DNA of 64,000 bases from a virus. Each line of letters begins with the position of its first letter. Position 1 is the stretch's first letter. The stretch covers positions 16,092 to 80,091 of the IMG/VR virus record IMGVR_UViG_3300005327_000002, one strand, 5' to 3'. The notes beneath the pieces are model-generated. The model was not told the origin of the DNA and made no database searches. It saw only the letters and a list, made by a program, of their open reading frames with translations. This document shows positions 1 to 64,000 of this stretch, piece after piece. Made by a program: the position numbers and the translations under genes.

Positions 1-2
1 TG

Positions 3-701
3 GCCGACATGCTGGGCTCCAACGTCCTGCGGGAGCAGGGCCGCTCCGGCGGCGGCGTCATGCTGCGGGTCGCCTCCGACATGACCGCCCGCAAGTCGCT
101 GGAAGGCCTGGTGGACGACACGGACACGATCGTCAACGTCCCGCCGTACGTGCTGCGCCCCCTCACGGAGGAGGAGCTGCTGGCCGGGGCGGAGGAGGAG
201 AAGCAGCCGACCTACGGCGCCGGGTACGTCCTGGACGGCGCCCGGGCGCTGAAGTTCCGGGCGCTGAACGTCTCCCCGAAGATCATCACCGGGATGCTGG
301 ACGCCACCCACGAAGTGCTCACCGGGGACGGCTGGCAGGGCGTGGAGGGCATGCCCGTCCCGGCTGCCAAGGGCGACGCTGACGACGAAGACGGGGACGA
401 CGACTACGGGGACGGGGAGGACTGGGCCGACGACGCGGACGACGATGCGGACGACCCGCAGGAGGAGGCGGACGGACCGGCCACCGTGGCGGACGTCATC
501 CTGCGGGTGCTGGCCGACACGGACGACCCCATGCAGACCGCCGACATCGTCTCCGCCGTCCGGGCGCGCCTTGACGTCGGATCGGGGGCCGTGCAGAACA
601 AGATCAGCGACATGGCCCGCTCCGGGGAGATCGCCCGCCTCAAGCGCGGCCTGTACCGGCTGGCGAGCGTCTCGGGAGGTTCGAGTGGCGACGACGACTG
701 A
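3..701 (+). CDS. C-terminal part of a possible FtsK/TraB-like DNA translocase (5' end outside window)
   Basis: The frame is open to the left edge, so only the last 232 or so residues are seen and no start is assigned. Residues near the left end (LREQGR, a Gly-rich turn, VMLRVASDMTARKSLEGL) and the later YVLDGARALKFRALNVS segment resemble the end of the motor domain of FtsK/TraB-type ATPases. The Walker motifs would lie outside the window, so this is tentative. A strongly acidic Asp/Glu linker (about 34 residues) follows. The last 65 residues look like a winged helix (MQTADIVSAV ... NKISDMARSGEIARLKRGLYRL) and could recognise DNA. The next gene starts inside its 3' end. Confidence 0.45.
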   Translation, partial: ADMLGSNVLREQGRSGGGVMLRVASDMTARKSLEGLVDDTDTIVNVPPYVLRPLTEEELLAGAEEEKQPTYGAGYVLDGARALKFRALNVSPKIITGMLDATHEVLTGDGWQGVEGMPVPAAKGDADDEDGDDDYGDGEDWADDADDDADDPQEEADGPATVADVILRVLADTDDPMQTADIVSAVRARLDVGSGAVQNKISDMARSGEIARLKRGLYRLASVSGGSSGDDD

Positions 702-945
702 CAGGGCCTCCGGCGGGGGCTCCGACCGGTCCCACCGCCTGGCCCAGGTCCACCTGTCCTGGGTGCCGCCGACCACCGAAGTGGCCGCGTGCATCGGTGA
801 CACCCGCTTCGATGCCCAGATCGACGGGCGCGTTCCCTCCGGCCAGCTGCAGGCCCGCCTGCCGCAGGGCCTGCGCAAGGATCTGGCCCAGGTGTGCGCG
901 GGGTGCCGTGTCAGCACGTGCCAGTGGCGGGTACAGTCGGCGTAG
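685..945 (+). CDS. Small Cys-cluster protein, possibly WhiB-like
   Basis: An 86-residue protein that starts at GTG inside the end of the upstream gene, with GGGAGGT four bases before the start. One Cys (AACIGD) is followed about 34 residues later by C-AG-C-RVST-C. Four cysteines with a terminal CxxC resemble the iron-sulfur site of WhiB-like (Wbl) regulators, which phages of Actinobacteria often carry. The last spacing is CxxC-x4-C rather than the usual x5 and the G(V/I)WGG turn is not visible, so the Wbl call is a guess. It could equally be a small zinc protein. A bidirectional hairpin follows the stop. Confidence 0.5.
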   Translation: MATTTDRASGGGSDRSHRLAQVHLSWVPPTTEVAACIGDTRFDAQIDGRVPSGQLQARLPQGLRKDLAQVCAGCRVSTCQWRVQSA

Positions 946-966
946 TCGGTAGTTCGGTCGAAGCGG

Positions 967-1000
967 AGGCCGCCCCGGGGTCACAACCCCAGGGCGGCCT
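967..1000. terminator. Bidirectional hairpin between convergent genes
   Basis: Inverted repeat AGGCCGCCC / GGGCGGCCT around a loop, followed by TTTCG on the + side. It lies between the convergent genes ending at 945 and 981 and overlaps the last codons of the minus-strand gene. Like other hairpins in this window it lacks a long T tract. Confidence 0.7.
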
Positions 1001-1235
1001 TTCGCTTGTCCCGCTTCTGCCGGGCCCGGGCCGCCGACGTGGAGACCGCCGCACCCAGCCGGGCCAGGCAGGCCGGACCGGCGCCGGTCAGCTGGGAGTC
1101 CCGGGTGCGCAGCACGTGGCGGCAGTAGCGGCAGGTGCGGCGCGGGCCCAGGGCGGAGTTCCAGTCGTCCAGGGACACGCCGATGTCCTCCGGGCCGAAC
1201 AGGGTGTCCATCTCGGTGGTGTGGTCGTGCTGCAC
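981..1235 (-). CDS. Small zinc-ribbon protein, DUF6011-like
   Basis: An 84-residue protein. The GTG start (VQHDHTTEMD) is chosen because GGGGAGGA lies just upstream, while longer in-frame starts have none. The core CRYCRHVLRTRDSQ followed by GAGPACLARLG matches the pattern of DUF6011-type small zinc proteins of Streptomyces phages and hosts (CxxC, then a Gly-rich turn and a further Cys). The C-terminus is basic (ARARQKRDKRK). The family is common in actinophages but has no known function. It converges on the 685-945 gene. Confidence 0.65.
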   Translation of the reverse strand: MQHDHTTEMDTLFGPEDIGVSLDDWNSALGPRRTCRYCRHVLRTRDSQLTGAGPACLARLGAAVSTSAARARQKRDKRKAALGL

Positions 1236-1342
1236 GGGTCCTCCCCAGGGCGTGCTGGCGGCTGCTGGGGACCAGATTCGCACGGGGCGCCGTCGGCGGG
1301 CAGGTGCGCCGCCGATCCCGGGCCGCTGTCAGACCCTTGCCC

Positions 1343-1348
1343 TAGCGT
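1343..1348 (+). promoter_or_regulatory. -10 element TAGCGT of a leaderless promoter
   Basis: TAGCGT ends six bases before the ATG at 1355 and no Shine-Dalgarno sequence precedes that ATG. The expected transcription start therefore falls on or next to the start codon. No convincing -35 is visible. The same -10/6-nt/start layout recurs at several other genes in this window. Confidence 0.45.
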
Positions 1349-1354
1349 CCAACC

Positions 1355-1633
1355 ATGGTGCGCAACTGGCGAGTTATGGCCGTGGTGACCGGCCACGAGA
1401 CGAGACCCATCCTGCGCGGGGACGTGCAGGCGCCGACCGCCCAGGAGGCCCTGGAGGCCGTCCTGCCGGACGTGGAGGAGATGGTGACCGGCGCCATGGC
1501 CTGGGTCGGCCTGGAGGGCTCCCTGGAGTACACCGTGGCGATCCTGGAGCCCGGCTTCCGGGCCGGGGACAAGGCAGCCGCCCATCGGCGGGTGCGGACG
1601 GTGATGCTCCTGGAGGACCCGCTGGCGGCGTGA
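1355..1633 (+). CDS. Conserved small protein of unknown function
   Basis: A 92-residue acidic protein (VQAPTAQEALEAVLPDVEEMV, then WVGLEGSLEYTVAILEPGF). The alternation of helix and strand suggests a compact alpha/beta fold. I do not recognise the family. The start is the ATG placed six bases after a -10-like element, without a ribosome binding site, so translation may be leaderless. A perfect 14-bp hairpin follows the stop, so it looks like a single-gene transcription unit. Its neighbours are small genes on the opposite strand. Confidence 0.6.
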   Translation: MVRNWRVMAVVTGHETRPILRGDVQAPTAQEALEAVLPDVEEMVTGAMAWVGLEGSLEYTVAILEPGFRAGDKAAAHRRVRTVMLLEDPLAA

Positions 1634-1642
1634 GGACATGGA

Positions 1643-1678
1643 AGGGCCCGTCCCCCGGGGAAGTGGGGGACGGGCCCT
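1643..1678. terminator. Strong bidirectional hairpin terminator
   Basis: Perfect 14-bp stem AGGGCCCGTCCCCC / GGGGGACGGGCCCT with an 8-nt loop, directly after the stop at 1633 and facing the minus-strand gene ending at 1688. CTTTCTC follows on the + side. Confidence 0.8.
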
Positions 1679-1687
1679 GACCCTTTC

Positions 1688-1930
1688 TCAGGAAGGTTCG
1701 CGGGGCGGGTAGATCGGGGCGCCCTGCGGTTCCGGTGGACCGGGCCGCACGTGCACTCCTCCCCCGCCGCCGCTGCCGTGGTCGTCCGGCGCACGCCGTG
1801 GCGGCCTGTGCTGCTGGCCCTTCACGAACTGCGCGACGACCGCACGCAGCGCCGTGTAGACCAGCACCGCCACCCCCAGGCTGATCCCCAGCGCCAAGCC
1901 GGAGATCAGCAGGGACAGGGAGCCTTCCAT
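1688..1930 (-). CDS. Small single-pass membrane protein
   Basis: An 80-residue protein. The N-terminal half (residues 4-30, LSLLISGLALGISLGVAVLVYTAL) is one hydrophobic helix. It is followed by a short basic stretch (VKGQQHRPPRRAP) and a Gly/Pro-rich tail, which suggests an N-out, C-in membrane protein. The tail has no recognisable domain. Small membrane proteins of this type are common in actinophages, some of them lysis-associated, but nothing here points to a specific role. The ribosome binding site is weak. It sits upstream of the recT end, facing the hairpin at 1643-1678. Confidence 0.5.
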   Translation of the reverse strand: MEGSLSLLISGLALGISLGVAVLVYTALRAVVAQFVKGQQHRPPRRAPDDHGSGGGGGVHVRPGPPEPQGAPIYPPREPS

Positions 1931-2000
1931 CCGTCGATCATCCGATGATCAGCGCGCCGGAACGGGGAGCGTCCCCCGTGTGGCGCAGCGGTTCACCCGG

Positions 2001-2768
2001 CTAGTCCAGCAGCTCCGCCTCCATCGCGGGGCCCAGCTGCGCCCGGCCGCTGGCGGCGTCCAGGCGGACGGCGGAGGCCTGGACGACGGGCAGCGGGGGC
2101 AGGCGCTCCGTGGAGGTGGGAACCCAGCCCTCCAGGGAGCGGACCGCGCACTTCAGCCACATCTGGTCCTCCCAGCGCTGCCACGGGGACTTCGGGTTCT
2201 GCCAGCCCGCCGACATGGCGCGGCGCTTGTGTACGTCCCGCTTGTTGAGCACCACGACGCGGGACAGGCCGCCGGAGGCCAGCTGGGCGTAGGCGTAGAC
2301 CTTGACCAGCTCCCCGGGGTCGTCGTCCCCGTCGTAGGGGGTGTGGTCCGGGACGGCGCCCAGGGCGGGCTTGTAGCTGAACCGGTCGCGGGCGTGGACC
2401 ACCTCCGCGATCACGGCCAGCACGGCGCCGGAGTTGAAGATCCGGGAGACGATGCCCTTCCAGGACTCCGACCCGCGCACCTCCGACCCCTGGGGGATCA
2501 GGTAGAAGCGGTCCGTCCCGGGTTCGTGGCCCAGCCGGGCGGCCTCCATCAGCGCGGAGGCGAAGCTGACCGGGTTGCGGGCGGCGCACGCGGCCAGGTC
2601 CTCATTGCGGCGCAGCAGGCCCTGGGCCAGGCGCATCCACGTCTCCGGCCGGACGTGGGTGGGCAGGACGCTGGCGAAGTCGTCGGCGTAGGTGGTGATC
2701 ATCTGGGAGGCCGGGTTCTCCCGGCGGGCCAGGGCGCCGCCCACGCTGCGGTCGGGGCTGGTGGTCAT
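2001..2768 (-). CDS. recT: RecT-family single-strand DNA annealing protein
   Basis: A 255-residue protein with RecT family features. These are an N-terminal helical part (WMRLAQGLLRRNEDLAACAARNPVSFASALMEAARLGHEPG), the YLIPQG strand, WKGIVSRIFNSGAV, and the C-terminal KSPWQRWEDQMWLKCAVRSL helix. Length is normal for the family. RecT proteins bind single-stranded DNA made by a partner exonuclease and anneal complementary strands during phage recombination. The ATG overlaps the last four bases of the exonuclease gene, so the pair forms a classical exonuclease/annealing operon. The ERF protein at 17016-18059 is a second, unrelated annealing protein in the same window. Confidence 0.92.
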   Translation of the reverse strand: MTTSPDRSVGGALARRENPASQMITTYADDFASVLPTHVRPETWMRLAQGLLRRNEDLAACAARNPVSFASALMEAARLGHEPGTDRFYLIPQGSEVRGSESWKGIVSRIFNSGAVLAVIAEVVHARDRFSYKPALGAVPDHTPYDGDDDPGELVKVYAYAQLASGGLSRVVVLNKRDVHKRRAMSAGWQNPKSPWQRWEDQMWLKCAVRSLEGWVPTSTERLPPLPVVQASAVRLDAASGRAQLGPAMEAELLD

Positions 2769-3850
2769 GCCGGGCACTCCTTCGTGGGGCTGGTGGCGTG
2801 GCGCTGCAGGTGGTGGCCGGGCATCAGGGCCCGGGTGCGGCCGGTGCTGGCGCTGATCTGGCGGTAGGCGATGGTGTCGGTGCCGACCTTGGCGCGGCGG
2901 CCGCCGCCGATGCACAGCAGCACCTGGGAGCGGCGCAGGTTGGCCTCCTCCTCCGCGCGGGCGGAGCCGTTGACGGCGTCGGCGTAGGCGCGGGCCAGGT
3001 CGGGGTCCAGCTGGACGTCCTGCTCCGCGTCCGGGTCGGCGCCGGGCAGCAGCTCCTTCACGGCGTTCAGGGTGGCGCTGTGGCCGTCCAGGGGCGGCGG
3101 GGTGCCGTCCTGGAGGGACTGCACGAAGTCCTGCCCGGCGCGGCGCATCAGCTCCAGGTCCTCCTGGTCGGCCTCCACGCTGTAGTGGCGCAGGGTGTGG
3201 CCGGACATCAGGACGGCGATACGAGCGCGCTGAAGGCCCAGGATGTCCAGGTACCACAGCACCTGGCAGCGGTAGTAGACGGGGATCTGGTCGGTGCCCT
3301 CCTCCCCCCAGTCCTCCGACCGGTCGGACAGCTTGATCTCCAGCACCTCCCGGCGGCGGGCCAGGGTGGGGCAGGTGGGGCAGTGCTCGCAGCAGGGCCC
3401 GCAGTCGTCCGGGTCGCAGCAGGCGCGGGTGCACGACGGGCACGGGGAGCCCGGCGGGCACAGGCAGGAGCGGGCGCGGTGCAGGCCGCAGTCGCAGGCC
3501 GGGATCAGGATGCGGTCGGGGGAGCCGATCTGCCACGGGCGCTTCGGGTGGGCGCGCAGGGGGACGGGGAGCATCTGCCACTGGGGGTGCAGCTGGGCGT
3601 AGCGGTCGGCCACCACGGGTTCGATCAGGCGGCCCCACATCATGCGCTCGGAGTCCTCCTGGCCCAGGGAGCGCAGCGGGGGCAGGTCGTGGCCGGGCGG
3701 GACGGCCAGGATCGCGCGCTTCTTGTGCCACAGGGAGAAGGCCGACTCCCAGGGGGACAGGCCCAGGACGGCCGCGATCTCGGAGCCGCCGAGTCCGGCG
3801 GCGCGGGCGCGGTGCCAGTCGGGTGTGCCGTGCAGGGGTGCTGTCTTCAT
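2765..3850 (-). CDS. YqaJ / lambda-type recombination exonuclease with Cys-rich insertion
   Basis: A 361-residue PD-(D/E)XK nuclease. Visible motifs are WHRARAAGLGGSEIAAVLGLSP (residues 12-33), IGSPD with the metal-binding Asp at 112, VLEIKLS with Glu171 and Lys173, and YYRCQVLWYL with Gln196. This family degrades one strand of double-stranded DNA from its ends and works with RecT, encoded immediately downstream with a 4-bp overlap. Between the Asp and the ExK pair, residues 119-160 hold 13 cysteines in CxC, CxxC and CC pairs. I do not know such an insertion in lambda exonuclease, and it may bind zinc or an iron-sulfur cluster. The ATG follows a leaderless-type -10, so the pair may be transcribed apart from the capsid genes upstream. 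Confidence 0.88.
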   Translation of the reverse strand: MKTAPLHGTPDWHRARAAGLGGSEIAAVLGLSPWESAFSLWHKKRAILAVPPGHDLPPLRSLGQEDSERMMWGRLIEPVVADRYAQLHPQWQMLPVPLRAHPKRPWQIGSPDRILIPACDCGLHRARSCLCPPGSPCPSCTRACCDPDDCGPCCEHCPTCPTLARRREVLEIKLSDRSEDWGEEGTDQIPVYYRCQVLWYLDILGLQRARIAVLMSGHTLRHYSVEADQEDLELMRRAGQDFVQSLQDGTPPPLDGHSATLNAVKELLPGADPDAEQDVQLDPDLARAYADAVNGSARAEEEANLRRSQVLLCIGGGRRAKVGTDTIAYRQISASTGRTRALMPGHHLQRHATSPTKECPA

Positions 3851-3856
3851 GTCGTC

Positions 3857-3862
3857 ACCGTA
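3857..3862 (-). promoter_or_regulatory. -10 element TACGGT of a leaderless promoter for the exonuclease-recT pair
   Basis: On the minus strand TACGGT is followed by six bases (GACGAC) and the exonuclease ATG at 3850. No Shine-Dalgarno sequence is present. The preceding gene stops at 3886. A promoter here would let recombination genes be expressed independently of the late capsid operon. Confidence 0.45.
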
Positions 3863-3885
3863 GGTATCTGCTCGGACACTGCCGG

Positions 3886-4440
3886 TCAGGAGGTGCGGGC
3901 GGCGGCCGGGGGAGCGACGGCCCGCAGGGGCGGGGGCACCAGCTCGAAGGAGGCCTGTGCGCCGATGCACCCGCCCGCCGGGCCGATCTGCCGGACCTCC
4001 GACAGGCCGATGGCGTAGGGCTTCAGCGGGGCGCAGCAGGTCAGGGCCTGCTGGACCAGCAGTTCGTCCCAGGCGGTGTCCGCCGTGAAGGCGGTCATGT
4101 CGGCGCAGGGCAGGCCGTTCTTCGGCTCCGGCCAGCAGCGCACCACCCCGGCCTGCACCTCCCACACCTCCTGGCGGCGCACCCCGCAGGCCGCGCCGCC
4201 GAAGCCGCGCTGGGGCGGGAGGGCGTCGAAGCGGCGGCGGGCCAGGCGGATGAACGCGGTACCGGCGCCGGTGTCGCACTTGCAGTGGCAGCCGTAGGCC
4301 AGGGGGCCGCGCTGGCCGGGAATCCACCAGCAGCAGCACACGCCGCGCCCGGCGGCGGCCAGGGTGTCGCACAGGCACTGCAGGACGGCGCGCAGGACGG
4401 TCTCCGCGCGGGGGTCGCCCTGGATCGGGGGCTGGGTCAC
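3886..4440 (-). CDS. Probable head-tail connector or tail-completion protein, Cys-rich
   Basis: A 184-residue protein starting at GTG in a GTGA overlap with the stop of the upstream gene (4437-4440), which implies translational coupling. It begins TQPPIQGDPRAETVLRAVLQCLCDTLAAAG and contains unusually many cysteines (CCCWW, GCHCKCDTG, TCCAPL). Length, position after the adaptor-like gene and the alpha/beta start (a long helix then strands) fit a tail-terminator or connector protein, but I cannot identify the fold from sequence alone. It is the last virion-type gene before the exonuclease-recT pair. Confidence 0.55.
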   Translation of the reverse strand: MTQPPIQGDPRAETVLRAVLQCLCDTLAAAGRGVCCCWWIPGQRGPLAYGCHCKCDTGAGTAFIRLARRRFDALPPQRGFGGAACGVRRQEVWEVQAGVVRCWPEPKNGLPCADMTAFTADTAWDELLVQQALTCCAPLKPYAIGLSEVRQIGPAGGCIGAQASFELVPPPLRAVAPPAAARTS

Positions 4441-5351
4441 GTGGTCGTCTCCGGGGAGCAGCAGCGGGGGATGGGCGGGGCGTCCTTGATCCGGTCGAAT
4501 TCGGAGACGCCCCGGAAGGTCCAGCGGGGAAGGTCGGGGCTGTACAGGCGGGCGATCTGGCGGCGGCGCTGGCCGTTGGGACCGGGCGGGTTGACGATGT
4601 CCAGCCATTCGTCCGCCTCCGGCACGCCGGTGTCACCGGCGCCCGGGGTCAGGTCCCACTCCACCCCGTCGCGGGAGACCCGGGTGGCGCCCTTCAGGGC
4701 GCCTTCGCAGGAGGGATCGCACATGCGCCGATAGAGGGCGCAGGCCAGCGCGGAGACGGCCCGGATCGCGTCGGGGTCCGCCGCCGGGTCGATCCCCCGC
4801 AGGTAGCGCACGCAAAAGGACCCCTCCTGGGCGCAGGTGGCGCGGAAGTTCTGGGAGTGCGGCCAGCAGCCGTCCGTCCGGATCAGGCGGCCCTCCCCGT
4901 CCACCCACCAGTCGGCGGGGTCCAGCTCGCAGCCGTCCATCGTCACGGCCAGCACGCGGGCGACCGGCCCGGGCAGCGGCAGGGCGCACCCGACGTCGCA
5001 GGCGCAGGAGCACCCGCAGTTGTACATCCGGCCGTCGGCGACGTACGGGCGCAGCACCGGGTTGAAGTAGGAGCCCGCGCCGTAGGGCCCGCAGCCGACC
5101 GGCTGGCGGCACTGGGTGGGGCCGCAGGGTCTCAGCAGGTCTTCGCACAGCCCCCAGCGGAACGCGGTCAGCGCCCGCAGGCGGCTGGAGGCGATGGCCT
5201 GGGCGGACAGGGCGCGCCGTTCGCTGGCGGTCAGCTCCCGGTCCGGGCGGCCGGTGGTGATCTCCTCCCACGTGTCCGGCCAGTCGGAGCAACAGCACGG
5301 GTCGATTGGCCACGCGCAGCACGGCGTGGTCTCGGGTCCCCGGTAGGCCAC
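4437..5351 (-). CDS. Probable head-to-tail adaptor / connector protein, Cys-rich
   Basis: A 304-residue protein starting at GTG with GAGAGGAG upstream. The N-terminal part carries helices with clustered cysteines (CCAWPIDPCCCSDW, LLRPCGPTQCRQPVGCGPYG, CGCSCACDVGCALPLPGPV). The middle (VLAVTMDGCELDPADWWVDGEGRLIRTDG) and RYLRGIDPAADPDAIRAVSALACALYRRM resemble the helical head-tail adaptors of actinophages, where a strand-rich insert specifying a virion interface sits inside a helical adaptor. Assignment rests on this pattern plus its place between tail tube and the 3886-4440 gene. The high Cys content is shared with other virion proteins here. Confidence 0.55.
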   Translation of the reverse strand: MAYRGPETTPCCAWPIDPCCCSDWPDTWEEITTGRPDRELTASERRALSAQAIASSRLRALTAFRWGLCEDLLRPCGPTQCRQPVGCGPYGAGSYFNPVLRPYVADGRMYNCGCSCACDVGCALPLPGPVARVLAVTMDGCELDPADWWVDGEGRLIRTDGCWPHSQNFRATCAQEGSFCVRYLRGIDPAADPDAIRAVSALACALYRRMCDPSCEGALKGATRVSRDGVEWDLTPGAGDTGVPEADEWLDIVNPPGPNGQRRRQIARLYSPDLPRWTFRGVSEFDRIKDAPPIPRCCSPETTT

Positions 5352-5419
5352 GGGGGGCTCCTCTCGAACGTGGGAGCGCCCCGCCTCCGGGTCTCGGGTC
5401 CGGGTGGCGGGGCGCGGGT

Positions 5420-5461
5420 CCCCGGCCCGGCGCCTCCCCTGGTGTGGGCGCCGGGCCGGGG
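5420..5461. terminator. 15-bp hairpin after the tail tube gene
   Basis: Perfect inverted repeat CCCCGGCCCGGCGCC / GGCGCCGGGCCGGGG with a 12-nt loop, starting three bases beyond the stop of the tail tube gene on the minus strand. It probably attenuates transcription so that the tube protein is made in excess over the adaptor genes downstream. Confidence 0.75.
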
Positions 5462-5463
5462 TG

Positions 5464-6783
5464 CTACTTGGACGCCGCCCCGGCGGGGGCCAGCGCCGCC
5501 GGGGGCGCGGCGTCGGCCGGGATCGGCGCGTAGGTGACCTGGCACTGGGAGATGGACTTGCGCTTGGCCCAGGACGCGCAGACCCGGTAGCGGCCCGGGT
5601 ACTTGTAGTCGTGGGTCAAGGTCGCCTTGCCGGTGGACTGGGAGACCTTCGCGGAGGACGTCTGCTGGTCGCCCCAGTCGATCACCACGTCAACGTCCTG
5701 CTGCGGCGTCATCTTGTACGCCTGCGCGGGCAGGGTGACCTCCAGGCTGACGCGGTTGGGGTGGGTCGCGTCGTCGGCGGCCGTGAAGGCCAGCACCGGC
5801 TTGTCCCCGGTGGCCGGGTCCGGCAGCGGCAGGGGCAGCGGGCCGATCTGGCGGCAGACGGTGGGCTCCGTCTTGTCGCACACCTTGATCGTGACCGGGT
5901 CGGCCACGGTGCCCGCGTAGGTGTGGCTGACCGTGGTCAGCTCCGCGACGTCCTGGACCGGGGTTCCGTCGCCCCAGTCGACGGTGACCGGGCCCAGGCC
6001 CGCGTTGTCGGCCATCAGCCGCGCGGTGCGGCGGGGCGACTCCCCGTCCACGCCGGTGACCACCACGGTGGCGGGCTCCGGGATCGGGCGGGGCACCTCC
6101 TCGCAGTCGCAGGAGGCCTGTGGCGGCGGGAGCGTGACGATGCCCTCCCAGAACGGTTCGTCCAGGGCCGGGTCAAAGGCGTCCGGGAGCCCGGCCGGGA
6201 CGCCTTCGGACAGCGTGATCTGGTAGGGGCCCTTGCCCCAGCGGGTGCCCGTCTTCGTCCGGCCGGTCATGACGAAGGACACTTCGTCGGTGCCGCCCAT
6301 GGTCAGGTCGCCCGGGGTGCCGCCGGTCACCCAGGGGTAGACGCGGTAGTACCAGGCGCCCACGCCGTCCTCACCGGTGCAGGCGTCATTGCTGCCCCCG
6401 GCGGAGGCCCACACCTCCACGGCGTACCCGGCGGAGCACTCGATCTTGTTGTTGGCGAACAGGCCGATGACCTCACCGGTGGCGGGGTCGAAGGACGCGC
6501 GCAGGCCCGGGTTCATGATCCGGAAGCCGTCCATGCTGATCTGCGACCAGGTCACCTCCAGCGTGTGGAAGTTGACGGTGTCGCAGCCCGCGCGGGTGTA
6601 GCAGGGCTTGCCGTCGAAGCCGGTCTGGGTCCGGGTGTCGGCGGTGGTGACGTCGGCGGAGTCCGCGATGGTCGCAATGCAGCGGGAGACGACCGCGCAG
6701 GCCCCGTAGATCGGGCGCCCGCAGGCGTCCACGGGGGTGATCCGGACCACTTCCCACTGGTCCGGGATGAGACAGGTACCCAT
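5464..6783 (-). CDS. Probable major tail tube protein with C-terminal PKD-like domains
   Basis: A 439-residue protein. The first 220 residues (GTCLIPDQWEVVRITPVDACG ... WYYRVYPWVTGG ... KGPYQITLSEGVPAGLPDAFD) have the look of a tail tube protein with N-terminal strands and a late WYYRVYPWV strand. After a Cys-rich hinge, two Ig-like modules follow. The first has VTVDWGDGTP and VSHTYAG. The second has VDVVIDWGD and LTHDYKYPGRYRV. These are the WGDG and HxY signatures of PKD folds. Tube proteins of siphoviruses often carry surface Ig-like decorations that bind carbohydrate. It lies one gene downstream of capsid and is followed by a strong hairpin, consistent with abundant expression. Confidence 0.65.
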   Translation of the reverse strand: MGTCLIPDQWEVVRITPVDACGRPIYGACAVVSRCIATIADSADVTTADTRTQTGFDGKPCYTRAGCDTVNFHTLEVTWSQISMDGFRIMNPGLRASFDPATGEVIGLFANNKIECSAGYAVEVWASAGGSNDACTGEDGVGAWYYRVYPWVTGGTPGDLTMGGTDEVSFVMTGRTKTGTRWGKGPYQITLSEGVPAGLPDAFDPALDEPFWEGIVTLPPPQASCDCEEVPRPIPEPATVVVTGVDGESPRRTARLMADNAGLGPVTVDWGDGTPVQDVAELTTVSHTYAGTVADPVTIKVCDKTEPTVCRQIGPLPLPLPDPATGDKPVLAFTAADDATHPNRVSLEVTLPAQAYKMTPQQDVDVVIDWGDQQTSSAKVSQSTGKATLTHDYKYPGRYRVCASWAKRKSISQCQVTYAPIPADAAPPAALAPAGAASK

Positions 6784-6784
6784 G

Positions 6785-7609
6785 TCAGCCTCCAGGAGGT
6801 GGGGTCGGGGCGCAGGTCGGGAGGTTCACTACGGCGGCCAGGCAGTCGGCGGTGGCCACGAAGGTCCGTTCCGCGATGCCCAGGTGCTCATTGGTGGCGT
6901 GGTCCACGTCGGAGTTGGCGAAGGGGTTGCTGCGCCACAGCGTGACCTGGCCGGTGATCAGGACGGGCGTGGTCGTGGGGACCGGGTCCACCGCCGGGTC
7001 GGAGTACCCGGCACCGGCGACCACCGGGGTGCCCCAGGTCGTCTCCAGGCCGGTGGCGGTGCGCACCAGCATGTGCTGGCGGGTCATCTCCGGCACCAGG
7101 CGGACGGGGACGTGCAGGACGGGCCGCCCGGCGTAGTGACCGGCGGCCCAGGACTCCAGCAGGCCCAGGGCGCAGGCCAGCTGGGTGTCCCCGTCGGGCG
7201 GGGTGGGGACGGTGTGCAGGTCTTCGCGGGCCAGCTGGTCGCGCCAGAAGACCTGCTCCAGGCGGTACTGGTCGCCCCGGGACAGCTGCGCCAGGGCCTC
7301 CTGCCGGGAGTCGAAGCCGGGCTGCGTGCACACCGTCCCGGAGTGGACGGTGCGCGGGGCGCCGGTGACGCGCACCGGCCGGAAGGGGGTGAATTCCTTG
7401 TCCGACCCCTCCACCGGGCAGAAGCCGTCCAGGGAGCCGGTCTCCAGGTTGCAGTTGGGGCTCCAGTACTCCACGCCCCGTTCGAAGGTCCCGGCCGGGG
7501 GCGGCGCCCCTTCGGCCGCCTGGGAGGGCAGGCCGAAGGGGCGCGGCTGGGCCGCCGGGGGTGCCACCGTGAACCGGACATCGGTCCCCGGGATGGGCGG
7601 CGTGCTCAC
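6785..7609 (-). CDS. Virion structural protein of unknown role
   Basis: A 274-residue protein between the major capsid and tail tube genes; its stop at 6785 lies one base before the ATG of the tube gene at 6783. It contains VEYWSPNCNLETGSLDGFCP, SRQEALAQLSRGDQYRLEQVFWRDQL and a C-terminal LITGQVTLWRSNPFANSDVDHATNEHLGIAERTFVATADC segment. The mixture of strands and helices and the close spacing place it in the late operon. It could be a second capsid-shell component, a neck protein or a tube-related protein. I do not recognise the family, so only a structural role is proposed. A ribosome binding site (GGAGGAGTG-like) precedes the start. Confidence 0.5.
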   Translation of the reverse strand: MSTPPIPGTDVRFTVAPPAAQPRPFGLPSQAAEGAPPPAGTFERGVEYWSPNCNLETGSLDGFCPVEGSDKEFTPFRPVRVTGAPRTVHSGTVCTQPGFDSRQEALAQLSRGDQYRLEQVFWRDQLAREDLHTVPTPPDGDTQLACALGLLESWAAGHYAGRPVLHVPVRLVPEMTRQHMLVRTATGLETTWGTPVVAGAGYSDPAVDPVPTTTPVLITGQVTLWRSNPFANSDVDHATNEHLGIAERTFVATADCLAAVVNLPTCAPTPPPGG

Positions 7610-7635
7610 GGGTCACTCCTCCAGGTCGGCCCGGG

Positions 7636-9807
7636 TCACTTCTTCGTGGACCGGGTGGAGACGGCGGCGCTGGCGGCCAGCCCGGCCGCCGCCGACGTCT
7701 TGCCCGTCTTCAGGACCGGGGAGGACTTGCCCCCGGGGCCCACGGCCACGAACTCCACTTCGTAGGTGGTGTCCGCGTCCAGTCCGGTGAAGGTGTGGCT
7801 GGTCGAGCTGGCGCCCTTGGCGGTCACCGCCGACCAGGTCCCGGTGGAGGCCGGGGTCCGGTACCGCAGTTCGTAGCCGGTGATGTCTCCTCCGGTGGCG
7901 GGGGCGTCCCAGGTGGCCGTCAGGCTGGAGGATGTCGGGGTCCCGACGGCCGCAGACTCGGGGGAGGCGGGCGCCTCCGCCGCCGGAGCGGTGGGCGGGG
8001 GCCCGTAGCAGGGCCCCGGGTTCAGCGGGTACTCCGCGAAGCCGCCGGAGACGCCGCCCGGGCAGAACGGCACCTTGAAGGCCGCGATGGGCCCGCAGCG
8101 GTAGGCCACGCAGTACATGTCCTCCGCGAACAGGCGGATCTCCCGGTTCTGGGACAGGAGCGCCTTGTCGTGCACCATCTCGATCTGGACGGACGGGCCG
8201 TTGATCGCCACGAAGGCGCCCGCCTTGTACATCATGAACTCGAAGCTGGTCGGCCAGGCGGTGACCGCCCCGGCGGCGCCGATCGCGTCGTCCTGCCAGT
8301 CCCACACGAACTGGGCGCGGATGCCCCGGGAGAGCAGGTACCGCTGCAGGTCGGCGTCGGTGATGTCGTAGCGGGAGCGGTCCCAGCCGCCCTTCTTCGA
8401 CAGGTCGGCGCGCATGATCCCCAGCGCGAAGCGCGGGAAGACGGCCTCCAGGGTCGTGTTCAGCGCCAGGCGGCGGCGGGTGCGGATGTGCTCCGCCTGC
8501 AGCTCCACGAAGGAGAGCAGCGACTCGAACGCGCCCGGGCCGTGGGTGGCCCAGTCGGTCGCACCGGCGCCGGTGGTCATGTCGGTGTACGCGCCGCTGG
8601 TCGCCTTGATCTTGTTGTAGACGGCCCGGATGCGCTTGGCGTTCAGGGACCGCTGGTGGGCGATCATCAGTTCCGCGATGGCCCGCTGAACCTGGGACGG
8701 GTCGATGCGGGCCTGCAGGATGCCGGTCTCCAGGCACAGGGAGCAGGCGGTGAGGCGGCACTCGTCCCAGCCGTCGGGGCAGGGGATGGAGACGCACGGC
8801 TTGTTGACGGCCACCGGCGGGTCGTCGGTGGTCATCATGTCTTCGGTGAAGCAGTACGACCGGTAGAGCGCGCTGTAATCCGTGTTGTGCGGCCACATGA
8901 CGCCGCCACGGGTGGTGACCATCGTCGGGAGGTCCAGCATCGCGTCCAGGCTGCCCTCAATCGGGCACAGCTCCGTGCGGATCTCCATGGGCCCGCACCA
9001 GGCCCAGCCGACGGTGGCGGCGGTGAGCGCGTTCATCTGCGCGGTGGGCAGCACGCTGGAGGCCGACAGGCCCGGCACCGAGTTCATGCGCTTCAGGAGC
9101 GCGGCGGCCAGGGAGCCGCCGGGCATGGAGAACTCGTCGGCGGCCGCGTCCATGCGGTGCCAGTCGCGCATCTCGTCCGCGATCAGGTGCGTCTCCGGGA
9201 CCTGGCGCTGCAGGGAGACGACCGGGACCTGCCGACCGGCGCCGGAGCGGGCCAGGGTCCGGGAGCGGGAGATGACAGCGGCGGTCAGGTCCGTCATGGA
9301 CCCGATGGTCTGGCCGGAGAAGAAGCCCGGCAGGTCGCTGGAGGCGACCATCTGAATGGCCTCCCGGCGCACCACCGGCAGGCTGGCGCCCTGGTGGCTG
9401 ACCACGGTGCCGGTGTGCACGGAGCCGCCGGAGGCCGCCACGGTGCCGGAGCCGCCGGTGCCGTCGGACAGGACCTTCGTGGAGGCGATGCGCTCCGCCA
9501 GCTTGGCGGCGTGCTCCGCGCGGGCGGCCTTCTCCCGCTGCTCCTCGATCGCCTCCACCCGGACGGAGATCGCGTCGGAGATGTCCGCCAGAAGGGCGAA
9601 CTCCACCAGCGCCTCCGGCGTGATGTCGGAGGCCTCCGGGTTCACGTTGCGGGCCTTCTCCGTGACGGCGGCGGTCACGGCCGTCAGGTCCACGGCGGAG
9701 TTGGACAGGATCTCCGCCAACAGGAGCTTGCGGGCGTCGGCCTGGTCTTCGGGGCCCAGGTCCCCGTCTACGTCACGGAGTTGCGTGAGGATGTCGTCCA
9801 GAGTCAC
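7636..9807 (-). CDS. Major capsid protein with N-terminal helical delta-like region and C-terminal FnIII-like domain
   Basis: A 723-residue protein starting at GTG after AAGGGGGG. Residues 1-115 are helical and charged (VEAIEEQREKAARAEHAAKLAERIA), like a scaffolding or delta domain that is cleaved during maturation. The central part (residues about 150-610) has the look of an HK97-type capsid subunit encoded in actinophages (SLNAKRIRAVYNKIKA, FVELQAEHIRTRRRLALNTTLEAVFPRFALGIMRADL, FEFMMYKAGAFVAINGP, IRLFAEDMYCVAYRCGPIAAFKVPF). The last 90 residues form a fibronectin type III-like module (SLTATWDAP ... ITGYELRYRT ... TFTGLDADTTYEVEFVAVG), probably displayed on the capsid surface. The protease for maturation would be the MuF-protease fusion at 12182. 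Confidence 0.85.
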   Translation of the reverse strand: MTLDDILTQLRDVDGDLGPEDQADARKLLLAEILSNSAVDLTAVTAAVTEKARNVNPEASDITPEALVEFALLADISDAISVRVEAIEEQREKAARAEHAAKLAERIASTKVLSDGTGGSGTVAASGGSVHTGTVVSHQGASLPVVRREAIQMVASSDLPGFFSGQTIGSMTDLTAAVISRSRTLARSGAGRQVPVVSLQRQVPETHLIADEMRDWHRMDAAADEFSMPGGSLAAALLKRMNSVPGLSASSVLPTAQMNALTAATVGWAWCGPMEIRTELCPIEGSLDAMLDLPTMVTTRGGVMWPHNTDYSALYRSYCFTEDMMTTDDPPVAVNKPCVSIPCPDGWDECRLTACSLCLETGILQARIDPSQVQRAIAELMIAHQRSLNAKRIRAVYNKIKATSGAYTDMTTGAGATDWATHGPGAFESLLSFVELQAEHIRTRRRLALNTTLEAVFPRFALGIMRADLSKKGGWDRSRYDITDADLQRYLLSRGIRAQFVWDWQDDAIGAAGAVTAWPTSFEFMMYKAGAFVAINGPSVQIEMVHDKALLSQNREIRLFAEDMYCVAYRCGPIAAFKVPFCPGGVSGGFAEYPLNPGPCYGPPPTAPAAEAPASPESAAVGTPTSSSLTATWDAPATGGDITGYELRYRTPASTGTWSAVTAKGASSTSHTFTGLDADTTYEVEFVAVGPGGKSSPVLKTGKTSAAAGLAASAAVSTRSTKK

Positions 9808-9942
9808 GTGGACGCGCCCCCCTTCATGGTGATGGGTCGGGTACGTGGCTCGCCCGGCCCAGAGTCACCAGCGGCGCGTCCGCCTTACATGGTAGGCCGG
9901 ATTCCGCATTTCTGGCTGATAGTGATGGGTGATAGCGCTCTG

Positions 9943-9948
9943 TATTCT
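9943..9948 (+). promoter_or_regulatory. -10 element TATTCT upstream of the DUF1360 gene
   Basis: TATTCT (with a preceding TG, an extended -10) is followed by six bases and GTG at 9955, the same leaderless spacing seen elsewhere. This promoter would drive the + strand portal operon, divergent from the capsid operon starting at 9807. Confidence 0.45.
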
Positions 9949-9954
9949 CGGGAT

Positions 9955-10275
9955 GTGGTCGAAATCATCCTGATCGTGACACTTGCGACATTGGCGACAG
10001 CCCGTCTGAACCGGCTGATCACCACCGACCGGATCACCAACAGGCTGCGCACCTGGGCCACCCGCCCGCGCGACCCGCAGGACCCCTCCCAGGGGGCCCG
10101 CCACCCGATGCTGGGATACCTGGTCACCTGTACCTGGTGCGTCGGCATCTGGACCGCCGCCGCCACCACCGCGTACGCCTTCGCCCTCACCGGCTGGCCC
10201 TGGCCCTGGTACCCCCTGGTGCTCCTGGCCGCCGCCTACGCCTCCGCCCTGCTGGCCACCCACGCGGAGGGCTGA
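9955..10275 (+). CDS. DUF1360 family small membrane protein
   Basis: A 106-residue protein matching the DUF1360 pattern: an N-terminal hydrophobic helix (VVEIILIVTLATLATARLNRLI), the TTDRITNRLR signature, then LGYLVTCTWCVGIWTA and a final hydrophobic hairpin (WPWYPLVLLAAAYASALLA). These proteins are common in actinophages near head genes, but their role is unknown. GTG at 9955 is preferred because it lies six bases after TATTCT. An ATG at 9925 in the same frame would add ten residues but has no ribosome binding site. The portal gene starts three bases after the stop. Confidence 0.75.
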   Translation: MVEIILIVTLATLATARLNRLITTDRITNRLRTWATRPRDPQDPSQGARHPMLGYLVTCTWCVGIWTAAATTAYAFALTGWPWPWYPLVLLAAAYASALLATHAEG

Positions 10276-10278
10276 CCC

Positions 10279-12180
10279 GTGCGCCGTCCAGCATCACCCG
10301 GCCGCCGTCTCACGGCCTCCTCCATGCTGGACCCGCGCAGCGTCGGCGGGATCATCCCGACCCGGGGTGAGGGCAGCAGGCCCTGGGACCTCTACCGGCA
10401 GGTGCCGGAGCTGCGCTCCGGAATCCAGTGGCTGGCCGCCGCGATCAGCCGGGCCGACCTGTACGTGGCCCGCATCGAACCGGAGGGCCCGGTCCGGGAG
10501 GACGATCCGGAGATCACGTGCGTGCTGGACGAACTGTTCAGCACCGGCCCGTCCATGTCGGACATGCTGAAGCGGATGATCCTCCACCTGGAGTGCCCCG
10601 GGGAAACGTTCCTGGCGCCCTGGGTGGACGACCGGATGGGCCGGGTCTGGTCGGTGGCCTCCGCGAAGGAGCTGCGCTCCAACGGCTCCGGGCAGGTCGA
10701 GTACCAGCGGGACCTGAACGTGTGGGTGCCCTGCGACGGGAAGGTGGGCCGGATCTGGCACGCCGACCCGGAGGAGGGCTGGCGCGCCGACTCCCCCGTG
10801 GTCGCCATGGAGTCGATCCTGCACAACATCATCTCCCTGACCGCCCGCCTGACCGCCATCGGCCAGTCCCGGGCGGCGGGCAACGGCCTGCTGGGCATCG
10901 CCGACACCCTCTCCGTGCAGTCGCCCGCCAGCGAAGGCGTCAACCCGATCCACAGCCGCGACATCGCCACCTCCCTGGAGGACGCGATGGTGGCGCCCAT
11001 GACGGACCGGGGCCTGGCCTCCTCCGTCGTGCCGCTGCTCCTGGTCGGCCCGAAGGAGGACCTGAAGGACGGCATCATCCGCGTCAATTTGGCCTCCGAC
11101 CTGGACGCGCAGCTGCCCGACCAGCTGGACCAGGCGCTGCGCCGACTGGGCATCTCCCTGGCCATCCCGCCGGACGTGCTGACCGGCCTGGGGGAGGTGA
11201 ACCACTGGTCCGGCGCGGTCATCCTGGAGGAGGCCGTGCAGGTCGCGGTGGAGCCCCGCACCGACACGGTGTGCGCGGCCTTCACGTCGATGTTCCTGCG
11301 GCCGCACGTGGAGAAGCTGGGCCTGGACCCGGCGTCGTACGCGGTGCTGGCCGACCTGATGGACCTCACCGTCAAGCCCGACAAGTCGCAGTCCGCGATG
11401 ACCGCCCGCCAGCAGGGCCTGCTGACGGACGAAGCCTGGGCCCGCTACAGCGGCTTTGAGGAGTCCGACGTGCCGAAGGGCAAGGACCGGGAGCGCATCC
11501 TGCTGGAGCGCGTCATGCTCGCCGACCCGACCACCGCGCCGTTCATCCTGCCGAAGCTGGGCATCAGCGTGCCGGGCCTGACCGCCGCGCCGGTGCAGGC
11601 CGACCCGGAGGAGGACCTGCCGACGGCCGGGGACGTGGAGCCCGCGCTGGACACCGTCGCGCCGCCGGAGCGGCTGCCCACGCCCGGCCAGGGCGGCCGG
11701 GTGCTCCCCTCCCCGTCCCCCTCCCCCGAGATCGCCCCGCCGGACGCCGCGCACCGCACCCAGCCCCTGACCCGGGCGGCGCTGGCAGCGTCCGTGCTGA
11801 CCGACCCGGAGGCGGAGGACGACGCGGCCAACGACGTGGAGGAGCAGGTGGTCACCGCCGTGGAGGCCTGCGTGCTGGCCGCCCTGGACCGCGCGGGGGC
11901 GCGCCTGCTGCGCTCCCACTCCCGGTCCCACCGGGCCGGGCTGCGGGAGGTGCCGAACGCTGAGATGCACCTGCACCTGCCGGTCACCGCGTCACTGAAG
12001 GCGCACATGCTGAAGGGCGCGTTCGCCCCGTGGGAGCAGTCCATGCCGCGCCTGGCACTGATGGCCGACTCCTACGTGGGGTACCTGCTGGACAATCGCG
12101 TCCGGCACTCCCGGGAGCTGCTGAAGGAGACCCTGTACCGGCTCTCCGACCACTGGGACCAGCAGGGAGAGGCGGCCTGA
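10279..12180 (+). CDS. Portal protein
   Basis: A 633-residue protein starting at GTG, seven bases after GGAGGG. The body shows portal-type features: WDLYRQVPELRSGIQWLAAAISRADLYV at the start of the clip/wing region, IWHADPEEGWRADSPVVAMESIL, the long LDAQLPDQLDQALRRLGISLAIPPDVLTGLGEVNHWSGAVILEEAV crown-stem region, and MTARQQGLLTDEAWARYSGFEESD. The portal is the dodecameric DNA channel at one capsid vertex. The C-terminal 150 residues add a Pro-rich linker and a helical tail. It is followed after one base by the MuF-protease gene. It is on the opposite strand to, and 30 kb from, the terminase. Confidence 0.88.
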   Translation: MRRPASPGRRLTASSMLDPRSVGGIIPTRGEGSRPWDLYRQVPELRSGIQWLAAAISRADLYVARIEPEGPVREDDPEITCVLDELFSTGPSMSDMLKRMILHLECPGETFLAPWVDDRMGRVWSVASAKELRSNGSGQVEYQRDLNVWVPCDGKVGRIWHADPEEGWRADSPVVAMESILHNIISLTARLTAIGQSRAAGNGLLGIADTLSVQSPASEGVNPIHSRDIATSLEDAMVAPMTDRGLASSVVPLLLVGPKEDLKDGIIRVNLASDLDAQLPDQLDQALRRLGISLAIPPDVLTGLGEVNHWSGAVILEEAVQVAVEPRTDTVCAAFTSMFLRPHVEKLGLDPASYAVLADLMDLTVKPDKSQSAMTARQQGLLTDEAWARYSGFEESDVPKGKDRERILLERVMLADPTTAPFILPKLGISVPGLTAAPVQADPEEDLPTAGDVEPALDTVAPPERLPTPGQGGRVLPSPSPSPEIAPPDAAHRTQPLTRAALAASVLTDPEAEDDAANDVEEQVVTAVEACVLAALDRAGARLLRSHSRSHRAGLREVPNAEMHLHLPVTASLKAHMLKGAFAPWEQSMPRLALMADSYVGYLLDNRVRHSRELLKETLYRLSDHWDQQGEAA

Positions 12181-12181
12181 C

Positions 12182-14839
12182 ATGGCGAAGGAGATCGTCC
12201 TGGAGCCCGTCGGGGAGGACGACCTGACGGAGGCCTTCACGGCGGCGCTGGAGCAGTGGCTGGCCATCGCGCGCGGGGACAAGGCGGCGCCGGTGGTGCG
12301 CTCCTCCTTCGCGGCCAGCGCGAAGATCCAGCAGCGCACGGTGCGCCGGTGGCTGGACCACGGGTCGCTGACGGCGGCGGTGTCGTGGCCCACCGCGCGG
12401 ATCTGGCGGGCCCTGGTGGACGACCACGTCCTGCCGGTGTCCGACCGCCTGTACCGGGCGGCGGCCAGCACCGTGGACGGGACGCTGCTGCAGACGTTCC
12501 TCACCGGGGTGCGCTGGCGGCTGACGGAGGTGTCCACGCTGCTGGACGACATCAAGGCCGCCTACCGCCAGCACGGGGAGGCGGCCCTGGACATCGACTG
12601 GGGCGGCGCCGACGGCACGTCCCTGCCGTGGCGCAGCCGGGCGTCCCTGACCGGCCAGAACGAATCCCAGGTCACCGGCATGCAGGCCGGGGTGGATTCC
12701 GCCCCAGTGGGGGCCATGAAGCGCTGGGTGACCCGGGGTGACGACAAGGTCCGGGCCACCCACGTCAAGGCCGGGCGCTCCGACCCGGTCCCCGTCGGCC
12801 AGCCGTTCAGGGTCGGCGGCCACGACCTCCAGTACCCGGGGGACCCGGCCGGTCCGGCCTCCGAGACGATGCGGTGCCGCTGCCACGCCGTACTGGTGCC
12901 GCCCGCGCCCACCGCACCACCGAGAGAGAGCAGGAAAGCCGCCATGACGGTGGACCACATCACGGCGGCCGTGTCCGCCGACCTGAAGGCGCCGTTCGCG
13001 CCCCGGGACACCTCCTGGGACTCCCAGGCCGCCAAGGACGCGCTGCGCACCTGGGCGACCACGGACGGGACCCTGGACGAAGACAAGCTGGCGCAGGGGT
13101 ACCTGTGGCGCTCCGACGGCCCGCCGTCGGACTGGTCGCTGCCCGTGGCCACCGTCCGCGACGGCCAGCTGCAGCTGGTCTGGGACGGCGTCACGGCGGC
13201 GGCCGCAGCCGCGCAGGGCGCCCGCACCCCGCTGGCCCTCCCGGCCGCCGACGTCGACCGGATCAAGGCCGCCATCAGCACGCTCTACAAGCGCGCCGGG
13301 CAGGAGTTCGGGGACGACTCCCTGGAGGCCCCCTGGGACCGGCAGACCGCCGCCCTGGGTCCGGGCCTGGACGTCGTCATGGCCGCGCTGCGCACCGCGC
13401 CGGGCCTGGAGCTGGACCTGCTGGCCGCCGCGCAGGCGCGCCTGGAGCAGGACCGCCGCTCCGAGCTGGCGCAGCAGGAGCGGGCACTGATCGCCTCCGC
13501 GCTGGGGGACGCGATCAAGGCCGCGCCGGAGTGGACGCCCCCGGCGGCGTGGTTCCTCGCCCCGGACGGTTCCCAGAAGGAACTCATCTCCCCGGAGGGC
13601 CGGGTGGCGGGGTACGTCGCCACGTGGCTGGACGACCAGGGCAATCCGACCTGCCACACCGGCTACGCCTCCCAGGGGTACTGCGAACCGGTCCCGCGCG
13701 GGGGCGACTACTCGTACTTCCACCAGGCGAACGTGGTCCTGACCCTGGACGACGGAACCCAGGTGCACCCCGGCCTGCTGACCACCGACATCGGGCACGG
13801 CTCCCCGGCCGCGCAGTCCGTGGACGCCCAGGCCGCGCACTATGACAACCCGCTGGCCATCGCGGCCGCCGTGGTCGTCGGGGAGGACGAGAAAGGCATC
13901 TGGATGGCGGGGTCCGTCCTGCCGGACGTCCTGCAGGACGCGGACCGGCTGCGGCGCCTGCGCCTGGCCTCCGTCTCCGGGCACTGGGCGCCGACGATGC
14001 CCGGCGGCCCCATGGACATGATCGCGGTGACGGCCGTCAACCACCCCGGCTTCGCCCAGCGCAGCCGGGGGCGCTACGCCCTGGCCGCGTCGCTGGCGGC
14101 CGCGCTGCAGGGCGACGACCAGAAGTACGCCACCGCGCTGCTGGACGTCCTGGAGCAGGCCCTGGTGCTGTCCTCCAACTACCTGGAGTCGGGCGCCGGT
14201 GCGGCCTCCGGCATGGCGGAGCTGGCGGCGGAGGTGCTGGAGAACGTCGGGGAGGCCGTGGCCACCCTGCAGGAGTGGACCAGCGGCGCCTCCCCGGAGG
14301 GCGACGCGCCGCCGGAGGACATGGCGGCGTCCGGCCGCACGCTGCGCGCCCAGGCCAAGGCCCAGATCCGGGTCCTGGCCACGCTCCTGGACCAGCTGAC
14401 CGACCCGCAGGAGCAGCTGGCGCCGGTGATCCCGCTGCAGGCCGGTGGCGACGGCTGCGGCTGTTCCGGGGCGGCTCCCGAAGGCGCTCCGGCGTCGGAG
14501 CCGGTGGCGGCCTCCGGCGGCGCGCTGGCGGCGCTGCCCGACGGCCTGGAGCCGGAGCTGGTGGCCGCCGCCCGCGCGGCCCTGGCGGAGCTGGCGGACG
14601 CCAAGGCCCTGAAGGCGGCGTCCGTCCCGGACCAGGTGACGCTGCCGAAGTGCCTGCAGATCCTGTCCGACTACCTGTCCGAGACCGGCGCGGACTCCCC
14701 GCAGCAGTCCCGGGCGGCGGCGGTGAAGGCGGCGGAGTCCATCTGCCGCAGCGGTGAAGTGATCGACGCGGCGCTGCGGGCCAAGGCCTGCCGCCTGCTC
14801 TCCGAGTACCGGGTGAAGTCCGGTGGAAAGGCGGCCTGA
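12182..14839 (+). CDS. MuF-like head morphogenesis protein fused to capsid maturation protease
   Basis: An 885-residue fusion, the common actinophage arrangement. The first 255 residues end with the MuF/SPP1 gp7 signature: WVTRGDDKVRATHVKAGR, VPVGQPFRVGGHDLQYPGDP and CRCHAVLV. The middle (residues about 440-640) is a prohead-protease-like region with VAGYVATW, CHTGYASQGYC, an aspartate-rich HQANVVLTLDDGTQVHPGLLTTDIGHG, LRLASVSGHWAP and AVTAVNHPGFAQ; the Ser in ASVSGHW is a candidate nucleophile. The C-terminal 230 residues are helical with a Cys turn (GCGCSG), perhaps acting as scaffold. It would be packaged into proheads and mature the capsid protein of 7636-9807. Confidence 0.82.
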   Translation: MAKEIVLEPVGEDDLTEAFTAALEQWLAIARGDKAAPVVRSSFAASAKIQQRTVRRWLDHGSLTAAVSWPTARIWRALVDDHVLPVSDRLYRAAASTVDGTLLQTFLTGVRWRLTEVSTLLDDIKAAYRQHGEAALDIDWGGADGTSLPWRSRASLTGQNESQVTGMQAGVDSAPVGAMKRWVTRGDDKVRATHVKAGRSDPVPVGQPFRVGGHDLQYPGDPAGPASETMRCRCHAVLVPPAPTAPPRESRKAAMTVDHITAAVSADLKAPFAPRDTSWDSQAAKDALRTWATTDGTLDEDKLAQGYLWRSDGPPSDWSLPVATVRDGQLQLVWDGVTAAAAAAQGARTPLALPAADVDRIKAAISTLYKRAGQEFGDDSLEAPWDRQTAALGPGLDVVMAALRTAPGLELDLLAAAQARLEQDRRSELAQQERALIASALGDAIKAAPEWTPPAAWFLAPDGSQKELISPEGRVAGYVATWLDDQGNPTCHTGYASQGYCEPVPRGGDYSYFHQANVVLTLDDGTQVHPGLLTTDIGHGSPAAQSVDAQAAHYDNPLAIAAAVVVGEDEKGIWMAGSVLPDVLQDADRLRRLRLASVSGHWAPTMPGGPMDMIAVTAVNHPGFAQRSRGRYALAASLAAALQGDDQKYATALLDVLEQALVLSSNYLESGAGAASGMAELAAEVLENVGEAVATLQEWTSGASPEGDAPPEDMAASGRTLRAQAKAQIRVLATLLDQLTDPQEQLAPVIPLQAGGDGCGCSGAAPEGAPASEPVAASGGALAALPDGLEPELVAAARAALAELADAKALKAASVPDQVTLPKCLQILSDYLSETGADSPQQSRAAAVKAAESICRSGEVIDAALRAKACRLLSEYRVKSGGKAA

Positions 14840-14840
14840 C

Positions 14841-15074
14841 ATGGCTGGTTCGTGCTGCGGAGGAGGCGCTGCGGCGCCCCGTCCGGCGGTGTCCGTCCCG
14901 GGCGGCGGCTCCGGCCCGCTGGTGACGCGCCACGGCGTGCTGGAGTGGGTGCACATCTCGGCGGGCGGCGCGGAGTCGTTCTACGCCAGCGCGGCGGAGG
15001 TGGACTCCGCCATTGAGCTGTTCGGCGGGAGCAAGGACCACCGGCCCGCCCCCGGGTCGAAGCCGACCGCGTGA
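14841..15074 (+). CDS. Small protein with DUF-like fold, unknown function
   Basis: A 77-residue protein whose ATG follows the upstream stop after one base (TGACATG), so it is part of the portal operon. It begins with a Cys/Gly-rich segment (AGSCCGGGAAAPRP) and continues RHGVLEWVHISAGGAESFYASAAEVDSAIELFGGSKDHRP. The second half could bind a partner through a beta hairpin and one helix. Its Cys-rich start resembles the N-termini of the tail proteins at 29606, 31605 and 33590, which suggests but does not prove that it is a virion component. Confidence 0.6.
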   Translation: MAGSCCGGGAAAPRPAVSVPGGGSGPLVTRHGVLEWVHISAGGAESFYASAAEVDSAIELFGGSKDHRPAPGSKPTA

Positions 15075-15109
15075 CGGGGCGCCAGCGGTAGCATGCCGCC
15101 AGCAACCCG

Positions 15110-15140
15110 GGCCCCCGGCCGCGATCAGCGGCCGGGGGCC
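15110..15140. terminator. 13-bp hairpin between operon genes, possibly in a 5' leader
   Basis: GGCCCCCGGCCGC / GCGGCCGGGGGCC with the five-base loop GATCA. A -10-like TAGCAT at 15089-15094 lies upstream, so this hairpin could be either the terminator of the portal operon or a leader structure of the next gene at 15168. Confidence 0.6.
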
Positions 15141-15167
15141 TCCCACGTTCGGCAGCAGGAGAAGCAC

Positions 15168-15695
15168 ATGGACGACCGGCCGGAGAACCTGGTGCACAAG
15201 CTGATGGACCACGTGGCCGTCCAGGCCGTCGGCGACGCCATGCCGCTGGTGGGCCAGCCCGCCACCCAGGAGGGGAAGCTGGACTGGGACAACCCAAGCG
15301 CGGTCTACCTGCAGCTGGACACCCAGGTCCGCATGATGCGCGACCTGACCCGCATCCCCGGGGAGAAGCTGGCCGACCCGGACTACCGGCTGCGCACCCA
15401 GGCCGCCCTGCAGTGCCTGGGTGCCGGGTACCTGCTGCTGCTGTCCGTCGACTCCGAACCGGGCTCCGCCGCCCTGGCGTCCGGCGGCACCGTGGGCGAC
15501 CTGACCGCGCTGCACGGCCTGCGCTACCGCAACCTGGCACGGACGCTCCTGGACCACGAAGTGGAGTGCCCGGGCCACGCGGAGCCCAGCGGCCTGCGGG
15601 TGGCGGTGGACCTGCACGTGGAGAACGTGCCCGGCGGTGCTCCGTCCGGGGGAGTCCCGGGCCGGACGGACGGCGCGGACGGCGGCTCCCGGTAG
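15168..15695 (+). CDS. Conserved helical protein of unknown function
   Basis: A 175-residue protein; the ATG has AGGAG eight bases upstream and longer in-frame starts would run through the hairpin. It is mostly helical (ENLVHKLMDHVAVQAVGDAMPLV, YLQLDTQVRMMRDLTRIPGEKLADPDYRLRTQAALQCLGAGYLLLLSVD) with one late strand (GLRVAVDLHVENVPGG). Nothing matches a family that I know. The stop TAG is also the first half of a -10-like TAGGGT, and a terminator hairpin follows. It ends the + strand head block. Confidence 0.65.
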   Translation: MDDRPENLVHKLMDHVAVQAVGDAMPLVGQPATQEGKLDWDNPSAVYLQLDTQVRMMRDLTRIPGEKLADPDYRLRTQAALQCLGAGYLLLLSVDSEPGSAALASGGTVGDLTALHGLRYRNLARTLLDHEVECPGHAEPSGLRVAVDLHVENVPGGAPSGGVPGRTDGADGGSR

Positions 15696-15721
15696 GGTCG
15701 GCACCGACGCACCACGCGGCG

Positions 15722-15755
15722 AAGGCCCGCCCCGACGGACATGGGGGCGGGCCTT
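15722..15755. terminator. Bidirectional terminator hairpin
   Basis: AAGGCCCGCCCC / GGGGCGGGCCTT, 12-bp stem, between convergent genes ending at 15695 and 15769. Confidence 0.8.
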
Positions 15756-15768
15756 CGTCGTGCGGGCG

Positions 15769-16095
15769 CTACAGGGACTGGACGACCAGGTGTCCGGCGC
15801 GGTGCAGCAGGGCCAGGTGGTGGCGCAGCTGGTCCTTGTGCTCGCTGGGCGGGCCGTCCGGGTGGGTGCAGCCGGTGCAGCCGAAGCGCGCCCCGGCGGG
15901 CACCCAGAACTCCAGCAGGTCGGCGTGCTGGCGGGCCAGGTGGGCCGTCAGCCGCTCGAAGGCCGACAGGGCGCCCTGGTCGGGACGGCCCGGACCGGCC
16001 AGCCGGGGCGGGTACTCCAGGCGCAGCAGGAGGGCGGCGTGGCCCTTCTCGCACTCCTCGCAGCCCTGCGCCCAGCGGACCGGAGCGGCGCTCAC
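15769..16095 (-). CDS. Small Cys/His protein, possible zinc binding
   Basis: A 108-residue protein starting at GTG in a GTGA overlap with the stop of 16092-16616. It has CEECEKGH near residue 12 and FGCTGCTHPDG near residue 75, two CxxC-type pairs that could form one zinc site. Between them is a helical segment (FERLTAHLARQHADLLEFW) and after them DQLRHHLALLHRAGH. No family is recognised. It is the last gene of a small minus-strand operon before the terminator at 15722-15755. Confidence 0.6.
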   Translation of the reverse strand: MSAAPVRWAQGCEECEKGHAALLLRLEYPPRLAGPGRPDQGALSAFERLTAHLARQHADLLEFWVPAGARFGCTGCTHPDGPPSEHKDQLRHHLALLHRAGHLVVQSL

Positions 16096-16616
16096 CGGAC
16101 GGCCTCCGCCCGGGCCAGCCGGACGTGGGCGACGTCGTCCACCATGTCGAACTCCAGCGTGCCGTCCTCCCGCCAGACGTCCACCTGGTGGTTGAAGGCG
16201 ATCATGTGGACGCCTCCCTGGACCTCCATCACCCAGTGCTCCAGGTCCTGCACGGTGGTGAAGCCCCGGGGGTCGGCGTCCGGGAAGTCGGGGTCCTCCG
16301 GCTGGTCGAAGTACGCCCGGATGACCTTCTGCGCCTGGGCCACCTCCTGCCCCTTCTCCAGGGAGAACAGCTGCAGGGCCCGGGTGATCTCGGCGCCGGG
16401 CTCCAGCAGGAAGCCCCAGAAGTCCTCCACGGCGCTGGTCGGGCGCAGGACCCTGCCGCCAGTGCTGCCGGGCTGGGGCGCGATCCACACGCGGTGGGTG
16501 GTGTCGACGTAGGCGACGGGGTGGGAGCTGTATTCGCTCCATCCGCCCTGCCGGTGGGGGTTGACGACGACGAAGCGCCAGTCCGGCATGAGGATGGCGG
16601 GGGTGGGCTGGGTCAT
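16092..16616 (-). CDS. Conserved alpha/beta protein of unknown function
   Basis: A 174-residue protein; GGAAGGATC lies just upstream of its ATG. It begins with a strand-rich part (WRFVVVNPHRQGGWSEYSSHPVAYVDTTHRVWIAP) and continues with an acidic helical middle and a second strand-rich part (HWVMEVQGGVHMIAFNHQVDVWREDGTLEFDMVDDVAHVRL). The layout suggests a small beta-sandwich or a protein-binding module. It is coupled to the next gene by a GTGA overlap. I do not recognise the family. Confidence 0.6.
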   Translation of the reverse strand: MTQPTPAILMPDWRFVVVNPHRQGGWSEYSSHPVAYVDTTHRVWIAPQPGSTGGRVLRPTSAVEDFWGFLLEPGAEITRALQLFSLEKGQEVAQAQKVIRAYFDQPEDPDFPDADPRGFTTVQDLEHWVMEVQGGVHMIAFNHQVDVWREDGTLEFDMVDDVAHVRLARAEAVR

Positions 16617-16674
16617 GTCGGTGATCCTTCCGGTTCGATCGGTCGAAGTGCTGTAGTCGGTTGGTGACAGCGTG

Positions 16675-16944
16675 TCAGGCGGTGGGGGTGTCGTCGGCGG
16701 GCTTGGCGAACTCCGCCGTGTAGCGGGCCAGCCACCAGCCCAGGAACTCCACGGCCTTGTTCCGGGCCGCCTGCTCCGTCTGGAAGCGCTGCTGGGCCAG
16801 GCGCAGGGCGGCGCGGCCGGGCAGCTTGCAGTCCAGGACGTACATTCCGCCGGGGTCGCGGGTGGTGGCGTAGCCGACGGTGAACATCTCGGTGGTGCCG
16901 AGCGTCCCCACGGTCGTGTTGCGGGTCTTCGTCCAGGCGAGCAT
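16675..16944 (-). CDS. Small protein of unknown function
   Basis: An 89-residue protein; the ATG of MLAWTKTRN is chosen because AGAGGG lies just upstream. It has a strand (VGTLGTTEMFTVGYAT), MYVLDCKLPGRAALRLAQQRFQTEQAARNKAVEFLGWWLARYTAEFA (one long amphipathic helix) and an acidic tail. A short strand pair then helix could be a small nucleic-acid or protein-binding unit, but no family is recognised. It lies between the ERF annealing gene and the 16092-16616 gene, in the same orientation. Confidence 0.6.
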   Translation of the reverse strand: MLAWTKTRNTTVGTLGTTEMFTVGYATTRDPGGMYVLDCKLPGRAALRLAQQRFQTEQAARNKAVEFLGWWLARYTAEFAKPADDTPTA

Positions 16945-17015
16945 GTGCGTGCCCTCTCGGGTCGGTGGCGGGCCCCCGGCCGGGCGGCCGGGGGCAGTGG
17001 TGCGATCGTGCCGGG

Positions 17016-18059
17016 TCAGTCGCTGCCGGGCGGCCAGGGCTTGGACCAGCCCCACGCCGACGGGTCGTCCCCCAGGCAGTCCGGGCAGGAGCCGCAGTCG
17101 TTGCAGGACTCGTACGGGAGCGGGGTGCGGTCGCCGTACTTCGACGCCGCCGGGTCGGCGCCCGGGTGGGCGTGCTCCGGGTGGACCAGCTTCGACGGGT
17201 CGCGGCGCTCCGGCTGCGGCCGGGCCGGGGCCTGGGCGCGTCCGGCGGCGGGCAGCTGCTGGCGGGACGGGGCATTCAGCGCGGCCAGCGCGGTGCGCAG
17301 CTGATGCTCCGTGGCGTCGTTCGGGTTGTGGCCGTAGGTCCGGGTGTACTGGTCCACCAGCTGCTCCCGGGACCAGCCCAGGGCGTGGGCGGCGTCCTTC
17401 AGCTGGCGCGCGGCCTGGGACCGTCCGGACGGCTGCTGCCCGGAGGGCTGGCGGCCCTGCTGCGGGCGCTGGCCCTGGCGCTGGCCTCCACGGTCCGGGC
17501 GCTGCCCCCGGGGCTGCTGGCGGCCGCGCTGCGCCCCGCCGTCGGCCATCTCCTGGCGGCCGCGCTCCATCATCCGGGCCTCATGCTCCGCCTTGTGGCG
17601 GTCGGGGGTGTCGGAGTCCCCGTCGGCCAGGCCGTCCACCGGGATGTGGAACAACGCGGTGAGCATGTACTTCAGGGCGGCGGTCTCCGCCTTCATGGTG
17701 GCCTTGTCCGCGACGTCCCCGCCCTCACCCCAGTACGCGGCGGTGAAGGTGGAGCCGTCGGGGCCCACCAGGGTGTACTCCACCCGGACGGCCACGTAGT
17801 TCTGGCGGCCGCGCTGCTCGGAGACGCGCTCACCGGCCACGGGGATGATGACCAGCTGGTGCTGGACCAGGGCCCGGTTGAAGGCCGCCAGCACGTCCTC
17901 AATGGACCTGTAGGAGTAGCTGCTGTGGTCGTTCCAGCCGGACTTGCCGATGCCCACCGTGCCGATGGTGTGCATCACGTCCAGGACGGCCTGGTGGACG
18001 GTGCGGGGCGCCGCCCCCCGGGAGGGGGCGGCGGTCGTGATGACTGCTTCGACGGTCAC
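17016..18059 (-). CDS. erf: ERF-family single-strand DNA annealing protein
   Basis: A 347-residue protein. Residues 20-145 match the ERF family: VHQAVLDVMHTIGTVG, SSYSYRSIEDVLAAFNRALVQHQLVIIPV (the YxYR-xxDxxxxxNxAL motif) and KATMKAETAALKYMLTALFHIP. Residues 175-215 are a Gln/Arg/Gly-rich disordered linker. Residues 216-265 are helical (KDAAHALGWSREQLVDQYTRTYG), and the C-terminus has CNDCGSCPDCLG. ERF proteins form rings that anneal single strands during recombination or circularisation. The GTG start lies in a GTGA overlap with the upstream WYL-like gene. A RecT protein is also present at 2001-2768, which is unusual. Confidence 0.88.
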   Translation of the reverse strand: MTVEAVITTAAPSRGAAPRTVHQAVLDVMHTIGTVGIGKSGWNDHSSYSYRSIEDVLAAFNRALVQHQLVIIPVAGERVSEQRGRQNYVAVRVEYTLVGPDGSTFTAAYWGEGGDVADKATMKAETAALKYMLTALFHIPVDGLADGDSDTPDRHKAEHEARMMERGRQEMADGGAQRGRQQPRGQRPDRGGQRQGQRPQQGRQPSGQQPSGRSQAARQLKDAAHALGWSREQLVDQYTRTYGHNPNDATEHQLRTALAALNAPSRQQLPAAGRAQAPARPQPERRDPSKLVHPEHAHPGADPAASKYGDRTPLPYESCNDCGSCPDCLGDDPSAWGWSKPWPPGSD

Positions 18060-18493
18060 GCGGCCAGGCCCATCCGGGCGGCGCGGGCGGTGGCGATGCC
18101 CTCACGGACACCGGCCAGCAGGCCGTCCGCGTCGTAGGTCTTGCGGGTCTGGCGCTCCGTCACGCTCTCGTCGGCGGAGGCCATGTCCTCCACGGAGGCG
18201 CGGAACATGGAGAAGAAGGCGGTGACCTTCGGCTGCGGGCCGCGCCACACACGGCGGGTGGTGCGGTGGCGGGTGATGCGGTCCAGGCGGAAGGTGCGCA
18301 TCTCGCCGCGCAGCTGGCAGTAGGCGCGGATGACGATGTCCCCGGCCTTCGTGACGTCGATCGAGTGGATCTCGATCGTCCGGACCTCCACCTCCGGGGA
18401 GTCCTTCCCGCACTCGTAGGTGATGGTGACGGGGCGCAGGGCTTCGGCGGCGGTGGTGAGCTGGGCCAGGCGGCGGGTCTCGGTGATCGGCAC
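18056..18493 (-). CDS. Small WYL-like protein
   Basis: A 145-residue protein. The central part (VTITYECGKDSPEVEVRTIEIHSIDVTKAGDIVIRAYCQLRGEMRTFRLDRITRH) has the strand pattern and the RxFRLDRI ending of a WYL domain, a ligand- or nucleic-acid-binding module of bacterial regulators. No DNA-binding HTH precedes it, so it would be a stand-alone WYL protein. The helical C-terminus (FSMFRASVEDMASADESVTERQTRKTYDADGLLAGV) is unassigned. GTG at 18493 is chosen from AAGGACG upstream. It is transcribed from the palindromic promoter at 18592-18645 and coupled to erf by GTGA. Confidence 0.55.
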   Translation of the reverse strand: MPITETRRLAQLTTAAEALRPVTITYECGKDSPEVEVRTIEIHSIDVTKAGDIVIRAYCQLRGEMRTFRLDRITRHRTTRRVWRGPQPKVTAFFSMFRASVEDMASADESVTERQTRKTYDADGLLAGVREGIATARAARMGLAA

Positions 18494-18591
18494 GGTAGGG
18501 TCGTCCTTGCTCTCGGTGGGACCGGGGGTGCTGGGCCCCTCCCGCGTGCTGGCGTGCGATCGGGTGGGGCCCTTCGTTGTACTGCCTTGTG

Positions 18592-18645
18592 ATAGTACAC
18601 CGAAGCCCCGCCATGATGCAACATGATGTGGCATCTTGGCGGGGC
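18592..18645 (-). promoter_or_regulatory. Palindromic promoter-operator a (minus strand)
   Basis: A 41-bp imperfect palindrome at 18605-18645 with outer arms GCCCCGCC/GGCGGGGC. Its core ATGCAACATGATGTGGCAT lies at 18616-18634. On the minus strand the left half gives TTGCAT as a -35, followed by 18 bp and TACTAT (18592-18597) as -10. The other half reads TGGCAT, so only the minus-strand gene at 18493 is served. It also lies directly after the gene ending at 18660 and may terminate it. Confidence 0.75.
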
Positions 18646-18659
18646 CGGGTTGTGGCCGG

Positions 18660-19625
18660 TCAGGCTTGCTTCTGGACCACCAGCAGGTCGCCCAGGCCGT
18701 ATCCGGAGACGTCCCAGCGCTGCTCCAGGAGCGCGCGGACCTCCTCCAGGCGGCGGGCGACCGTGCTGCCGTCGGAGTCCAGTGCGGCGTGGCTCTCGGT
18801 GTAGCCGACCACCACGCCGCCGGAGGCCCGGGTGCGCACGCGAGCACCTTCCGACCAGCGGCGCCCACCCGGGGCGGTCTTGCTCAGGGCGACGCCGTGG
18901 CGGGCCAGGTAGCGACGGACGGCGTCGTAGGCGGCCTCCGGGCCCGGGCCGGTCGGGATGCGCGGGGAGGCGATGGCGTCCGGCGGCAGCTGGCGGGTGG
19001 AGCCGTCGGCGTAGTGCTCCACCCAGCCCAGGGAGCCGTCCACGTTGGGCTTGTGCGCCTGATCGACCTGCAGCAGGCGCCCGCACGCGGTGCACCAGCT
19101 GCCGGAGCGGTCGACCACGCGGCCCTGGGCGGTGCACAGCACCTCCGTGCGGCGGGTCGCGGGGTGGATCATCTGGTACTGCGTGCGGCGCTGCGGTGCG
19201 GTCACCGGCGCGGCGGCGGGCTTGGCGGTGGCGGGCACGGGCTCCTCCTGGGCGGCCGGGGCGGGGGTCTCCTCCGCCTCCTGCGTGGTGTCGGTGATGC
19301 CGGGCACGTCCTGGCGGACCCGGGGGCCGCTGTTGGAGATGCTGCAATCGGCCCGGCCGTTGAAGTTGTAGACGCTGACCCGGAACGGGAAGCCCTCCGC
19401 GTCCGTCGCTGCTTCGATCGCGTCGGCGTGACGGGCAACCGTGTTGTTGGCCTCCCGGCTGTAGAGGATCACCAGGGTGTACAGGCGCTCCCCGGCGGAG
19501 TTGTACTGGCCCGTCACGCTGAAGTCCCGGCGGCCCGCGCCGCCGCGCTGCTGCAGGCCCAGGGCGCGCAGCGCGCGGGCGACGGCGACGGTCGGGGTCT
19601 TCGCGGGGGCGGGCTTGCGGGCCAT
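18660..19625 (-). CDS. Unknown protein with central CxxC motif
   Basis: A 321-residue protein; the ATG of MARKPAPAK has GAAGGAG upstream. It begins with a basic segment, then LRALGLQQRGGAGRRDFSVTGQYNSAGERLYTLVILYSREANNTVARHADAIEAATDAEGFPF (a small alpha/beta domain). A Pro/Ala-rich linker leads to a middle part with WCTACGRLLQ and the strand pattern WVEHYADGSTRQLPPDAI. The C-terminal 90 residues (AAYDAVRRYLARHGVALSKTAPGGRRWSEGARVRTRASGGVVVGYTESH) could be a nucleic-acid-binding unit. I do not know the family. It is transcribed from palindromic promoter b. Confidence 0.65.
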   Translation of the reverse strand: MARKPAPAKTPTVAVARALRALGLQQRGGAGRRDFSVTGQYNSAGERLYTLVILYSREANNTVARHADAIEAATDAEGFPFRVSVYNFNGRADCSISNSGPRVRQDVPGITDTTQEAEETPAPAAQEEPVPATAKPAAAPVTAPQRRTQYQMIHPATRRTEVLCTAQGRVVDRSGSWCTACGRLLQVDQAHKPNVDGSLGWVEHYADGSTRQLPPDAIASPRIPTGPGPEAAYDAVRRYLARHGVALSKTAPGGRRWSEGARVRTRASGGVVVGYTESHAALDSDGSTVARRLEEVRALLEQRWDVSGYGLGDLLVVQKQA

Positions 19626-19663
19626 CGGGGGCTCCTTCGGGTCGGTCGTGCTGGCGTCCCCCG

Positions 19664-19720
19664 ATGATGACACACGAAGACCCCTGATGCAACATCATGA
19701 GGCATCAGGGGTCTTCGTGT
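19664..19720 (-). promoter_or_regulatory. Palindromic promoter-operator b (minus strand)
   Basis: Palindrome at 19672-19720 with 15-bp outer arms (ACACGAAGACCCCTG and its complement) and core ATGCAACATCATGAGGCAT at 19687-19705. The minus-strand -35 TTGCAT is separated by exactly 17 bp from CATCAT (complement of 19664-19669). The + strand half reads AGGCAT and would not work as -35. The transcript has a leader with a ribosome binding site before the ATG at 19625. Confidence 0.78.
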
Positions 19721-19724
19721 CCGG

Positions 19725-20147
19725 TCACGCCACCGTCGCGGGGTAGGTGCGCTCCTGGGCTCCGTCCGGGACGGGCAAGCTGTAGTGCTCGCCCTCCCGG
19801 GACGGCCAGGTGAACACCCGGATGTCCCGGCCGTCCACGGCCCACGGCATGGTGTCCCGGGTGTCCTGGGCCACCTGGTCGGCCAGGTCCTGCTCCGTGG
19901 CCGACCAGGCGGAGGAGCCGTACCTGCTGGCCCGGTCGGCGTCCCCGACGAACACCCGGTAGGTCAGGTCACGGGTGCCGGGCTGCGCGCCGCCGACGTG
20001 GTCCCAGCCCCAGCTGCCCATGGCCAGCAGGCTGGCGAAGGGGCAGCTGTCCAGCGCGGTCCGGGCGGCGGCGTGGTCGGTGCCCTTGTACAGCTCCGTC
20101 ACGCTGCGGCCGTCGGAGGTGACCACGGAGTACATGCGGGCGCTCAC
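19725..20147 (-). CDS. Small protein of unknown function
   Basis: A 140-residue protein with GTG at 20147 in a GTGA overlap with the stop of the HTH gene upstream, so they are co-translated; an ATG at 20135 is an alternative. The sequence (MYSVVTSDGRSVTELYKGTDHAAARTALDSCPFASLLAMGSW, LTYRVFVGDADRASRYGSSAWSATEQDLADQVAQDTRDTMPWAVDGRDIRVFTW) suggests two repeated beta-alpha units. No family is recognised. As it is coupled to the candidate regulator it could be a modulator of it, but that is only an inference from position. Confidence 0.55.
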   Translation of the reverse strand: MSARMYSVVTSDGRSVTELYKGTDHAAARTALDSCPFASLLAMGSWGWDHVGGAQPGTRDLTYRVFVGDADRASRYGSSAWSATEQDLADQVAQDTRDTMPWAVDGRDIRVFTWPSREGEHYSLPVPDGAQERTYPATVA

Positions 20148-20377
20148 CGGGCGGCCTGCGTGCGGGCGCGGGGCTTGGAGCGGCCCGGGAACTGGGTGCC
20201 GTAGCGGCGCCGGACGGTCTCCCGGGTCACGCCCAGGATGCCGGAGACGGAGTTGACCACGCCGTCCACGCGGGTGGCCAGGATCTCCCGGGCCAGACCG
20301 TCGATCTTCTCCTGCAGGTCGGCCTGCTGCTGCTGCAGGCCTTCCAGCTCCTGAATCTTGCTCTCGGTGGTGTCCAT
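20144..20377 (-). CDS. Small coiled-coil and helix-turn-helix protein, candidate regulator
   Basis: A 77-residue protein. Residues 5-35 are a heptad-patterned helix (SKIQELEGLQQQQADLQEKIDGLAREIL) that could dimerise. Residues 38-60 (VDGVVNSVSGILGVTRETVRRRYG) look like a helix-turn-helix, followed by a basic tail (GRSKPRARTQAAR). The ATG lies six bases after CATCAT, so the mRNA is probably leaderless. The gene starts at the divergent palindromic site c. Autogenous position, dimer helix and HTH make it the best candidate in the window for the protein that binds the repeated palindromes, though nothing in the sequence proves this. A similar layout is found in the 62054-62380 gene. Confidence 0.6.
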   Translation of the reverse strand: MDTTESKIQELEGLQQQQADLQEKIDGLAREILATRVDGVVNSVSGILGVTRETVRRRYGTQFPGRSKPRARTQAAR

Positions 20378-20383
20378 GGCCCC

Positions 20384-20489
20384 ATGATGGAGCACGAAGA
20401 CGCTTAATGCAACAGGGTGCGCCATTGGGCCTACAGACGGTAACCCAATGCCACATCCTGTTGCATTGAGGGGACTTGCGTGTCATGCT
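20384..20489. promoter_or_regulatory. Divergent palindromic promoter-operator c
   Basis: ATGCAACAGG (20407-20416) and CCTGTTGCAT (20457-20466) form the outer arms; CATTGGG (20423-20429) and CCCAATG (20444-20450) form an inner stem. Minus strand: TTGCAT, 17 bp, CATCAT (complement of 20384-20389), then 6 nt to the ATG at 20377. Plus strand: TTGCAT (20461-20466), 17 bp, CATGCT (20484-20489). Both halves keep TTGCAT, as expected for a divergent site. Confidence 0.75.
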
Positions 20490-20531
20490 GGCTTCTGCCA
20501 GCACGGAACAGCCCGCCGAGAGGAACCCGAC

Positions 20532-21032
20532 ATGACCGCCTCCGAGACCCCCGCCCGCACCGGGATGCACGTCCGCACCGAGAACGGCACCCGCACCCTG
20601 GTGACCACCCGGGCCGCCCTGGACGAGATGAACGCGGCCATGATGGACAAGGCCGTGAAGCGCACCGTCCGGGAGATGTCCGCCAGCCGCGACAGCGCCG
20701 ACATCACGTACCGGGACGGTCGCAAGGGCCGCAAGGTCAGCCTGCGCCCGGCCAGCGCCCAGGACGTGGCCGACCTGACCCCCGCGCCGGAGACGGAGCC
20801 GGAGGCGCCCGTGGAGAGCGCCCCGGCGGCGCCTGAGTGGCGCACCCTGAAGGGCCTGCGCGTCGGGGACACCGTCCGCCTGTGGTCGGGCAACCGGAAG
20901 ACCGGACCGACCGGAGAGGGCCGGGAGGCCACCCTGGTGGAGATCCGCACCGGCTGGGTCTTCCAGTACACCGACACCGGATGGACGGGCTGGATCGGCG
21001 GCGCCGCGTCCAAGCACTGGGTCTCCGTCTGA
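20532..21032 (+). CDS. Unknown protein with C-terminal SH3-like segment
   Basis: A 166-residue protein with GAGAGGAA before the ATG. Residues 1-80 are basic and helical (LDEMNAAMMDKAVKRTVREM, then YRDGRKGRKVSL). A Pro/Glu-rich hinge leads to a C-terminal 60-residue part (LKGLRVGDTVRLWSGNRKTGPTGEGREATLVEIRTGWVFQYTDTGWTGWIGG), whose strand pattern resembles a small SH3-like barrel. No family match is certain. It is the first gene of the rightward unit from site c and is followed by a hairpin at 21048-21073. Confidence 0.65.
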   Translation: MTASETPARTGMHVRTENGTRTLVTTRAALDEMNAAMMDKAVKRTVREMSASRDSADITYRDGRKGRKVSLRPASAQDVADLTPAPETEPEAPVESAPAAPEWRTLKGLRVGDTVRLWSGNRKTGPTGEGREATLVEIRTGWVFQYTDTGWTGWIGGAASKHWVSV

Positions 21033-21047
21033 CCGTCACCGCCCCAC

Positions 21048-21073
21048 GGGGCGCAGCCGCCCGGCTGCGCCCC
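21048..21073. terminator. Hairpin between small genes, terminator or attenuator
   Basis: GGGGCGCAGCC / GGCTGCGCCCC, 11-bp stem with a four-base loop, in the 66-bp gap between the stop at 21032 and the ATG at 21099. Confidence 0.65.
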
Positions 21074-21098
21074 TGCCCTTACCGAGAGGAACCGAACG

Positions 21099-21182
21099 AT
21101 GGCCCGCAAGACACAGCAGCCCCGCAGGCTGACCGACGCGCCCGGCTGGGTCCGCGACGTCCTGGACGGGGGGCTGCGGTGA
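21099..21182 (+). CDS. 27-residue peptide
   Basis: A very short gene, ATG at 21099 with GAGAGGAA eight bases upstream, the same leader as other genes in this block. The product is basic with a helical end (RKTQQPRRLTDAPGWVRDVL). It overlaps the GTG of the next gene by four bases (GTGA), which supports translation, since the coupling pattern recurs all over this genome. It may act only to couple translation of the next gene; no function is assigned. Confidence 0.5.
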   Translation: MARKTQQPRRLTDAPGWVRDVLDGGLR

Positions 21183-21370
21183 GCGCGGGTGTCGCCTGCC
21201 GGGTGCGGGCGCACCGGGGTCTGTGGCGGGTGACGGTCCGCAAGGCCAACTACTCCGCCTTCAACGGCGGGCGCCGGACGCCGTCGGCCTGGTCCCAGCT
21301 GCGCTGCCCGGCCTGCTCCACGTCCTGGCGGAGCAAGGGCGCCTACGTGGACAACGTCCCCGACGCCTGA
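21179..21370 (+). CDS. Small zinc-ribbon-like protein
   Basis: A 63-residue protein with GTG in a GTGA overlap with the preceding short gene. It contains strands (CRVRAHRGLWRVTVRKANYSAFNGG) and a CPACSTSW knuckle (CxxC near residue 45); an earlier CRVRAH might supply further ligands. Basic throughout, so it may bind nucleic acid. Its stop lies eight bases before palindrome d, which may also terminate it. Confidence 0.6.
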   Translation: MSAGVACRVRAHRGLWRVTVRKANYSAFNGGRRTPSAWSQLRCPACSTSWRSKGAYVDNVPDA

Positions 21371-21377
21371 CCTGCGC

Positions 21378-21431
21378 CGAAGACCCCCAATGCCACATGA
21401 TGTTGCATTGGGGGTCTTCGTGTGTCATTCT
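21378..21431 (+). promoter_or_regulatory. Palindromic promoter-operator d (plus strand)
   Basis: A 43-bp palindrome at 21378-21420 with arms CGAAGACCCCCA and complement, core ATGCCACATGATGTTGCAT at 21390-21408. The right half provides TTGCAT (21403-21408) as -35, then 17 bp and CATTCT (21426-21431). The left half reads (minus strand) TGGCAT. It serves the gene at 21470. Confidence 0.8.
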
Positions 21432-21469
21432 GGTCTCTCGACCGCACGACCGACCCGAAGGAGCACGAC

Positions 21470-22369
21470 ATGGCGACCATCTCCCCGCGCATGCAGGACG
21501 CGATCCGCACCGGAGCCGACGGCGCGGTGGTCTTCTGCGAGCGCGCCGACACGGAGTCCGCCCTGATCCGGCACGGCCTGATCCACCCGGTGCAGTCCAC
21601 CCTCACCGAGTACGGCCAGCAGGTCCTGGCGGGCCTGCTGGAGGCCGACGCGGCGGCGCAGGCCGCCACCGGCGGCACAGTGCACCGGCCGCAGTCCTGC
21701 GCCCAGGACGCCGACGCCCCGGCGGAGTGGGAGGGCTTCGCCTTCAGCCGGGTGGCGGTGGGCGACTACGTCCGCTTCCAGACCCGGGAGACCGGCTTCG
21801 ACGGGCGCGGCCTGTACTACCGGGAGGGCTGGGTGATCCGCGTCACGGAGTCCTCCATGGTGGTCAGGGTCGGCCACAACGAGACCGCCCGCATCAGCGC
21901 GCAGTCCTTCATGGAGCGGGATGTGGCCCGCAAGCCCGGGATCAAGGTCCCCTACCACCCCGACTTCGCGCACCGGGTCGTCCGGGGCGCGAACGTGACC
22001 GTGATCTGGTCGCCCTTCCCGATCATCGACGCGGCGGCCGTGGTGGACAACTTCCTGGACGCCCGCTACCGGGACGTGGAGACCGTCGCGGAGGCCGCCC
22101 GCTTCACGAAGGCGGAGGGGGCCGACTTCTCCGGCTGGGTGGTGCGCAGCGGGCTGGACTACTCGGACCCGCGACGGACCCGGAAGGCCGCCCTGGAGCA
22201 GCTGGAGATGGCGGTGGCGGACTACTTCGGCGCGGCCGTGGACTACCTGCGCCAGGGCCCGCAGCCGGTGGAGGACCGGCCCACCCCGATGGCCGCGAAG
22301 GTGGCGGCCTTCCAGGAGCTGGCGAAGGAGCTGGAGGCGGCCGGGCTCAACGTGCGCGCCCTGCTCTGA
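21470..22369 (+). CDS. Unknown protein
   Basis: A 299-residue protein; GAAGGAG precedes the ATG. It starts with a helical part that looks like a small winged unit (RMQDAIRTGADGAVVFCERADTESALIRHGLIHPVQSTLTEYGQQVLAGLL). It continues with a beta-rich middle (YVRFQTRETGFDGRGLYYREGWVIRVTESSMVVRVGHNETARISAQSF) and a helical end. The start resembles phage wHTH modules in which 'TEYGQQVL' forms the wing, so DNA binding is possible. No family is recognised. It is a single gene between promoters d and e. Confidence 0.65.
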   Translation: MATISPRMQDAIRTGADGAVVFCERADTESALIRHGLIHPVQSTLTEYGQQVLAGLLEADAAAQAATGGTVHRPQSCAQDADAPAEWEGFAFSRVAVGDYVRFQTRETGFDGRGLYYREGWVIRVTESSMVVRVGHNETARISAQSFMERDVARKPGIKVPYHPDFAHRVVRGANVTVIWSPFPIIDAAAVVDNFLDARYRDVETVAEAARFTKAEGADFSGWVVRSGLDYSDPRRTRKAALEQLEMAVADYFGAAVDYLRQGPQPVEDRPTPMAAKVAAFQELAKELEAAGLNVRALL

Positions 22370-22380
22370 CCCCTGCCGGA

Positions 22381-22434
22381 CAACGACCCCTGATGCGACA
22401 TGATGTTGCATCAGGGGTCGTTGTGTGTCATGAT
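22381..22434 (+). promoter_or_regulatory. Palindromic promoter-operator e (plus strand)
   Basis: A 43-bp palindrome at 22381-22423 with arms CAACGACCCCTG and complement, core ATGCGACATGATGTTGCAT at 22393-22411. -35 TTGCAT (22406-22411), 17 bp, -10 CATGAT (22429-22434). The distal half reads TCGCAT on the other strand. It serves the four-gene unit starting at 22494. Confidence 0.8.
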
Positions 22435-22493
22435 GGCGCTTCGACCGAAACACCCGCCGCGCCCGCCAGCCGGGCCGCCGAAAGGACACCGAC

Positions 22494-22934
22494 ATGAACG
22501 CCCCCGTCTGCGGCTACTCCGCCGCCCACACCGCCGCAGCAGTCCCCGCCGACCTCCGGGTGGGCATGGGCCCGCTGGGCCAGGTCCCCTGCTGCACCCC
22601 CTGCGCCGACACCTACGACCGGCTGAACGGGGTGCCCGGTGAGCGCCTGCCGCTGGCCGCCGTCCGGTTCGCGGTCGTCGCCACGGAGGCGACCTACGAC
22701 GAAGACGACGCCGAGATCATCGCGGTGACCGGCCCCCTGGCCTTCGGCGACAGCCTGGAGCAGGCCCTGAAGGCGCTGCCCGGGGAGACCGTCGGGGAGG
22801 TGTACGCGGTGTGGGCCTCCGCCGACGTGGAGCAGCGCGCGGGCGGCTGCCGCCCCGACTCCCTGGTGATGATCAACGTCTACGGGGACGCCATGGCGCT
22901 GGCCGACACCTACCTGCAGATCGTGGCGATCTGA
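22494..22934 (+). CDS. Small Cys-containing protein, first member of a local paralogue family
   Basis: A 146-residue protein with AAAGGA upstream of the ATG. The N-terminus has CGYSAAHTA and PCCTPCADTYDRL, possible metal ligands. The C-terminal 70 residues (GEVYAVWASADVEQRAGGCRPDSLVMINVYGDAMALADTYLQIVAI) share the pattern GxxxAVW ... RPDxLY(M) ... GDxxxLAxxYL with the proteins at 23331 and 23642, and more weakly with the C-terminus of 56456-57397. The next gene starts on its stop (TGATG), so the unit is translated together. Function unknown. Confidence 0.65.
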   Translation: MNAPVCGYSAAHTAAAVPADLRVGMGPLGQVPCCTPCADTYDRLNGVPGERLPLAAVRFAVVATEATYDEDDAEIIAVTGPLAFGDSLEQALKALPGETVGEVYAVWASADVEQRAGGCRPDSLVMINVYGDAMALADTYLQIVAI

Positions 22935-23308
22935 TGGCCCGCCGCGCCTTCGTCCGCACCGCCGTGGCCAACCAGGTGCACGACCTGGTGGAGGAGCGCC
23001 TGGCCCCCCTGCAGATCCCCGCCGGGAACCTGTCCTTCGGCTACGCCCTGGCGGAGGACATCCTGGCCCTGGTCCGGGGCCAGGAGCCCGACACCGGCCG
23101 GAACCTGGACCGGGAGTGCTACGGCACCCTGTGCAAGGTCGCGCCGACCTGGCGGGCCCGCCTGTCCCCCACCCCGGAGGACGAGACCGGCGGCACGTGG
23201 CTGGGCGCCTGCGGCCGCCACCTGGCCTGGGTGTGCGACCAGATCTCCGACGGGGAGAACGTCGACCTGGACGTGGAGCGCATCCGCGCCTCCCTGACCG
23301 CCCGCTGA
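22934..23308 (+). CDS. Unknown small protein
   Basis: A 124-residue protein whose ATG shares a base with the upstream stop (TGATG). It contains RAFVRTAVANQVHDLVEERLAPLQIPAGNLSFGYALAEDILALV (helical), then CYGTLCKVAPTWRARLSP, GACGRHLAWVCDQISDG and an acidic end. Cys residues (CYGTLC, GACGRH, VCDQ) may bind zinc. It is not related to the paralogues on each side. No family is recognised. Confidence 0.6.
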   Translation: MARRAFVRTAVANQVHDLVEERLAPLQIPAGNLSFGYALAEDILALVRGQEPDTGRNLDRECYGTLCKVAPTWRARLSPTPEDETGGTWLGACGRHLAWVCDQISDGENVDLDVERIRASLTAR

Positions 23309-23330
23309 ACTACCCGAGAGGACACAGCAC

Positions 23331-23642
23331 ATGACCGAGCACTACGCCGTCCAGAAGACCACCGCCACCGAGACCGCCGACGGGGCCGCCTTCGTGCTGG
23401 ACGGGGACGGCCGGGTCTCCCTGGGCCTGGTCAACGCGGTGCACCGCATCGGCGCCTGGGCCGGGAACGTCTTCGCGGTGTGGACCGCCGACGGCCGGGA
23501 CGCGGCGCTGGAGGCGCAGCGGACCCGCAGGCCCGACGCCCTGTACACCGTGACCGACTCCGGCGACCTGCTCCAACTGGCGGACCGCTACCTGGAGTTC
23601 GTGGTCCGCATCGACCGGGCGACCGGCGGATGGGCCGCCTGA
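23331..23642 (+). CDS. Second member of the local paralogue family
   Basis: A 103-residue protein; GAGAGGA precedes the ATG. The segment NVFAVWTADGRDAALEAQRTRRPDALYTVTDSGDLLQLADRYLEFVVRI aligns by eye with the end of the 22494 protein and with the 23642 protein: AVW, RPDALY, GDLLQLADRYL. A short N-terminal strand part (HYAVQKTTATETADGAAFVLDGDGRVSLGL) precedes it. The next gene starts on its stop. Function unknown. Confidence 0.6.
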   Translation: MTEHYAVQKTTATETADGAAFVLDGDGRVSLGLVNAVHRIGAWAGNVFAVWTADGRDAALEAQRTRRPDALYTVTDSGDLLQLADRYLEFVVRIDRATGGWAA

Positions 23643-23986
23643 TGGGCGCCTTCCTGTCGGCCAGCCGCTACGCGGTGCGCCGGGTGGTCCCGCGCGGGAC
23701 CACCGGCGGCGGCGGCTGGGACCTGGTCCTGGAGCAGGACGGTCCCGTGTGGACCGGGGACAGCTGGTCGCGGGGCGCCAACGCGCTGCAGCTGCCGCTG
23801 GGCGGCGTGCTGGCGGTGTGGGCGGACCCGGCCTGGGAGGAGCGGCCGCCGTCCCGGCCGGACCGCCTGTACGCGGTGCTGGGCAGCGGGGACCTGGTGG
23901 CGATGGCGCCGGAGTACCTGACCGGGGTTCAACTCCCGTACTGGGAGCGTCACGGAACGCAGTTGCCCGTGGTGATCAAGGGGTAA
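23642..23986 (+). CDS. Third member of the local paralogue family
   Basis: A 114-residue protein starting in a TGATG overlap with the previous gene. It shares GVLAVWADPAWEERPPSRPDRLYAVLGSGDLVAMAPEYL with its neighbour (AVW, RPDRLY, GDLVAMAPEYL), so the two adjacent genes probably arose by tandem duplication. The N-terminal part is strand-rich (SRYAVRRVVPRGTTGGGGWDLVLEQDG). The TAA stop forms the start of a TAAGAT -10-like element, and a terminator follows. Function unknown. Confidence 0.6.
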   Translation: MGAFLSASRYAVRRVVPRGTTGGGGWDLVLEQDGPVWTGDSWSRGANALQLPLGGVLAVWADPAWEERPPSRPDRLYAVLGSGDLVAMAPEYLTGVQLPYWERHGTQLPVVIKG

Positions 23987-24004
23987 GATCCCCGAAATGC
24001 AACA

Positions 24005-24030
24005 GGGCCCCCGCCCGGAGGCGGGGGCCC
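24005..24030. terminator. Terminator hairpin after the small-gene unit
   Basis: GGGCCCCCGCC / GGCGGGGGCCC, 11-bp stem with a four-base loop. Just before it, at 23997-24007, ATGCAACAGGG repeats the left half of operator c. Confidence 0.75.
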
Positions 24031-24107
24031 TTCACACTCGGTGCCGGTGAACTTTGGCGAGCGACCCGGCGCCCCGAACGTAAGACGTGGACCACCGTAC
24101 AGGGCCC

Positions 24108-24123
24108 GTGCGCGGTTGCGCAC
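24108..24123. promoter_or_regulatory. Short inverted repeat upstream of the replication initiator
   Basis: GTGCGC GGTT GCGCAC, a 6-4-6 inverted repeat 40 bp before the ATG at 24164. It could be an operator or a leader hairpin of the initiator gene. No clear -10/-35 pair is seen around it. Confidence 0.35.
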
Positions 24124-24163
24124 CTGGGGACCCGTCGGTGCGTCGGCGTCGTAGGAGCAGCGC

Positions 24164-25276
24164 ATGTCCTTCACCGCCATCACCTGGGCCCTGGAAGACG
24201 CCCCCGTGGCCGACACCGTGGAGCGGGCCATCCTGGTCAAGCTGGCCAGCCACGCCGACCACGACGGTCGGGCCGCCTTCCCGTCGAAGAAGACCATGGC
24301 CCGCGTGGCCCTGTGCGACCCGAAGACCGTCCAGCGCAAGCTGGCCGCGATGGTCCGCCGGGGGCTGATCGCCCTGGGCGACCAGGAGGCCGCCCGCATG
24401 ATCCCGAAGCACCTTCGCCCCACGGTCTACGACCTCCTGATTCCGGCGGCCTGGTACGGGCCGGAGCAGCTGGAGCGCGTCAACCGGGACCGGGTCTACG
24501 TCGGCCTGCCGCCGCTGGACGCTCTGGACCGCCCCGGCCTGGCCCCCGCCCCGGAGCGCGCGAAGCGGTCGGACGCCGGGGTGCCCCGCCCGCGCCGGGA
24601 CGCCCAGGAGACCGGGGACGGAGTTGTCCACAGGGGGGACTCACAGTCCCCCCACCCGGGGACTGTGAGTCCCCCCACCCGGGGACTGACAGTCCCCCAA
24701 ACCAGTACTAGTAACCAGTCCAGTGAACCTGTCCCTCCGTCTCCCGCCCGCAGGGCGGCAGGTGCGGGTAGTGGGCGCGCGGGCGCGGGGCGGCCCGCTT
24801 CGCGGGGAGATGGGGAGGCAGCGACCGGAGCGACCGAAGGCCTGGTGATCCACGACCGCCCCGACGGGGCCGTGGCGGCCGTCCTGGAGGCCGTGCCCGG
24901 CATCGTGCGGGCGCTGACCCCCGGACAGCTGCGCCTGGCCTCCAGGGCCGTCCTGGGCGTCCTCCAGGGGCCCTTCCAGGACCCGGCCGCCCTGGCCGCC
25001 CACCTGGAGGCCCGGCTGGCGCCCATGTCGCTGACCGACGACTGCGACCCCCGGGCGTTCATCCGCGACCCCTACGCCTGGCTGATCTCCCAGCTGCCGG
25101 ACATCACCGTGTGCCAGGGCGGCTGCGGGCGCACCGTCCACGCCACGGCCGGGCGCAGCGGGCTGCGGTGCGCTTACTGCTCGGACGGCGTCGACCCGGC
25201 CCGGGCGCTGGCGGAGCTGGCGCGGGAGAACGCGGCCGTACTCGGCGACGGGTGCCCTCCGCCGGACTGGGCGTGA
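24164..25276 (+). CDS. HTH replication initiator-like protein with internal candidate origin
   Basis: A 370-residue protein with GTAGGAG upstream of its ATG. Residues 20-75 are a winged-helix of the phage HTH_36 type (RAILVKLASHADHDGRAAFPSKKTMARVALCDPKTVQRKLAAMVRRGLI), the module often found in phage initiators. Residues 120-225 form a low-complexity linker whose DNA carries a DnaA box and three 23-bp iterons. Residues 230-320 are helical (LEAVPGIVRALTPGQLRLASRAVLGVLQGPF, then HLEARLAPMSLTDDCDPRAFIRDPYAWLISQLPDI). The C-terminus has a zinc-ribbon (VCQGGCGRTVHA, LRCAYCSDG). By analogy with lambda O, the protein probably binds the repeats within its own gene and loads the replication ATPase. 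Confidence 0.7.
   Translation: MSFTAITWALEDAPVADTVERAILVKLASHADHDGRAAFPSKKTMARVALCDPKTVQRKLAAMVRRGLIALGDQEAARMIPKHLRPTVYDLLIPAAWYGPEQLERVNRDRVYVGLPPLDALDRPGLAPAPERAKRSDAGVPRPRRDAQETGDGVVHRGDSQSPHPGTVSPPTRGLTVPQTSTSNQSSEPVPPSPARRAAGAGSGRAGAGRPASRGDGEAATGATEGLVIHDRPDGAVAAVLEAVPGIVRALTPGQLRLASRAVLGVLQGPFQDPAALAAHLEARLAPMSLTDDCDPRAFIRDPYAWLISQLPDITVCQGGCGRTVHATAGRSGLRCAYCSDGVDPARALAELARENAAVLGDGCPPPDWA
24624..24697. other. Candidate replication origin: DnaA box and three iterons
   Basis: TTGTCCACA at 24624-24632 is the Streptomyces DnaA-box consensus. It is followed by three palindromes GGGGACT-NNN-AGTCCCC centred at 24643, 24666 and 24689, exactly 23 bp apart, with CCCACCC between them. A relatively AT-richer stretch (AAACCAGTACTAGTAACCAG) follows. 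All lie within the linker-coding part of the initiator gene, an arrangement known from lambda-type origins. Confidence 0.65.
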
Positions 25277-25527
25277 GTTTCACCGGATCGGGTGACTAAC
25301 GGTCGGGGGCTGCCGCCCGGGCGGCGTATCGTCGGCGGCTCCGGTGCTCCCGGGGGGCTGGTCCTCCGGGCGGGCGCCGACCCGCCGCCCCCGGGCGGCC
25401 CTCCGCGCACCCCACGGCGGCCATCACCCCGGCCGCAGGTCCGCAGCCGCCACGGCCCCCAGGCATCCGGCGGTGCGGACCCCCTCCCCGCGCGGTCGGC
25501 CTCCCGGGGGCGCCGCGCTTCCCGGGC

Positions 25528-27270
25528 CTACGGCGCGGGCGGGATGTACACCGCGCCGACGGCCAGCCGGGCCGTCAGCTTCGGGACGTCCCCGGCCTGG
25601 CCGCTGCTCTGGGCCATCACCCGCAGCTGCGTGCCGCCGGGAATCCGGGCGCTGCGGGACATGAACAGCTGCAGCGGGTTGCGGCCCTTGCCGATGGTGG
25701 CGCTGATCTCCTGCTGGTCGGTGTCGACGGTCTCCGTCCCGTCGCCCCAGCGCAGCCACACCCGCAGCGTCGCCCAGTAGGGCTCCTGGGCGGTGCTGGC
25801 CAGCAGCAGGCGCCCGGCGATCGTCCACAGTCCGGTGGAGGCCGGGGTGAGCGTGCCGTCCGCGCCGACCGCCAGGCCCTCCGGGGGCTGCTCCGGCACC
25901 AGCAGGAGCTGCACGGCGGTGCCGGAGGGGAGCGACTGCGCGGCCGCGTCCAGGAGGGCGCCTGCGGACTGCGCGGCCGGTCCGGGCGCCCCGGTGTCGC
26001 CCTTCGGCCCGGGGTCGCCCTGGTCGCCCTGCGGGCCCCGCAGGTTGGCCAGCTTCACCCAGTCGGTGCCGCGCTTGACGTAGAAGTCGCCGGTGAGCTG
26101 GTCCGTGTACAGGTCCCCGTCGGCACCCAGGTCCGGGGCGGGGACACCGGCGGCGCCGTAGACCGCAGGGGTGCGGCCGTCGCGGCCGTCGGCGCCCGGG
26201 GCCCCGTCGGCGCCCTTGTCGGCGGCCAGCTCCCAGGGCGACTGCGGGGGCTCCGTCCCGGCGGGCACCTCCTGGGCGGTGGAGTACGACCGGCCGCCGT
26301 GCCCCACGACGGAGTCCGGCGGGTACGTCACGGAGTCGACCCACTCCCCGGCCCAGGTCAGGCCGCCGCCGGTGGAGCCGCCGTCCATCGTGGCCAGCAG
26401 CAGCCACTGGCCGTCCGTGCCCGGGGTGCTGACCGCGTGGTCCTCCACCGCGCCCCACAGGCGGCGGCTGAAGGTCACCACGGTGCCGCGCCGGTAGTAG
26501 TCGCCGGGCACCCAGGCCCCGGCCAGCAGCATCCAGGTGTCCGTGCCGCCGTTGGGCAGCTGCGGGTCCGGGGTGCGCGGCGCCAGGCCCTGGGCGGGCA
26601 CCAGGAGGGCCGCGCCGGGGGTGCCTTCACGGACCTGCAGGCGCGACAGCAGCGCACCGCCGGAGACCTTCACCGTGGTGTCGGACTCCCGGCCGAAGGT
26701 CTGGCACCACAGCTCGAACTGCTCGCCCACGTCCATGGGGACGTCGAAGGCGATCGGCTGGGCGATCTTCTGGCCGCCGCCGATCAGGCCGGAGCCGCGC
26801 ACCGGCAGGGACGTGACGCTCTGCCCGCCCCGCGTCCACGACAGCCACAGCTCCACGTCCATGGTGTAGGCCGTCGGGGAGTCGGAGGTGAGGACCAGGC
26901 CGCCGATCCAGGACCAGGACGCGGCCGTGTCGGAGGAAACCCGGCCGTCGGCCACCGTGATGCCCTCCGCGTCGCCCACCTCCAGGAGCAGCGGCAGCCG
27001 GGCCGGGCCGACGGGCGCCAGCTGCTCCTGGACGGACAGCTCCCCGCCCTCCGGCAGGGTGCTCCCGGCCGGGCTGAACAGCTGCCAGGGCGGCTGCGGC
27101 GGGGCGGCCGCGCCCGGGCTGGCGGTGGCGATGAACACGCCGTCGGGGGTGGAGACCAGGTCGCCCCGGCGGTAGCAGCCACCGGGCTGGAAGTCGCCCC
27201 GGTAGGAGTCGATCACGGAGCCCGGCGGACCCACCACGCCGTAGCCGCCGCACTGTGTGGGGTGCGTCAT
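25528..27270 (-). CDS. Tail fibre-like minor tail protein with carbohydrate-binding and collagen-like segments
   Basis: A 580-residue protein. Three short modules of the chitin/carbohydrate-binding (CBM5/12-like) type occur: YRGDFQPGGCYRRGDLVSTPDGVFIA near residue 22, WVPGDYYRRGTVVTF near 255, and WAGEWVDSVTYPPDSVVGHGGRSYSTAQ near 305. Gly-X-Y triplets (about 355-425) form collagen-like stretches that trimerise fibres. The C-terminal 150 residues (strands with WTIAGRLLLAS, ATLRVWLRWGDG, LQLFMSRSARIPGGTQLRVMAQ) look like a fibre head and resemble residues 95-230 of the same protein, suggesting a duplicated beta-sandwich. It likely binds the host surface. The ATG is six bases after GATACT, a leaderless-type start. 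Confidence 0.72.
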   Translation of the reverse strand: MTHPTQCGGYGVVGPPGSVIDSYRGDFQPGGCYRRGDLVSTPDGVFIATASPGAAAPPQPPWQLFSPAGSTLPEGGELSVQEQLAPVGPARLPLLLEVGDAEGITVADGRVSSDTAASWSWIGGLVLTSDSPTAYTMDVELWLSWTRGGQSVTSLPVRGSGLIGGGQKIAQPIAFDVPMDVGEQFELWCQTFGRESDTTVKVSGGALLSRLQVREGTPGAALLVPAQGLAPRTPDPQLPNGGTDTWMLLAGAWVPGDYYRRGTVVTFSRRLWGAVEDHAVSTPGTDGQWLLLATMDGGSTGGGLTWAGEWVDSVTYPPDSVVGHGGRSYSTAQEVPAGTEPPQSPWELAADKGADGAPGADGRDGRTPAVYGAAGVPAPDLGADGDLYTDQLTGDFYVKRGTDWVKLANLRGPQGDQGDPGPKGDTGAPGPAAQSAGALLDAAAQSLPSGTAVQLLLVPEQPPEGLAVGADGTLTPASTGLWTIAGRLLLASTAQEPYWATLRVWLRWGDGTETVDTDQQEISATIGKGRNPLQLFMSRSARIPGGTQLRVMAQSSGQAGDVPKLTARLAVGAVYIPPAP

Positions 27271-27276
27271 GCGCCC

Positions 27277-27282
27277 AGTATC
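27277..27282 (-). promoter_or_regulatory. -10 element GATACT, leaderless promoter of the fibre gene
   Basis: Minus-strand GATACT followed by six bases (GGGCGC) and ATG at 27270; no Shine-Dalgarno. Confidence 0.45.
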
Positions 27283-27358
27283 TGACGGTATGTCCGCAAT
27301 CCGACGGCACCCGGGCGGGTGACCGCCGCACGGGGTGTCCGGCCGGGTGGCGCTGCGC

Positions 27359-27364
27359 CATGCT
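27359..27364 (+). promoter_or_regulatory. -10 element CATGCT, leaderless promoter
   Basis: CATGCT followed by six bases (GGTGCG) and ATG at 27371; no Shine-Dalgarno. The hexamer equals the -10 of operator c on the + strand. Confidence 0.45.
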
Positions 27365-27370
27365 GGTGCG

Positions 27371-27520
27371 ATGCCTGTCACCCATCTGCACTACACCTGC
27401 TGGGCCTGCGGGGCGGACAACGTCCTGCACGGCACGTCGGAGGACTGCTGCGACCTGGTCCACGGCATCCCGGAGGAGTGGGAGTGCTGGAACTGCGACG
27501 CGCTGAACGCGACCCCGTGA
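27371..27520 (+). CDS. Small zinc-ribbon protein
   Basis: A 49-residue protein with two CxxC knuckles: YTCWACGADNVLHGT and EWECWNCDALN, plus an inner DCCDLVHG. This is the pattern of a four-Cys zinc ribbon. The ATG lies six bases after CATGCT, so leaderless expression is likely. It is one of three small + strand genes inserted in a minus-strand tail block. Function unknown. Confidence 0.65.
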   Translation: MPVTHLHYTCWACGADNVLHGTSEDCCDLVHGIPEEWECWNCDALNATP

Positions 27521-27597
27521 CCGTCAACGGCGCTGGTGTGCATTCCACCCCGCCGGGGGACTTGACGCACCATCACAGGTCAGGGGAGCCTGGATGT

Positions 27598-27921
27598 ATG
27601 AACACACGCCAGCACACCCCCTCCCGCGTCCGCATCGGGGAGACCTTGCACCTGATCGCGGCCTGGACCCGGGAGTCCACCCGCGACCTGGCCCCCTACG
27701 TCGGCGCCACCGACGACCGCCCCGGCGGCGTCGACCACACCACCGTCTCCCGCCTCCTGCGCCAGGGCCCCGGCAACCTGGACCACGTGGACGACCTGTG
27801 CCGCCACTGGGGCATCACCCTGACGGAGCTGCTGGCCGGGTTCGGATGGCTGGAGGAGAAGGGCCGCCTTCCCCGCGCCGTCCGCGACGCCAAGGCCACC
27901 GGCCAGCAGCTGCTGGCCTAG
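27598..27921 (+). CDS. XRE-like helix-turn-helix regulator
   Basis: A 107-residue protein with GGGGAG upstream of the ATG. Residues 10-80 have the five-helix pattern of XRE/cI-type repressors (GETLHLIAAWTRESTRDLAPYVGATDDRPGGVDHTTVSRLLRQGPGNLDHVDDLCRHWGITLTELLAGFGW): the VDHTTVSRLLRQG helix would be the recognition helix and WGITLTELLAG the last helix. It may be a phage regulator (repressor or Cro-like). Its stop codon overlaps the converging minus-strand gene by CTAG. No operator is obvious upstream. Confidence 0.68.
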   Translation: MNTRQHTPSRVRIGETLHLIAAWTRESTRDLAPYVGATDDRPGGVDHTTVSRLLRQGPGNLDHVDDLCRHWGITLTELLAGFGWLEEKGRLPRAVRDAKATGQQLLA

Positions 27922-28508
27922 CCGCCCAGCCGCTCCTGCAGGTCCCGCAGGTCCTGCTCCCGGGCGGCCCGCACAGCCTCCTGGTCCGGGTCGTCCACCT
28001 CCGCCGCCATCCGCACGTAGCTGAACAGCCCCGCGATCTCCTCCGGCCCGGCGCCCTGGAAGTCCTCCAGGGCCCGGGCCATCCGTTCGTCGTAGACCGC
28101 GCTGGCCGACACCTTCAGCCAGTCCGTGGCCATCTTCCGCGCCGCCCCCGGCGCCAGCGCCCCGTGCTGGCCCAGGCCCTCCAGCACCACCACGGCCCGC
28201 CGCGCCCGGGAGTTGGCCGTGGCCATCAGGTCCCGCGCCAGCTGCTCCACCTGGTCGGCGTCCACCACCGCCTGCCCGTGCCCCCAGCGGATCACGCACG
28301 GCGGCGGCCCCACCCGCATCTCACCCGGCGCCAGGCGCGGGGAGCCGATGATGTCCAGCACCGGCACCGGCTCCGCGACCACCGGCGCGGGCGCCAGCAG
28401 CGCCGCCAGCTCCTCCTGCGCCGCCGCCTGTCGGGCCGGGCGGGTGCGCCCCTCCCCGACGCGCCGACCGATCCGCCGCCGCCGCCGCCGCCGTCCGCCC
28501 TTGCCCAC
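27918..28508 (-). CDS. Unknown protein with Arg-rich N-terminus
   Basis: A 196-residue protein starting at GTG, with GGGAGGAG upstream. The N-terminus is a run of basic residues (GKGGRRRRRRR), followed by a helical and Ala-rich segment, then LDIIGSPRLAPGEMRVGPPPCVIRWGHGQAVVDADQVEQLARDLMATANSRARRAVVVLEGLG and two long helices (AARKMATDWLKVSASAVYDERMARALEDF, LFSYVRMAAEVDDPDQEAVRAAREQDLRDLQERLG). It might bind nucleic acid through the basic end. It is between fibre and GDPD-like tail genes, but a virion role is not shown. Confidence 0.55.
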   Translation of the reverse strand: MGKGGRRRRRRRIGRRVGEGRTRPARQAAAQEELAALLAPAPVVAEPVPVLDIIGSPRLAPGEMRVGPPPCVIRWGHGQAVVDADQVEQLARDLMATANSRARRAVVVLEGLGQHGALAPGAARKMATDWLKVSASAVYDERMARALEDFQGAGPEEIAGLFSYVRMAAEVDDPDQEAVRAAREQDLRDLQERLGG

Positions 28509-28533
28509 GCCGCACTCCTCCCGCTCCGCCGCC

Positions 28534-28926
28534 CTAGTCCAGGCGGTCGCTGTGCGCCACAGCGTAGAGCGGGTGCCAGGACGGCTCCCCCGTCGGCAGC
28601 AGTTCACCCAGGGCGTAGAACTCACCCGTACGGCCCGACAGCCAACCGACCTGACGCCACACCGTCCGCTCCCCGCCGCACGTCGTCACCCGCTCCGGGC
28701 CCGCGTCCGACAGCATCCGCACCGGCCGCACCTCCGGAGGCGCCCCGGTGAGCACCACCGGGACGTCCGCCGCCCCCGGCGCCGGGATCTCCGGCTCCAG
28801 GCGGAAGCCGTACAGCACCGTGCGCTCCGGCGGCCCCAGCGGCCTGCCGCCCGGGTCCAACCGGGTCACGTGCGCCACGGTGCGGTCGGGGAACTCCGGG
28901 TCAGGCCCGGTCGCGTTCGTCGTCAC
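28534..28926 (-). CDS. Unknown beta-rich protein
   Basis: A 130-residue protein; the GTG start has GGGAGG nearby. The sequence is mostly strands with Pro/Gly turns (RTVAHVTRLDPGGRPLGPPERTVLYGFRLEPEIP, VPVVLTGAPPEVRPVRMLS, ERTVWRQVGWLSGRTGEFYALGELLPTGEPSWHPLYAVAH). It could be a small beta-barrel virion or fibre-assembly protein but I do not recognise it. It is transcribed divergently from the gene at 28976. Confidence 0.55.
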   Translation of the reverse strand: MTTNATGPDPEFPDRTVAHVTRLDPGGRPLGPPERTVLYGFRLEPEIPAPGAADVPVVLTGAPPEVRPVRMLSDAGPERVTTCGGERTVWRQVGWLSGRTGEFYALGELLPTGEPSWHPLYAVAHSDRLD

Positions 28927-28975
28927 CTGGCCAGCCTCCCAGGACTGCCGGGTGCAGCGTGGGACCCTGCCCGGC

Positions 28976-29593
28976 ATGAACCGACCGCCCCGCCGCCAGC
29001 CGCGCGGCCGCCGCGCCACCCTCACCCAGGACCAGCTCTGGGCCGACGCCGAACCCCGGGACCTGGCCCGCCTGTTCCGCACCGCCGCGACCGTCGGCGT
29101 ACCAGAGCCCACCCCCGACTGGGCGCAGGCCTGGGCCCAGGTCGTGGCGATGATCGAAGGCTCCCCCGCCCGCTGGGCCTTCGGCCGGACCGGCGGCCCG
29201 CTGCTCCCCGCCTGGGCGACCGGGGAGAACCCGGAGGACGTGCTAATCCGCCTGGACTGGACGGAGAACCCCGGCGGCCACCCCGACCTGGAATACGCCA
29301 TGGCCGCACGCCAGCGCGCCTCCCGGGAGCAGCGCGTACTGGCCGACGTGGAGCGCCGCCAGGCCGCCCTGGAGCTGGAGCGCCTGCTGAACGCCAAGGC
29401 CGCCCGTCGGGGGCTCCCCCGCGACCAGTCCGACTGCCTGGACGGGCTCTGCTCCCACGGCGCGCCGGACTCCGCCGACACGGCGCCCCCGGCCGTCTAC
29501 GGAAAGCCCTCCGCCACCGTCTACCCCGACCCCGGGACCGGAACGGTATGGCTGGGGAACTGCCCCATCAGCCCACCGGGCAGCGCCCAGTGA
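28976..29593 (+). CDS. Unknown helical protein
   Basis: A 205-residue protein. It starts with a basic segment (NRPPRRQPRGRRATLTQDQLWADAEPRDLARLFRTAATVG) and continues with a long charged helix (YAMAARQRASREQRVLADVERRQAALELERLLNAKAARRGL). Near the C-terminus is a Cys pair (SDCLDGLCSHG) and TVWLGNCP. The ATG lies seven bases after GACCCT, possibly another leaderless start, and no ribosome binding site is seen. It lies between minus-strand tail genes and converges on the GDPD-like gene. Function unknown. Confidence 0.55.
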   Translation: MNRPPRRQPRGRRATLTQDQLWADAEPRDLARLFRTAATVGVPEPTPDWAQAWAQVVAMIEGSPARWAFGRTGGPLLPAWATGENPEDVLIRLDWTENPGGHPDLEYAMAARQRASREQRVLADVERRQAALELERLLNAKAARRGLPRDQSDCLDGLCSHGAPDSADTAPPAVYGKPSATVYPDPGTGTVWLGNCPISPPGSAQ

Positions 29594-29605
29594 AGGGCCC
29601 GGGGC

Positions 29606-31603
29606 TCACAGGTACCAGGGGTTCCCGTCGCCCAGGTTGAACCTCATCTTGCGGAACGACACCCCCGGGGTGCCGTTGGTGCTCCCCGACTGCGTGATGG
29701 CCACGTACGTGTACCGGTGCGGCACCGTGTCGTCGTTCAGCACCGCCCGGTAGCGCGGGACCGCCCCCGGGGACGACGTGTCGTACATGCTGAACTGCAC
29801 AGACCCGGCGGCCACCGACAGCTTGAACTTGTACCAGGTGTTCTGCTGCAGCGCCCCGGCCTGGGTCGACTGGTAGGAGCCCGCCACGCCGTTCTGCCGC
29901 CAGGTGGAGAACATCTCCCCGTTCTGGCGGCAGCCCACCAGGCCGTAGTTGGGCGGGATCTGGTCCTCCCGCACCCGGGAGTCGTCCCGCAGCGACCACA
30001 CCAGGCCCCCGAAGTCGGCGCTGTTCGCGGAGAACTGGTCGAAGCGCATCCACCAGGTGGCCATCCATGACTGCGGGTTGGGCAGCGGGCACGCCCAGCC
30101 CAGCACGACGGAGGACGCGAAGCTGGCGCCGTTGACCAGCGGCGTGGGCAGCTTCCATCCGCCGTCGAAGTTGCCCGCCCCGTTGCGGGAGCCCTGCCCG
30201 CGCAACCAGAACGGCCGGTAGTCGTAGGTGGAGAAACCGTCATGGAGCTGCCCCGACATGTACGCCACCGAACCGCCCGCGCCACTCAGGGAGATGGGCC
30301 AGGTGTCCTTCTGCCGCACCGGGGTCCGATACCCGTAGTACATCGGGTCGGTGACGCACACCCCCCGCACCGCGTAGGTCCGCTCCGTCGGCTCGTTCAC
30401 CCGACGGTTCAGCCCGTGGTAGACGACCTGCAGCCCGGCCGCGACGTACGGCGCCGCGCTGCTCCCGTAGACGTAGCCGCCCGGCGCGCCGGTCGGGTTG
30501 ACGGGCACGAACACCCACGTGACCCCGGCGCGCACCAGCTGCGCGGGCGGGTTGGCCGTGATGTCGGCCTGGTCGGCCAGCCACACCCCGCGCGCGTAGT
30601 TCGCGGCCGCCCAGCCGGTCGTGTCGGCGCTCTCTCCTGGGAACCGGGCCGTGGTGACGTCCTGGTACTGGCCGTTGGCCAGGACGACGGAGGACTGCCG
30701 CACGCACTGGCGTTGCAGGGTCGGCAGCAGCGCCTTGTTGGCGGCCAAGTGGGTGGGGTCCACGGTGCCGGTGAAGGTGTCGGACGCCGGGGAGGTGGTC
30801 GTGTTGTTGCGCGGCAGCCGGTAGAAGACGGCCAGGCGGCCGCCGACTTCGTCCAGCATGTCGTCCACGGTCTCCCCGCCGGTCTGGAAGAACTCCCCGC
30901 CGCCGAACCAGCTGGGCCACGAGTCGTTCAGCCATGGCACGCCGTCTTTCGTGATGTTCAGCTGCCGCCACTGGGCCAGCGTCAGCTCCTCGTAGCGGTA
31001 GCCGGTGAAGCGGTCGGCCGACGCCGTCCAGGACTGACCGGCGCCCGGCACCGAGCTGTTCGCGGGCTTCGGGTCGGCGCTCAGTCCGAAGCGGTAGTAG
31101 GGGCACAGCACGGAGGTGCCGTCCCCCAGGCCGGAGACGTCGATGTGCACCGCCTCCAGGCCATCGTCCACGGCCCCCCGGACCGACTTCGCCAGGTTCC
31201 ACGGCATCACGTTCTCCCCGTAGCCGGACCTGCCGACGATCAGCCCCGGGCCCCCGGCCGTCTTCCCCAGCGGCAGCTGGCCCAGCGTCACCGTGCACGC
31301 CGGGGACGGCTCCGGGGGCGTGCCCGGCTTCAGCAGCCCGCCGTCCGGCCCGAACGTCAAGCTGTTGCCGTCCCGGCTGGACACCCCCAGCTGCCACTTC
31401 GCCGGGGAGCCGCCGGAGGACTTCGTCCCGGACCCGGCCCACACCGGGGCGCAGCCGCCCGCCTGGTCGCACACCCCCGTCCACGGGCCCGCCAGGTTCA
31501 GCCCGATCTGGACCGTGTCGGCGTCGGGCTGGGTGATCTCCACCGCTTCGTTGCCCGGCTTCCAGTGGCAGGCGCACTTGTCGGAGCATCCCGCGCGGCC
31601 CAT
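29606..31603 (-). CDS. Minor tail protein, GDPD-like (third of three tandem paralogues)
   Basis: A 665-residue protein. The N-terminus has CSDKCACHW, then a strand-rich part. Residues 120-420 resemble a glycerophosphodiester phosphodiesterase-like TIM barrel: VRGAVDDGLEAVHIDVSGLGDGTSVL (Glu150, Asp155 and Asp161 at the metal-site positions), ELTLAQWRQLNI, TVDDMLDEVGGRLAVFY and VRAGVTWVFVPV. The C-terminal 200 residues look like a lectin-type beta sandwich (ATWWMRFDQFSANSADFGGLVWSLRDD, TWYKFKLSVAAGSVQFSMYD). GDPD-like tail proteins of actinophages are thought to act on teichoic-acid type wall polymers at infection. Histidines of the canonical start (HRG) are not seen. It follows 31605 with a one-base gap. 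Confidence 0.65.
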   Translation of the reverse strand: MGRAGCSDKCACHWKPGNEAVEITQPDADTVQIGLNLAGPWTGVCDQAGGCAPVWAGSGTKSSGGSPAKWQLGVSSRDGNSLTFGPDGGLLKPGTPPEPSPACTVTLGQLPLGKTAGGPGLIVGRSGYGENVMPWNLAKSVRGAVDDGLEAVHIDVSGLGDGTSVLCPYYRFGLSADPKPANSSVPGAGQSWTASADRFTGYRYEELTLAQWRQLNITKDGVPWLNDSWPSWFGGGEFFQTGGETVDDMLDEVGGRLAVFYRLPRNNTTTSPASDTFTGTVDPTHLAANKALLPTLQRQCVRQSSVVLANGQYQDVTTARFPGESADTTGWAAANYARGVWLADQADITANPPAQLVRAGVTWVFVPVNPTGAPGGYVYGSSAAPYVAAGLQVVYHGLNRRVNEPTERTYAVRGVCVTDPMYYGYRTPVRQKDTWPISLSGAGGSVAYMSGQLHDGFSTYDYRPFWLRGQGSRNGAGNFDGGWKLPTPLVNGASFASSVVLGWACPLPNPQSWMATWWMRFDQFSANSADFGGLVWSLRDDSRVREDQIPPNYGLVGCRQNGEMFSTWRQNGVAGSYQSTQAGALQQNTWYKFKLSVAAGSVQFSMYDTSSPGAVPRYRAVLNDDTVPHRYTYVAITQSGSTNGTPGVSFRKMRFNLGDGNPWYL

Positions 31604-31604
31604 C

Positions 31605-33578
31605 TCAGACCTTCTTCCACTCGAAGTTCGCCCAGGACCCGGACGCCCGGTCGGCGGGGTCCTGGCGCTTGTGCAGGGCCACGTAGCCGCCCCGTGGGCC
31701 GCCCGCCAGCGCGGGCGTGGACGCCGTGGCCGACTGGGCGCCGTTGATGCCCCACGCGGGCAGCGGGAACTGCTCCATGACCACGCCGACCGCCGGGGTC
31801 ACGGTCACGCGGAAGTGGTACCAGGTCGCGGCGGACACCAGCACCCCGGCGGCGGACATCGCGGTCACCGGCGCCTGCCCGGTCCGGTACATCGTGACCA
31901 CCAGGCGGCCGCTGGCGGTCTGCAGCGCTGTGAAGTAGTCCCGGTCCCAGGTGGTGTCCCGCAGGTCCCGGTCGTCGGGCAGAGCGAAGGCCAGGCCCAG
32001 GCCGTTGGGCTCCGCCCGCGCGGCCGCGCCCGCCGGGATCGAGTTCCACAGGTGCGACCACGCCACGGTGTAGGAGTTCGGGTCGGCCACCGGGGACGCC
32101 CACCCCAGCACCGTGGTGACCCGGCCCCACGTCGTGCCGTAGTCCGCCGACGTCTCGAACGACGTCTCCGGGCGCCACCCCACGTACGGCTTAGGGTCGG
32201 CCGGGACGGCGCAGTACGGCGGGTAGCCGAGCGAACCGGGGTCGCCCATGGTCGACTGGCCGCGCCACAGCGCGGAGGTGTCGTCCTCCGCCAGCGGCGC
32301 CAGCTGCCCCTCCGTGAACGCACCCATCGCCCAGGTGTCCCGGGTCATCACCGGCATGGAGGCGTACCCCACCATGGCGTCGCGCCGGTAGTAGGCCGGG
32401 TCCGTCGACACCACCCCGGCGTAGCCGTTCGCCGCGACCTGGGCGCGGTGGGTGCGGCGCTGCACCGCGCCGTTGATGACCACCCGCAGTCCGGCCGTGA
32501 CGAACGGCGCCAGGGAGGACGCCGGGATACGCCAGTCGGCGAACACCCAGTCGACGCCGTTTCCCAGCAGGGTGGCCGCGCTCACCGCGTCCGCGTCCGC
32601 CTGGGAGCGCGCCAGGTAGCCGGTCTGGATACCGGCCTGGGAGGCCGCCGTCAGGTTGGCGATGTTGCGGGACGCCACCACGGACGACGACTGGGTGCAG
32701 GCCCGCAGGATCGTCGCCACCAGCTTCGTGGCCACGTCCGGGCGGGTGTCCGTCGTCAGCCCCAGGGCGTAGACGTACACCATGCTGCGCCCGGTCTCCC
32801 CCAGCAGCTGCGCCACCGTGTTGATCCCGATCTGCGGCAGGCCCGCGAACTTGCCGTAGTAGGGCCCGGTCGTCACCCGGCCCTGCTCGCCCGGCCACAC
32901 CCCGGCGGGCCAGCGGTGGGTGCCCTGCCGGTACCAGTTGTTCACGGCCAGTACCAGGTTGCGCGCGGACTGGGTCGTCAGGTCGGACCAGTTCAGGTCC
33001 ACGGCCGGGTCGGACAGGCTCCCGTCGTAGCCGCCCGTGATGCACCAGTTGTCCAGCTGGTCGGTGCCCAGGTAGCAGTTGCGCAGGTACGGGGTGCCGT
33101 CGGCCAGGCCGTCGATGTCCAGCTGCACGCCGTCCAGCTCCAGGTCCACCGCTGCCCTGCAGGAGCGCAGCAGGCCCTGCGGGAAGCCGTTGACGCCGTA
33201 CCCCCGGTCGCCCATCACGATGTCCCCGGCGGTGCGCCCGGCCGTCGGCGGGAGGATGTCCGCGACGGTGCGCCCGCAGGCGGTGGCCGACTGCGGGGAG
33301 TACAGGCCATCGCTCTCCACGGTGACGGTGTTGCCGGACGCCTCCGAGATGCGGACCCTGATCCGGCCGGTGGCCGGGTCGTAGACCAGGCCGGTGCCCA
33401 GGTGCGCGCCCATGCACTGCGCGGCCTGCCCGCACACGCCCAGGTTCGCGGACGTCGGGTCGTAGAACTGGCCGGACACCACGAAGTCGTTGCCCTCCGC
33501 GCCGGTGCCGGTGACCGTGGTGCCCGCGCCATTGCGCATGTAGCACTGGCAGGAGGCTTCGTGCAGGCAGTCCGCCAT
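31605..33578 (-). CDS. Minor tail protein, GDPD-like (second of three tandem paralogues)
   Basis: A 657-residue protein; the ATG of MADCLHEASC is chosen because AAGGGAG lies seven bases upstream, although the frame is open further. The N-terminal CxxxxxCxC resembles its neighbours. Residues 120-420 share the GDPD-like outline (LRSCRAAVDLELDGVQLDIDGLADGTPYL with Asp149/Asp154/Asp160, LTTQSARNLVL, TVAQLLGETGRSMVYVY, GNGVDWVFADWRI). The canonical Glu is replaced by Asp149. The C-terminal region is again lectin-like (YTVAWSHLWNSIPAG, YFTALQTASGRLVVTMYRTG, ATWYHFRVTVTPAVGVVME). Confidence 0.65.
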   Translation of the reverse strand: MADCLHEASCQCYMRNGAGTTVTGTGAEGNDFVVSGQFYDPTSANLGVCGQAAQCMGAHLGTGLVYDPATGRIRVRISEASGNTVTVESDGLYSPQSATACGRTVADILPPTAGRTAGDIVMGDRGYGVNGFPQGLLRSCRAAVDLELDGVQLDIDGLADGTPYLRNCYLGTDQLDNWCITGGYDGSLSDPAVDLNWSDLTTQSARNLVLAVNNWYRQGTHRWPAGVWPGEQGRVTTGPYYGKFAGLPQIGINTVAQLLGETGRSMVYVYALGLTTDTRPDVATKLVATILRACTQSSSVVASRNIANLTAASQAGIQTGYLARSQADADAVSAATLLGNGVDWVFADWRIPASSLAPFVTAGLRVVINGAVQRRTHRAQVAANGYAGVVSTDPAYYRRDAMVGYASMPVMTRDTWAMGAFTEGQLAPLAEDDTSALWRGQSTMGDPGSLGYPPYCAVPADPKPYVGWRPETSFETSADYGTTWGRVTTVLGWASPVADPNSYTVAWSHLWNSIPAGAAARAEPNGLGLAFALPDDRDLRDTTWDRDYFTALQTASGRLVVTMYRTGQAPVTAMSAAGVLVSAATWYHFRVTVTPAVGVVMEQFPLPAWGINGAQSATASTPALAGGPRGGYVALHKRQDPADRASGSWANFEWKKV

Positions 33579-33589
33579 GGCCAACTCCC

Positions 33590-35623
33590 TTACAGGGTCG
33601 TACTGCTGGTGATGGTCAGGGACCGGTACAGGCCGGGGAAGTTCGCCTCCGTGGCCACCTTGACCTTGCGCAGGGAGGCGTACTTCAGGTCCGGGGTGGT
33701 GCGCAGCCGCGTCTGCTCGGAGGCGGTGTGCGTCATGACCACGGACTGCTCCACCGCGCCGGTGCCGGTGTTCAGGCGCTGCAGCTCCACGTTGGCGGAG
33801 CGCACGATCAGCCGGAAGCGCTGCCAGGTGCCCGCCGTCGGCGCCACCAGGGTGCCCGTGGGGGTCGACACCACCCCGGTGAAGGCGGCGCCGTTGGCCT
33901 TGCCGTCGATCGCCAGGGAGCCGTCCCGCTTCTGGTACCCGAAGTAGTAGTCCGGCGGGTCGTAGTTGAGCACCGGGGCGGGGGTGGGACGGTCGATGCC
34001 GGGCTGATCGGTGGGCTGCAGGATCACCAGGCCCAGGCCCAGCGTCGCGGACGCGCCGGGGAAGGCCGGGACGGGGTCGGTCGTGCAGTCGTTCATGTCC
34101 GGCATGGGTTCGCTGGGGGCCCACATCTGGTCCCACTGGTACACCAGCCGGTTGGTGCCGATGGCCGACACCGGGCCGGGTGTCGCCCACGCCAGCAGGA
34201 TGTCCCGGCGGGTCTCCCCGACCCCCACGGCGCCCTGGCCCAGGTTCGGCATCACCCACACCCCCGGGTTGCCGTTGTTGGCCACCGGAGCCGCCCAGTT
34301 GTAGCCGCGCCGGTTGGTGCGGTAGCCGCCGATGTCCATGTCCCCGTGGAACTGGCCGTCCGGGTGGCCGCCGAAGGGCCACGGGTCCTTCCGCATCGGC
34401 TTCAGGGCGCCCTTCGTGTAGACGCCGTTCTCCGACAGCACCCCCTTGAAGCCCTTCCCGGCCGCGATGGCGGCGGCCTTCACGGGCATGCGTGTGGCGT
34501 TGGTGGCCACCGTCGTCAGCCCGGCGCCGGAGTACGCCAGCGGGTCGTACAGGGCGGGCTGGTCGTTCCAGTTCAGGAACGCCCACTTCGCCCCGGTCCC
34601 GGCCACCTGCGCCGGGGTGTTGGCCGTGTAGTCGCCCGACCCGGACAGGAACACCCCGTACTGCAGGCCGGAGCCGTTCAGCGGCGTCAGCAGGCTGTAG
34701 AGGTTCGTCAGGATGATCACGGACTTCTGCAGGCACCGCCGCTCGATCATGCGGCGCAGGATCGGGATCGCCCGCTGCACCGCCACGTCGTTGTTGCCCG
34801 GGGTGTAGCCGTTGCGGAACAGGTAGAAGGCGATGCCGATCTTCCCGCCCATCTCGTCCAGGACCTCACCGACGGTGTTCCCGCCCCACTGGTTGGAGTG
34901 CTGCGGGAAGCTGTAGACCTCCGAGTTGACGATCATCGTCTTCCATGCCGACAGCGTCAGGCGGTCGTACTCGATCGGCGTCGGGGGCAGCGACTTGTCC
35001 GGCGTCTGCCGCGCCCAGGGCAGGTAGTCCAGGACGTTGTTGCAGTCGTTGGTGGCCGCGCCGCCGGTCTGGGTCCCGGGCGACATCACGCAGGACGGAT
35101 AGGTCCAGTTGTTCAGCATCGACCCGTACGGGGCGACGACCAGCGCGCCGTCCGCCAGCACCGCGACCGACAGCGTCATGCCTTCCAGGTTCTGCGACAC
35201 CGCGTTGCGGGCGGAGCGGATCGTGCCCCACGGGGCTGAGATCGGCCCCGCCCCGTCGTGCCCCCACACGTGCCCGACCGGGAACGCCGTCACGTCCCGC
35301 TGGCATGACCTGGTGGCCGCCTCCGCAGCGGGCACGTACAGGCCGTCCGGGCGCACCTGCACCAGGTTGCCCGGCTGCCCCGACACCTCCAGGCACACCG
35401 TGCCGGGCTGCGCCGGATCGTCGGGCACCGGCGGGCACCATCCCAGCCCGTTGCCCGTCACCCGGGGCACGCAGTCCCGCATGAACCGCAGGCACCCGTC
35501 CCCGCCGGAGATGTCGACGTTCACCGCGTACGCCGTCAGCAGCGACCCGTTGCCCGACACCGTGGCGCCGTCCCCGGCGATCACCCGGCACCGGCACTGC
35601 CCGGAGCATCCGCACCCAGCCAC
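33590..35623 (-). CDS. Minor tail protein, GDPD-like (first of three tandem paralogues)
   Basis: A 677-residue protein beginning GCGCSGQCRCR, the most Cys-dense of the three N-termini. The GDPD-like outline is present but eroded: IRSARNAVSQNLEGMTLSVAVLADGALVV has Thr and Val at the Glu and first Asp positions and only the last Asp remains, so catalysis is unlikely. Other shared segments are YDRLTLSAWKTMIVN, TVGEVLDEMGGKIGIAFYL and GTGAKWAFLNWND. The C-terminus carries a strand-rich lectin-like domain (TWQRFRLIVRSANVELQRLNTG). It is probably a structural copy in the tail tip. Confidence 0.63.
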   Translation of the reverse strand: MAGCGCSGQCRCRVIAGDGATVSGNGSLLTAYAVNVDISGGDGCLRFMRDCVPRVTGNGLGWCPPVPDDPAQPGTVCLEVSGQPGNLVQVRPDGLYVPAAEAATRSCQRDVTAFPVGHVWGHDGAGPISAPWGTIRSARNAVSQNLEGMTLSVAVLADGALVVAPYGSMLNNWTYPSCVMSPGTQTGGAATNDCNNVLDYLPWARQTPDKSLPPTPIEYDRLTLSAWKTMIVNSEVYSFPQHSNQWGGNTVGEVLDEMGGKIGIAFYLFRNGYTPGNNDVAVQRAIPILRRMIERRCLQKSVIILTNLYSLLTPLNGSGLQYGVFLSGSGDYTANTPAQVAGTGAKWAFLNWNDQPALYDPLAYSGAGLTTVATNATRMPVKAAAIAAGKGFKGVLSENGVYTKGALKPMRKDPWPFGGHPDGQFHGDMDIGGYRTNRRGYNWAAPVANNGNPGVWVMPNLGQGAVGVGETRRDILLAWATPGPVSAIGTNRLVYQWDQMWAPSEPMPDMNDCTTDPVPAFPGASATLGLGLVILQPTDQPGIDRPTPAPVLNYDPPDYYFGYQKRDGSLAIDGKANGAAFTGVVSTPTGTLVAPTAGTWQRFRLIVRSANVELQRLNTGTGAVEQSVVMTHTASEQTRLRTTPDLKYASLRKVKVATEANFPGLYRSLTITSSTTL

Positions 35624-35637
35624 CTAGCGCTCCTCTC

Positions 35638-36942
35638 TCACGCCGCGTCCACGCGGGCCGCGATCTCCACCCGGACCCGGGCCGAACCGTCCACCGGCGA
35701 CTGCGCGACCAGCTCCACGCACCAGCCGCCCCCGCACCCGAACACCGGCCAGGAGAAGCTGCTGCCCTGCGGGCCCGTCATCACCGGCCGACCGCTGCCG
35801 CCCGGGCACGACATGGACGCGCGCAGCTGGCGGCCGTCCAGGACCACGGTGGAGCGCTTCGGCAGGTACGCGATGTTCAGATCGGCGCACGCGGAGCACG
35901 GGTCCGGGTCCTGCTCGGTGCACGGGATGCCCAGCGGGTTGGAGTAGAAGCGCACCGTCAGGCGCCGCAGGTCCGTCTCCCCCGTCTCGATCGTCACCAC
36001 CGGCACCGACTCCCACCAGTCCGGCACGTGGTCCGGGGCGACCGTCAGCAGGGTGCGCTGCGCCGCCATCGCCCCGGTGGGGTAGCAGGCGTTCGCGGGC
36101 AGCGCCGGGAAGAACGGGAACGGCGGCGGCGGGCAGTTGGGGTCCGACGGGCACGGGGACGCCGCCACGGACGCGCACTGGGCGTAGATCGCGTCCGGGT
36201 CGTAGTCGGGCACGAAGGAGCCGTGGGACAGGTCGACCCACCCGCCGGAGGCATCGGTGGGCTGGCAGTAGATCCAAGGGTTGGCCAGCGCCAGGGTGAC
36301 CTCCACCGTCAGCAGCACCGGCACGCCGGGGTCGCAGCCCTGCGGACCGCACCCGGCCGACCCCGGCAGGTACTCCCGCGCGGTCTCCGAAGGCCCGTCG
36401 ATCACGCCGACGTCGTACATGGTGCGCAGCTCCTGCTCCCCGGGGAGCCGGTCGGCGCCGGAGGGCGGGGTGCAGCCCGGGCAGCAGGCGTACATGCACA
36501 TCACGTCCCCGCCGCAGGCGTCCGGGCGGCACAGGCGGCCCTTCAGCGCCGCCGACAGGTACCCCAGCGCGTAGGACGCCGCGCAGTCACCCAGTGCCAG
36601 CACCTGGAACTGCAGGCGCACCTCCCGGTGCGGGGTGCGCAGCCCCGACAGGATGCCGCCTCCGCCCGGCAGGTCGGTGACCGTGCGGGCCGTCGGCGCG
36701 CTCTGGAATCCGTCCGCGCCGGTGCACCACACGCCCAGCAGCTGGCCGGACTCCGGCCGCGACGGGTCCCACCACGGCGCGTCGTCGGCCTCCGGCGTCT
36801 CGTAGTACGGCCAGCCCAGGACCTGCTCCAGCCCGTCGCACGGCGGGCAGGCGACCTGGACGCCGTAGCGGTCGGCGTAGGCCCGGGCCCGGGCCGTGTT
36901 GGCCAGCTCCGACCCGGCGAAGGCGATCCACCCCGTGTACAT
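35638..36942 (-). CDS. Minor tail protein, distal tail-like
   Basis: A 434-residue protein. ATG at 36942 shares a base with the upstream stop (TGATG) and has GGAGGG at good distance; the GTG at 36948 would be too close to that site. The first 130 residues (MYTGWIAFAGSELANTARARAYADRYG, then HREVRLQFQVLALGDCAASYALGYL) match the N-terminal pattern of siphovirus distal tail/minor tail proteins in actinophages. Cys clusters occur (CMYACCPGC, GCGPQGCDPG, CSACADLN). The C-terminal 200 residues contain strand pairs (VTIETGETDLRRLTVRFYSNPLG) and a Gly-rich end. It probably sits at the tail tip. Confidence 0.65.
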   Translation of the reverse strand: MYTGWIAFAGSELANTARARAYADRYGVQVACPPCDGLEQVLGWPYYETPEADDAPWWDPSRPESGQLLGVWCTGADGFQSAPTARTVTDLPGGGGILSGLRTPHREVRLQFQVLALGDCAASYALGYLSAALKGRLCRPDACGGDVMCMYACCPGCTPPSGADRLPGEQELRTMYDVGVIDGPSETAREYLPGSAGCGPQGCDPGVPVLLTVEVTLALANPWIYCQPTDASGGWVDLSHGSFVPDYDPDAIYAQCASVAASPCPSDPNCPPPPFPFFPALPANACYPTGAMAAQRTLLTVAPDHVPDWWESVPVVTIETGETDLRRLTVRFYSNPLGIPCTEQDPDPCSACADLNIAYLPKRSTVVLDGRQLRASMSCPGGSGRPVMTGPQGSSFSWPVFGCGGGWCVELVAQSPVDGSARVRVEIAARVDAA

Positions 36943-37226
36943 CAGCACACCCTCCGGAAGCGCAGGGACCCGTCGTCGGCCACGTACCGCTCATAGCGGG
37001 GGCACGTGCCGTCCGCAGCGGCGGAGGCCGCCACAGGGCCCGCCAGGGCCGCCCGCGCGGCCGTGGAGGACACGCCCCCGGTGGTGCCGTCCTCCCAGAC
37101 GCTCACCAGCTGGGTGCCGTTGGGCGAGTTGAGCACCGGCTGCGCCCGCAGCGCCGCCAGCAGCTGCTGCAGGCGGACGGCGGACGGCAGCCCCGGCACG
37201 GCGCCGGGAACGGCGTACAGCGGCAT
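36942..37226 (-). CDS. Small protein of the tail operon
   Basis: A 94-residue protein between two minor tail genes, sharing a base with the ATG of the next one. It has a helix (GLPSAVRLQQLLAALRAQPVLNS) followed by a strand (TQLVSVWEDG), an Ala-rich helix and YERYVADDGSLRFRRVC. It might be a small tail-tip component; no family is recognised. Confidence 0.55.
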   Translation of the reverse strand: MPLYAVPGAVPGLPSAVRLQQLLAALRAQPVLNSPNGTQLVSVWEDGTTGGVSSTAARAALAGPVAASAAADGTCPRYERYVADDGSLRFRRVC

Positions 37227-37236
37227 CAGGGCCTCC

Positions 37237-38454
37237 TCACGGGTTGTCGGTCGGCAGGGCCATCAGCGGCGCCAGCGAGACGGTGACCTTCTCCCCGCCG
37301 GTCGACCACTCCCCGCCGACGTAGACCAGGCGCAGCCCCTGGCGGACCTCCACGCACCGGTCGGTGAACAGCACGTCCACCCGCACCCCGGGGATGAGTC
37401 GCTTGATGTCCACCGGCGCGGTCGGTGCCAGCTGCGCCCGGTCCCCGACTTCGAAGGACACCGGCCACACGGTGCGGCCGCGCAGCAGCTCCTGGGCGTA
37501 GCGGGTCAGCAGCTGCTGCTCCTGGCCCTGCTGGTCCTGGGGGATGGAGACCTTCGTGCCGACGTCCAGGCGCCCGAACAGGCGCGTCCAGCGGTTGTCC
37601 TCCCCGGACGGGTCGACGCACCGCACCCCGGCGGTCACCGCCATGCCGGAGTTCTCCGTGGTCTGGGAGGTGGCCCAGGCCCGGGTGGCGATCTGGTCGA
37701 TCGACCGGACCACGCGCACCGCGCCGCCCAGGTCTTCGGCGGTGAGCAGCGCCTGGGCGTTGGTCCACCACAGGTTGCCCGTCGGGTCGGGGGTGAGCCC
37801 GGCGCCGGGCTTCACCAGCAGGGAGCGCCGGTACACCGTCCAGTCGAAGCCCTGGTCCGACAGGTCGTTCAGGATCTCCAGCAGCGGCACGTACCAGGAG
37901 TCCCGGGTGGTCGACTCCCACCGCACCCCGGTGTAGTAACCCACCATGCTGTCCAGCATGTTGGGCCAGTCCGGCTCACAGGAGTAGTCGCTGTCCAGGA
38001 GGTTGTCCGCGATCGTGCCCAGGGCCACGTCCATGATGTCGCGGGGGCTGTCGGGCAGGCCCTGGATCACCTTCGTGTTCCAGCAGCGGCCCAGCCACAG
38101 CCCCATGTCCTGGGCCTGGATCGTGATCTGGGAGCCCTCCGTGGAGGTGTGGGTGACCGGGCCGCACCACACCAGGTCCGCGTCCCGGTAGACGTGCAGT
38201 TCGTGGCCGCCGGGCATCAGCTTGGACAGCGGTTCGCAGCACTCGGTGGAGGCCTGCGCCAGGTCCAGCACGCACTCCGCCTCCGAGACGTCGCACAGGC
38301 GCCGGTCCCACTTCACCGTGAGCAGCATGCGGTCCGTCTGGTCGGCCTGCAGGTACGGCACCGTGCCGCCGCGCCAGAACAGGGCGACGTGCAGGGCCTG
38401 CGGGCAGCCCAGGGTGTCGCCCGGCTTCAGGTTCTCCCACACCCCCAGGGACAT
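37237..38454 (-). CDS. Minor tail protein, hub-like
   Basis: A 405-residue protein whose ATG shares a base with the stop of the tape measure gene (TGATG). Visible segments are DRMLLTVKWDRRLCDVSEAECVLDL, HELHVYRDADLVWCGPVTHTSTEGSQITIQAQDMGLWLGR, and a C-terminal RVDVLFTDRCVEVRQGLRLVYVGGEWSTGGEKVTVSLAPL. The pattern 'vyRdg.lvw.Gpv' followed by 'i.a.d...wl..R' is that of tail-hub (gp27/ORF48-like) minor tail proteins of siphoviruses, and the gene is in the usual place directly after the tape measure. Confidence 0.72.
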   Translation of the reverse strand: MSLGVWENLKPGDTLGCPQALHVALFWRGGTVPYLQADQTDRMLLTVKWDRRLCDVSEAECVLDLAQASTECCEPLSKLMPGGHELHVYRDADLVWCGPVTHTSTEGSQITIQAQDMGLWLGRCWNTKVIQGLPDSPRDIMDVALGTIADNLLDSDYSCEPDWPNMLDSMVGYYTGVRWESTTRDSWYVPLLEILNDLSDQGFDWTVYRRSLLVKPGAGLTPDPTGNLWWTNAQALLTAEDLGGAVRVVRSIDQIATRAWATSQTTENSGMAVTAGVRCVDPSGEDNRWTRLFGRLDVGTKVSIPQDQQGQEQQLLTRYAQELLRGRTVWPVSFEVGDRAQLAPTAPVDIKRLIPGVRVDVLFTDRCVEVRQGLRLVYVGGEWSTGGEKVTVSLAPLMALPTDNP

Positions 38455-41400
38455 CAGACCCACGCCCCCTGGACGGAGGAGCCGAACAGGGAGCCGACGC
38501 GGGCGGCCACCAGGTTGGCCAGCAGCCGGGAGTCCTGCGCCTGCGACTGGATCACGAACGTCTGGGTGACCTGGGCGCCGCCGTCCGGCTGCTGGCCGTC
38601 GCGGCGCTGGATCATCGCGGTAAGGCCGGACAGGTCGGCCAGCTGCAGCGCCCGCTGGCGGTTGGTCAGCGGGATGACGACCTCCGCCCCGGCCTCACCG
38701 ATCAGCGCGGTGGTGGGGCCGGTGACGATCGCGCCCCGGGCCAGGCGGGGAATGTGCGGGATGTCCACCGGGGAGAAGTCGTTGAAGCCGTCGGCAAACT
38801 TGTTGATCAGGTCGATTCCCTGATTGATCATCGCCTTCAGTCCGGACCAGATGGTGGAGCCGAAGGACGACAGCGCGGAGCCGATCTTGCCCGGCAGGCC
38901 GGAGAAGAAGCCCGCGATCCGGTCGATCCCCTCCGAAGCTTTCTGACCGGCCCAGGACAGGGCGCTTGACACGGCGTCACCGACCGAACTGCCCAGCGAC
39001 GCAAGGGCGTTGTAGGCCCGGCCGGGCAGCGCGCGGAACCACGCCAGGACGGCGTCACCCCAGGACGGCAGGGTGACCGCCACGAAGTTGATCGCGGATT
39101 CGAAGACGCTTGCGATCATGGAACCCAGGGACGACAGGGCAGAGCCGATCCGGCCCGGCAGGTCCTTGAACCACTGCAGGACGGCGTCGATCGCGGCCGG
39201 GATCGCCTGGATCAGGAACTGCACGGCCCCGATCACGACCGATACGAGCATGCCCGCCAGCGCACCCAGGGCGTACGCGATCCGGCCGGGCAGCGCCGCG
39301 AAGAAGTCCACCACGGCCTGGAACCACACCGGCAGGGTCTCCGTCACGAACGACGCCGCCGCCGTCCAGGCCGCCGTCAGCCCTTGCACCAGCAGGTCGC
39401 CCAGGGAGGAGAACCAGCCGGGCACCGTGACCGTGAAGAAGTCGGCCACGGCCGTGCCGATCGGCGCCAGCCACTCACCGATCTTGCCCGCCAGGCCGAC
39501 GACAGCGCCGACGATCGCGGCGCCGATCGCCACCGCGATCACTGTAGGCAGCGCCGCGAAGAACAGCACCACCTTGGCCGCGATGGGCCCCCACTGGTCG
39601 ATGCTGGAGCCGATCTTGTCACCCAGGGAGAAGACGGCGGACAGCACCTTCGGCGCGGCATCCTCCACCCCCTGGGCAACCTTTTCGATCAGCTGGCCGC
39701 CCAGGTCAAGGGCCGCCTTCGCCAGCGGCGGCCCGTACGTCTTCGCCCCGTCGATCAAGGACCCGATCACCCGGGCGCCGGTCTCCTTCAGATCCGGCCA
39801 GGCCTTCTTCAGGTTGTCCGCCGCCTGGGAGATCGCGGTCTTCAGGGCGGGCAGCGCGTCCTCCACGGACGCTTCGAACTCCCCGATCCCGGAGAAGTCC
39901 CCGGAGAAGATCCCGCCCAGCAGCGTCCGGGCGTTGCGCGCCACGGACTGCAGCTTCGTACCCAGGTTGTCGCGCAGGGCGTCCGCCGCCTTGTCGCTGG
40001 CCCCGGCGACGTCGCCCAGCGACTGGGCGGCGGTCTGCAGGTTCAGGTTGAAGAAGGCCTCACCCTGGGTGATGCCCGGGTCACCGAACAGGGCGCGCAC
40101 CGCGTTGACCGCGTCCTGCGACCCGGGCCCCAGCTCCCGGATTCGGTCCAGGACCTTTCCCAGCCCGGCCCGGGCGGAGTCACCGCCCTTCAGCACCTGG
40201 GCGGACAGGTCGTCGAAGTCGATCCCGATCGCCTTCAGGGCATCGGTGGTCCCCTGCGCCTCCGTGGTGGCCTTCTCGAAGAACTGCGTGATGCCGTCGG
40301 CCAGGGCGTCGCTGTCCTTGGCGCCCTTCTGCAGGCCCTGGTTGAGCAGGCCCATGGCGTCGCTGGCGTTCAGGCCCAGCTGGTGGAACATCACCGGGTA
40401 CTCGGAGAAGGTGTCCAGCAGGTCGTCCGCGATGCCCACGTTCAGCTGCTGGCCCCGGATCAGGATGTCCATGGCCTCCTGGGCGGACCCGGCCAGCTGG
40501 TTCTTCAGGATCGTGGACACCGCCCGCGCGGCGCCGCCCACGTCCCCCTCCAGGACCGTGGCCACGTCCTGCAGCTTCGTGGACAGCCCCTCCAGCCCCA
40601 GGCCCGTGGTGTCGAAGTTCAGCAGCCCCTGGCGCAGCACCTGCTTGACGGCGTCGGCGCCCTCCTCCACGGAGTCCGTGACGCCCTTGGTGTACAGGTG
40701 CCCGGCCACGGTCCCGGCTTCGTGCGCGGCGTCGTCGCTGGCCCCCAGGGCGGCCCGCAGCGAGCCCTCCAGGACCTGGCGGTCCATCATCTGGGAGAAG
40801 GCCTCCGTGAACTGCTCCCGGACCGTGTCGGCGACCTTCAGGAACACGCCCACGGTGATGGCGGCCGCCGCCGCCACGGCCGCCGCAGCCCCGGCCTTGG
40901 CCGACGCCCCGAAGGACGCCATGAAGCCGCCCCCGGCCTCCTCCCCGGCCGCGTCGATGCCCTCCGTGTCGGCGTCCACCTCCACGGTCACCGGGTCCGC
41001 TTCGATCCCGTCGATCTCCGCTTCGGCCCGGGAGGTGTCGGCCGTGACCTCCACCTGGACGCGCTGCGCCGCGTCCCCGACGTCGCGCACCTCCGACTCC
41101 GCGCGGGAGGTGTCCGCGATCACGTCGATCTGGACCACCTCACCGTCCAGGCGGTCGATCTCCCGGGCGACGTCGCCGGTGTCGGCGTCCACCTGGACTT
41201 CGACGTCCGGCACCCGGGTGGACTCGATCTCCTGGACCAGGCCGTCCGTGTCGGCGGTCACCTCCACGTCGGCGGTCAGGTCCTGGGAGGCGCGGTCCAG
41301 GTCGCGGCGCAGCCCCTGCAGCAGCTCCCGGGCGTCGGCGGTCAGGGCGATGCTGGCGGTGATCCCGCCGATCGCGTCGCGCACCGCCCGGGCGAAGCCG

Positions 41401-41525
41401 TTCAGGTCGGGGGCCATCTTGACCTTGAAGGCGGGCATCCGCGCCAGCTTGCGGGCCAGGTCCTGCTGGAACTTGGCCGTGTCCGCTTCTACTTCAACCG
41501 CCGCTGTGGCGTAGGGAGTTGACAC
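38454..41525 (-). CDS. Tape measure protein
   Basis: A 1023-residue protein, GTG start. The N-terminal 200 residues contain repeats around V-x-V-x-(A/D)DT (residues about 10-190), each followed by a short amphipathic helix. Next is an Ala-rich hydrophobic helix (AKAGAAAAVAAAAAITVGVFL), then heptad-rich helices (DGITQFFEKATTEAQGTTDALKAIGIDFDDLSAQVL). Several hydrophobic segments follow (VVLFFAALPTVIAVAIGAAIVGAVVG; YALGALAGMLVSVVIGAVQFLIQ). The C-terminal part has a repeated W(F)xxLPGRIxxALxxLG unit. This is the classical tape measure architecture. By the usual ratio of about 0.15 nm per residue the tail would be near 150 nm. It is located between tail assembly chaperones and hub gene. Confidence 0.92.
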   Translation of the reverse strand: MSTPYATAAVEVEADTAKFQQDLARKLARMPAFKVKMAPDLNGFARAVRDAIGGITASIALTADARELLQGLRRDLDRASQDLTADVEVTADTDGLVQEIESTRVPDVEVQVDADTGDVAREIDRLDGEVVQIDVIADTSRAESEVRDVGDAAQRVQVEVTADTSRAEAEIDGIEADPVTVEVDADTEGIDAAGEEAGGGFMASFGASAKAGAAAAVAAAAAITVGVFLKVADTVREQFTEAFSQMMDRQVLEGSLRAALGASDDAAHEAGTVAGHLYTKGVTDSVEEGADAVKQVLRQGLLNFDTTGLGLEGLSTKLQDVATVLEGDVGGAARAVSTILKNQLAGSAQEAMDILIRGQQLNVGIADDLLDTFSEYPVMFHQLGLNASDAMGLLNQGLQKGAKDSDALADGITQFFEKATTEAQGTTDALKAIGIDFDDLSAQVLKGGDSARAGLGKVLDRIRELGPGSQDAVNAVRALFGDPGITQGEAFFNLNLQTAAQSLGDVAGASDKAADALRDNLGTKLQSVARNARTLLGGIFSGDFSGIGEFEASVEDALPALKTAISQAADNLKKAWPDLKETGARVIGSLIDGAKTYGPPLAKAALDLGGQLIEKVAQGVEDAAPKVLSAVFSLGDKIGSSIDQWGPIAAKVVLFFAALPTVIAVAIGAAIVGAVVGLAGKIGEWLAPIGTAVADFFTVTVPGWFSSLGDLLVQGLTAAWTAAASFVTETLPVWFQAVVDFFAALPGRIAYALGALAGMLVSVVIGAVQFLIQAIPAAIDAVLQWFKDLPGRIGSALSSLGSMIASVFESAINFVAVTLPSWGDAVLAWFRALPGRAYNALASLGSSVGDAVSSALSWAGQKASEGIDRIAGFFSGLPGKIGSALSSFGSTIWSGLKAMINQGIDLINKFADGFNDFSPVDIPHIPRLARGAIVTGPTTALIGEAGAEVVIPLTNRQRALQLADLSGLTAMIQRRDGQQPDGGAQVTQTFVIQSQAQDSRLLANLVAARVGSLFGSSVQGAWV

Positions 41526-41529
41526 GTGC

Positions 41530-42012
41530 TCACCCCCTGGCCTTCACGCCGGGCGGGGGCATGAACATGCGGGTGGACCAGCCCTTGACCTCCGCCGGGC
41601 CGTCCATCCGCTCCACCCGGTAGGCCACCGCGCTGGCCAGGATGCGCCGGGCGTCCTCCCGCTCCGGGTCGAAGCCCCTGCGCACGCACCACACCGTCCA
41701 CGCCAGGTGCTCCTCCGCGACCTCCAGGAGGATGCGGTGGGCGGCCCACCACGGCATGCCGTACACCTGCTCCGCGACCGCGAAGGCCACCGGGCGCAGC
41801 GCCATGTAGTCCAGGACGTCGTCCGGGTCCTCCAGGCGCTCCTGCCACCAGGCGCGCTGATCGTCCGGCAGGTGGCCGGGGAACAGCGGGCGCCAGTCGT
41901 CGGCGGCCGCCCAGGTGCACGCCAGCGGTCCCGGCGGCTGCTCCATGGTGACCAGGTAGGCCTGGCCGTCCATGTCCACCGGGACAGCGACGGGGGCGAC
42001 GGTGCCGAACAC
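41530..42012 (-). CDS. Second tail assembly chaperone
   Basis: A 160-residue protein, GTG at 42012 three bases after the stop of the upstream chaperone. The segment WAAADDWRPLFPGHLPDDQRAWWQERLEDPDDVLDYMALRPVAFAVAEQVYGMPWWAAHRILLEVAEEHLAWTVWCVRRGFDP is typical of the second (T-type) chaperone of actinophages, with its many tryptophans. It normally overlaps the first chaperone through a -1 frameshift. Here the frame is open for about 36 codons upstream without a start, which is compatible with frameshifting, but I see no classical slippery heptamer. It immediately precedes the tape measure gene. Confidence 0.78.
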   Translation of the reverse strand: MFGTVAPVAVPVDMDGQAYLVTMEQPPGPLACTWAAADDWRPLFPGHLPDDQRAWWQERLEDPDDVLDYMALRPVAFAVAEQVYGMPWWAAHRILLEVAEEHLAWTVWCVRRGFDPEREDARRILASAVAYRVERMDGPAEVKGWSTRMFMPPPGVKARG

Positions 42013-42014
42013 CG

Positions 42015-42485
42015 TCAGCGGCGACCGGCCGCCACGGCGGCGCGGCGGGTGGAGGACTTCTTCGCCGGGGAGGCGGCCTTCTTCACCGGGATGGTGCGCG
42101 GCTTCTGGCCGGAGCCGATGGCCTTCAGCTGCTCCTGGACCTGGTCACCCCAGCGCGGGCCGTCCGGGTCGTTCAGCAGGTACTGGGTCAGCTGGTACAG
42201 CGTCGTGATCGACACCTCCCCGTTGTCCGGGTCCAGCAGCATGGCCTCCACCCGGGCGGCCGGTTCGGTGCCCAGCATGGCGGCCATGAAGCGGGTGACC
42301 AGAGACAGGGAGCGCTTCTCCTCCTGGTAGATCATCACCAGGACGGAGTCCTTCGGGCAGTGCGCTTCGAAGACCTCCCCGCCGATGCGGACCCAGGCGG
42401 TGCGCCCGGTCTTCGTGGCCAGGGCGGCGGTGTCGATCTCGACAGCGGGGGTGGCGGGCGCGGCGGCGCGGGGCATCGGGGGCAC
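42015..42485 (-). CDS. First tail assembly chaperone
   Basis: A 156-residue protein. It has the usual start (EIDTAALATKTGRTAWVRIGGEVFEAHCPKDSVLVMIYQEEKRSLSLVTRFMAAMLG), a DPDNGEVSITTLYQLTQYLL core and a basic Lys/Arg/Ala-rich tail (KKAASPAKKSSTRRAAVAAGRR). The G-type chaperone of siphoviruses coats the tape measure before tube polymerisation. It lies two genes upstream of the tape measure in the expected order. The basic tail is encoded where a frameshift into the T frame could occur. Confidence 0.78.
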   Translation of the reverse strand: MPPMPRAAAPATPAVEIDTAALATKTGRTAWVRIGGEVFEAHCPKDSVLVMIYQEEKRSLSLVTRFMAAMLGTEPAARVEAMLLDPDNGEVSITTLYQLTQYLLNDPDGPRWGDQVQEQLKAIGSGQKPRTIPVKKAASPAKKSSTRRAAVAAGRR

Positions 42486-42591
42486 CTTCCGGTAGGACCA
42501 CCGACGACTCCCGGGGAGGGGGGCGCCGCCGGTGGATCTGGCAGCGGTCCCGCCCGGGGCGGCGGTACGGCCTGGTGCGACCTACACCCGA

Positions 42592-42643
42592 TGTGACCCA
42601 GTATGCACCTTCTGTGACCCGGCCTGGTGGACCCGGCTACGCT
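42592..42643 (+). promoter_or_regulatory. Direct repeats and leaderless-type -10 before the 42651 gene
   Basis: TGTGACCC occurs at 42592-42599 and again at 42613-42620, exactly two helical turns (21 bp) apart. TACGCT at 42638-42643 ends seven bases before the ATG and has no Shine-Dalgarno behind it. The repeats could be binding sites of an activator or repressor of this lone + strand gene. Confidence 0.45.
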
Positions 42644-42650
42644 CCGACGC

Positions 42651-43211
42651 ATGACCGGAGCCCCGCACCGCTGCATCGACGCCTGCCACTGCCCCGACCA
42701 CGGCACCCCGCTGCTGTTCGCCCCCGCCAGCGGGGAGCACGCCTGCCCGGACGCGGACTGCCGGTACTCCGGCGGCCTGGAGAGCGCGGAGGAGGCCCGG
42801 CGCACCGGCCTGTGGCTGAACGACGCCGCCGTGGACCACGGCTTCATCCAGGCCTGCATGTACGCGGGCCTGTGGACCGCCCGGAACGGAGCCGACCGGG
42901 CGGCCGGGGAGCTGCTGGACGCCCTGTACGCCCAGTCCAGGCTGCGCAAGCTGGCCGCCGGGAAGGCCCGGACCGGGGAAGGGGACAGCGCCTACGGGCC
43001 CGGCACGCCGTACCTGGAGCACCTGGTGCTGCGCCAGCACCTGGCCCTGGTGGCGGAGGGGACCGGTCCGGCCGACCCGCTGGTGACCGACCACGCCACC
43101 CTGCAGCACGCCGCAGAGCGCGCCGGGTACCTGCTCACCCCGGAGCAGCGGGAGGAGATCCAGACCGTCGGCCAGCCCCTGGACTTCACCGTCCCGCCGC
43201 CCGGCCGCTAG
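42651..43211 (+). CDS. Unknown protein, lone + strand gene in the tail operon
   Basis: A 186-residue protein with N-terminal Cys/His ligands (HRCIDACHCPDHG, HACPDADCRYSGG), which look like a small zinc domain. A helical body follows (NDAAVDHGFIQACMYAGLWTARNGADRAAGELLDALYAQSRLRKLAAG ... LEHLVLRQHLALVAE ... ATLQHAAERAGYLLTPEQREEI). The family is unknown. It has its own leaderless-type promoter and lies against the direction of the surrounding genes, overlapping the converging stop by CTAG. This is the layout of a mobile 'moron' gene. Confidence 0.65.
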   Translation: MTGAPHRCIDACHCPDHGTPLLFAPASGEHACPDADCRYSGGLESAEEARRTGLWLNDAAVDHGFIQACMYAGLWTARNGADRAAGELLDALYAQSRLRKLAAGKARTGEGDSAYGPGTPYLEHLVLRQHLALVAEGTGPADPLVTDHATLQHAAERAGYLLTPEQREEIQTVGQPLDFTVPPPGR

Positions 43212-43594
43212 TCGTTCTCCCGGATCGCGTACCGGTCGCCCAGCAGCTCCTTCAGCGCGTCGACCAGCCACGGCTGCGCGGCGGCCGCCCGCACCCGGCG
43301 CACGAAGCGCGGATAGGGGGATGGCAGCGGGCCCAGCACCTTGCCCGGCCGGGCCTGCACGGGACCGCGCCCCTGGTGGACGTACGGGGCGTAGGGGATC
43401 GCGGTGTAGACCCAGCCGCGCACCCGGGTGCCCTCCGTCCAGACCTTGAACTTCTGCGACTTCCACAGGTCCCCGTCACGCTCCGGCGCGGTGCGCAGCG
43501 CCCGGTTCCAGACCCGCATCACGTCCCGCTCCACGGCCCCGCTGACCGCGTCCAGCAGGACGTCATCCCTCACCGTCAACAGCCTGATGGCCAT
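43208..43594 (-). CDS. HK97 gp10-like head-tail / tail completion protein
   Basis: A 128-residue protein with SQKFKVWTEGTRVRGWVYTAIPYAPYVHQGRGPVQARPGKVLGPL, the (Y/V)-x-xGxGP-x-x-x-x-P pattern of HK97-gp10-like proteins, and a helical C-terminus (RFVRRVRAAAAQPWLVDALKELLG). These small proteins join head and tail or complete the tail and normally sit between the adaptor and the tail tube genes. Here adaptor, capsid and tube are elsewhere (3.9-9.8 kb). The start overlaps the upstream gene by 32 bp. Confidence 0.68.
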   Translation of the reverse strand: MAIRLLTVRDDVLLDAVSGAVERDVMRVWNRALRTAPERDGDLWKSQKFKVWTEGTRVRGWVYTAIPYAPYVHQGRGPVQARPGKVLGPLPSPYPRFVRRVRAAAAQPWLVDALKELLGDRYAIREND

Positions 43595-43808
43595 CTTCGA
43601 ACTCCTTCCACGCGGTCCAGTGGGACAGGTCCCCGACGACGTCCACGAACACCGGGGCGCGCGGCGCCGGGACGGTGCCGGGGTCCAGGTCGTCGTAGGC
43701 GCCTTCGTCGGCGTACCGGTGGCAGCGCCCGCAGTAGCGGTGCTTGGCGTCGGCCGGGTGCTGCGACGTCGCGGTGCAGTGCGGGCAGGTGTAGGCCACG
43801 GCGGTCAC
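43563..43808 (-). CDS. Small zinc-ribbon protein
   Basis: An 81-residue protein starting at GTG in a GTGA overlap with the stop of the upstream membrane gene. It has CPHCTATSQHPADAKHRYCGRCHRYADEG, a clean four-Cys zinc ribbon (CxxC-x14-CxxC), then PVFVDVVGDLSHWTAWKEFE. Such small ribbons recur in actinophages next to structural genes, with unknown role. Confidence 0.68.
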   Translation of the reverse strand: MTAVAYTCPHCTATSQHPADAKHRYCGRCHRYADEGAYDDLDPGTVPAPRAPVFVDVVGDLSHWTAWKEFEDGHQAVDGEG

Positions 43809-44203
43809 TTCCCCGGGGCGTAGGACGGCGGCCGGTGCCGCCAGGCGGTGCGCGTGGCACAGGCCATGTTGGTCAGCACGACGCCCAGGGCCACGCCGAC
43901 GTAGTACCAGATCCCGGCGGAGGGGAGCAGCAGCACGGTGCCGATGCCGACCAGGAGCCCGTCCACGGCCACCTCCGCAGCGACCACCCGCCAGCCGGTC
44001 CAGCGGCGGCGCAGCCGGGGCGTGATGTGCGTCCACGCCGTCCAGGCGGCCACCAGCCACGCGGCCGTCCCGGCCACCAGCAGGGCGGCGCCGTCCGGGC
44101 CCGCGCGGTGCAGCGCCCGGGCGAAGGAGCCCAGGAGCAGCACCGCCAGCATCCACAGGACCAGGGCCCAGCCCGCGTCTGTCATGAACCTGCGCATGAT
44201 CAC
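43805..44203 (-). CDS. Multi-pass membrane protein, holin-like candidate
   Basis: A 132-residue protein, GTG in a GTGA overlap with the upstream small membrane gene. Hydrophobic segments at about residues 10-30 (AGWALVLWMLAVLLLGSFA), 37-55 (GAALLVAGTAAWLVAAWTAW), 72-92 (VVAAEVAVDGLLVGIGTVLLL) and 95-113 (GIWYYVGVALGVVLTNMA) predict four membrane passes with a basic tail. Size and number of passes fit holins and small phage membrane proteins, but no lysis enzyme is visible nearby, so the function is open. Confidence 0.55.
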   Translation of the reverse strand: MIMRRFMTDAGWALVLWMLAVLLLGSFARALHRAGPDGAALLVAGTAAWLVAAWTAWTHITPRLRRRWTGWRVVAAEVAVDGLLVGIGTVLLLPSAGIWYYVGVALGVVLTNMACATRTAWRHRPPSYAPGK

Positions 44204-44343
44204 CATCCGATCCAGCGTCCGAAGACGCACCAGACAATGCCGATGTACGTCAGCAGGGAGCCGCCGACGACCAGCGCGGCCAGCGCGGTGGACTCCGCGA
44301 ACCGGCGCAGCGTCCGGCGCCACAGGGCCCTCCAGTCCGTCAC
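44200..44343 (-). CDS. 47-residue single-pass membrane peptide
   Basis: Too short for routine calling. GTG at 44343, ending in a GTGA overlap with the next membrane gene. The product has a basic amphipathic start (TDWRALWRRTLRRFAEST) and one hydrophobic helix (ALAALVVGGSLLTYIGIVWCVFG). It lies 12 bp after the terminase stop. The chain of coupled starts supports translation. Possible lysis accessory or membrane anchor; unproven. Confidence 0.5.
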   Translation of the reverse strand: MTDWRALWRRTLRRFAESTALAALVVGGSLLTYIGIVWCVFGRWIGW

Positions 44344-44355
44344 GCGGCCCTCCCC

Positions 44356-45906
44356 TCACCGGCCCGGCAGGCGGCGGCCCCCGGGCGACGTGCGGCCCTC
44401 CAGGCGCCGTCCGGCGCGGCCGCTGACGGTGTCCAGTCTGCGGGGCCCGGTCTCCTTCACCAGGTGCTCCGTCCCGGCGGGTCGCAGCAGGTTGATAGCG
44501 ATGTACGCGGAGGCGTCCAGCGCGCCCGGGCTGTCGACCGACCCGGCGCGGTAGGAGGCCCACTGCCGCTGGAGGTGGGTGAGGCCGCCGACGAACAGGA
44601 CGCGGCCCATCGCCACCTCCTGGGCGACGGGCTCCGCCCGCAGCACCTTCCCGCGCAGCGCCCGCACCGAGATGATCGCGGGCATAAGGCCGCTGCGGGG
44701 CTTGCGGCTCCAGGCGGTGCGGATGGCCTGCTCCACCAGCCGGTTGGCGAAGTTGACCTCCAGCAGGATGCGGTCCGCCTGGGCGCGGTCGGCGATGTCG
44801 CACACCCGCTCCGGCCACTCCGTCACCGGCATCACGGCGGAGTCGTCGGCCGTGATGATCACCCGTTCGTCGTGGGTCTGGATACCGGTGATGATGCCGA
44901 CTTCGTCCCCGCCGCCGCCGGACGGGTCGACCGCCACGACGACCAGGGACGCCTCCGGCAGCCGGGCCGCCGGGATGGTGGCCTCCTGGAGCTTGTCCCA
45001 GGAGATCAGCGCGCCCTCCCGGGGGTGCGGGTCGCCCTGGTACAGGGCGTGCCAGTCCAGCGCCAGCGGCAGGCCGGAGCGCTTGTCCTCCCAATGTTGC
45101 AGAAGACGCACCACGTCCCGGTCCGGGATCTTCGGGTGCGTCAGCGGCTCCCCGTCACGCCTGCCCAACGGGTCCGTCCCGCCCGTCAGCTTCAGGTCCG
45201 CCAGCGCCGGGAGGTGGATCACCGACCACTTCCCGCCCTCCTCCGCCCGCCCCTCCCGGTCGATCAGGCGCAGCACCGGGTCCCGCTCCGTCCACAGCGT
45301 GCCGATCATCACCACCGGGCTGGAGGGCGCCAGGCGCGTCAGCATGGACGACGACAGCCAGTCCCAGGCGGTCTGCTGCTCCGCCGGGCTCTCCGCCTGC
45401 GCGCGGTTCTTCCAGATGTCGTCCACCAGCACGATGTCCGCGTCGTAGCCGGTGATGCCGCCGCCGATGCCCGACGACTTCAGGCCGCCCCCGGCCGACG
45501 TCGACCACTCCGCCACCGACTTGGCGTCCCGCGCCAGCCGCACTCCGTACCGGCCGCCGATGTCCCGGACCAGGTTGCGCACCCGGCGTCCGTTGCGGTT
45601 GGCCAGGTTCTGGCCGTAGCTGGTCGTGATGATCTTCGTGTGCGGGTTGCGCATCAGCAGCCACGCCGGGGTCCACACGTTGGCCAGCTCCGTCTTGCCG
45701 ACCTGCGGCGGCGTGATGATCGCCACCCGCGCGCCCGGGCGGCGCAGCGCGGCCGCCAGCTGCTCCCCGATCAGCTCCGTGTGCGCCCGGATCTTGAACC
45801 GGTCGCGGGGCGTGTGGCGGGCCGCCAGCAGGTGCGGGAAGCGCAGCGCCGCCAGGTCGGCGGAGCGCTGCTCCTGCGGGCTCTCACGCCGCTTCGTCGT
45901 CGGCAT
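44356..45906 (-). CDS. terL: Terminase large subunit
   Basis: A 516-residue protein, ATG at 45906 overlapping the small subunit gene by 23 bp. The ATPase part has a Walker A variant ITPPQVGKTE (Lys71) and Walker B DIVLVDDIW (Asp162-Asp163). The C-terminal nuclease has VVVAVDPSGGGGDEVGI (Asp327) and ILLEVNFAN (Glu383) as metal-binding acidic residues. It cuts and packages DNA through the portal. In this genome the portal gene is 30 kb away on the other strand. Confidence 0.92.
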   Translation of the reverse strand: MPTTKRRESPQEQRSADLAALRFPHLLAARHTPRDRFKIRAHTELIGEQLAAALRRPGARVAIITPPQVGKTELANVWTPAWLLMRNPHTKIITTSYGQNLANRNGRRVRNLVRDIGGRYGVRLARDAKSVAEWSTSAGGGLKSSGIGGGITGYDADIVLVDDIWKNRAQAESPAEQQTAWDWLSSSMLTRLAPSSPVVMIGTLWTERDPVLRLIDREGRAEEGGKWSVIHLPALADLKLTGGTDPLGRRDGEPLTHPKIPDRDVVRLLQHWEDKRSGLPLALDWHALYQGDPHPREGALISWDKLQEATIPAARLPEASLVVVAVDPSGGGGDEVGIITGIQTHDERVIITADDSAVMPVTEWPERVCDIADRAQADRILLEVNFANRLVEQAIRTAWSRKPRSGLMPAIISVRALRGKVLRAEPVAQEVAMGRVLFVGGLTHLQRQWASYRAGSVDSPGALDASAYIAINLLRPAGTEHLVKETGPRRLDTVSGRAGRRLEGRTSPGGRRLPGR

Positions 45907-46438
45907 CGTCGCCCCCGGCCCCGGCGGGCGGGAAGAACTCATCGAAGCGGGCCACGGCGTCGTCCACGGCCGCCCGCAGGTCGTAGGAGTCGTCCTCCGC
46001 CGTGCCGTCCGGGATGACCGGGTGGGCGCTGCGCAGCGCGGTGGCCATGCGCATCACGTCGGCGGTCTGCACCCGCTCGATCGGCTGGCCCAGCAGGGAC
46101 TCCGCCTTGTTGTTGATCAAGGTCATGACCTTCAGCACGGCGGAGGAGCGCAGCCGGGCGGCCTCCGTCAGGTCGGCCAGCACCCCGGCCCGGCTGTCCA
46201 CCCGGTCGGCCAGCGACTGCTGCGCCTGCTCGGTGTCCCAGGCGATGGCGCGGGCGCTCCACCCCCAGTCGGCGGCCACCCGCCGCAGGTAGCTGTGGGA
46301 CAGCCGCAGCACGTCCGCCGCGCGGTCCAGGCGGCGGTCCGGCAGCGCCAGCCAGTCCAGGAACCGTCCGTACTGCTTGTCCGGCTCCCCCGGCTGCTGC
46401 GCCCAGGCGTGTGGTCCGGTATCGGTGAGATCGTCCAT
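45884..46438 (-). CDS. terS: Probable terminase small subunit
   Basis: A 184-residue protein directly upstream of and overlapping terL. Residues 20-65 (DKQYGRFLDWLALPDRRLDRAADVLRLSHSYLRRVAADWGWSARAIAWD) look like an HTH, with the LRLSHSYLRRVAADWGW recognition helix typical of small terminases. A coiled-coil region follows (EQAQQSLADRVDSRAGVLADLTEAARLRSSAVLKVMTLINNKAESLL) and an acidic tail. GGAGGACACA precedes the ATG. It would bind the packaging site, possibly in the region 46439-47291 upstream. Confidence 0.75.
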   Translation of the reverse strand: MDDLTDTGPHAWAQQPGEPDKQYGRFLDWLALPDRRLDRAADVLRLSHSYLRRVAADWGWSARAIAWDTEQAQQSLADRVDSRAGVLADLTEAARLRSSAVLKVMTLINNKAESLLGQPIERVQTADVMRMATALRSAHPVIPDGTAEDDSYDLRAAVDDAVARFDEFFPPAGAGGDDADDEAA

Positions 46439-46619
46439 TGTGTCCTCCGATGACCGATTGTGCCTGTCCGGGCACGCGGCGTGAAGATCACGGAGGGGGT
46501 GGGGTCCCGGGCGCTGGGGGGTCTCGGAGGTGAAAGGCCCTCTCTCCACCCATGGCGGCAGCACAGCGGCTTTGACGCCCGGGACAGCGGGACGGCGAGC
46601 CATGGAGCACGCGAATCCG

Positions 46620-46982
46620 CTACGAGTCTGCGCCCAGGGGGGTGTGCACCGGGCGCGGCGCGCCGGGCATCGGCGGCAGGTATCCGCACACCAGGACGGC
46701 CAGCTTGTCGGTGGGGGAGGCGATGGCCAGGCCGGGCAGGTGCACCAGGCCCTGGTCCACCAGGTCGCGCAGCAGGGAGGCGGAGACGCGCGGGCCCAGC
46801 GGGCGCCCGTGCTTGCCCCGCAGGTCGGCCAGCTGGCGCAGCGTCACCCGGCGGCGCGCGGCGGCGGCCCAGGTGACGTAGGAGAAGACGATCAGGTGTT
46901 CCACGTCCATGGTCGCCACGTCGTCGGCGTCCAGGGGCGTCGGCCGGGTGTGCCGGTGGGGGCGGGCGTCGGTCACGGTCAT
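46620..46982 (-). CDS. Small winged-helix-like protein
   Basis: A 120-residue protein. The pattern VEHLIVFSYVTWAAAARRRVTLRQLADLRGKHGRPLGPRVSASLLRDLVDQGLVHLPGLAIAS fits a winged helix: helix, then HTH (RVTLRQLADL ... RVSASLLRDLVDQGLV) and wing strand. It ends with a Pro-rich tail. It lies between the terminase operon and the AT-rich repeat island at 47 kb, and is a candidate to bind it. A weak CACCCT -10 ends seven bases before the start. Confidence 0.55.
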   Translation of the reverse strand: MTVTDARPHRHTRPTPLDADDVATMDVEHLIVFSYVTWAAAARRRVTLRQLADLRGKHGRPLGPRVSASLLRDLVDQGLVHLPGLAIASPTDKLAVLVCGYLPPMPGAPRPVHTPLGADS

Positions 46983-47291
46983 GATCCCCAGGGTGCGGCC
47001 CGTACGTCCCGGGCCCGGGTGTTCGAGCGCCGTCCGGCGTGTCCCTACCCGCCCTTCGGTCGCGTCCCTAGTCCCTAGTCCCTAGCGCCCGCGCTCACTC
47101 TTCCGAACCGTTGACACCTCTCTGACCTGCTGTTACGCGCGATAACACACACAGCTGATGTCCGTTTTGTACACATTTATATAGTGGAGAGCGAGCGCGC
47201 CAGTCCCTAGAACTAGGGACTAGGGACACCCTGCTGCGGGCACGCGAAAGGCCCCCCGGGCTGCTCGCCGGGGGGCCCTTTGTTCGAACGG
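46983..47291. other. AT-rich repeat island without genes
   Basis: This 309-bp gap contains three tandem GTCCCTA units (47064-47084), an inverted repeat TGTTA-N7-TAACA (47131-47147), an AT-rich run (TTTTGTACACATTTATATAG, 47164-47183), a perfect 20-bp palindrome AGTCCCTAGAACTAGGGACT (47202-47221) with one extra CTAGGGAC unit (to 47227), and the terminator at 47247-47281. A TTGACA at 47111-47116 lies 17 bp before TACGCG. It could be a promoter hub, partition site, secondary origin or packaging site. Confidence 0.6.
47247..47281. terminator. Terminator after the replication ATPase gene
   Basis: AAAGGCCCCCCGG / CCGGGGGGCC(C)TTT with one bulged base, located ten bases beyond the stop of the minus-strand gene at 47292. 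A TTT follows on the + side. Confidence 0.75.
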
Positions 47292-48881
47292 TCAGGCGCG
47301 GCCGCGCATGAGCACGCCGCCCTCCAGGACCAGCAGCCCGGAGTTGACCGCGTACTCCAGGACGCGGGCCTTCGACCAGCCCGGCGCGTGCCGGTCAAGC
47401 TGGCGCTTCGTCAGGTAGTTCTGGTTCGCCTTCGTCTTCGTCAGGCCGCCCTGGTCGGCCACCTCCGCCAGCTTCTCCACCAGCTTGGCCACGTACGGCG
47501 GGACCGCCATCTCCACCAGCTGCAGCTGCCGGGACTGCGCGGCCCGCGCGATGTACCGGGAGTCCTCCTCCAGGCGCCGCTGGCGGGCGTCCTCCAGCGC
47601 GGCCCGGTGGTAGGTGTCCCGGGCGTCCGCGTGCGCGTCCCACAACATCCTGGTGCGCCGCCAGACCTCCGGGTCCGGGTGGACGGAGCCGCACAGCAGG
47701 TTCAGCACGTGGTACATGGTGATCATCTGCCGGGGCCGGTGGACGTCCAGGTCCGACTCCAGCCCCTTGCCGGTGGCCTGGTCCAGCAGCTTGGCCACGT
47801 CCACCACCGCGTTGCTCGGCAGCTCCATGGTGCGGTCCGGCAGGGCGGACACCCACTGGCCCAGCGGCTGGCCGGTGGCGACCTTCAGCGACTCCACCGG
47901 CGCCTGGGCGGAGCGGTCCGTCAGGGCGGCCACCACGGCCTCCAGCTCCGCCTCCCCCAGCTCCTGCCCGTACTGGACACCGGCCAGCGCCGGGTCCTCC
48001 TCCTGCTCTCGGATCGCGTTGAAGACCAGGAAACGCTGCACCAAGCCCTGCCCGGCGGTCTCGTACAGCGTCTGCAGGCGCGCGGGCTGGCCGCCGGTGA
48101 CGACCGCCAGCCGGTAGGAGTCGGCGTCCACCTTGCGCTTGCGCGTCAGGTCGGCGTTCGGTGTCTCGTACCCGTGGCCCTGCAGCATGGAGGACAGCAC
48201 CGCACCGATGGTGTTGTTCGGCCGGTCGATCTGCGCCAGCAGCGCCTGGATCTCGTCCTGGTAGGCGAGCACCCGGGAGGCGAGCATCACGCGCTCCGGC
48301 GGCCCCTCCACCGTCTCCCCGTCGTCGCCCTCCCGCTTCGCGCCCTTGCGGTACATGCAGAACTGGTCCAGCAGGCCCTCCCCGGTGGAGACGCCCGCCA
48401 TCTCCACCAGGTCCTCCCGGCCGTCGGCGTTGAAGACCAGCGGGGTGGGCAGCAGCAGGGACGCCGTCCGGTACCCGAGCGACTTGCCCATGCCGGGGGG
48501 CGCCGCCAGGATCGTGCCGCCGTTCAGGGTGCCGTTCGGCATGCCGGGCACGGACCCGGCCCGCAGCCCCACCGGCGCCATGGCCTGCACGCGCGCCATC
48601 ACGGAGCCCAGCACCGCCTCCGGCGACTGGTACCGCGCCCGGGCCACGTCCCGGATGGTGCGCAGCGTGGCGTGGCCCCAGAAGGCCTCCGGCAGGCGGC
48701 CGCAGCCGCGCAGCATGTCCAGGGTGGAGGCGGTGTACTCCTCCGGCTCCTGGTCCCACTCGATTTCGGGGACCGCCTCCAGGTGGCTGGCCTGGCGCTG
48801 GCGGCCCAGGGCCACCACCTCCGCCACCGCTTCGCGCGCTTCCCGCAGGTCGTCCGCTTCGGTGAATCGCTTCGCTCCCAC
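47292..48881 (-). CDS. P-loop replication ATPase (DUF3987-like)
   Basis: A 529-residue protein, GTG start with GGGAGAGAG upstream. Residues 121-140 hold a Walker A (ILAAPPGMGKSLG) and residues 202-212 a Walker B-like VLAYQDEIQ. The N-terminal 100 residues are helical. The region 235-300 (LTRKRKVDADSYRLAVVTGGQPARLQTLYETAGQGLVQRFLVFNAI) has the 'G(L/F)(x)RF' ending characteristic of DUF3987 and phage primase-helicase type ATPases. The C-terminus is wHTH-like (YLTKRQLDRHAPGWSKARVLEYAVNSGLLVLEGG). It acts with the Prim-Pol encoded just upstream, a pairing typical of phages and plasmids. Its role is inferred as helicase or loader. Confidence 0.72.
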   Translation of the reverse strand: MGAKRFTEADDLREAREAVAEVVALGRQRQASHLEAVPEIEWDQEPEEYTASTLDMLRGCGRLPEAFWGHATLRTIRDVARARYQSPEAVLGSVMARVQAMAPVGLRAGSVPGMPNGTLNGGTILAAPPGMGKSLGYRTASLLLPTPLVFNADGREDLVEMAGVSTGEGLLDQFCMYRKGAKREGDDGETVEGPPERVMLASRVLAYQDEIQALLAQIDRPNNTIGAVLSSMLQGHGYETPNADLTRKRKVDADSYRLAVVTGGQPARLQTLYETAGQGLVQRFLVFNAIREQEEDPALAGVQYGQELGEAELEAVVAALTDRSAQAPVESLKVATGQPLGQWVSALPDRTMELPSNAVVDVAKLLDQATGKGLESDLDVHRPRQMITMYHVLNLLCGSVHPDPEVWRRTRMLWDAHADARDTYHRAALEDARQRRLEEDSRYIARAAQSRQLQLVEMAVPPYVAKLVEKLAEVADQGGLTKTKANQNYLTKRQLDRHAPGWSKARVLEYAVNSGLLVLEGGVLMRGRA

Positions 48882-48945
48882 CGTCTCTCTCCCAGTCTCA
48901 TTGGACCGGATGACGTACCCCCGACAGGGCCGCTATCGTGCCTGT

Positions 48946-49058
48946 CGTAAGGCCGGTTCGCCCGGTACTCGTCAGTTCCACTGGGTCGTCGGTCCTCCCG
49001 AGATCGGGCCGCAGACCCCCCTTGCGTGAGCCCCGGTGTGCCGCCGGGGCTTCGTGCT
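48946..49058 (+). ncRNA. Weak candidate small RNA in the gap between replication genes
   Basis: In the 180-bp gap between minus-strand genes a + strand unit can be drawn: ATGACG (48910-48915), 18 bp, TATCGT (48934-48939), then about 110 nt ending in a CCGGGGCT hairpin and TTTTT (49054-49058). A T5 run is rare in this genome. The same hairpin also serves as terminator of the minus-strand gene ending at 49062, which is the simpler reading. Confidence 0.25.
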
Positions 49059-49061
49059 TTT

Positions 49062-49256
49062 TCAGGCCGCCACGCCCATGGCGCGCAGCCCGGCCTCCAT
49101 GACGGTGCGCGCCCCGGCGGAGGCGTTGCCCCCGCCGATCAGGCGCAGGGTCCGCTTCAGGTCGGCGGGCAGGGTGACCTCCAGGGAGTCGGTCTTCTCC
49201 GCCAGCCGGGGGCGGCCGGGAAGCCGTCCTGACCTTCGCTTCTGCTGCTGCGCCAT
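49062..49256 (-). CDS. Ribbon-helix-helix-like small protein
   Basis: A 64-residue protein with GGAGGGGA just before the ATG. A basic start (QQQKRRSGRLPGRPRL) precedes SLEVTLPADLKRTLRLIGGGNASAGARTVMEAGLRAMG, a strand followed by two helices as in CopG/MetJ-type dimers. It may bind DNA or regulate the replication genes around it. A hairpin with CCGGGGCT arms follows the stop. Confidence 0.6.
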   Translation of the reverse strand: MAQQQKRRSGRLPGRPRLAEKTDSLEVTLPADLKRTLRLIGGGNASAGARTVMEAGLRAMGVAA

Positions 49257-49288
49257 CGTCCCCTCCGGGTTTCTCCAGGTAAAACTGG

Positions 49289-50797
49289 CTATACGATCTG
49301 CCATCGAACGGACTTGTCCCAGGAGCTGTAGCCACGACGGGCGGCCAGCCGGATCTCCTCCAGGTCCATCAGGACCGCCCGGCCCTCCAGGGCGCTCAGC
49401 AGGCGGTCCGGCGAGAGTCCGGCTTCGATCAGGGGGGCCAGGTCGCGCGCTGCGTGCTCGACACAGCGGCCCTGCCACTCCGGGGTATCGGCCTGCGTGA
49501 CCCGGGTCAGGCACCGGGCGTAGATCGTCTCCACGGCCCGGGCTGACACCCTCCGGACGATCGGCGCAAGCACCGACGCGCTACCCGGCGCATCAGAGGG
49601 TGCACGGACATCATCTCCCGTGTTCGAATCGTCCTGGGCAGCGCATTCGGGTGAACTCTTTACCTGCTCCGGTTCGGCGGCCGGGCGCAGCTCCAGGGGC
49701 TTGAAACCGGGGAAGTCGCGCGCCTGCAGCAGCTGGGCGATCTTGCCGACGTACTCCGCCCGCCCGGCCCGCTCGAAGGAAAGAGCCAGTGCCGCACGGG
49801 CCTTCTCGTAGTCCAGGCTGCCGCCGCAGATGAGCGCGGCCACCGGAACGGTCGCGGTGACCGCCGTCCCCCAGCGCTGGCCGGTGGTCGCGTTCTCGAT
49901 CTTCGTGCAGGCCTTCGACAGGACGGCGGCGGCGTACCGGTCAACGTCGCGCACCTCCTGGATCTCTACTCCGTCCACGACGTGTTCGGATTCGAGCACG
50001 GGGGGTCGCTCCTGTGCGCCCCCCGTGCTCTCCGCCGGACGGGGAGTCAGCAGGGCTCGCAGCCACTCCGGCAGCGGCGCGGGCGGCCGGTCGTCCAGGA
50101 TGCGGTAGACGCCCTTGGCCGACTTCCCGCCGGGGGCGACGATGTACCCGCCCAGGGAGCGCACGTCGGCGCCGTACAGGGCCCGGTAGCCGCCCTTGGA
50201 CTGCTGCTGGACGCCCTGCGGGTCGGCGTAGGCCAGGTGCTTGCCCCCGGAGGGCGTGGCCACGGTCAGGGTCGCGGTGTGCTTGACGCCCAGGTGCGCC
50301 AGCGCCAGCCCGTAGGCGTCCTCCCCGTTGACGATCAACTCCGCGTCGGCGGCGTCCACTTCGATGTCCCGGCCGGTGACGACGTCGCTCGACACCAGGA
50401 CGGCCTGGTCCTCCACGTCGGTGGGGTACCAGCGCGGCAGCGGGTCACCGTCCTTGTGCACGTCCAGGTCCAGCACCGTCCAGCCGGTCGGGCCGGTGGC
50501 GATGCCCACCGTGTGCGCGCCCTCCCGGGCGAACATGGCCTCCAGCCGCTCCGGGTCGGTCGTGGCGGCGTACCAGCCGTGGCAGACCTCCCCCAGGACG
50601 TCGGGGCGCAGGCAGGCGCACGTGGCGGCGTCGTGCGGTTCGTAGTCCGGGTTCCTCACGGTCTCCCCGGTGCGTGCGTCGCGCATCGTCTTGGAGCACC
50701 GGCGGCAGCCGCGCAGCGGCATCTTGGAGCGGCCCAGGGGGAAGCAGTGGGCGCCCCGCAGGGCCCAGCGCAGGGCCAGGTCAAGCGCGCTGCTCAC
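49289..50797 (-). CDS. Bifunctional DNA primase/polymerase (Prim-Pol, AEP family)
   Basis: A 502-residue protein, GTG start within the end of the RHH gene upstream. The N-terminal 260 residues match Prim-Pol: LRWALRGAHCFPL, CRRC and CAC (Cys31, 34, 60, 62; likely zinc), VGIATGPTGWTVLDLDVHKDG (catalytic Asp110 and Asp112), VATPSGGKHLAY (His187) and VRSLGGYIVAPGG. The rest (about 260-502) is a helical C-terminal part with PriCT-like features. Such enzymes make primers and extend them; the P-loop ATPase downstream is its usual partner. Confidence 0.85.
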   Translation of the reverse strand: MSSALDLALRWALRGAHCFPLGRSKMPLRGCRRCSKTMRDARTGETVRNPDYEPHDAATCACLRPDVLGEVCHGWYAATTDPERLEAMFAREGAHTVGIATGPTGWTVLDLDVHKDGDPLPRWYPTDVEDQAVLVSSDVVTGRDIEVDAADAELIVNGEDAYGLALAHLGVKHTATLTVATPSGGKHLAYADPQGVQQQSKGGYRALYGADVRSLGGYIVAPGGKSAKGVYRILDDRPPAPLPEWLRALLTPRPAESTGGAQERPPVLESEHVVDGVEIQEVRDVDRYAAAVLSKACTKIENATTGQRWGTAVTATVPVAALICGGSLDYEKARAALALSFERAGRAEYVGKIAQLLQARDFPGFKPLELRPAAEPEQVKSSPECAAQDDSNTGDDVRAPSDAPGSASVLAPIVRRVSARAVETIYARCLTRVTQADTPEWQGRCVEHAARDLAPLIEAGLSPDRLLSALEGRAVLMDLEEIRLAARRGYSSWDKSVRWQIV

Positions 50798-51002
50798 CGG
50801 TGCCCCCTGCGGCGTCGTGGGCGGACGGGCGGGCGTCGGCGGGCCGGGTGGCGGGCGGGAAGCGCTCCGCCAGCTCCGACAGGTACTCGATCGTCTCGGA
50901 CAGGGTCATGTCCCGGTCCAGCGCGGCGGACAGCTGGCGGACGGCCCGGCGGAGCGCGGCCTGCGCCCCGGCGGTGATGCTGATCTTCGTGTAGTTAGCC
51001 AT
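50781..51002 (-). CDS. Ribbon-helix-helix-like regulator
   Basis: A 73-residue protein. ANYTKISITAGAQAALRRAVRQLSAALDRDMTLSETIEYLSELAERF has the strand-helix-helix pattern of RHH DNA-binding dimers. The Pro/Asp-rich tail overlaps the Prim-Pol start. It is divergent from the + strand gene at 51099 across a 96-bp gap full of TGGTG/CACCA motifs, a plausible autoregulatory site. Confidence 0.62.
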   Translation of the reverse strand: MANYTKISITAGAQAALRRAVRQLSAALDRDMTLSETIEYLSELAERFPPATRPADARPSAHDAAGGTGEQRA

Positions 51003-51098
51003 ACCACCACCATAGGACCTGATGGTGCATTGTGGTAGACGGTGGGGCCTGTTGGTGGCATGCTTTTGGTACCCACCGAGAGCAAAGGACCACAGACC
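51003..51098. promoter_or_regulatory. Divergent control region with TACCAC/GTGGTA motifs
   Basis: TACCAC (51003-51008) and GTGGTA (51030-51035) form an inverted pair; further TGGTG units lie at about 51022 and 51053. On the + strand TAGACG is followed by 17 bp and CATGCT (51058-51063), the same -10 hexamer as operator c. The RHH protein at 50781 is the likely ligand. Confidence 0.5.
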
Positions 51099-51800
51099 GT
51101 GATCGACATGACCGAGATCCGCAGGGCCGCGAAAGCCGCCGGGTACCGCCTGGCCGCCACCCACGTGGACGACCTGATCCAGCGCGTCCCCGGCACCACC
51201 GCGCACGACGTCTCCGTGTTCCTGCGCGCCGGGGCCGACCTGCAGGAGCGCGCCGTCCCGGACGGCCCGATCCCCGTCCTGCTGGAGGAGGCCCCCGCGC
51301 TGCTGGACCACCCGGTCCTGGGCCCGGAGCTGATGCGCCTGGCTCTGCAGCGCCACGCCCGCCAGCAGCTCACCGCCCCCGGCTTCGTCCCGCCCGACCA
51401 GTGGGCGGCCCGGCTGACGGGCCCGGCCACCCGGTCCGGGAAGACCTCCGCCGCCGCCGACCTGGCCCAGGAGGTGCGCCAGCTGGTCCAGGCCGACCTG
51501 CTGGCCTGCTTCCGCCGCAACCTGAACGCCTACGGCACCCTGCCCGGCGGCTTCCCCGACGCGCAGCAGCTGGAGCGGATCGCCCTCCTGCCCGCCGCCG
51601 ACGTCCTGAAGCGCGCCGTGATCGCCACCGAGAAGGCCGCCCGGGACAACGCCCTGCAGCACACCACCCCGAAGGACGTGTGGCTGGCCGGGCTCGCCGA
51701 CCTGCGCGACCTGCAGCAGGCGCAGCAGGACCGGATGGACGCCCAGGAGAGCCTGCTGCACGCCTACCGCACCAACCGCACCGACACCCAGGAGAGCTGA
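51099..51800 (+). CDS. Two-module protein of a shuffled local family
   Basis: A 233-residue protein; GTG at 51099 is chosen because AAAGGA lies nine bases upstream (ATG at 51108 would be too far). Module A (residues 4-50: TEIRRAAKAAGYRLAATHVDDLIQRVPGTTAHDVSVFLRAGADLQERA) also occurs alone in the 52322 protein. Module B (residues 145-215: YGTLPGGFPDAQQLERIALLPAADVLKRAVIATEKAARDNALQHTTPKDVWLAGLADLRDL) also occurs in the 51804 protein. Both modules are helical. Function unknown. It starts the polymerase operon. Confidence 0.65.
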   Translation: MIDMTEIRRAAKAAGYRLAATHVDDLIQRVPGTTAHDVSVFLRAGADLQERAVPDGPIPVLLEEAPALLDHPVLGPELMRLALQRHARQQLTAPGFVPPDQWAARLTGPATRSGKTSAAADLAQEVRQLVQADLLACFRRNLNAYGTLPGGFPDAQQLERIALLPAADVLKRAVIATEKAARDNALQHTTPKDVWLAGLADLRDLQQAQQDRMDAQESLLHAYRTNRTDTQES

Positions 51801-51803
51801 ACC

Positions 51804-52319
51804 GTGGCCGCCGTCGACATCGCCAGCGCCTTCCGGCGCCTGCTGGCCGCCCTGCGCCGCACCGCCCCGGAGCCCGTCGTGCTGCCCGTCCCGGAGGACT
51901 GGGACCACATCGGCCCGGTGGACGCCATGCGCTGCTTCTCCGCCCGCTACCGGGTGTACGGCGCCCGCCCCGACGGCTTCCCCACCCGGGAGCAGCTGGA
52001 GTACGCGGTCTGCCTGCCCGAAGCCCGCCCGCTGCTGCGCCCCGTCCTGCTGGCGGAGCGCGCCGCCGGGGACGGCCTGGTCCACACCGCGACCGGGAAG
52101 GACGTGTGGCTGGCCGTGATGGCCGACCTGGAGGGCTTCCTGGAGGCCCACTGGGTGCAGGTCGACCTGAACCGCCGCTCCGCCGACGCCCCGACCGTGC
52201 ACTGCGTGCGCAACACCCTGATGGACGACCACGGCCCGCACGGCTGGGAGGCCGTCGGCGGCGTGCGCCGCTGCCCCGGCTGGCCGCTGCCGATGGCCGA
52301 CACCGAGAAGGAGAACTGA
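51804..52319 (+). CDS. Module-B protein of the shuffled local family
   Basis: A 171-residue protein, GTG three bases after the upstream stop. Residues 48-110 (YGARPDGFPTREQLEYAVCLPEARPLLRPVLLAERAAGDGLVHTATGKDVWLAVMADLEGF) align with module B of the 51099 protein: YGxxPxGFPxxxQLE, and KDVWLA. N- and C-terminal segments differ. Function unknown; part of the operon leading into the DNA polymerase. Confidence 0.62.
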   Translation: MAAVDIASAFRRLLAALRRTAPEPVVLPVPEDWDHIGPVDAMRCFSARYRVYGARPDGFPTREQLEYAVCLPEARPLLRPVLLAERAAGDGLVHTATGKDVWLAVMADLEGFLEAHWVQVDLNRRSADAPTVHCVRNTLMDDHGPHGWEAVGGVRRCPGWPLPMADTEKEN

Positions 52320-52321
52320 CG

Positions 52322-52519
52322 ATGGCCCGCACCGCTGACATCGCCCGCCAGTCGGCCCACGCCGCCGGGTACCGGGAGGCGACCGTGCACCTGGAGCAGC
52401 TGCTGCTCCGCCACGGCACCGACGTGCAGGCCGTCCTGGCTGCCATGCTGCGCGGCGCCCGCCTGCGGGAGCACGCCGCCGCGACCGGCGCCCCCTACCC
52501 CACCGCTGCGGCGGAGTAG
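52322..52519 (+). CDS. Module-A protein of the shuffled local family
   Basis: A 65-residue protein, ATG two bases after the upstream stop. ADIARQSAHAAGYREATVHLEQLLLRHGTDVQAVLAAMLRGARLREHA aligns with module A of the 51099 protein (AAGYR, A-T-H, then AxLRxGAxLxE). So the 51099 protein looks like a fusion of the two others, or they are its split copies. It is followed three bases later by the polymerase gene. Confidence 0.62.
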   Translation: MARTADIARQSAHAAGYREATVHLEQLLLRHGTDVQAVLAAMLRGARLREHAAATGAPYPTAAAE

Positions 52520-52522
52520 GCC

Positions 52523-54484
52523 ATGGCGCCGCCCCTGGTCGTCGGCTTCGACATCGAAACCGGCAGTGCGAACCACATGCACAAGTGGCGTGAGGAGTAC
52601 GGCCCGTATGTGATCCTGGGCGGCGCGATCTGCAACGGCCGGACCTGGATCACCCGGGACATCCCGAAGCTGGTGGAGCTGCTGCACCGCGCGGACTTCA
52701 TCTACGGCCACAACATCTTCGGCTTCGACATCCCGGCGCTGGCCGCCCACGCCGGGGCCGACATGCACGCCCTGTACGCGAAGGGCATCGACACCCTGGA
52801 GCTGGCGCGGCTGGCCGACCCGCCGCGCCCGAAGGGCATGGTCCCGGTCCGGTACGACCTGTCATCCGTCGCGCAGCGCCTGGGAGTTGAAGGCAAGACC
52901 GACTCCGTCAGCGACCTGGCCGCCCGCGCGCTGGACGACCTGGTGGAGGAGGCCGTGCAGGTGCTCCCCGACCCGGCGGAGCCCGGCCTGACGAAGAAGG
53001 AGGCCGTCGCCCGGACCCGGGACCGGCGCCGGGCGGAGAAGGAGGTGCGCGCCCGCTACAAGGACCTGGGCACGTACCACCTGATCGACCCGGAGAACCC
53101 CGACTTCACGGCCTACCTGGAGGGCGACCTGCAGGCCACCGCCAAGGTCTTCTCCCGGCTGAACTACCTGATGCGGCGCGGCACTTACGGAGCGCGGGAG
53201 ATGGAGGGAATGCGCACCCTGCACGCCATGGCCCACTCCGGCTGGCGCGTGGACCGCTCCCTGCTGGAGCGCCGGGTGGCAGAGGAGGAGGAGCGGGTGG
53301 AGGCCGCCAAGGCCCGCCTGCAGGACCTGGCCCCCGGCGTCCCGCTGGACAAGGCCTCCCCGATGGCCACGAAGGCCGGGAAGGAGGCCATGGAGGCCGC
53401 CCTGCTGGCCGCCGGGGTCGCGGAGGACCACCTGCCGCGCACCGACACCGGCGGCCTGTCCACGGCCCGCGACGCCCTCTCGGAGGGCGACTGGGTCCGG
53501 GCGCAGCTGCGCCCCGTCAACCGGTTCGACCGCAAGACCGGGGAGTGGGTGGAGACCCTGCGCAAGGTGCAGGTCCGCACCCCGGGCCTGCGGTCCCTGT
53601 ACCGGGACAACCCGGCCGTACAGGAGCTGTGCGAGGTGGCCACCCTGGCGGGCGGTCGGCAGCTGAAGTACGCCGAACTGCTGGACTACGCCCAGGAGGA
53701 CGGCACCCTGTACTCCCGGATCGGCCAGATCCAGGTCTCCGGCCGGTACGCCATGGTCACCCCGTCCATCACCAACATCGGCAAGCGGTCGGAGGCCCTG
53801 CTGCGGGTGCGGGAGGTGTTCGTCCCGCGCCGCGAAGACGAAGTGATCGTGTGCGCCGACCTGGACCAGGGCGACATGCGCGTGGTCGCGGCCCTGTGCC
53901 AGGACCCGGAGTACATGAAGCTTTTCCTTCCCGGCGTGGACGCCCACATGGAGACCGCCTACGGCGTCTTCGGGGAGCGTACGAAGACCGCCCGGAAGAA
54001 GGCGAAGGCGATCGGCCACGCGGCCAACTATGGCGGGGGCCTGGAGACCATCGTCACCACCTCCGGCCAGTCGAAGGAGGACGTCCAGCGCTACCTTGAC
54101 CACCGCGCGGACGCCTACCCGGTGCTGGCCCGCTGGCAGGACGCCGTCCGCCGGGAGGCGGAGTCCGGCTGGATCGAAGACAACGGCTGGGGTCGCCGGA
54201 TGGCCTGCGACCGGCGCGCGGCCTTCACCCAGGGCCCGGCCCTGTACGGCCAGTCCGGCACCCGGGAGATCCTGCTGGACGGCGTCCTGCGGATGTCCCC
54301 GGCCCTGCGCCGGATGCTGGTGGCCATCGTGCACGACGAAGTGGTGGCCTCCGTCCCGCTGTCCGACGTGGCTGCTATCTCGGAGGAGATCCGCAGCTGC
54401 CTGGAGACCACCTGGCGCGGCGTCGCCTTCACCGCCGGAGTGTCCAAGCCCGGCACCAACTGGGCCGCCTGCTACACCGATTGA
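52523..54484 (+). CDS. polA: Family A DNA polymerase
   Basis: A 653-residue polymerase. 3'-5' exonuclease: FDIETG (Asp10, Glu12), YGHNIFGFDIPAL (Asp69) and YLEGD (Tyr198, Asp202). Polymerase: SGRYAMVTPSITNIGKR (the 'TGRxSSxxPNLQNIP' equivalent), motif A VCADLDQGDMRVVAAL (Asp446), motif B ARKKAKAIGHAANYGGG and motif C IVHDEVV (His604, Asp605, Glu606). All catalytic residues are present. No 5' nuclease domain. Two O-helix region changes are notable: the residue equivalent to E. coli Phe762 is His499, and that equivalent to Glu710 is Asp451. It replicates phage DNA with Prim-Pol and the P-loop ATPase. Confidence 0.92.
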   Translation: MAPPLVVGFDIETGSANHMHKWREEYGPYVILGGAICNGRTWITRDIPKLVELLHRADFIYGHNIFGFDIPALAAHAGADMHALYAKGIDTLELARLADPPRPKGMVPVRYDLSSVAQRLGVEGKTDSVSDLAARALDDLVEEAVQVLPDPAEPGLTKKEAVARTRDRRRAEKEVRARYKDLGTYHLIDPENPDFTAYLEGDLQATAKVFSRLNYLMRRGTYGAREMEGMRTLHAMAHSGWRVDRSLLERRVAEEEERVEAAKARLQDLAPGVPLDKASPMATKAGKEAMEAALLAAGVAEDHLPRTDTGGLSTARDALSEGDWVRAQLRPVNRFDRKTGEWVETLRKVQVRTPGLRSLYRDNPAVQELCEVATLAGGRQLKYAELLDYAQEDGTLYSRIGQIQVSGRYAMVTPSITNIGKRSEALLRVREVFVPRREDEVIVCADLDQGDMRVVAALCQDPEYMKLFLPGVDAHMETAYGVFGERTKTARKKAKAIGHAANYGGGLETIVTTSGQSKEDVQRYLDHRADAYPVLARWQDAVRREAESGWIEDNGWGRRMACDRRAAFTQGPALYGQSGTREILLDGVLRMSPALRRMLVAIVHDEVVASVPLSDVAAISEEIRSCLETTWRGVAFTAGVSKPGTNWAACYTD

Positions 54485-54490
54485 CCACCC

Positions 54491-54520
54491 AGCCCCGGCG
54501 CCGCACCAGGCGCCGGGGCT
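54491..54520. terminator. Terminator hairpin after the polymerase gene
   Basis: AGCCCCGGCGCC / GGCGCCGGGGCT, 12-bp stem with a six-base loop, starting seven bases after the stop at 54484. Confidence 0.78.
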
Positions 54521-54563
54521 GGCCCGTACCACCCGACCGACACCGACATGGGAGCAATTCGCA

Positions 54564-55962
54564 ATGGCGCGACGCACGTTGACGTACGAACTGATCAAGT
54601 CCGAGATTGAGGAGGCCGGTTGGCCGTACGAGATCACGACGAACCGGCAGCTGAAGGTCACGGTCCCGGCCCAGCGGCCGGACGCGGGGCGCACCCTGAC
54701 GCTGTCCCCGCAGAGCAACCAGCCCACCACCTACCAGAACTTCTACACCCGGCTGAACCGGCACGGGTTCCGGGAGGACCTGCGCGACGCCCGGGAGCGC
54801 GCGGCGGCGGAGCGGCGGGAGAAGATCGAAGCCGACCGGCTGGCGGCCGCCCAGAAGATCGCCCAGCTGCAGCAGGCCGCCGACGGGCGCGCCGCCGCCA
54901 CCCTGGACGCCGACCGCCGGGAGCGGGCCCTGCACGTCTTCCGGGTCACCGGCTGGGACGGCGTCGCGTTCAAGGTCGGCTCCCTGCCGAAGCCGGAGAC
55001 GGTGGTGGAGAAGGACGGCACGGAGTGGGTCGACTACCCCACGATCACCCCAGCTGATCACCCCGGACGTGGCGGCCGCCTGGATCGCCAATCCGGTCTG
55101 CAACCCCCGGCCGGAGAAGGAGCGCACCCGAAAGACCGTCACCGCCGCGATCCGGGCCGGGAAGTGGGACACCAACCACCAGGGCTTCGCGGTGTGCGCG
55201 GAGCACGGCGGCCTCCTGGACGGCATGAACCGCTCCCGGGTGATCCACCGCCTGGGGGCCTCCGTGCGCGTCAAGGTCACCTACGGCATGCCCCACAACT
55301 CCTTCGTGAACATGGACCAGGGCTCCAACCGGTCGATCTCCGACATGGGCGCCAACTCCGGCGAGCTGCCCGCCACCCTCACCAACACCGAACGGCGCAT
55401 CGTGATGACTGTGGCGAAGATCCTGCACCACGCCGACGCCCCGGACCCGATCGCCTGGAGCCGCTGGGACGCCTCCAGCCCGGACCACACCCTGGTCCTG
55501 GACTCCCTGGCCCGCCTGCAGCGCGACGACCCGGGCCTGATCGTGGACGCCGCCACCGCCGCCCGCCTGAACGCGGAGCAGTCCAAGGGCGTACCGGCCG
55601 GACTGGCCCTGGCGTGGTTCGTGATCCACCGCGCCTGGCCGGAGACCCCGTACGCCGCCGACTTCTTCGCCCGCCTGGCCGACAACGATGGCGTACCGTC
55701 CCGGTCGGCGGTCGGACGGCTGCGGGAGCACTTCTACGACTCCACCACCACCCCCGCCAAGCGCAAGCTGCGCACCGCCACCGACCACGGCGCCAAGACG
55801 GTCAAGGCCTACAACCGCTTCGTGGTCGGCTCCCTGCTGGGCGAGCCCTGGGCGGAGGCTCCCAGCGTCCGCTTCATGACCACGGAGGACTTCCCCACCC
55901 CGCACGACGCGGCCACGTCGGAGCGCGCCGCGCTGGCCGCCACCGACCCCAACAAGCGCTGA
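54564..55962 (+). pseudogene. One gene in two frames: HicA-like N-terminus and unknown C-terminal domain, broken or frameshifted
   Basis: ATG at 54564 has GGGAG upstream. The first part (54564 to about 55055) encodes TLTYELIKSEIEEAGWPYEITTNRQLKVTVPAQRPDAGRTLTLSP, which resembles a HicA-type dsRBD-like fold, then a charged helix and WVDYPTITP. The sensible coding frame then moves by +1: DVAAAWIANPVCNPRPEKERTRKTVTAAIRAGKWDTNHQGFAV continues to a stop at 55962, with the pattern of phage proteins starting 'ITPxxAxxWL'. The original frame stays open as Pro/Arg-rich nonsense to 56390. The switch lies at GATCACCCCAGCTGATCACCCC. Loss of one C, or of one 13-bp copy, would restore one frame. It could be a mutation, an assembly error, or programmed +1 frameshifting. 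Confidence 0.6.
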
Positions 55963-55979
55963 CAGCAAAGGACTTCGAC

Positions 55980-56390
55980 GTGAGCAACGACCCGAGCACG
56001 AACCGGCCGATGGTGGAGGACGCCGTCCAGGTCGGCCCCCGGGGCCTGTACGCCTACGGCGGCCCGCACCCCCTGCGGCTGCGCGACGTGGCGGGCACCC
56101 TGGTGGAGGTGGGGGAGTCCTCCGACGCCGACGACCCGGGGGCCTACCTGGCCTTCACCCGGCCCGGCCTGCACGGTGAACCCCGGGTGGCCTTCGTCGC
56201 ACCCCTGGACCTGGCGGAGGCGATGGCCATCCGCGACCGGCTGGACCAGTTCGTCCAGGGAACCCTGGTGCGCTGGGAGGACGGCCCGGAGCGGTACATG
56301 CACGCCATGGAGCAGCTGCAGGGCCGCGTGCCCCGCGACCCGGCCCGCCGCCCCACCGAAGGCCGCGTGGTGCGGATCGACAACACCTGA
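55980..56390 (+). CDS. Unknown protein
   Basis: A 136-residue protein, GTG with AAAGGA upstream. It begins PSTNRPMVEDAVQVGPRGLYAYGGPHPLRLRDVAGTLVEVG, with FVAPLDLAEAMAIRDRLDQFVQGTLVRWEDGPERYMHAMEQL (helical) and a basic tail. Mixed alpha/beta content. No family is recognised. It is in the same frame as the first part of the broken gene upstream, which misleads gene callers into one very long product. Confidence 0.6.
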   Translation: MSNDPSTNRPMVEDAVQVGPRGLYAYGGPHPLRLRDVAGTLVEVGESSDADDPGAYLAFTRPGLHGEPRVAFVAPLDLAEAMAIRDRLDQFVQGTLVRWEDGPERYMHAMEQLQGRVPRDPARRPTEGRVVRIDNT

Positions 56391-56400
56391 TCAACCCTCC

Positions 56401-56433
56401 TGCGCCGCCGGGGAGTTGGTCCCCGGCGGCGCA
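56401..56433. terminator. Strong hairpin terminator
   Basis: TGCGCCGCCGGGG / CCCCGGCGGCGCA, 13-bp stem and seven-base loop, starting 11 bases after the stop at 56390. Confidence 0.78.
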
Positions 56434-56455
56434 TCCCCAGCGAGAGGAGCAGCGC

Positions 56456-57397
56456 GTGAGCAGCGCAGAGAAGGAGCAGGAGGCGCTGTCCGGGGACGTC
56501 GTCCTGGGCGGTGAGCGGGAGGTGGTGCGCGGGACGCCCCGACGGGGCGCGCTGGACAGGTACCCGGCGCCGGTGGCCAACGACCGGGAGGGATGGACGC
56601 TGGCGGAGGACACCGCCTTCTTCTACGACGTCGACACCAGCAACGGCGGGCAGTACCTGCTGGTGGTCACCCCGAAGGACGCCACGGACGTGTGGCTGTG
56701 GGGATGGCGCTACCCGCGTGACCTGCGGGTGGTGCAGGACGCCATGGCGGAGTGGGACCCGCACGTGCACGACGAACCCCGGGGCTTCATCAAACGCGCC
56801 GGGGGTCTGATCCGCCGGGCCCCGGCCCGGGACAAGGACCTGGACCGCAACCGGGAGCGGTGCGAGCACGGCCGCTACCTGACCGCTCTGGACTGCCCGG
56901 TGATCGCGTGCGCGGCCTGGCAGCCCGGCAACCCCGTTCGACCCCAACTCGCCCAGGAGGAACCGCAGATGACGTACGGACAGGGACTGCACCGAGAGCC
57001 CGTTCCCGCCCCGGCCAGCCCGCTGGACGCCACGGAGCGCGCCTACCTGGTCACCCGGGTGGAGAAGCGGGCGGGCGTCTGGAGCCCGGCCGACACCACG
57101 GTGGTGCTCACCATCGGCACGCTGGAGGAGCTGGCCGACAGCGAAGACGGCGCGTCCTGGGAGGCGGGCCACACCCTGGCGGTGTGGTGGTGCTACCGGC
57201 CCGCCGACGCGGAGCAGCACCACGCCGCGCTGGCCGACCTGGTCCGCCGGGCCAACGAAGGCCAAGCCCCGGACGCGGTGTACGAGATCCGGGAGGGGCG
57301 CCAGCTGGAGCGGGTGTCCGGCATGGTCCCGTATTCGGTGGACGTCCAGGGCCGTACGGGTGACCACCTGCCGTCCACCAACTCCATGGAGCGGTAA
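56456..57397 (+). CDS. Two-domain unknown protein with paralogue-like C-terminus
   Basis: A 313-residue protein, GTG start with GAGAGGAG upstream. Residues 45-120 are strand-rich (GWTLAEDTAFFYDVDTSNGGQYLLVVTPKDATDVWLWGWRYPRDLRVVQDAMAEW). A Cys/His segment (CEHGRYLTALDCPVIACAAWQPGNP) follows. The C-terminal 130 residues include HTLAVWWCYRPADAEQHHAALADLVRRANEGQAPDAVYEIREGRQLERV, where AVW and APDAVYEI echo the family at 22494, 23331 and 23642. The relation is weak and only by eye. Function unknown. Confidence 0.6.
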   Translation: MSSAEKEQEALSGDVVLGGEREVVRGTPRRGALDRYPAPVANDREGWTLAEDTAFFYDVDTSNGGQYLLVVTPKDATDVWLWGWRYPRDLRVVQDAMAEWDPHVHDEPRGFIKRAGGLIRRAPARDKDLDRNRERCEHGRYLTALDCPVIACAAWQPGNPVRPQLAQEEPQMTYGQGLHREPVPAPASPLDATERAYLVTRVEKRAGVWSPADTTVVLTIGTLEELADSEDGASWEAGHTLAVWWCYRPADAEQHHAALADLVRRANEGQAPDAVYEIREGRQLERVSGMVPYSVDVQGRTGDHLPSTNSMER

Positions 57398-57425
57398 GGC
57401 AGTTGAACAGGCATCACCCGAACGG

Positions 57426-57640
57426 GCCCGCCCCGGCTGGACAGCGATCCGGCCGGGGCGGCACCTTGTCCGTGAACAGGTTCCGCGTTCCACGCGGGCG
57501 GGCCGCCTCCGGGGCTTCAACGAAGGGGCGGCCCGCACCTCCCTGATCGACACCCCACAGGGCCGCCCGTGGTGCTCACGGCGGCCGGTCCCCACAGCGC
57601 AGGAGCCCCCGGCCGCAGCTGCTCACCGCCGGGGGCTCCT
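57426..57640. terminator. Cluster of hairpins between convergent genes
   Basis: In the 252-bp gap 57398-57649 three inverted repeats occur: GCCCGCCCCGGC / GCCGGGGCGGC (57426-57462), GCGGGCCGCC / GGCGGCCCGC (57498-57536) and AGGAGCCCCCGGC / GCCGGGGGCTCCT (57601-57640). The last is a clear bidirectional terminator for genes ending at 57397 and 57650. The reason for the first two is not known. Confidence 0.6.
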
Positions 57641-57649
57641 GCGTGTGCG

Positions 57650-57958
57650 TCAGCAGGCGTCGCAGGGGTCGGTGCGGTCGAACTCCTCCCGCCAGTGCCC
57701 CACCAGCTGGCCCGCCAGCCGCTCCCCGCCGGGCTCCCCGTGGTGCATGTGCCGCAGCCCGTACTCCGCGCGGGCCTGGATCGCGGCCCAGTAGCTCAGA
57801 GCGTGCTCCGCCCAGCTGCTCCCGCAGTCGTCTTCGTCGCCGGGCAGGCATCCGCGCATCGGGGCGCCCAGCTTCTTCAGGACGCCGCGCAGGAGCAGCG
57901 CGTGGTCCCGCCAGCTGTCGGACATGCCGTCGGCGGGCGGCGTGGTGGTCGTGGACAT
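57650..57958 (-). CDS. Small acidic protein
   Basis: A 102-residue protein; ATG with GGGAG upstream. A helical protein (DSWRDHALLLRGVLKKLGAP, SWAEHALSYWAAIQARAEYGLRHMHHG, RLAGQLVGHWREEFDRTDPCDAC) with an acidic Cys loop (GCLPGDEDDCG) and a terminal CDAC. The two Cys pairs may form a disulfide or metal site. No family recognised. It is divergent from the tyrosine recombinase gene and may share its control region. Confidence 0.55.
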   Translation of the reverse strand: MSTTTTPPADGMSDSWRDHALLLRGVLKKLGAPMRGCLPGDEDDCGSSWAEHALSYWAAIQARAEYGLRHMHHGEPGGERLAGQLVGHWREEFDRTDPCDAC

Positions 57959-58027
57959 GCTCAGTACTCCCTGTGTCGGTAGGTCGCTGCGCGTGACCCT
58001 ACCGCCGTGTGGGACCCTGTCGCCTGA

Positions 58028-58053
58028 CCCCGGATATGTATGTGTATCCGGGG
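58028..58053. repeat. 9-8-9 inverted repeat upstream of the recombinase gene
   Basis: CCCCGGATA and TATCCGGGG flank an 8-bp spacer TGTATGTG. The size and layout match the core sites of tyrosine recombinases (two arms around a 6-8 bp crossover region), and it lies 31 bp before the recombinase ATG. An operator for the divergent pair 57650/58084 is an equal possibility. A second imperfect inverted repeat, CGGTAGGTC / GACCCTACCG, lies at about 57977-58004. Confidence 0.5.
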
Positions 58054-58083
58054 CGACCCCAATTCGTACGGAGATGTGACGAC

Positions 58084-59100
58084 ATGACAGACCTGGTCCC
58101 GGTACGGCCATCCGCAGAGCTGGAGCGCGTCGACCCGCTGGCCGCCTTCGTCGCCCGCGCCGACGCGGCCGCCCGCGCGCACCAGCGCGACCGCCGCCCG
58201 CCGAAGACCGTCCAGGGGTACCGCCGGGACTGGGAGGTGTGGACCCAGTGGGTCGACCAGGTGGCCACCCCCACCGCCGGGGTCGACGTCCCGCACACCA
58301 TGGTCACCTCCGGGCTGCTGTACGCCTTCGTGGTGTGGCTGGACGAAGACCTGCAGGCGCCCTGGTCGACGGTGGACCGACGCATCACCGGCGTGACCGT
58401 GGAGGGCCGCACCCGGGGCGCCGTGATCGACCGCTCCGTGACCGCCGCCGCCCGCGACTACGTCAAGGCCATGAAGGCCGACCCCGTCAAGGCGCTGCGC
58501 GGCCGGGGCAAGGCCGTGGGCACCAACCCGCAGGAGCTGCGCCAGATGGCCGCCGCGCTGCCGTCCGGCCCCGTCGCGGCCGCCCGCGACCAGTCGCTGA
58601 TCACCATGTCCTTCGCCATCGCCGGGCGCGCCGGTGAGGTGGGGTACCTGGACACGGAGGGCATCACCCCGGAGGGCCCGGGCCTGCGCGTGTGGGTGCC
58701 CCCGATCAAGGGCAAGCCCGGCCGGGTCGTCCACGTCGCCCCCGGCGAGCACCGCGCCAGCTGCCCGGTGCGCTCCTGGTACGCCTGGCGCCGGATCTAC
58801 ACCCCCGCCACCGGCCCGGCCTACGTGGAGGTGGACCGCTGGGACAACCTGCAGGAGCACCGGCTGACCGCCGACGCCTGCTCCGCCGTGGTGGCCCGCT
58901 CCGCCCAGCGCGCCGGACTGGGCAGGCGCACCGGCCACTCCCAGCGCCGGGGCCTGATCAACACGGCGCTGCAGGAGGGCAAGCCCCGGGAGAAGGTCGC
59001 GGCCCAGTCCGGGCACGCGGCCGGGTCGAAGGCCTTCGACGCCTACGTGGACGACGCCGCCAGGGTCTCCGACCCGACCACCGCCGGGATCGGCCTCTAG
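58084..59100 (+). CDS. Tyrosine recombinase / integrase
   Basis: A 338-residue recombinase. An N-terminal SAM-like domain (residues 15-135, KTVQGYRRDWEVWTQWVDQV ... LLYAFVVWLDEDL) is followed by a catalytic domain with Arg182 (IAGRAGEVGYL), HSQRRGLI (His285 and Arg288), SGHAAGSKAFDAYV (His311 and Tyr321 as nucleophile). A Lys near 209-211 is probably the beta-hairpin Lys. All five key residues are thus accounted for. It may integrate the phage or resolve multimers. No int-adjacent excisionase is recognised. The stop overlaps the converging gene by CTAG. Confidence 0.85.
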   Translation: MTDLVPVRPSAELERVDPLAAFVARADAAARAHQRDRRPPKTVQGYRRDWEVWTQWVDQVATPTAGVDVPHTMVTSGLLYAFVVWLDEDLQAPWSTVDRRITGVTVEGRTRGAVIDRSVTAAARDYVKAMKADPVKALRGRGKAVGTNPQELRQMAAALPSGPVAAARDQSLITMSFAIAGRAGEVGYLDTEGITPEGPGLRVWVPPIKGKPGRVVHVAPGEHRASCPVRSWYAWRRIYTPATGPAYVEVDRWDNLQEHRLTADACSAVVARSAQRAGLGRRTGHSQRRGLINTALQEGKPREKVAAQSGHAAGSKAFDAYVDDAARVSDPTTAGIGL

Positions 59101-59402
59101 CCGAAGTGCTCCGCCGGGGGCCCTTCGCGCCGGTCGCCGAAGTTCGCCCCCGTCCGCTCCTTCTTCTCCCACGTGACGTGCACGACGTCCACGCAGACGG
59201 CGGGCAGGTCGTCCACCCAGTCCAGGTGGTCCAGGCCCACGCCGAACGGCGCGGCCGCCGCCAGCACGGCCTCCAGCAGCCGGGCGGCGTGCTCCAGCTG
59301 CTCCTCCGTCAACGGCGTGGTGGCGTTGTTCACCCGCTCCACCCGGGTGCGCGCGGTACGGCCGTGCCGGTCGACCGGGCCGCCGGGCTCCGGGGCGATC
59401 AC
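59097..59402 (-). CDS. Small protein of unknown function
   Basis: A 101-residue protein, GTG in a GTGA overlap with the stop of the upstream gene. It has a helical middle (TPLTEEQLEHAARLLEAVLAAAAPFGVGLDHLDWVDDLPAVCVDVVHVTWEKK) with one strand pair. No family recognised. It is translated with the 59399-59695 gene and converges on the recombinase gene with a 4-bp stop overlap. Confidence 0.58.
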   Translation of the reverse strand: MIAPEPGGPVDRHGRTARTRVERVNNATTPLTEEQLEHAARLLEAVLAAAAPFGVGLDHLDWVDDLPAVCVDVVHVTWEKKERTGANFGDRREGPPAEHFG

Positions 59403-59695
59403 CACGCCGTCGCCCAGTCGCCCTCCGGGCCGTACGGGGAGCGCTGCGCCGCCAGCCCCGTCCGCCCGGACGTCGTGCGCCGGACCGCCTCCACCTGGGA
59501 GGACAGCCGCTGGGCGGCCTGGGCCAGCGCGTCGAAGACGGCCTGGAGCACCGGCCGGACGCTCTCCCAGATCGCCCGCAGCGTCTCACCGGCCCGGTGC
59601 AGGGCCAGCTCCAGCCGCTCCCGCTGGTCCGGGGTCAAGGTGGCCAGGAGCGCCGCCGGTTCGGGCGCCGGTGGCGGGGGTGTCGTCTCATCCAT
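59399..59695 (-). CDS. Small helical protein
   Basis: A 98-residue protein. After an acidic/Pro-rich start (DETTPPPPAPEP) comes a long helical part (LLATLTPDQRERLELALHRAGETLRAIWESVRPVLQAVFDALAQAAQRLSSQVEAVRRTTS), possibly amphipathic or coiled coil. ATG lies six bases after CATCAT, and no ribosome binding site is visible, so leaderless expression is likely. Function unknown. Confidence 0.58.
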   Translation of the reverse strand: MDETTPPPPAPEPAALLATLTPDQRERLELALHRAGETLRAIWESVRPVLQAVFDALAQAAQRLSSQVEAVRRTTSGRTGLAAQRSPYGPEGDWATAW

Positions 59696-59701
59696 GGGCC
59701 C

Positions 59702-59707
59702 ATGATG
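59702..59707 (-). promoter_or_regulatory. -10 element CATCAT of a leaderless promoter
   Basis: Minus-strand CATCAT followed by six bases (GGGCCC) and ATG at 59695; nearly identical to the layout at 20384-20377 (CATCAT, GGGGCC, ATG). Confidence 0.5.
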
Positions 59708-59720
59708 CCCGGCGCAGCAC

Positions 59721-59749
59721 GAAGGCCCCCGCACGCGGCGGGGGCCTTC
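59721..59749. terminator. Terminator hairpin
   Basis: GAAGGCCCCCGC / GCGGGGGCCTTC, 12-bp stem with a five-base loop, ending the minus-strand gene that stops at 59761. Confidence 0.8.
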
Positions 59750-59760
59750 TCAGGGATTTC

Positions 59761-60063
59761 TCAGACCGGCCACGGCGGGGCGGCCGTCGGGTCCAGGTCG
59801 GGCTGCAGCCCGCGCTCCTGCATGACCTGCTCGAAGCCGTCCTGCACGGCCTTCGGCATCAGCCGGTGGGCGACCAGGGCGGCGGACAGCTGGCGCTGAC
59901 CGGCGGGCATCTCCTGCAGGAGGGCGTCGGCCCGCTCCAGCAGGGTGCGCGTCATGGCGGCGGCGGACACCGCCAGGTTCGCGTAGGTCAGCTTGGCCAG
60001 TCCGTCGTCCGCCAGCGCGTCGATCACGGCATTCACCGTGGTGGTCGGTCGGGTGCTCTCCAT
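59761..60063 (-). CDS. Small helical protein
   Basis: A 100-residue, almost entirely helical protein (TTVNAVIDALADDGLAKLTYANLAVSAAAMTRTLLERADALLQEMPAGQRQLSAALVAHRLMPKAVQDGFEQVM). Four helices are likely. There is no clear DNA-binding motif and no membrane segment. It follows the 447-residue gene after 21 bp, so they form one unit ended by the hairpin at 59721-59749. Function unknown. Confidence 0.58.
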   Translation of the reverse strand: MESTRPTTTVNAVIDALADDGLAKLTYANLAVSAAAMTRTLLERADALLQEMPAGQRQLSAALVAHRLMPKAVQDGFEQVMQERGLQPDLDPTAAPPWPV

Positions 60064-60084
60064 CAGGTTCTCCTCAGATCCTTC

Positions 60085-61428
60085 TCAGCTCGCCGGGTTG
60101 CTGCCGGGGGTGCCCATCGGGTACAGGGCCACGTCGGTGTCCGGCCCCCGCAGGTGCTTGTTCACTTCGATCTCCCCCAGGTCGCGGTACTCGATCTCAC
60201 GACGCCCCGGGCCGACGCGGTAGCCGTGCAGGTGCGGGCGCCGGGTGTGCGGCGGCATCACGCGCCCGGACGACCCGGCCGGAGCCCGGGTGCCGGAGGC
60301 CCGGTCGGCCTGCTGGCGGTTCCAGCGCTCCACGGACTGCCCGATCCGGTACCCCACCGGCCGGTACCGCTCCTGCCGGGCGGAGGCGGCCGCGCTGCGC
60401 CGGTTGCGGGGCGGCGGGGCCGCCAGCTGCGGGTCCGGGGTGCCCACGTCGGCGTTGCGGGAGGCCAGGTACAGCAGGTGCGTCAGCGCGGTGCGGTAGG
60501 CCATGCGCAGGTACTCGTCCACGTCGGAGGCTTCGTACTCGGACATCCGGTCGGCGCCCAGGACGTCCAGGGAGGCCTGCGTGACGGACTCCACCGTCAC
60601 GTCCTGGGCGCCGGTGGGCAGCGGGATGACCATGTGGGAGCCGTTCTGGGTGAGCACCCGGGCGCCGGAGTCGGACAGCACCTCCGACACGGCGTAGACG
60701 TTCAGGCCGTCGATGTCCGGCGCCCCGGTGGACACCACGACCCGGGGCGCGTCGATGCCCTGGGCCAGCTCCTGCGCCACCGGCTGGTCGTAGCGGAAGC
60801 CGCTGACCACCAGGGAGCGCAGGACGCCGCGCACGCCCTTGCCGAAGACGAACGGGATGCCCTCCGTGAAGACGATCATGGGGTCCGTCCACGTCAGGGT
60901 GCGCAGCAGGGACACCGGGAAGGCGTCCGTCTTCGACCGCAGCAGCTCCCGGGTGAAGTGCGGGTGCGGGACGAAGACCTCCCGGGCGCCGTCCCACAGC
61001 GACAGCGGCACCCAGTCCCGGTAGGCGTCCTGGTACTCGATCAGGCGCTGTCCGCGTGCGCTGCTCAGAAAGCCGGACCCGGGATCGGAGTGCAGCGCCC
61101 CGAAGCCCTGCAGGTCCAGGTTGGCCAGCTTGTAGCGCTCCAGCAGCCGCTGGTGGTGGGCCAGGCGCTGGCGCTCCGTGCGGACGATCTGCCAGGCCTC
61201 CAGCCGGGGGTGGTGCACCCAGGGGAAGCCGTCCGGCAGCGCGCTGCGCGTACCCGGGTCGTCGTGCGGGGCGCGCTCCCGGCGGCCCTGGCCCAGGGCG
61301 ATCTCCAGTTCCACGGACGTGGAGTCCGCGCCGGAGCGGCCCTGGACGCGGTACGGGAGCCCGCCCGGGCCGCCGGGGAGGAACCCGGGCGGCAGGGGCG
61401 GGCGGCCGGGGGTGGTGTCGCGGATCAT
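60085..61428 (-). CDS. Conserved phage/plasmid protein of unknown function
   Basis: A 447-residue protein; AAGGA precedes the ATG. The N-terminal third is basic and Pro-rich. The middle (residues 130-330) holds alternating strands and helices (YRDWVPLSLWDGAREVFVPHPHFTRELLRSKTDAFPVSLLRTLTWTDPMIVFTEGIPFVFG) and a helical block (LRMAYRTALTHLLYLASRN). The C-terminus has RRPHLHGYRVGPGRREIEYRDLGEIEVN, a pattern of 'H(x)RRxHxHxYxxG ... RxxxYRxLxxIxVN' that I have seen in hypothetical proteins of phages and plasmids. No function is known to me. Confidence 0.6.
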   Translation of the reverse strand: MIRDTTPGRPPLPPGFLPGGPGGLPYRVQGRSGADSTSVELEIALGQGRRERAPHDDPGTRSALPDGFPWVHHPRLEAWQIVRTERQRLAHHQRLLERYKLANLDLQGFGALHSDPGSGFLSSARGQRLIEYQDAYRDWVPLSLWDGAREVFVPHPHFTRELLRSKTDAFPVSLLRTLTWTDPMIVFTEGIPFVFGKGVRGVLRSLVVSGFRYDQPVAQELAQGIDAPRVVVSTGAPDIDGLNVYAVSEVLSDSGARVLTQNGSHMVIPLPTGAQDVTVESVTQASLDVLGADRMSEYEASDVDEYLRMAYRTALTHLLYLASRNADVGTPDPQLAAPPPRNRRSAAASARQERYRPVGYRIGQSVERWNRQQADRASGTRAPAGSSGRVMPPHTRRPHLHGYRVGPGRREIEYRDLGEIEVNKHLRGPDTDVALYPMGTPGSNPAS

Positions 61429-61462
61429 GTGCCGGTCCTTCGGTGTCGGTAGGCGGGCCGGA

Positions 61463-61897
61463 TCAGGCGTTGGCGGCGGCGGCGCTGGCGTGCAGGAGCT
61501 GCCGGGCGTCCACGGCCTCCAGGGCGGCGGCCACGGCCTCCACGTGCTCCAGCGTCAGGTCCCGGCCACCGCGCAGGGAGGCCTCCAGGCCGTGGCCGTG
61601 CAGGGTCTCCCAGGCGTCCGCCCAGCGGCTGCGCCGGTCGTCCTGCTCGGTGGTGGTGAAGTACGTTCCGCTGCTGTGGGCGCTGTTCAGCCGCTGGCCC
61701 TCCAGCCGGAAGGCGCTGGTGACCGTGCTGGACGAGTCCTTCGCGCGCAGGTGGACCAGGGTGTTGCCGACCTTGGCCACCACGTGCGGTTCGGTCTTGC
61801 GGTACCGGTTGCCGGGGTAGTGGACGGTGACTTCCTGGCCCACCTTCAGGGACTTGCGGGTGCTGGTCAGGACCATTTCGTGGTGCCAGGCGGTCAT
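61463..61897 (-). CDS. Unknown protein with an N-terminal KOW/SH3-like segment
   Basis: A 144-residue protein; GAAGGAG before ATG. The first 70 residues are strands (MVLTSTRKSLKVGQEVTVHYPGNRYRKTEPHVVAKVGNTLVHLRAKDSSSTVTSAFRLEGQRLN), the pattern of a small barrel. The rest is helical (RWADAWETLHGHGLEASLRGGRDLTLEHVEAVAAALEAVDARQLL). It may bind nucleic acid. It lies in the unit driven from the divergent region at 62.4 kb. Confidence 0.6.
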   Translation of the reverse strand: MTAWHHEMVLTSTRKSLKVGQEVTVHYPGNRYRKTEPHVVAKVGNTLVHLRAKDSSSTVTSAFRLEGQRLNSAHSSGTYFTTTEQDDRRSRWADAWETLHGHGLEASLRGGRDLTLEHVEAVAAALEAVDARQLLHASAAAANA

Positions 61898-61898
61898 G

Positions 61899-62057
61899 TC
61901 AGGCTCCTTCGGTCCAGCGCTCATCCGCGCTGGGGTCGTAGTGCTCGGTGTGCTTCGTCTTGGACTTCCCGCAGACCAGCGTCCGGCCGTCCTTCACGGC
62001 CACGGCGGCGCAGCGGGCGTGAATGGAGGGGCGGGCGGCGGGGCGGCGGGCGCTCAC
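61899..62057 (-). CDS. 52-residue Cys-containing protein
   Basis: Shorter than usual gene-call limits. GTG in a GTGA overlap with the HTH gene upstream. IHARCAAVAVKDGRTLVCGKSKTKHTEHYDPSADERW contains Cys, Cys and HxxH-like residues and is typical of small zinc proteins in actinophages. The next gene starts one base after its stop. Function unknown. Confidence 0.58.
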   Translation of the reverse strand: MSARRPAARPSIHARCAAVAVKDGRTLVCGKSKTKHTEHYDPSADERWTEGA

Positions 62058-62380
62058 GCGGAGATCCCGGCGGCCGCGTCGGCGGCGGCCTGGGCCCACT
62101 CCGCGTGGATGTTGGCCACGTGCTGGGGGGTGTAGCCGGTGACGCGGGCCACGGCGGCCTGCCTGCCGCCGTTGGGGATGCGGTCGGCGCCCTGCTGGCG
62201 GGCGGCGTCGGCGGCGGCCTTGTCCTTCTCCACCAGGCGGAACATCTCCCCGCGCTGGGCGGCGTCGGCCTCCTCCAGCTGGGCCTGCAGGGCGTTGACC
62301 CGGGCGGTCAGCTGGCGGAGCTGGGTGAACTCCTGGGTGTCTTCCAGGCGCTGGCGGCGCCTTCCGGTCGGTGTAGTCAT
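62054..62380 (-). CDS. Coiled-coil and helix-turn-helix protein, candidate regulator
   Basis: A 108-residue protein. Residues 12-65 are a heptad helix (LEDTQEFTQLRQLTARVNALQAQLEEADAAQRGEMFRLVEKDKAAAD). Residues 70-92 (PNGGRQAAVARVTGYTPQHVANIHAEW) look like an HTH. The ATG lies six bases after CATACT (leaderless). The architecture (dimer helix then HTH, divergent autogenous position next to dyad repeats) is that of the 20144-20377 gene, although their sequences differ. It is the likely ligand of the GTCAATTGAC-type sites upstream. Confidence 0.6.
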   Translation of the reverse strand: MTTPTGRRRQRLEDTQEFTQLRQLTARVNALQAQLEEADAAQRGEMFRLVEKDKAAADAARQQGADRIPNGGRQAAVARVTGYTPQHVANIHAEWAQAAADAAAGISA

Positions 62381-62386
62381 GGCTTC

Positions 62387-62467
62387 AGTATGCCCAACGT
62401 CCTTGATAAGTCAACTGACAAGACTGCTCTCAAGTCAATTGACAAACCGCTGGAGGTGCGGGAGGCT
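62387..62467. promoter_or_regulatory. Divergent promoters with two GTCAAYTGAC operators
   Basis: AAGTCAACTGACAA (62408-62421) and AAGTCAATTGACAA (62432-62445) hold palindromes GTCAACTGAC and GTCAATTGAC with centres 24 bp apart. Minus promoter: TTGACT (complement of 62409-62414), 16 bp, CATACT (complement of 62387-62392). Plus promoter: TTGACA (62439-62444), 17 bp, GAGGCT (62462-62467). Each palindrome covers one -35. Confidence 0.68.
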
Positions 62468-62507
62468 GGCCCCGTACCGATCGACACCGACGAAGGAGCC
62501 CGCCGAG

Positions 62508-64000
62508 ATGACCGACACCACCCCGGCCCAGCAGCGCCTGAAGGACCTGGAGGCGGAGATGGCCGCCGACGCGGCGGAGCGCCGGAAGAAGCTGTGGGAG
62601 GCCCAGTACGGTCCGCAGCCGCAGGGCTGGACCCGGCCCAACAACACCAACGTCTCCAAGGCCCTGAAGGCCGCCGGGTACGCCCCCTCCGACGCGAACA
62701 ACCGCAGCCCGCGCTTCTCCGGCCACAACTGCCAGCAGAGCGGCGACGTGGTCCGCGTCTCCTACCGCTCCGGCGCCAACCAGGACCACCTGCCGATCGA
62801 AACCGTCCGGGAGCGCGGGAAGGCCCTGGTGAAGGAGTACGCCCAGGCCCTGGAGGCCGACGGCTACACCGTCCGCCTGGAGGGCGACGCCAGCACCCTG
62901 TACGTGATCGCGGGCAAGGGCCGCAAGGCCCGCGCGCCGAAGCTGACGGAGACCGGGAAGAAGGCGCTGGAGGCCGCCGACGCGGACGGGTTCCTGACCA
63001 CCACCGGCCGGGAGTGGATGGTGGAGGAGGCCCTGGAGCGCCTGGGCCTGGTGGAGAAGGTCGACGGGTGCGGCCACGTCCTGGGCGACGACACCGACAC
63101 CGGCCACCAGGGACACCTGCACCGGGCGCGCCTGACCGCCAAGGGCACGGAGCTGGTCGGCCGGACCTGGTCCCCGTTCTCCCCGGTCGTCCACGCCGAC
63201 GACTTCGCCATGGGCGGCCAGCTGCTCTGCGGGGAGGACTACCGCAACGGCACCCGGCGCTCCGGCGACCCGGCGGAGGTGACCTGCACCGGCTGCCGCG
63301 ACCACCTGGAGCGCACCGGCCAGCTGGCCGCCGCCCCGGCCGCCCAGGAGCCCCCGGCCCCGCAGGCCGCCAGCGAGCTGGAGGCGTCCCTGGTGGCCGC
63401 CAAGGCCGGGAAGTCCATGGCCTGCCACGTCCCCGCCGACCTGGCCGACCTGGCCCGCCAGCTCCGCCCGGAGCACATGGACCTGTTCACCGACCGCCGG
63501 GGGCTGTCGGCCATCGCCACCACCGCCGACCACCTGGAGCTGGCCCACCGGCTGGAGGAGGCCCTGCGGGACGTCGGCACCGACGCCCAGAAGCAGGGCG
63601 CCGTCCTCTACGCCCGCTGGGCGGTGGCCTGGGCCCGGTCGGAGCGGCTGCAGACCCCGGCCCGCACCGCCCTGGAGGAGGCCCTGTACACCCCCGTCTA
63701 CAACCTGGCGGGCCCGCTGGCCGCCATCATCTGGGAGGGCTTCGTGATCCCGGACGGGGTCGACCTGCGGGAGGACGACGCCCGCAGCACCATGTACGCG
63801 GTCGGACCGCGCTCCCGCCAGGCCATGCTGGCCCGCGACCTGGAGAAGGCCGCGAAGACCGGCGACCAGGTCCACGCCGCCCGCGCCTACCGCGCATGGG
63901 CCGGGGACGACCCGGAGGCCCTGGTGCACTGGGAGGACCTGGTGGAGGCCGGTGCGGGCGGCAGCGGCTGCGGGGAGGCCCAGCAGGAGGAGCCCCGAAC
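62508..64000 (+). CDS. Large unknown protein, 3' end outside window
   Basis: Open from ATG at 62508 (GAAGGAG upstream) to the right edge, at least 497 codons; no stop is seen in this frame. The N-terminus is helical and charged (QRLKDLEAEMAADAAERRKKLWEAQY), followed by a small alpha/beta part (NVSKALKAAGYAP ... DVVRVSYRSGANQDHLPIETVRERGKALVKEYAQALEADGYTVRLEGDASTLYVIAGKG). Next is a wHTH-like repeat (LTETGKKALEAADADGFLTTTGREWMVEEALERLGLVEKVDG). A Cys cluster (LLCGEDYRNG, VTCTGCRDHL) and helical regions follow. No domain is certain. It is expressed divergently from the HTH gene at 62054. Confidence 0.68.
   Translation, partial: MTDTTPAQQRLKDLEAEMAADAAERRKKLWEAQYGPQPQGWTRPNNTNVSKALKAAGYAPSDANNRSPRFSGHNCQQSGDVVRVSYRSGANQDHLPIETVRERGKALVKEYAQALEADGYTVRLEGDASTLYVIAGKGRKARAPKLTETGKKALEAADADGFLTTTGREWMVEEALERLGLVEKVDGCGHVLGDDTDTGHQGHLHRARLTAKGTELVGRTWSPFSPVVHADDFAMGGQLLCGEDYRNGTRRSGDPAEVTCTGCRDHLERTGQLAAAPAAQEPPAPQAASELEASLVAAKAGKSMACHVPADLADLARQLRPEHMDLFTDRRGLSAIATTADHLELAHRLEEALRDVGTDAQKQGAVLYARWAVAWARSERLQTPARTALEEALYTPVYNLAGPLAAIIWEGFVIPDGVDLREDDARSTMYAVGPRSRQAMLARDLEKAAKTGDQVHAARAYRAWAGDDPEALVHWEDLVEAGAGGSGCGEAQQEEPR

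Follow-up and report, generated by a model that had tools for sequence, protein, structure and literature searches.

The interval 24624–24738, which lies inside the coding region of an HTH_36 replication initiator gene, is very probably a theta-type replication origin that serves this same initiator. It was analyzed as part of a 64,000-nucleotide stretch (hereafter, the window; G000:C1:16092-80091) of an 80,091-bp virus record from an actinobacterial phage, and the best reading of its sequence is an in-gene iteron origin with DnaA assistance that would work like lambda ori/O and pSK41 RepA. The elements on which this reading rests, all on the + strand and numbered by window position, are as follows.

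24164–25276, +: HTH_36 replication initiator gene, 370 aa (PF13730, E = 6.9e-10; PHROG_1032, E = 2.3e-17)
24221–24370, +: winged-helix DNA-binding domain, aa 20–69 matched by HTH_36 (Pfam and AlphaFold)
24320–24361, +: recognition helix, aa 53–66, a helix in the AlphaFold model (K54 codon at 24323–24325)
24623–24862, +: linker predicted to be unstructured, aa 154–233, carrying the putative origin elements (pLDDT and rare codons)
24624–24632, +: DnaA box TTGTCCACA, with 2 bp between it and the GGGGACT core of iteron 1, whose G-run it touches (TTGTCCACA-GGGGGGACT)
24635–24651, +: iteron 1, GGGGACTCACAGTCCCC, GGGGACT-N3-AGTCCCC, centre 24643
24658–24674, +: iteron 2, GGGGACTGTGAGTCCCC, GGGGACT-N3-AGTCCCC, centre 24666
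24681–24697, +: iteron 3, GGGGACTGACAGTCCCC, GGGGACT-N3-AGTCCCC, centre 24689
24700–24738, +: unwinding-element-like tract of three 13-mers, AACCAGTACTAGT / AACCAGTCCAGTG / AACCTGTCCCTCC (periodicity, GC content, and low duplex stability)
25112–25180, +: C-terminal cysteine motif CQGGC..CAYC, Zn-ribbon-like (from sequence only; low-confidence model)

In the Pfam scan, the HTH_36 domain of the initiator scored above the curated cut-off (39 bits vs. 25), and the PHROG family matched by the 370-aa protein is annotated as 'replication initiation protein'. AlphaFold modelled aa 1–147 with a mean pLDDT of 94, and nearly all linker residues (154–233) had a pLDDT <50. This low pLDDT indicates that the array encodes an unstructured linker, as an earlier reading made from the sequence alone had proposed for an HTH_36-type initiator, and that the protein tolerates such sequence. 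The DnaA box, the three palindromes with their centres and 23-bp spacing, and the AT-richer stretch (from 24698) were also found where the sequence-only reading had placed them. When folds were compared, the initiator retrieved only generic winged helices (similar to MarR and CRP), none at E ≤ 0.001, and deposited chains named 'initiator' or 'Rep-DNA' occurred only among these. The C-terminal cysteine motif is possibly the partner-binding part of the protein, and C-termini rich in cysteine recur among its homologues. A perfect palindrome, GTGCGC-GGTT-GCGCAC, is located ~40 bp upstream of the initiator start codon (24108–24123) and is a possible operator.

All three palindromes of the array are perfect, with spacings of 23 and 23 bp, and the 64-kb window has no other array of three 7-3-7 palindromes. 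Outside the array, no further copy of GGGGACT-N3-AGTCCC occurs in 80 kb, and when up to two mismatches were allowed, four palindrome matches were found in 64 kb (0.81 expected), of which the array accounts for the three exact ones. One exact palindrome used as a query in viral contigs returned 113 uninformative stretches. Due to the 23-bp period, the three iterons are read in three frames (GDSQSP, GTVSPP, and GLTVPQ). The linker is crowded with codons of ~1% usage (TCA, ACT, AGT, ACA, CAA, GTT, CCT, and TCT) that run on through the 13-mers. Log relative codon use averages −0.22 over the gene's first 450 nt, compared to −1.50 in the array and −1.72 across the 13-mers. Among 200,000 synonymous recodings of this stretch of the window, none (0/200,000) gave three palindromes with the same arms. 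The use of three frames, the forced rare codons, and the recoding result therefore demonstrate that selection acts on the DNA, a constraint that is observed directly.

Two explanations that place selection on the gene products were weighed against this result. Many homologue linkers read GDSQSP, GGTxSP, or GGLxVP, as would be expected if a repeated GDSQSP-like peptide had been selected in the protein and happened to yield DNA repeats; however, one DNA repeat yields all of these peptides when read in its three frames, neither period (22 or 23 bp) is divisible by 3, and the frame in which a given array slot is translated changes between homologues. Combined with the synonymous null and the predicted disorder of the linker, this makes protein-level selection exceedingly improbable. 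Hardly more credible is the idea that the palindromes are RNA hairpins in the initiator mRNA that control pausing or decay. The RNA does fold strongly (z = −6.1), but perfect iterons make up just 39 of the 138 tabulated, their arms drift without compensation (mostly at the outer base), the repeats are non-palindromic in several homologues, and hairpins leave the DnaA boxes and 13-mers unexplained. We rejected both explanations on the basis of the recoding null and the uncompensated arm drift.

Homologues of the initiator were drawn from plasmids, species genomes, and viral contigs; in the last of these, relatives were found with alignment queries and none with a single-protein scan. A search for arrays in homologous genes, which the sequence-only reading had named as a check, returned 3–5 iterons in the same linker at every one of the 37 other tabulated loci (plasmids, genomes, and phages), mostly 22–24 bp apart (22, 23, and 24 bp in 49, 15, and 6 cases, respectively, the window included). 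The usual layout consists of three iterons at 22–24 bp and a distal copy, most often 46–50 bp upstream. For three loci (L122, L142, and L156), automatic iteron registration failed and the iterons were established separately. In full-length homologues, the iterons are kept within the gene even where the repeat sequence, the reading frame, and the rest of the linker differ. Homologues with the same protein linker and no repeat in the DNA, named beforehand as the case that would count against the array, were looked for, and there were none among the full-length proteins; an array is missing only from L136 and L137, truncated genes of 115 and 105 codons, respectively, that have no linker. More remote homologues also carry repeats inside the gene, including five copies, mostly at 22 bp, in Pseudomonas phage JBD68, repeats at 22 bp in Gordonia phage DatBoi and Arthrobacter phage Eesa, four copies at 34, 22, and 23 bp in Thermobispora (L164), repeats at 39–66 bp in Kineococcus, and short, less regular repeats in Arthrobacter phage KHumphrey and Gordonia phage Soos.

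The association was also examined in the reverse direction, with the array pattern (GGGGACTNNNAGTCC-N5..9-GGGGACTNNNAG) as the sole query against viral contigs. All 13 contigs with this pattern have the array inside an HTH_36 gene, and in 12 of them the gene at the array is an HTH_36 homologue by tblastn. The thirteenth (L167) is an AT-rich phage outside the homologue set, in which the array begins ~380 nt into a gene with an HTH_36 match (3.3e-9). Conservation of the whole layout and the two-way association between gene and array are thus direct observations. With respect to gene neighborhood, the gene that follows the initiator is dnaB in L122 and L130, and the context includes a gene for an AAA+ loader-like protein (IstB/DnaC class) in JBD68 and dnaN in L164. 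In several plasmid records (L115, L118; NZ_CP130721.1, NC_013449.1, and others), the initiator is absent from the gene table or the match goes under a different name, for example that of an HNH endonuclease gene that overlaps the initiator start. At L120 4209-5480, on a linear plasmid of Streptomyces globisporus, a tyrosyl-tRNA synthetase gene comes after the initiator, on the opposite strand.

The tract at 24700–24738 looks like a DNA unwinding element in its composition, periodicity, and stability. Averaged over loci, GC content just after the last iteron is 0.51 and then 0.60 in two 20-bp bins, compared to 0.70–0.74 further out. The 13-bp periodicity of the tract in the window is significant (p = 0.002), and a periodicity of 10–16 bp reaches p < 0.05 in 21 of 37 loci, where about two are expected. 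At the same place, Thermobispora (L164) has three 12-mers (GAACCGTCCTAT/GAACCGTCCTAT/GAACCGTCCAAC). In duplex stability, the 40 bp from 24697 rank among the seven weakest sites in the 64 kb, with ~0.1% of windows being less stable.

The DnaA box of the window, TTGTCCACA, is a listed high-affinity box of S. coelicolor (PMC4285127) and has just one exact occurrence in all 80,091 bp of the record. Because single boxes with one mismatch are not enriched across the window (6 found vs. 6.3 expected), the weight of the DnaA evidence comes only from the homologues. There, nine TTNTCCACA sites are found in 8 of 45 linkers (12 kb; 0.033 sites expected), compared to one in 370 kb of surrounding sequence, the window included. 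The linkers with a box are that of the window and 7 of the 44 others, and the exact TTNTCCACA is absent from 37/45. Not only does the box recur, a direct observation, but GGG follows 8 of the 9 linker boxes and 7 of 9 abut the G-run of an iteron arm, in either orientation. The junction TTRTCCACA-GGGGGGACT is present in the window, L120, L121, and L144, and TTTTCCACA or TTCTCCACA-GGGGTGACT in L152 and L153. We considered whether the box could be a degenerate fourth iteron (GGGGAC at 24614 and GTCC at 24626, with the register off by one base); because the same TTRTCCACA-GGGGGGACT junction exists in L120, L121, and L144, a genuine box is more likely. The suggestion of the sequence-only reading that host DnaA is used jointly gains from this concentration of boxes in linkers as a recurrent composite site, even though most homologues have no exact box, and we regard joint DnaA use at the putative in-gene origin as more than suggestive. 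The presence of a box in 8 of 45 linkers implies that help from DnaA is optional or often provided through weaker boxes.

To relate the iterons to the protein, we ranked all columns of the N-terminal domain by how they vary with the half-site, after allowing for overall protein distance. The top column was position 54 (r = 0.64), which is residue two of the recognition helix; the next column reached 0.43. K54 goes with GG at arm positions 3–4 in 28 of 28 loci of the covariation set, and all 13 reverse-test loci, seven of them new and six already in that set, have K at the equivalent position. R54 goes with GGTG (4/4, plus six remote loci with half-sites read by eye), E54 with GGGA or GGGC (4/4), Q54 with GGGGT, and S54 with GGGT. 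On the tree, residue 54 requires 8 changes and the half-site 7, and the rule is represented by 2–3 well-supported independent pairs; the informative pairs are all concordant and too few for a significant sign test. CAP is a weak match in the profile search (E about 0.8–1), and by inspection K54 aligns with CAP E181. This counterpart, Glu181 in CAP numbering, is a known specificity residue. The variation of residue 54 with the half-site is an observation, and the rule that would connect it to iteron recognition is a strong lead, not proof.

Taken as an origin, the array suggests a mechanism in which the winged helix at the N-terminus of the HTH_36 protein would bind the palindromic iterons, probably as dimers, one per 22–24 bp (about two helix turns), and so form a nucleoprotein complex. 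Host DnaA at the box abutting the iteron would assist, and the neighboring AT-richer 13-mers would melt to allow helicase entry. The binding, the melting, and the dependence on DnaA, together with replication direction and life-cycle stage, are what we infer in this model. The origin would be placed in the linker between the DNA-binding and C-terminal parts and would move with the gene. With the site in the linker, the amino acid sequence of the linker would be largely free, and protein and site could change specificity together. An alternative is that the palindromes are operators for transcription of the initiator itself and not an origin. Initiators often autoregulate, and a dimeric winged-helix protein of generic fold suits palindromic sites; however, the palindromes are located 470–530 bp inside the gene, away from the promoter, the 13-mer tract and DnaA boxes would have no role, and the same layout is an origin in lambda O and pSK41 rep (PMC7466680, PMC5703833). 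We therefore consider autoregulation very unlikely.

The comparison with lambda, already drawn in the sequence-only reading, agrees in anatomy: iterons and an AT-rich tract lie in the middle of gene O, between its N-terminal DNA-binding and C-terminal parts (PMC7466680). The initiator also weakly matches O-like PHROGs (phrog_8540, 2.6e-6; phrog_391, 3e-5). Unlike lambda, the phage studied here has GC-rich 7-3-7 iterons at 22–24 bp and 13-mers, with DnaA boxes that abut iterons in part of the family, and lacks an adjacent P-like loader gene; the gene that follows (25528–27270) runs on the other strand and does not look related, whereas the relative JBD68 does have a helicase-loader-like gene as neighbor. 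Judged by anatomy, pSK41 RepA is the closer match. In pSK41, four Rep boxes are central in rep and bound by the N-terminal winged helix, the C-terminal domain is separate, and the linker encoded by the ori is dispensable (PMC5703833). Both systems have repeat boxes inside the initiator gene, although the Pfam scan gave no match of our initiator to PF06970 (RepA_N). In staphylococcal plasmids, DnaA boxes were not detected according to a review (PMC5703833), whereas they recur in the HTH_36 linkers described here. The Staphylococcus plasmid pPR9 has a phage-derived N-terminal domain of the same Pfam family (HTH_36, pfam13730), its rep region replicates autonomously, and a single block of ~500 bp, comprising the N-terminal domain and the origin, was exchanged (PMC5703833); it differs in being a Firmicute plasmid with an otherwise pSK41-like C-terminus. 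The Streptomyces theta plasmids pFP1, pFP11, and pWTY27 have a Rep that binds iterons and replicate bidirectionally, but in pWTY27 the iterons are in non-coding sequence beside repAB (PMC3583192). For mycobacteriophage RepA, an in-gene origin was suggested and repeats were not found (PMC7157519).

GC skew, a check proposed in the sequence-only reading, did not provide the expected switch at 24.7 kb (overall, third-position skew of the + strand is positive on the left of the site and negative on its right) and does not support initiation there. Major head, tail, portal, terminase, and tape-measure proteins are encoded in the record, as are DNA polymerase A, a Prim-Pol, a DUF3987 protein, and an integrase-like gene product. 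The polymerase, Prim-Pol, and DUF3987 genes count against the in-gene origin, as does the second AT-rich repeat element described below. The major head protein (7636–9807) has a C-terminal fibronectin type III domain, likely a surface decoration, and two single-strand annealing systems (2001–3850 and 17016–18059) comprise RecT with a RecE-like YqaJ nuclease and a separate Erf-like protein. An 884-aa ORF that extends into window positions 1–701 (record 14138–16792; L159:239-2893) resembles an FtsK/TraB-type translocase by its motifs, with no confirmation from Pfam, and a GntR-family regulator lies further left (L158:7998-8672). Translocase and GntR are the kinds of genes that accompany rep homologues in plasmids, many of which are preceded by GntR genes. 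ParA (PF01656) was not found in the 80,091-bp record. We infer from this gene content that the record probably represents a phage-plasmid, equipped with plasmid-transfer genes, in the manner of pZL12. If so, the in-gene origin would serve at least the plasmid state, and lytic replication may start elsewhere.

One candidate for such a second site is at 47.06–47.23 kb, where lytic synthesis could begin in the manner of a P4-type primase-helicase while the array acts as a plasmid-type origin. Six CTAGGGAC copies, the only ones in 80 kb, are located at 47,064–47,227, on either side of the 40 bp with the lowest stability in the window (at 47143); a DUF3987/primase-like protein (47292–48827) and a Prim-Pol (PF09250; 49289–50797) are encoded nearby, and the record as a whole is phage-plasmid-like, with its FtsK/TraB-like translocase and GntR regulator. 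However, the 47-kb repeats are intergenic with promoter-like sequence and could simply be operators. The AT-rich repeat element is possibly a lytic origin or an operator region, and we give this division of labor between two origins serious weight, at somewhat less than an even chance.

The layout of the probable in-gene iteron origin resembles those known from lambda O and pSK41 and is common to dozens of related plasmids and phages. Against the literature consulted, what appears new is the breadth of the actinobacterial HTH_36 cassette, the DnaA-box/iteron composite, the 13-mers, and the residue-54 relation, although priority is uncertain: no literature was found on pSQ10, and an earlier report of in-gene iterons in pZL12, Streptomyces linear plasmids, or pSQ10 is possible. 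We tentatively propose, at somewhat less than even odds, a widespread one-gene replicon cassette with its origin inside, in which residue 54 would largely set specificity in step with the iterons, and in which some lineages would have fused a DnaA box to an iteron arm in a fixed geometry so that a single composite site is bound by host DnaA and the phage or plasmid initiator together. With a box joined to an iteron, the use of host DnaA becomes directly testable. Compatibility groups can be predicted from sequence through the residue-54/iteron relation, which also supplies a natural series for studies of initiator and origin co-evolution. The ~1.1 kb minimal replicon could be cloned as a vector. 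For many actinobacterial plasmids (linear and circular) and phages, whose initiators are annotated only as 'helix-turn-helix domain-containing' or 'hypothetical', the array provides a concrete candidate origin.
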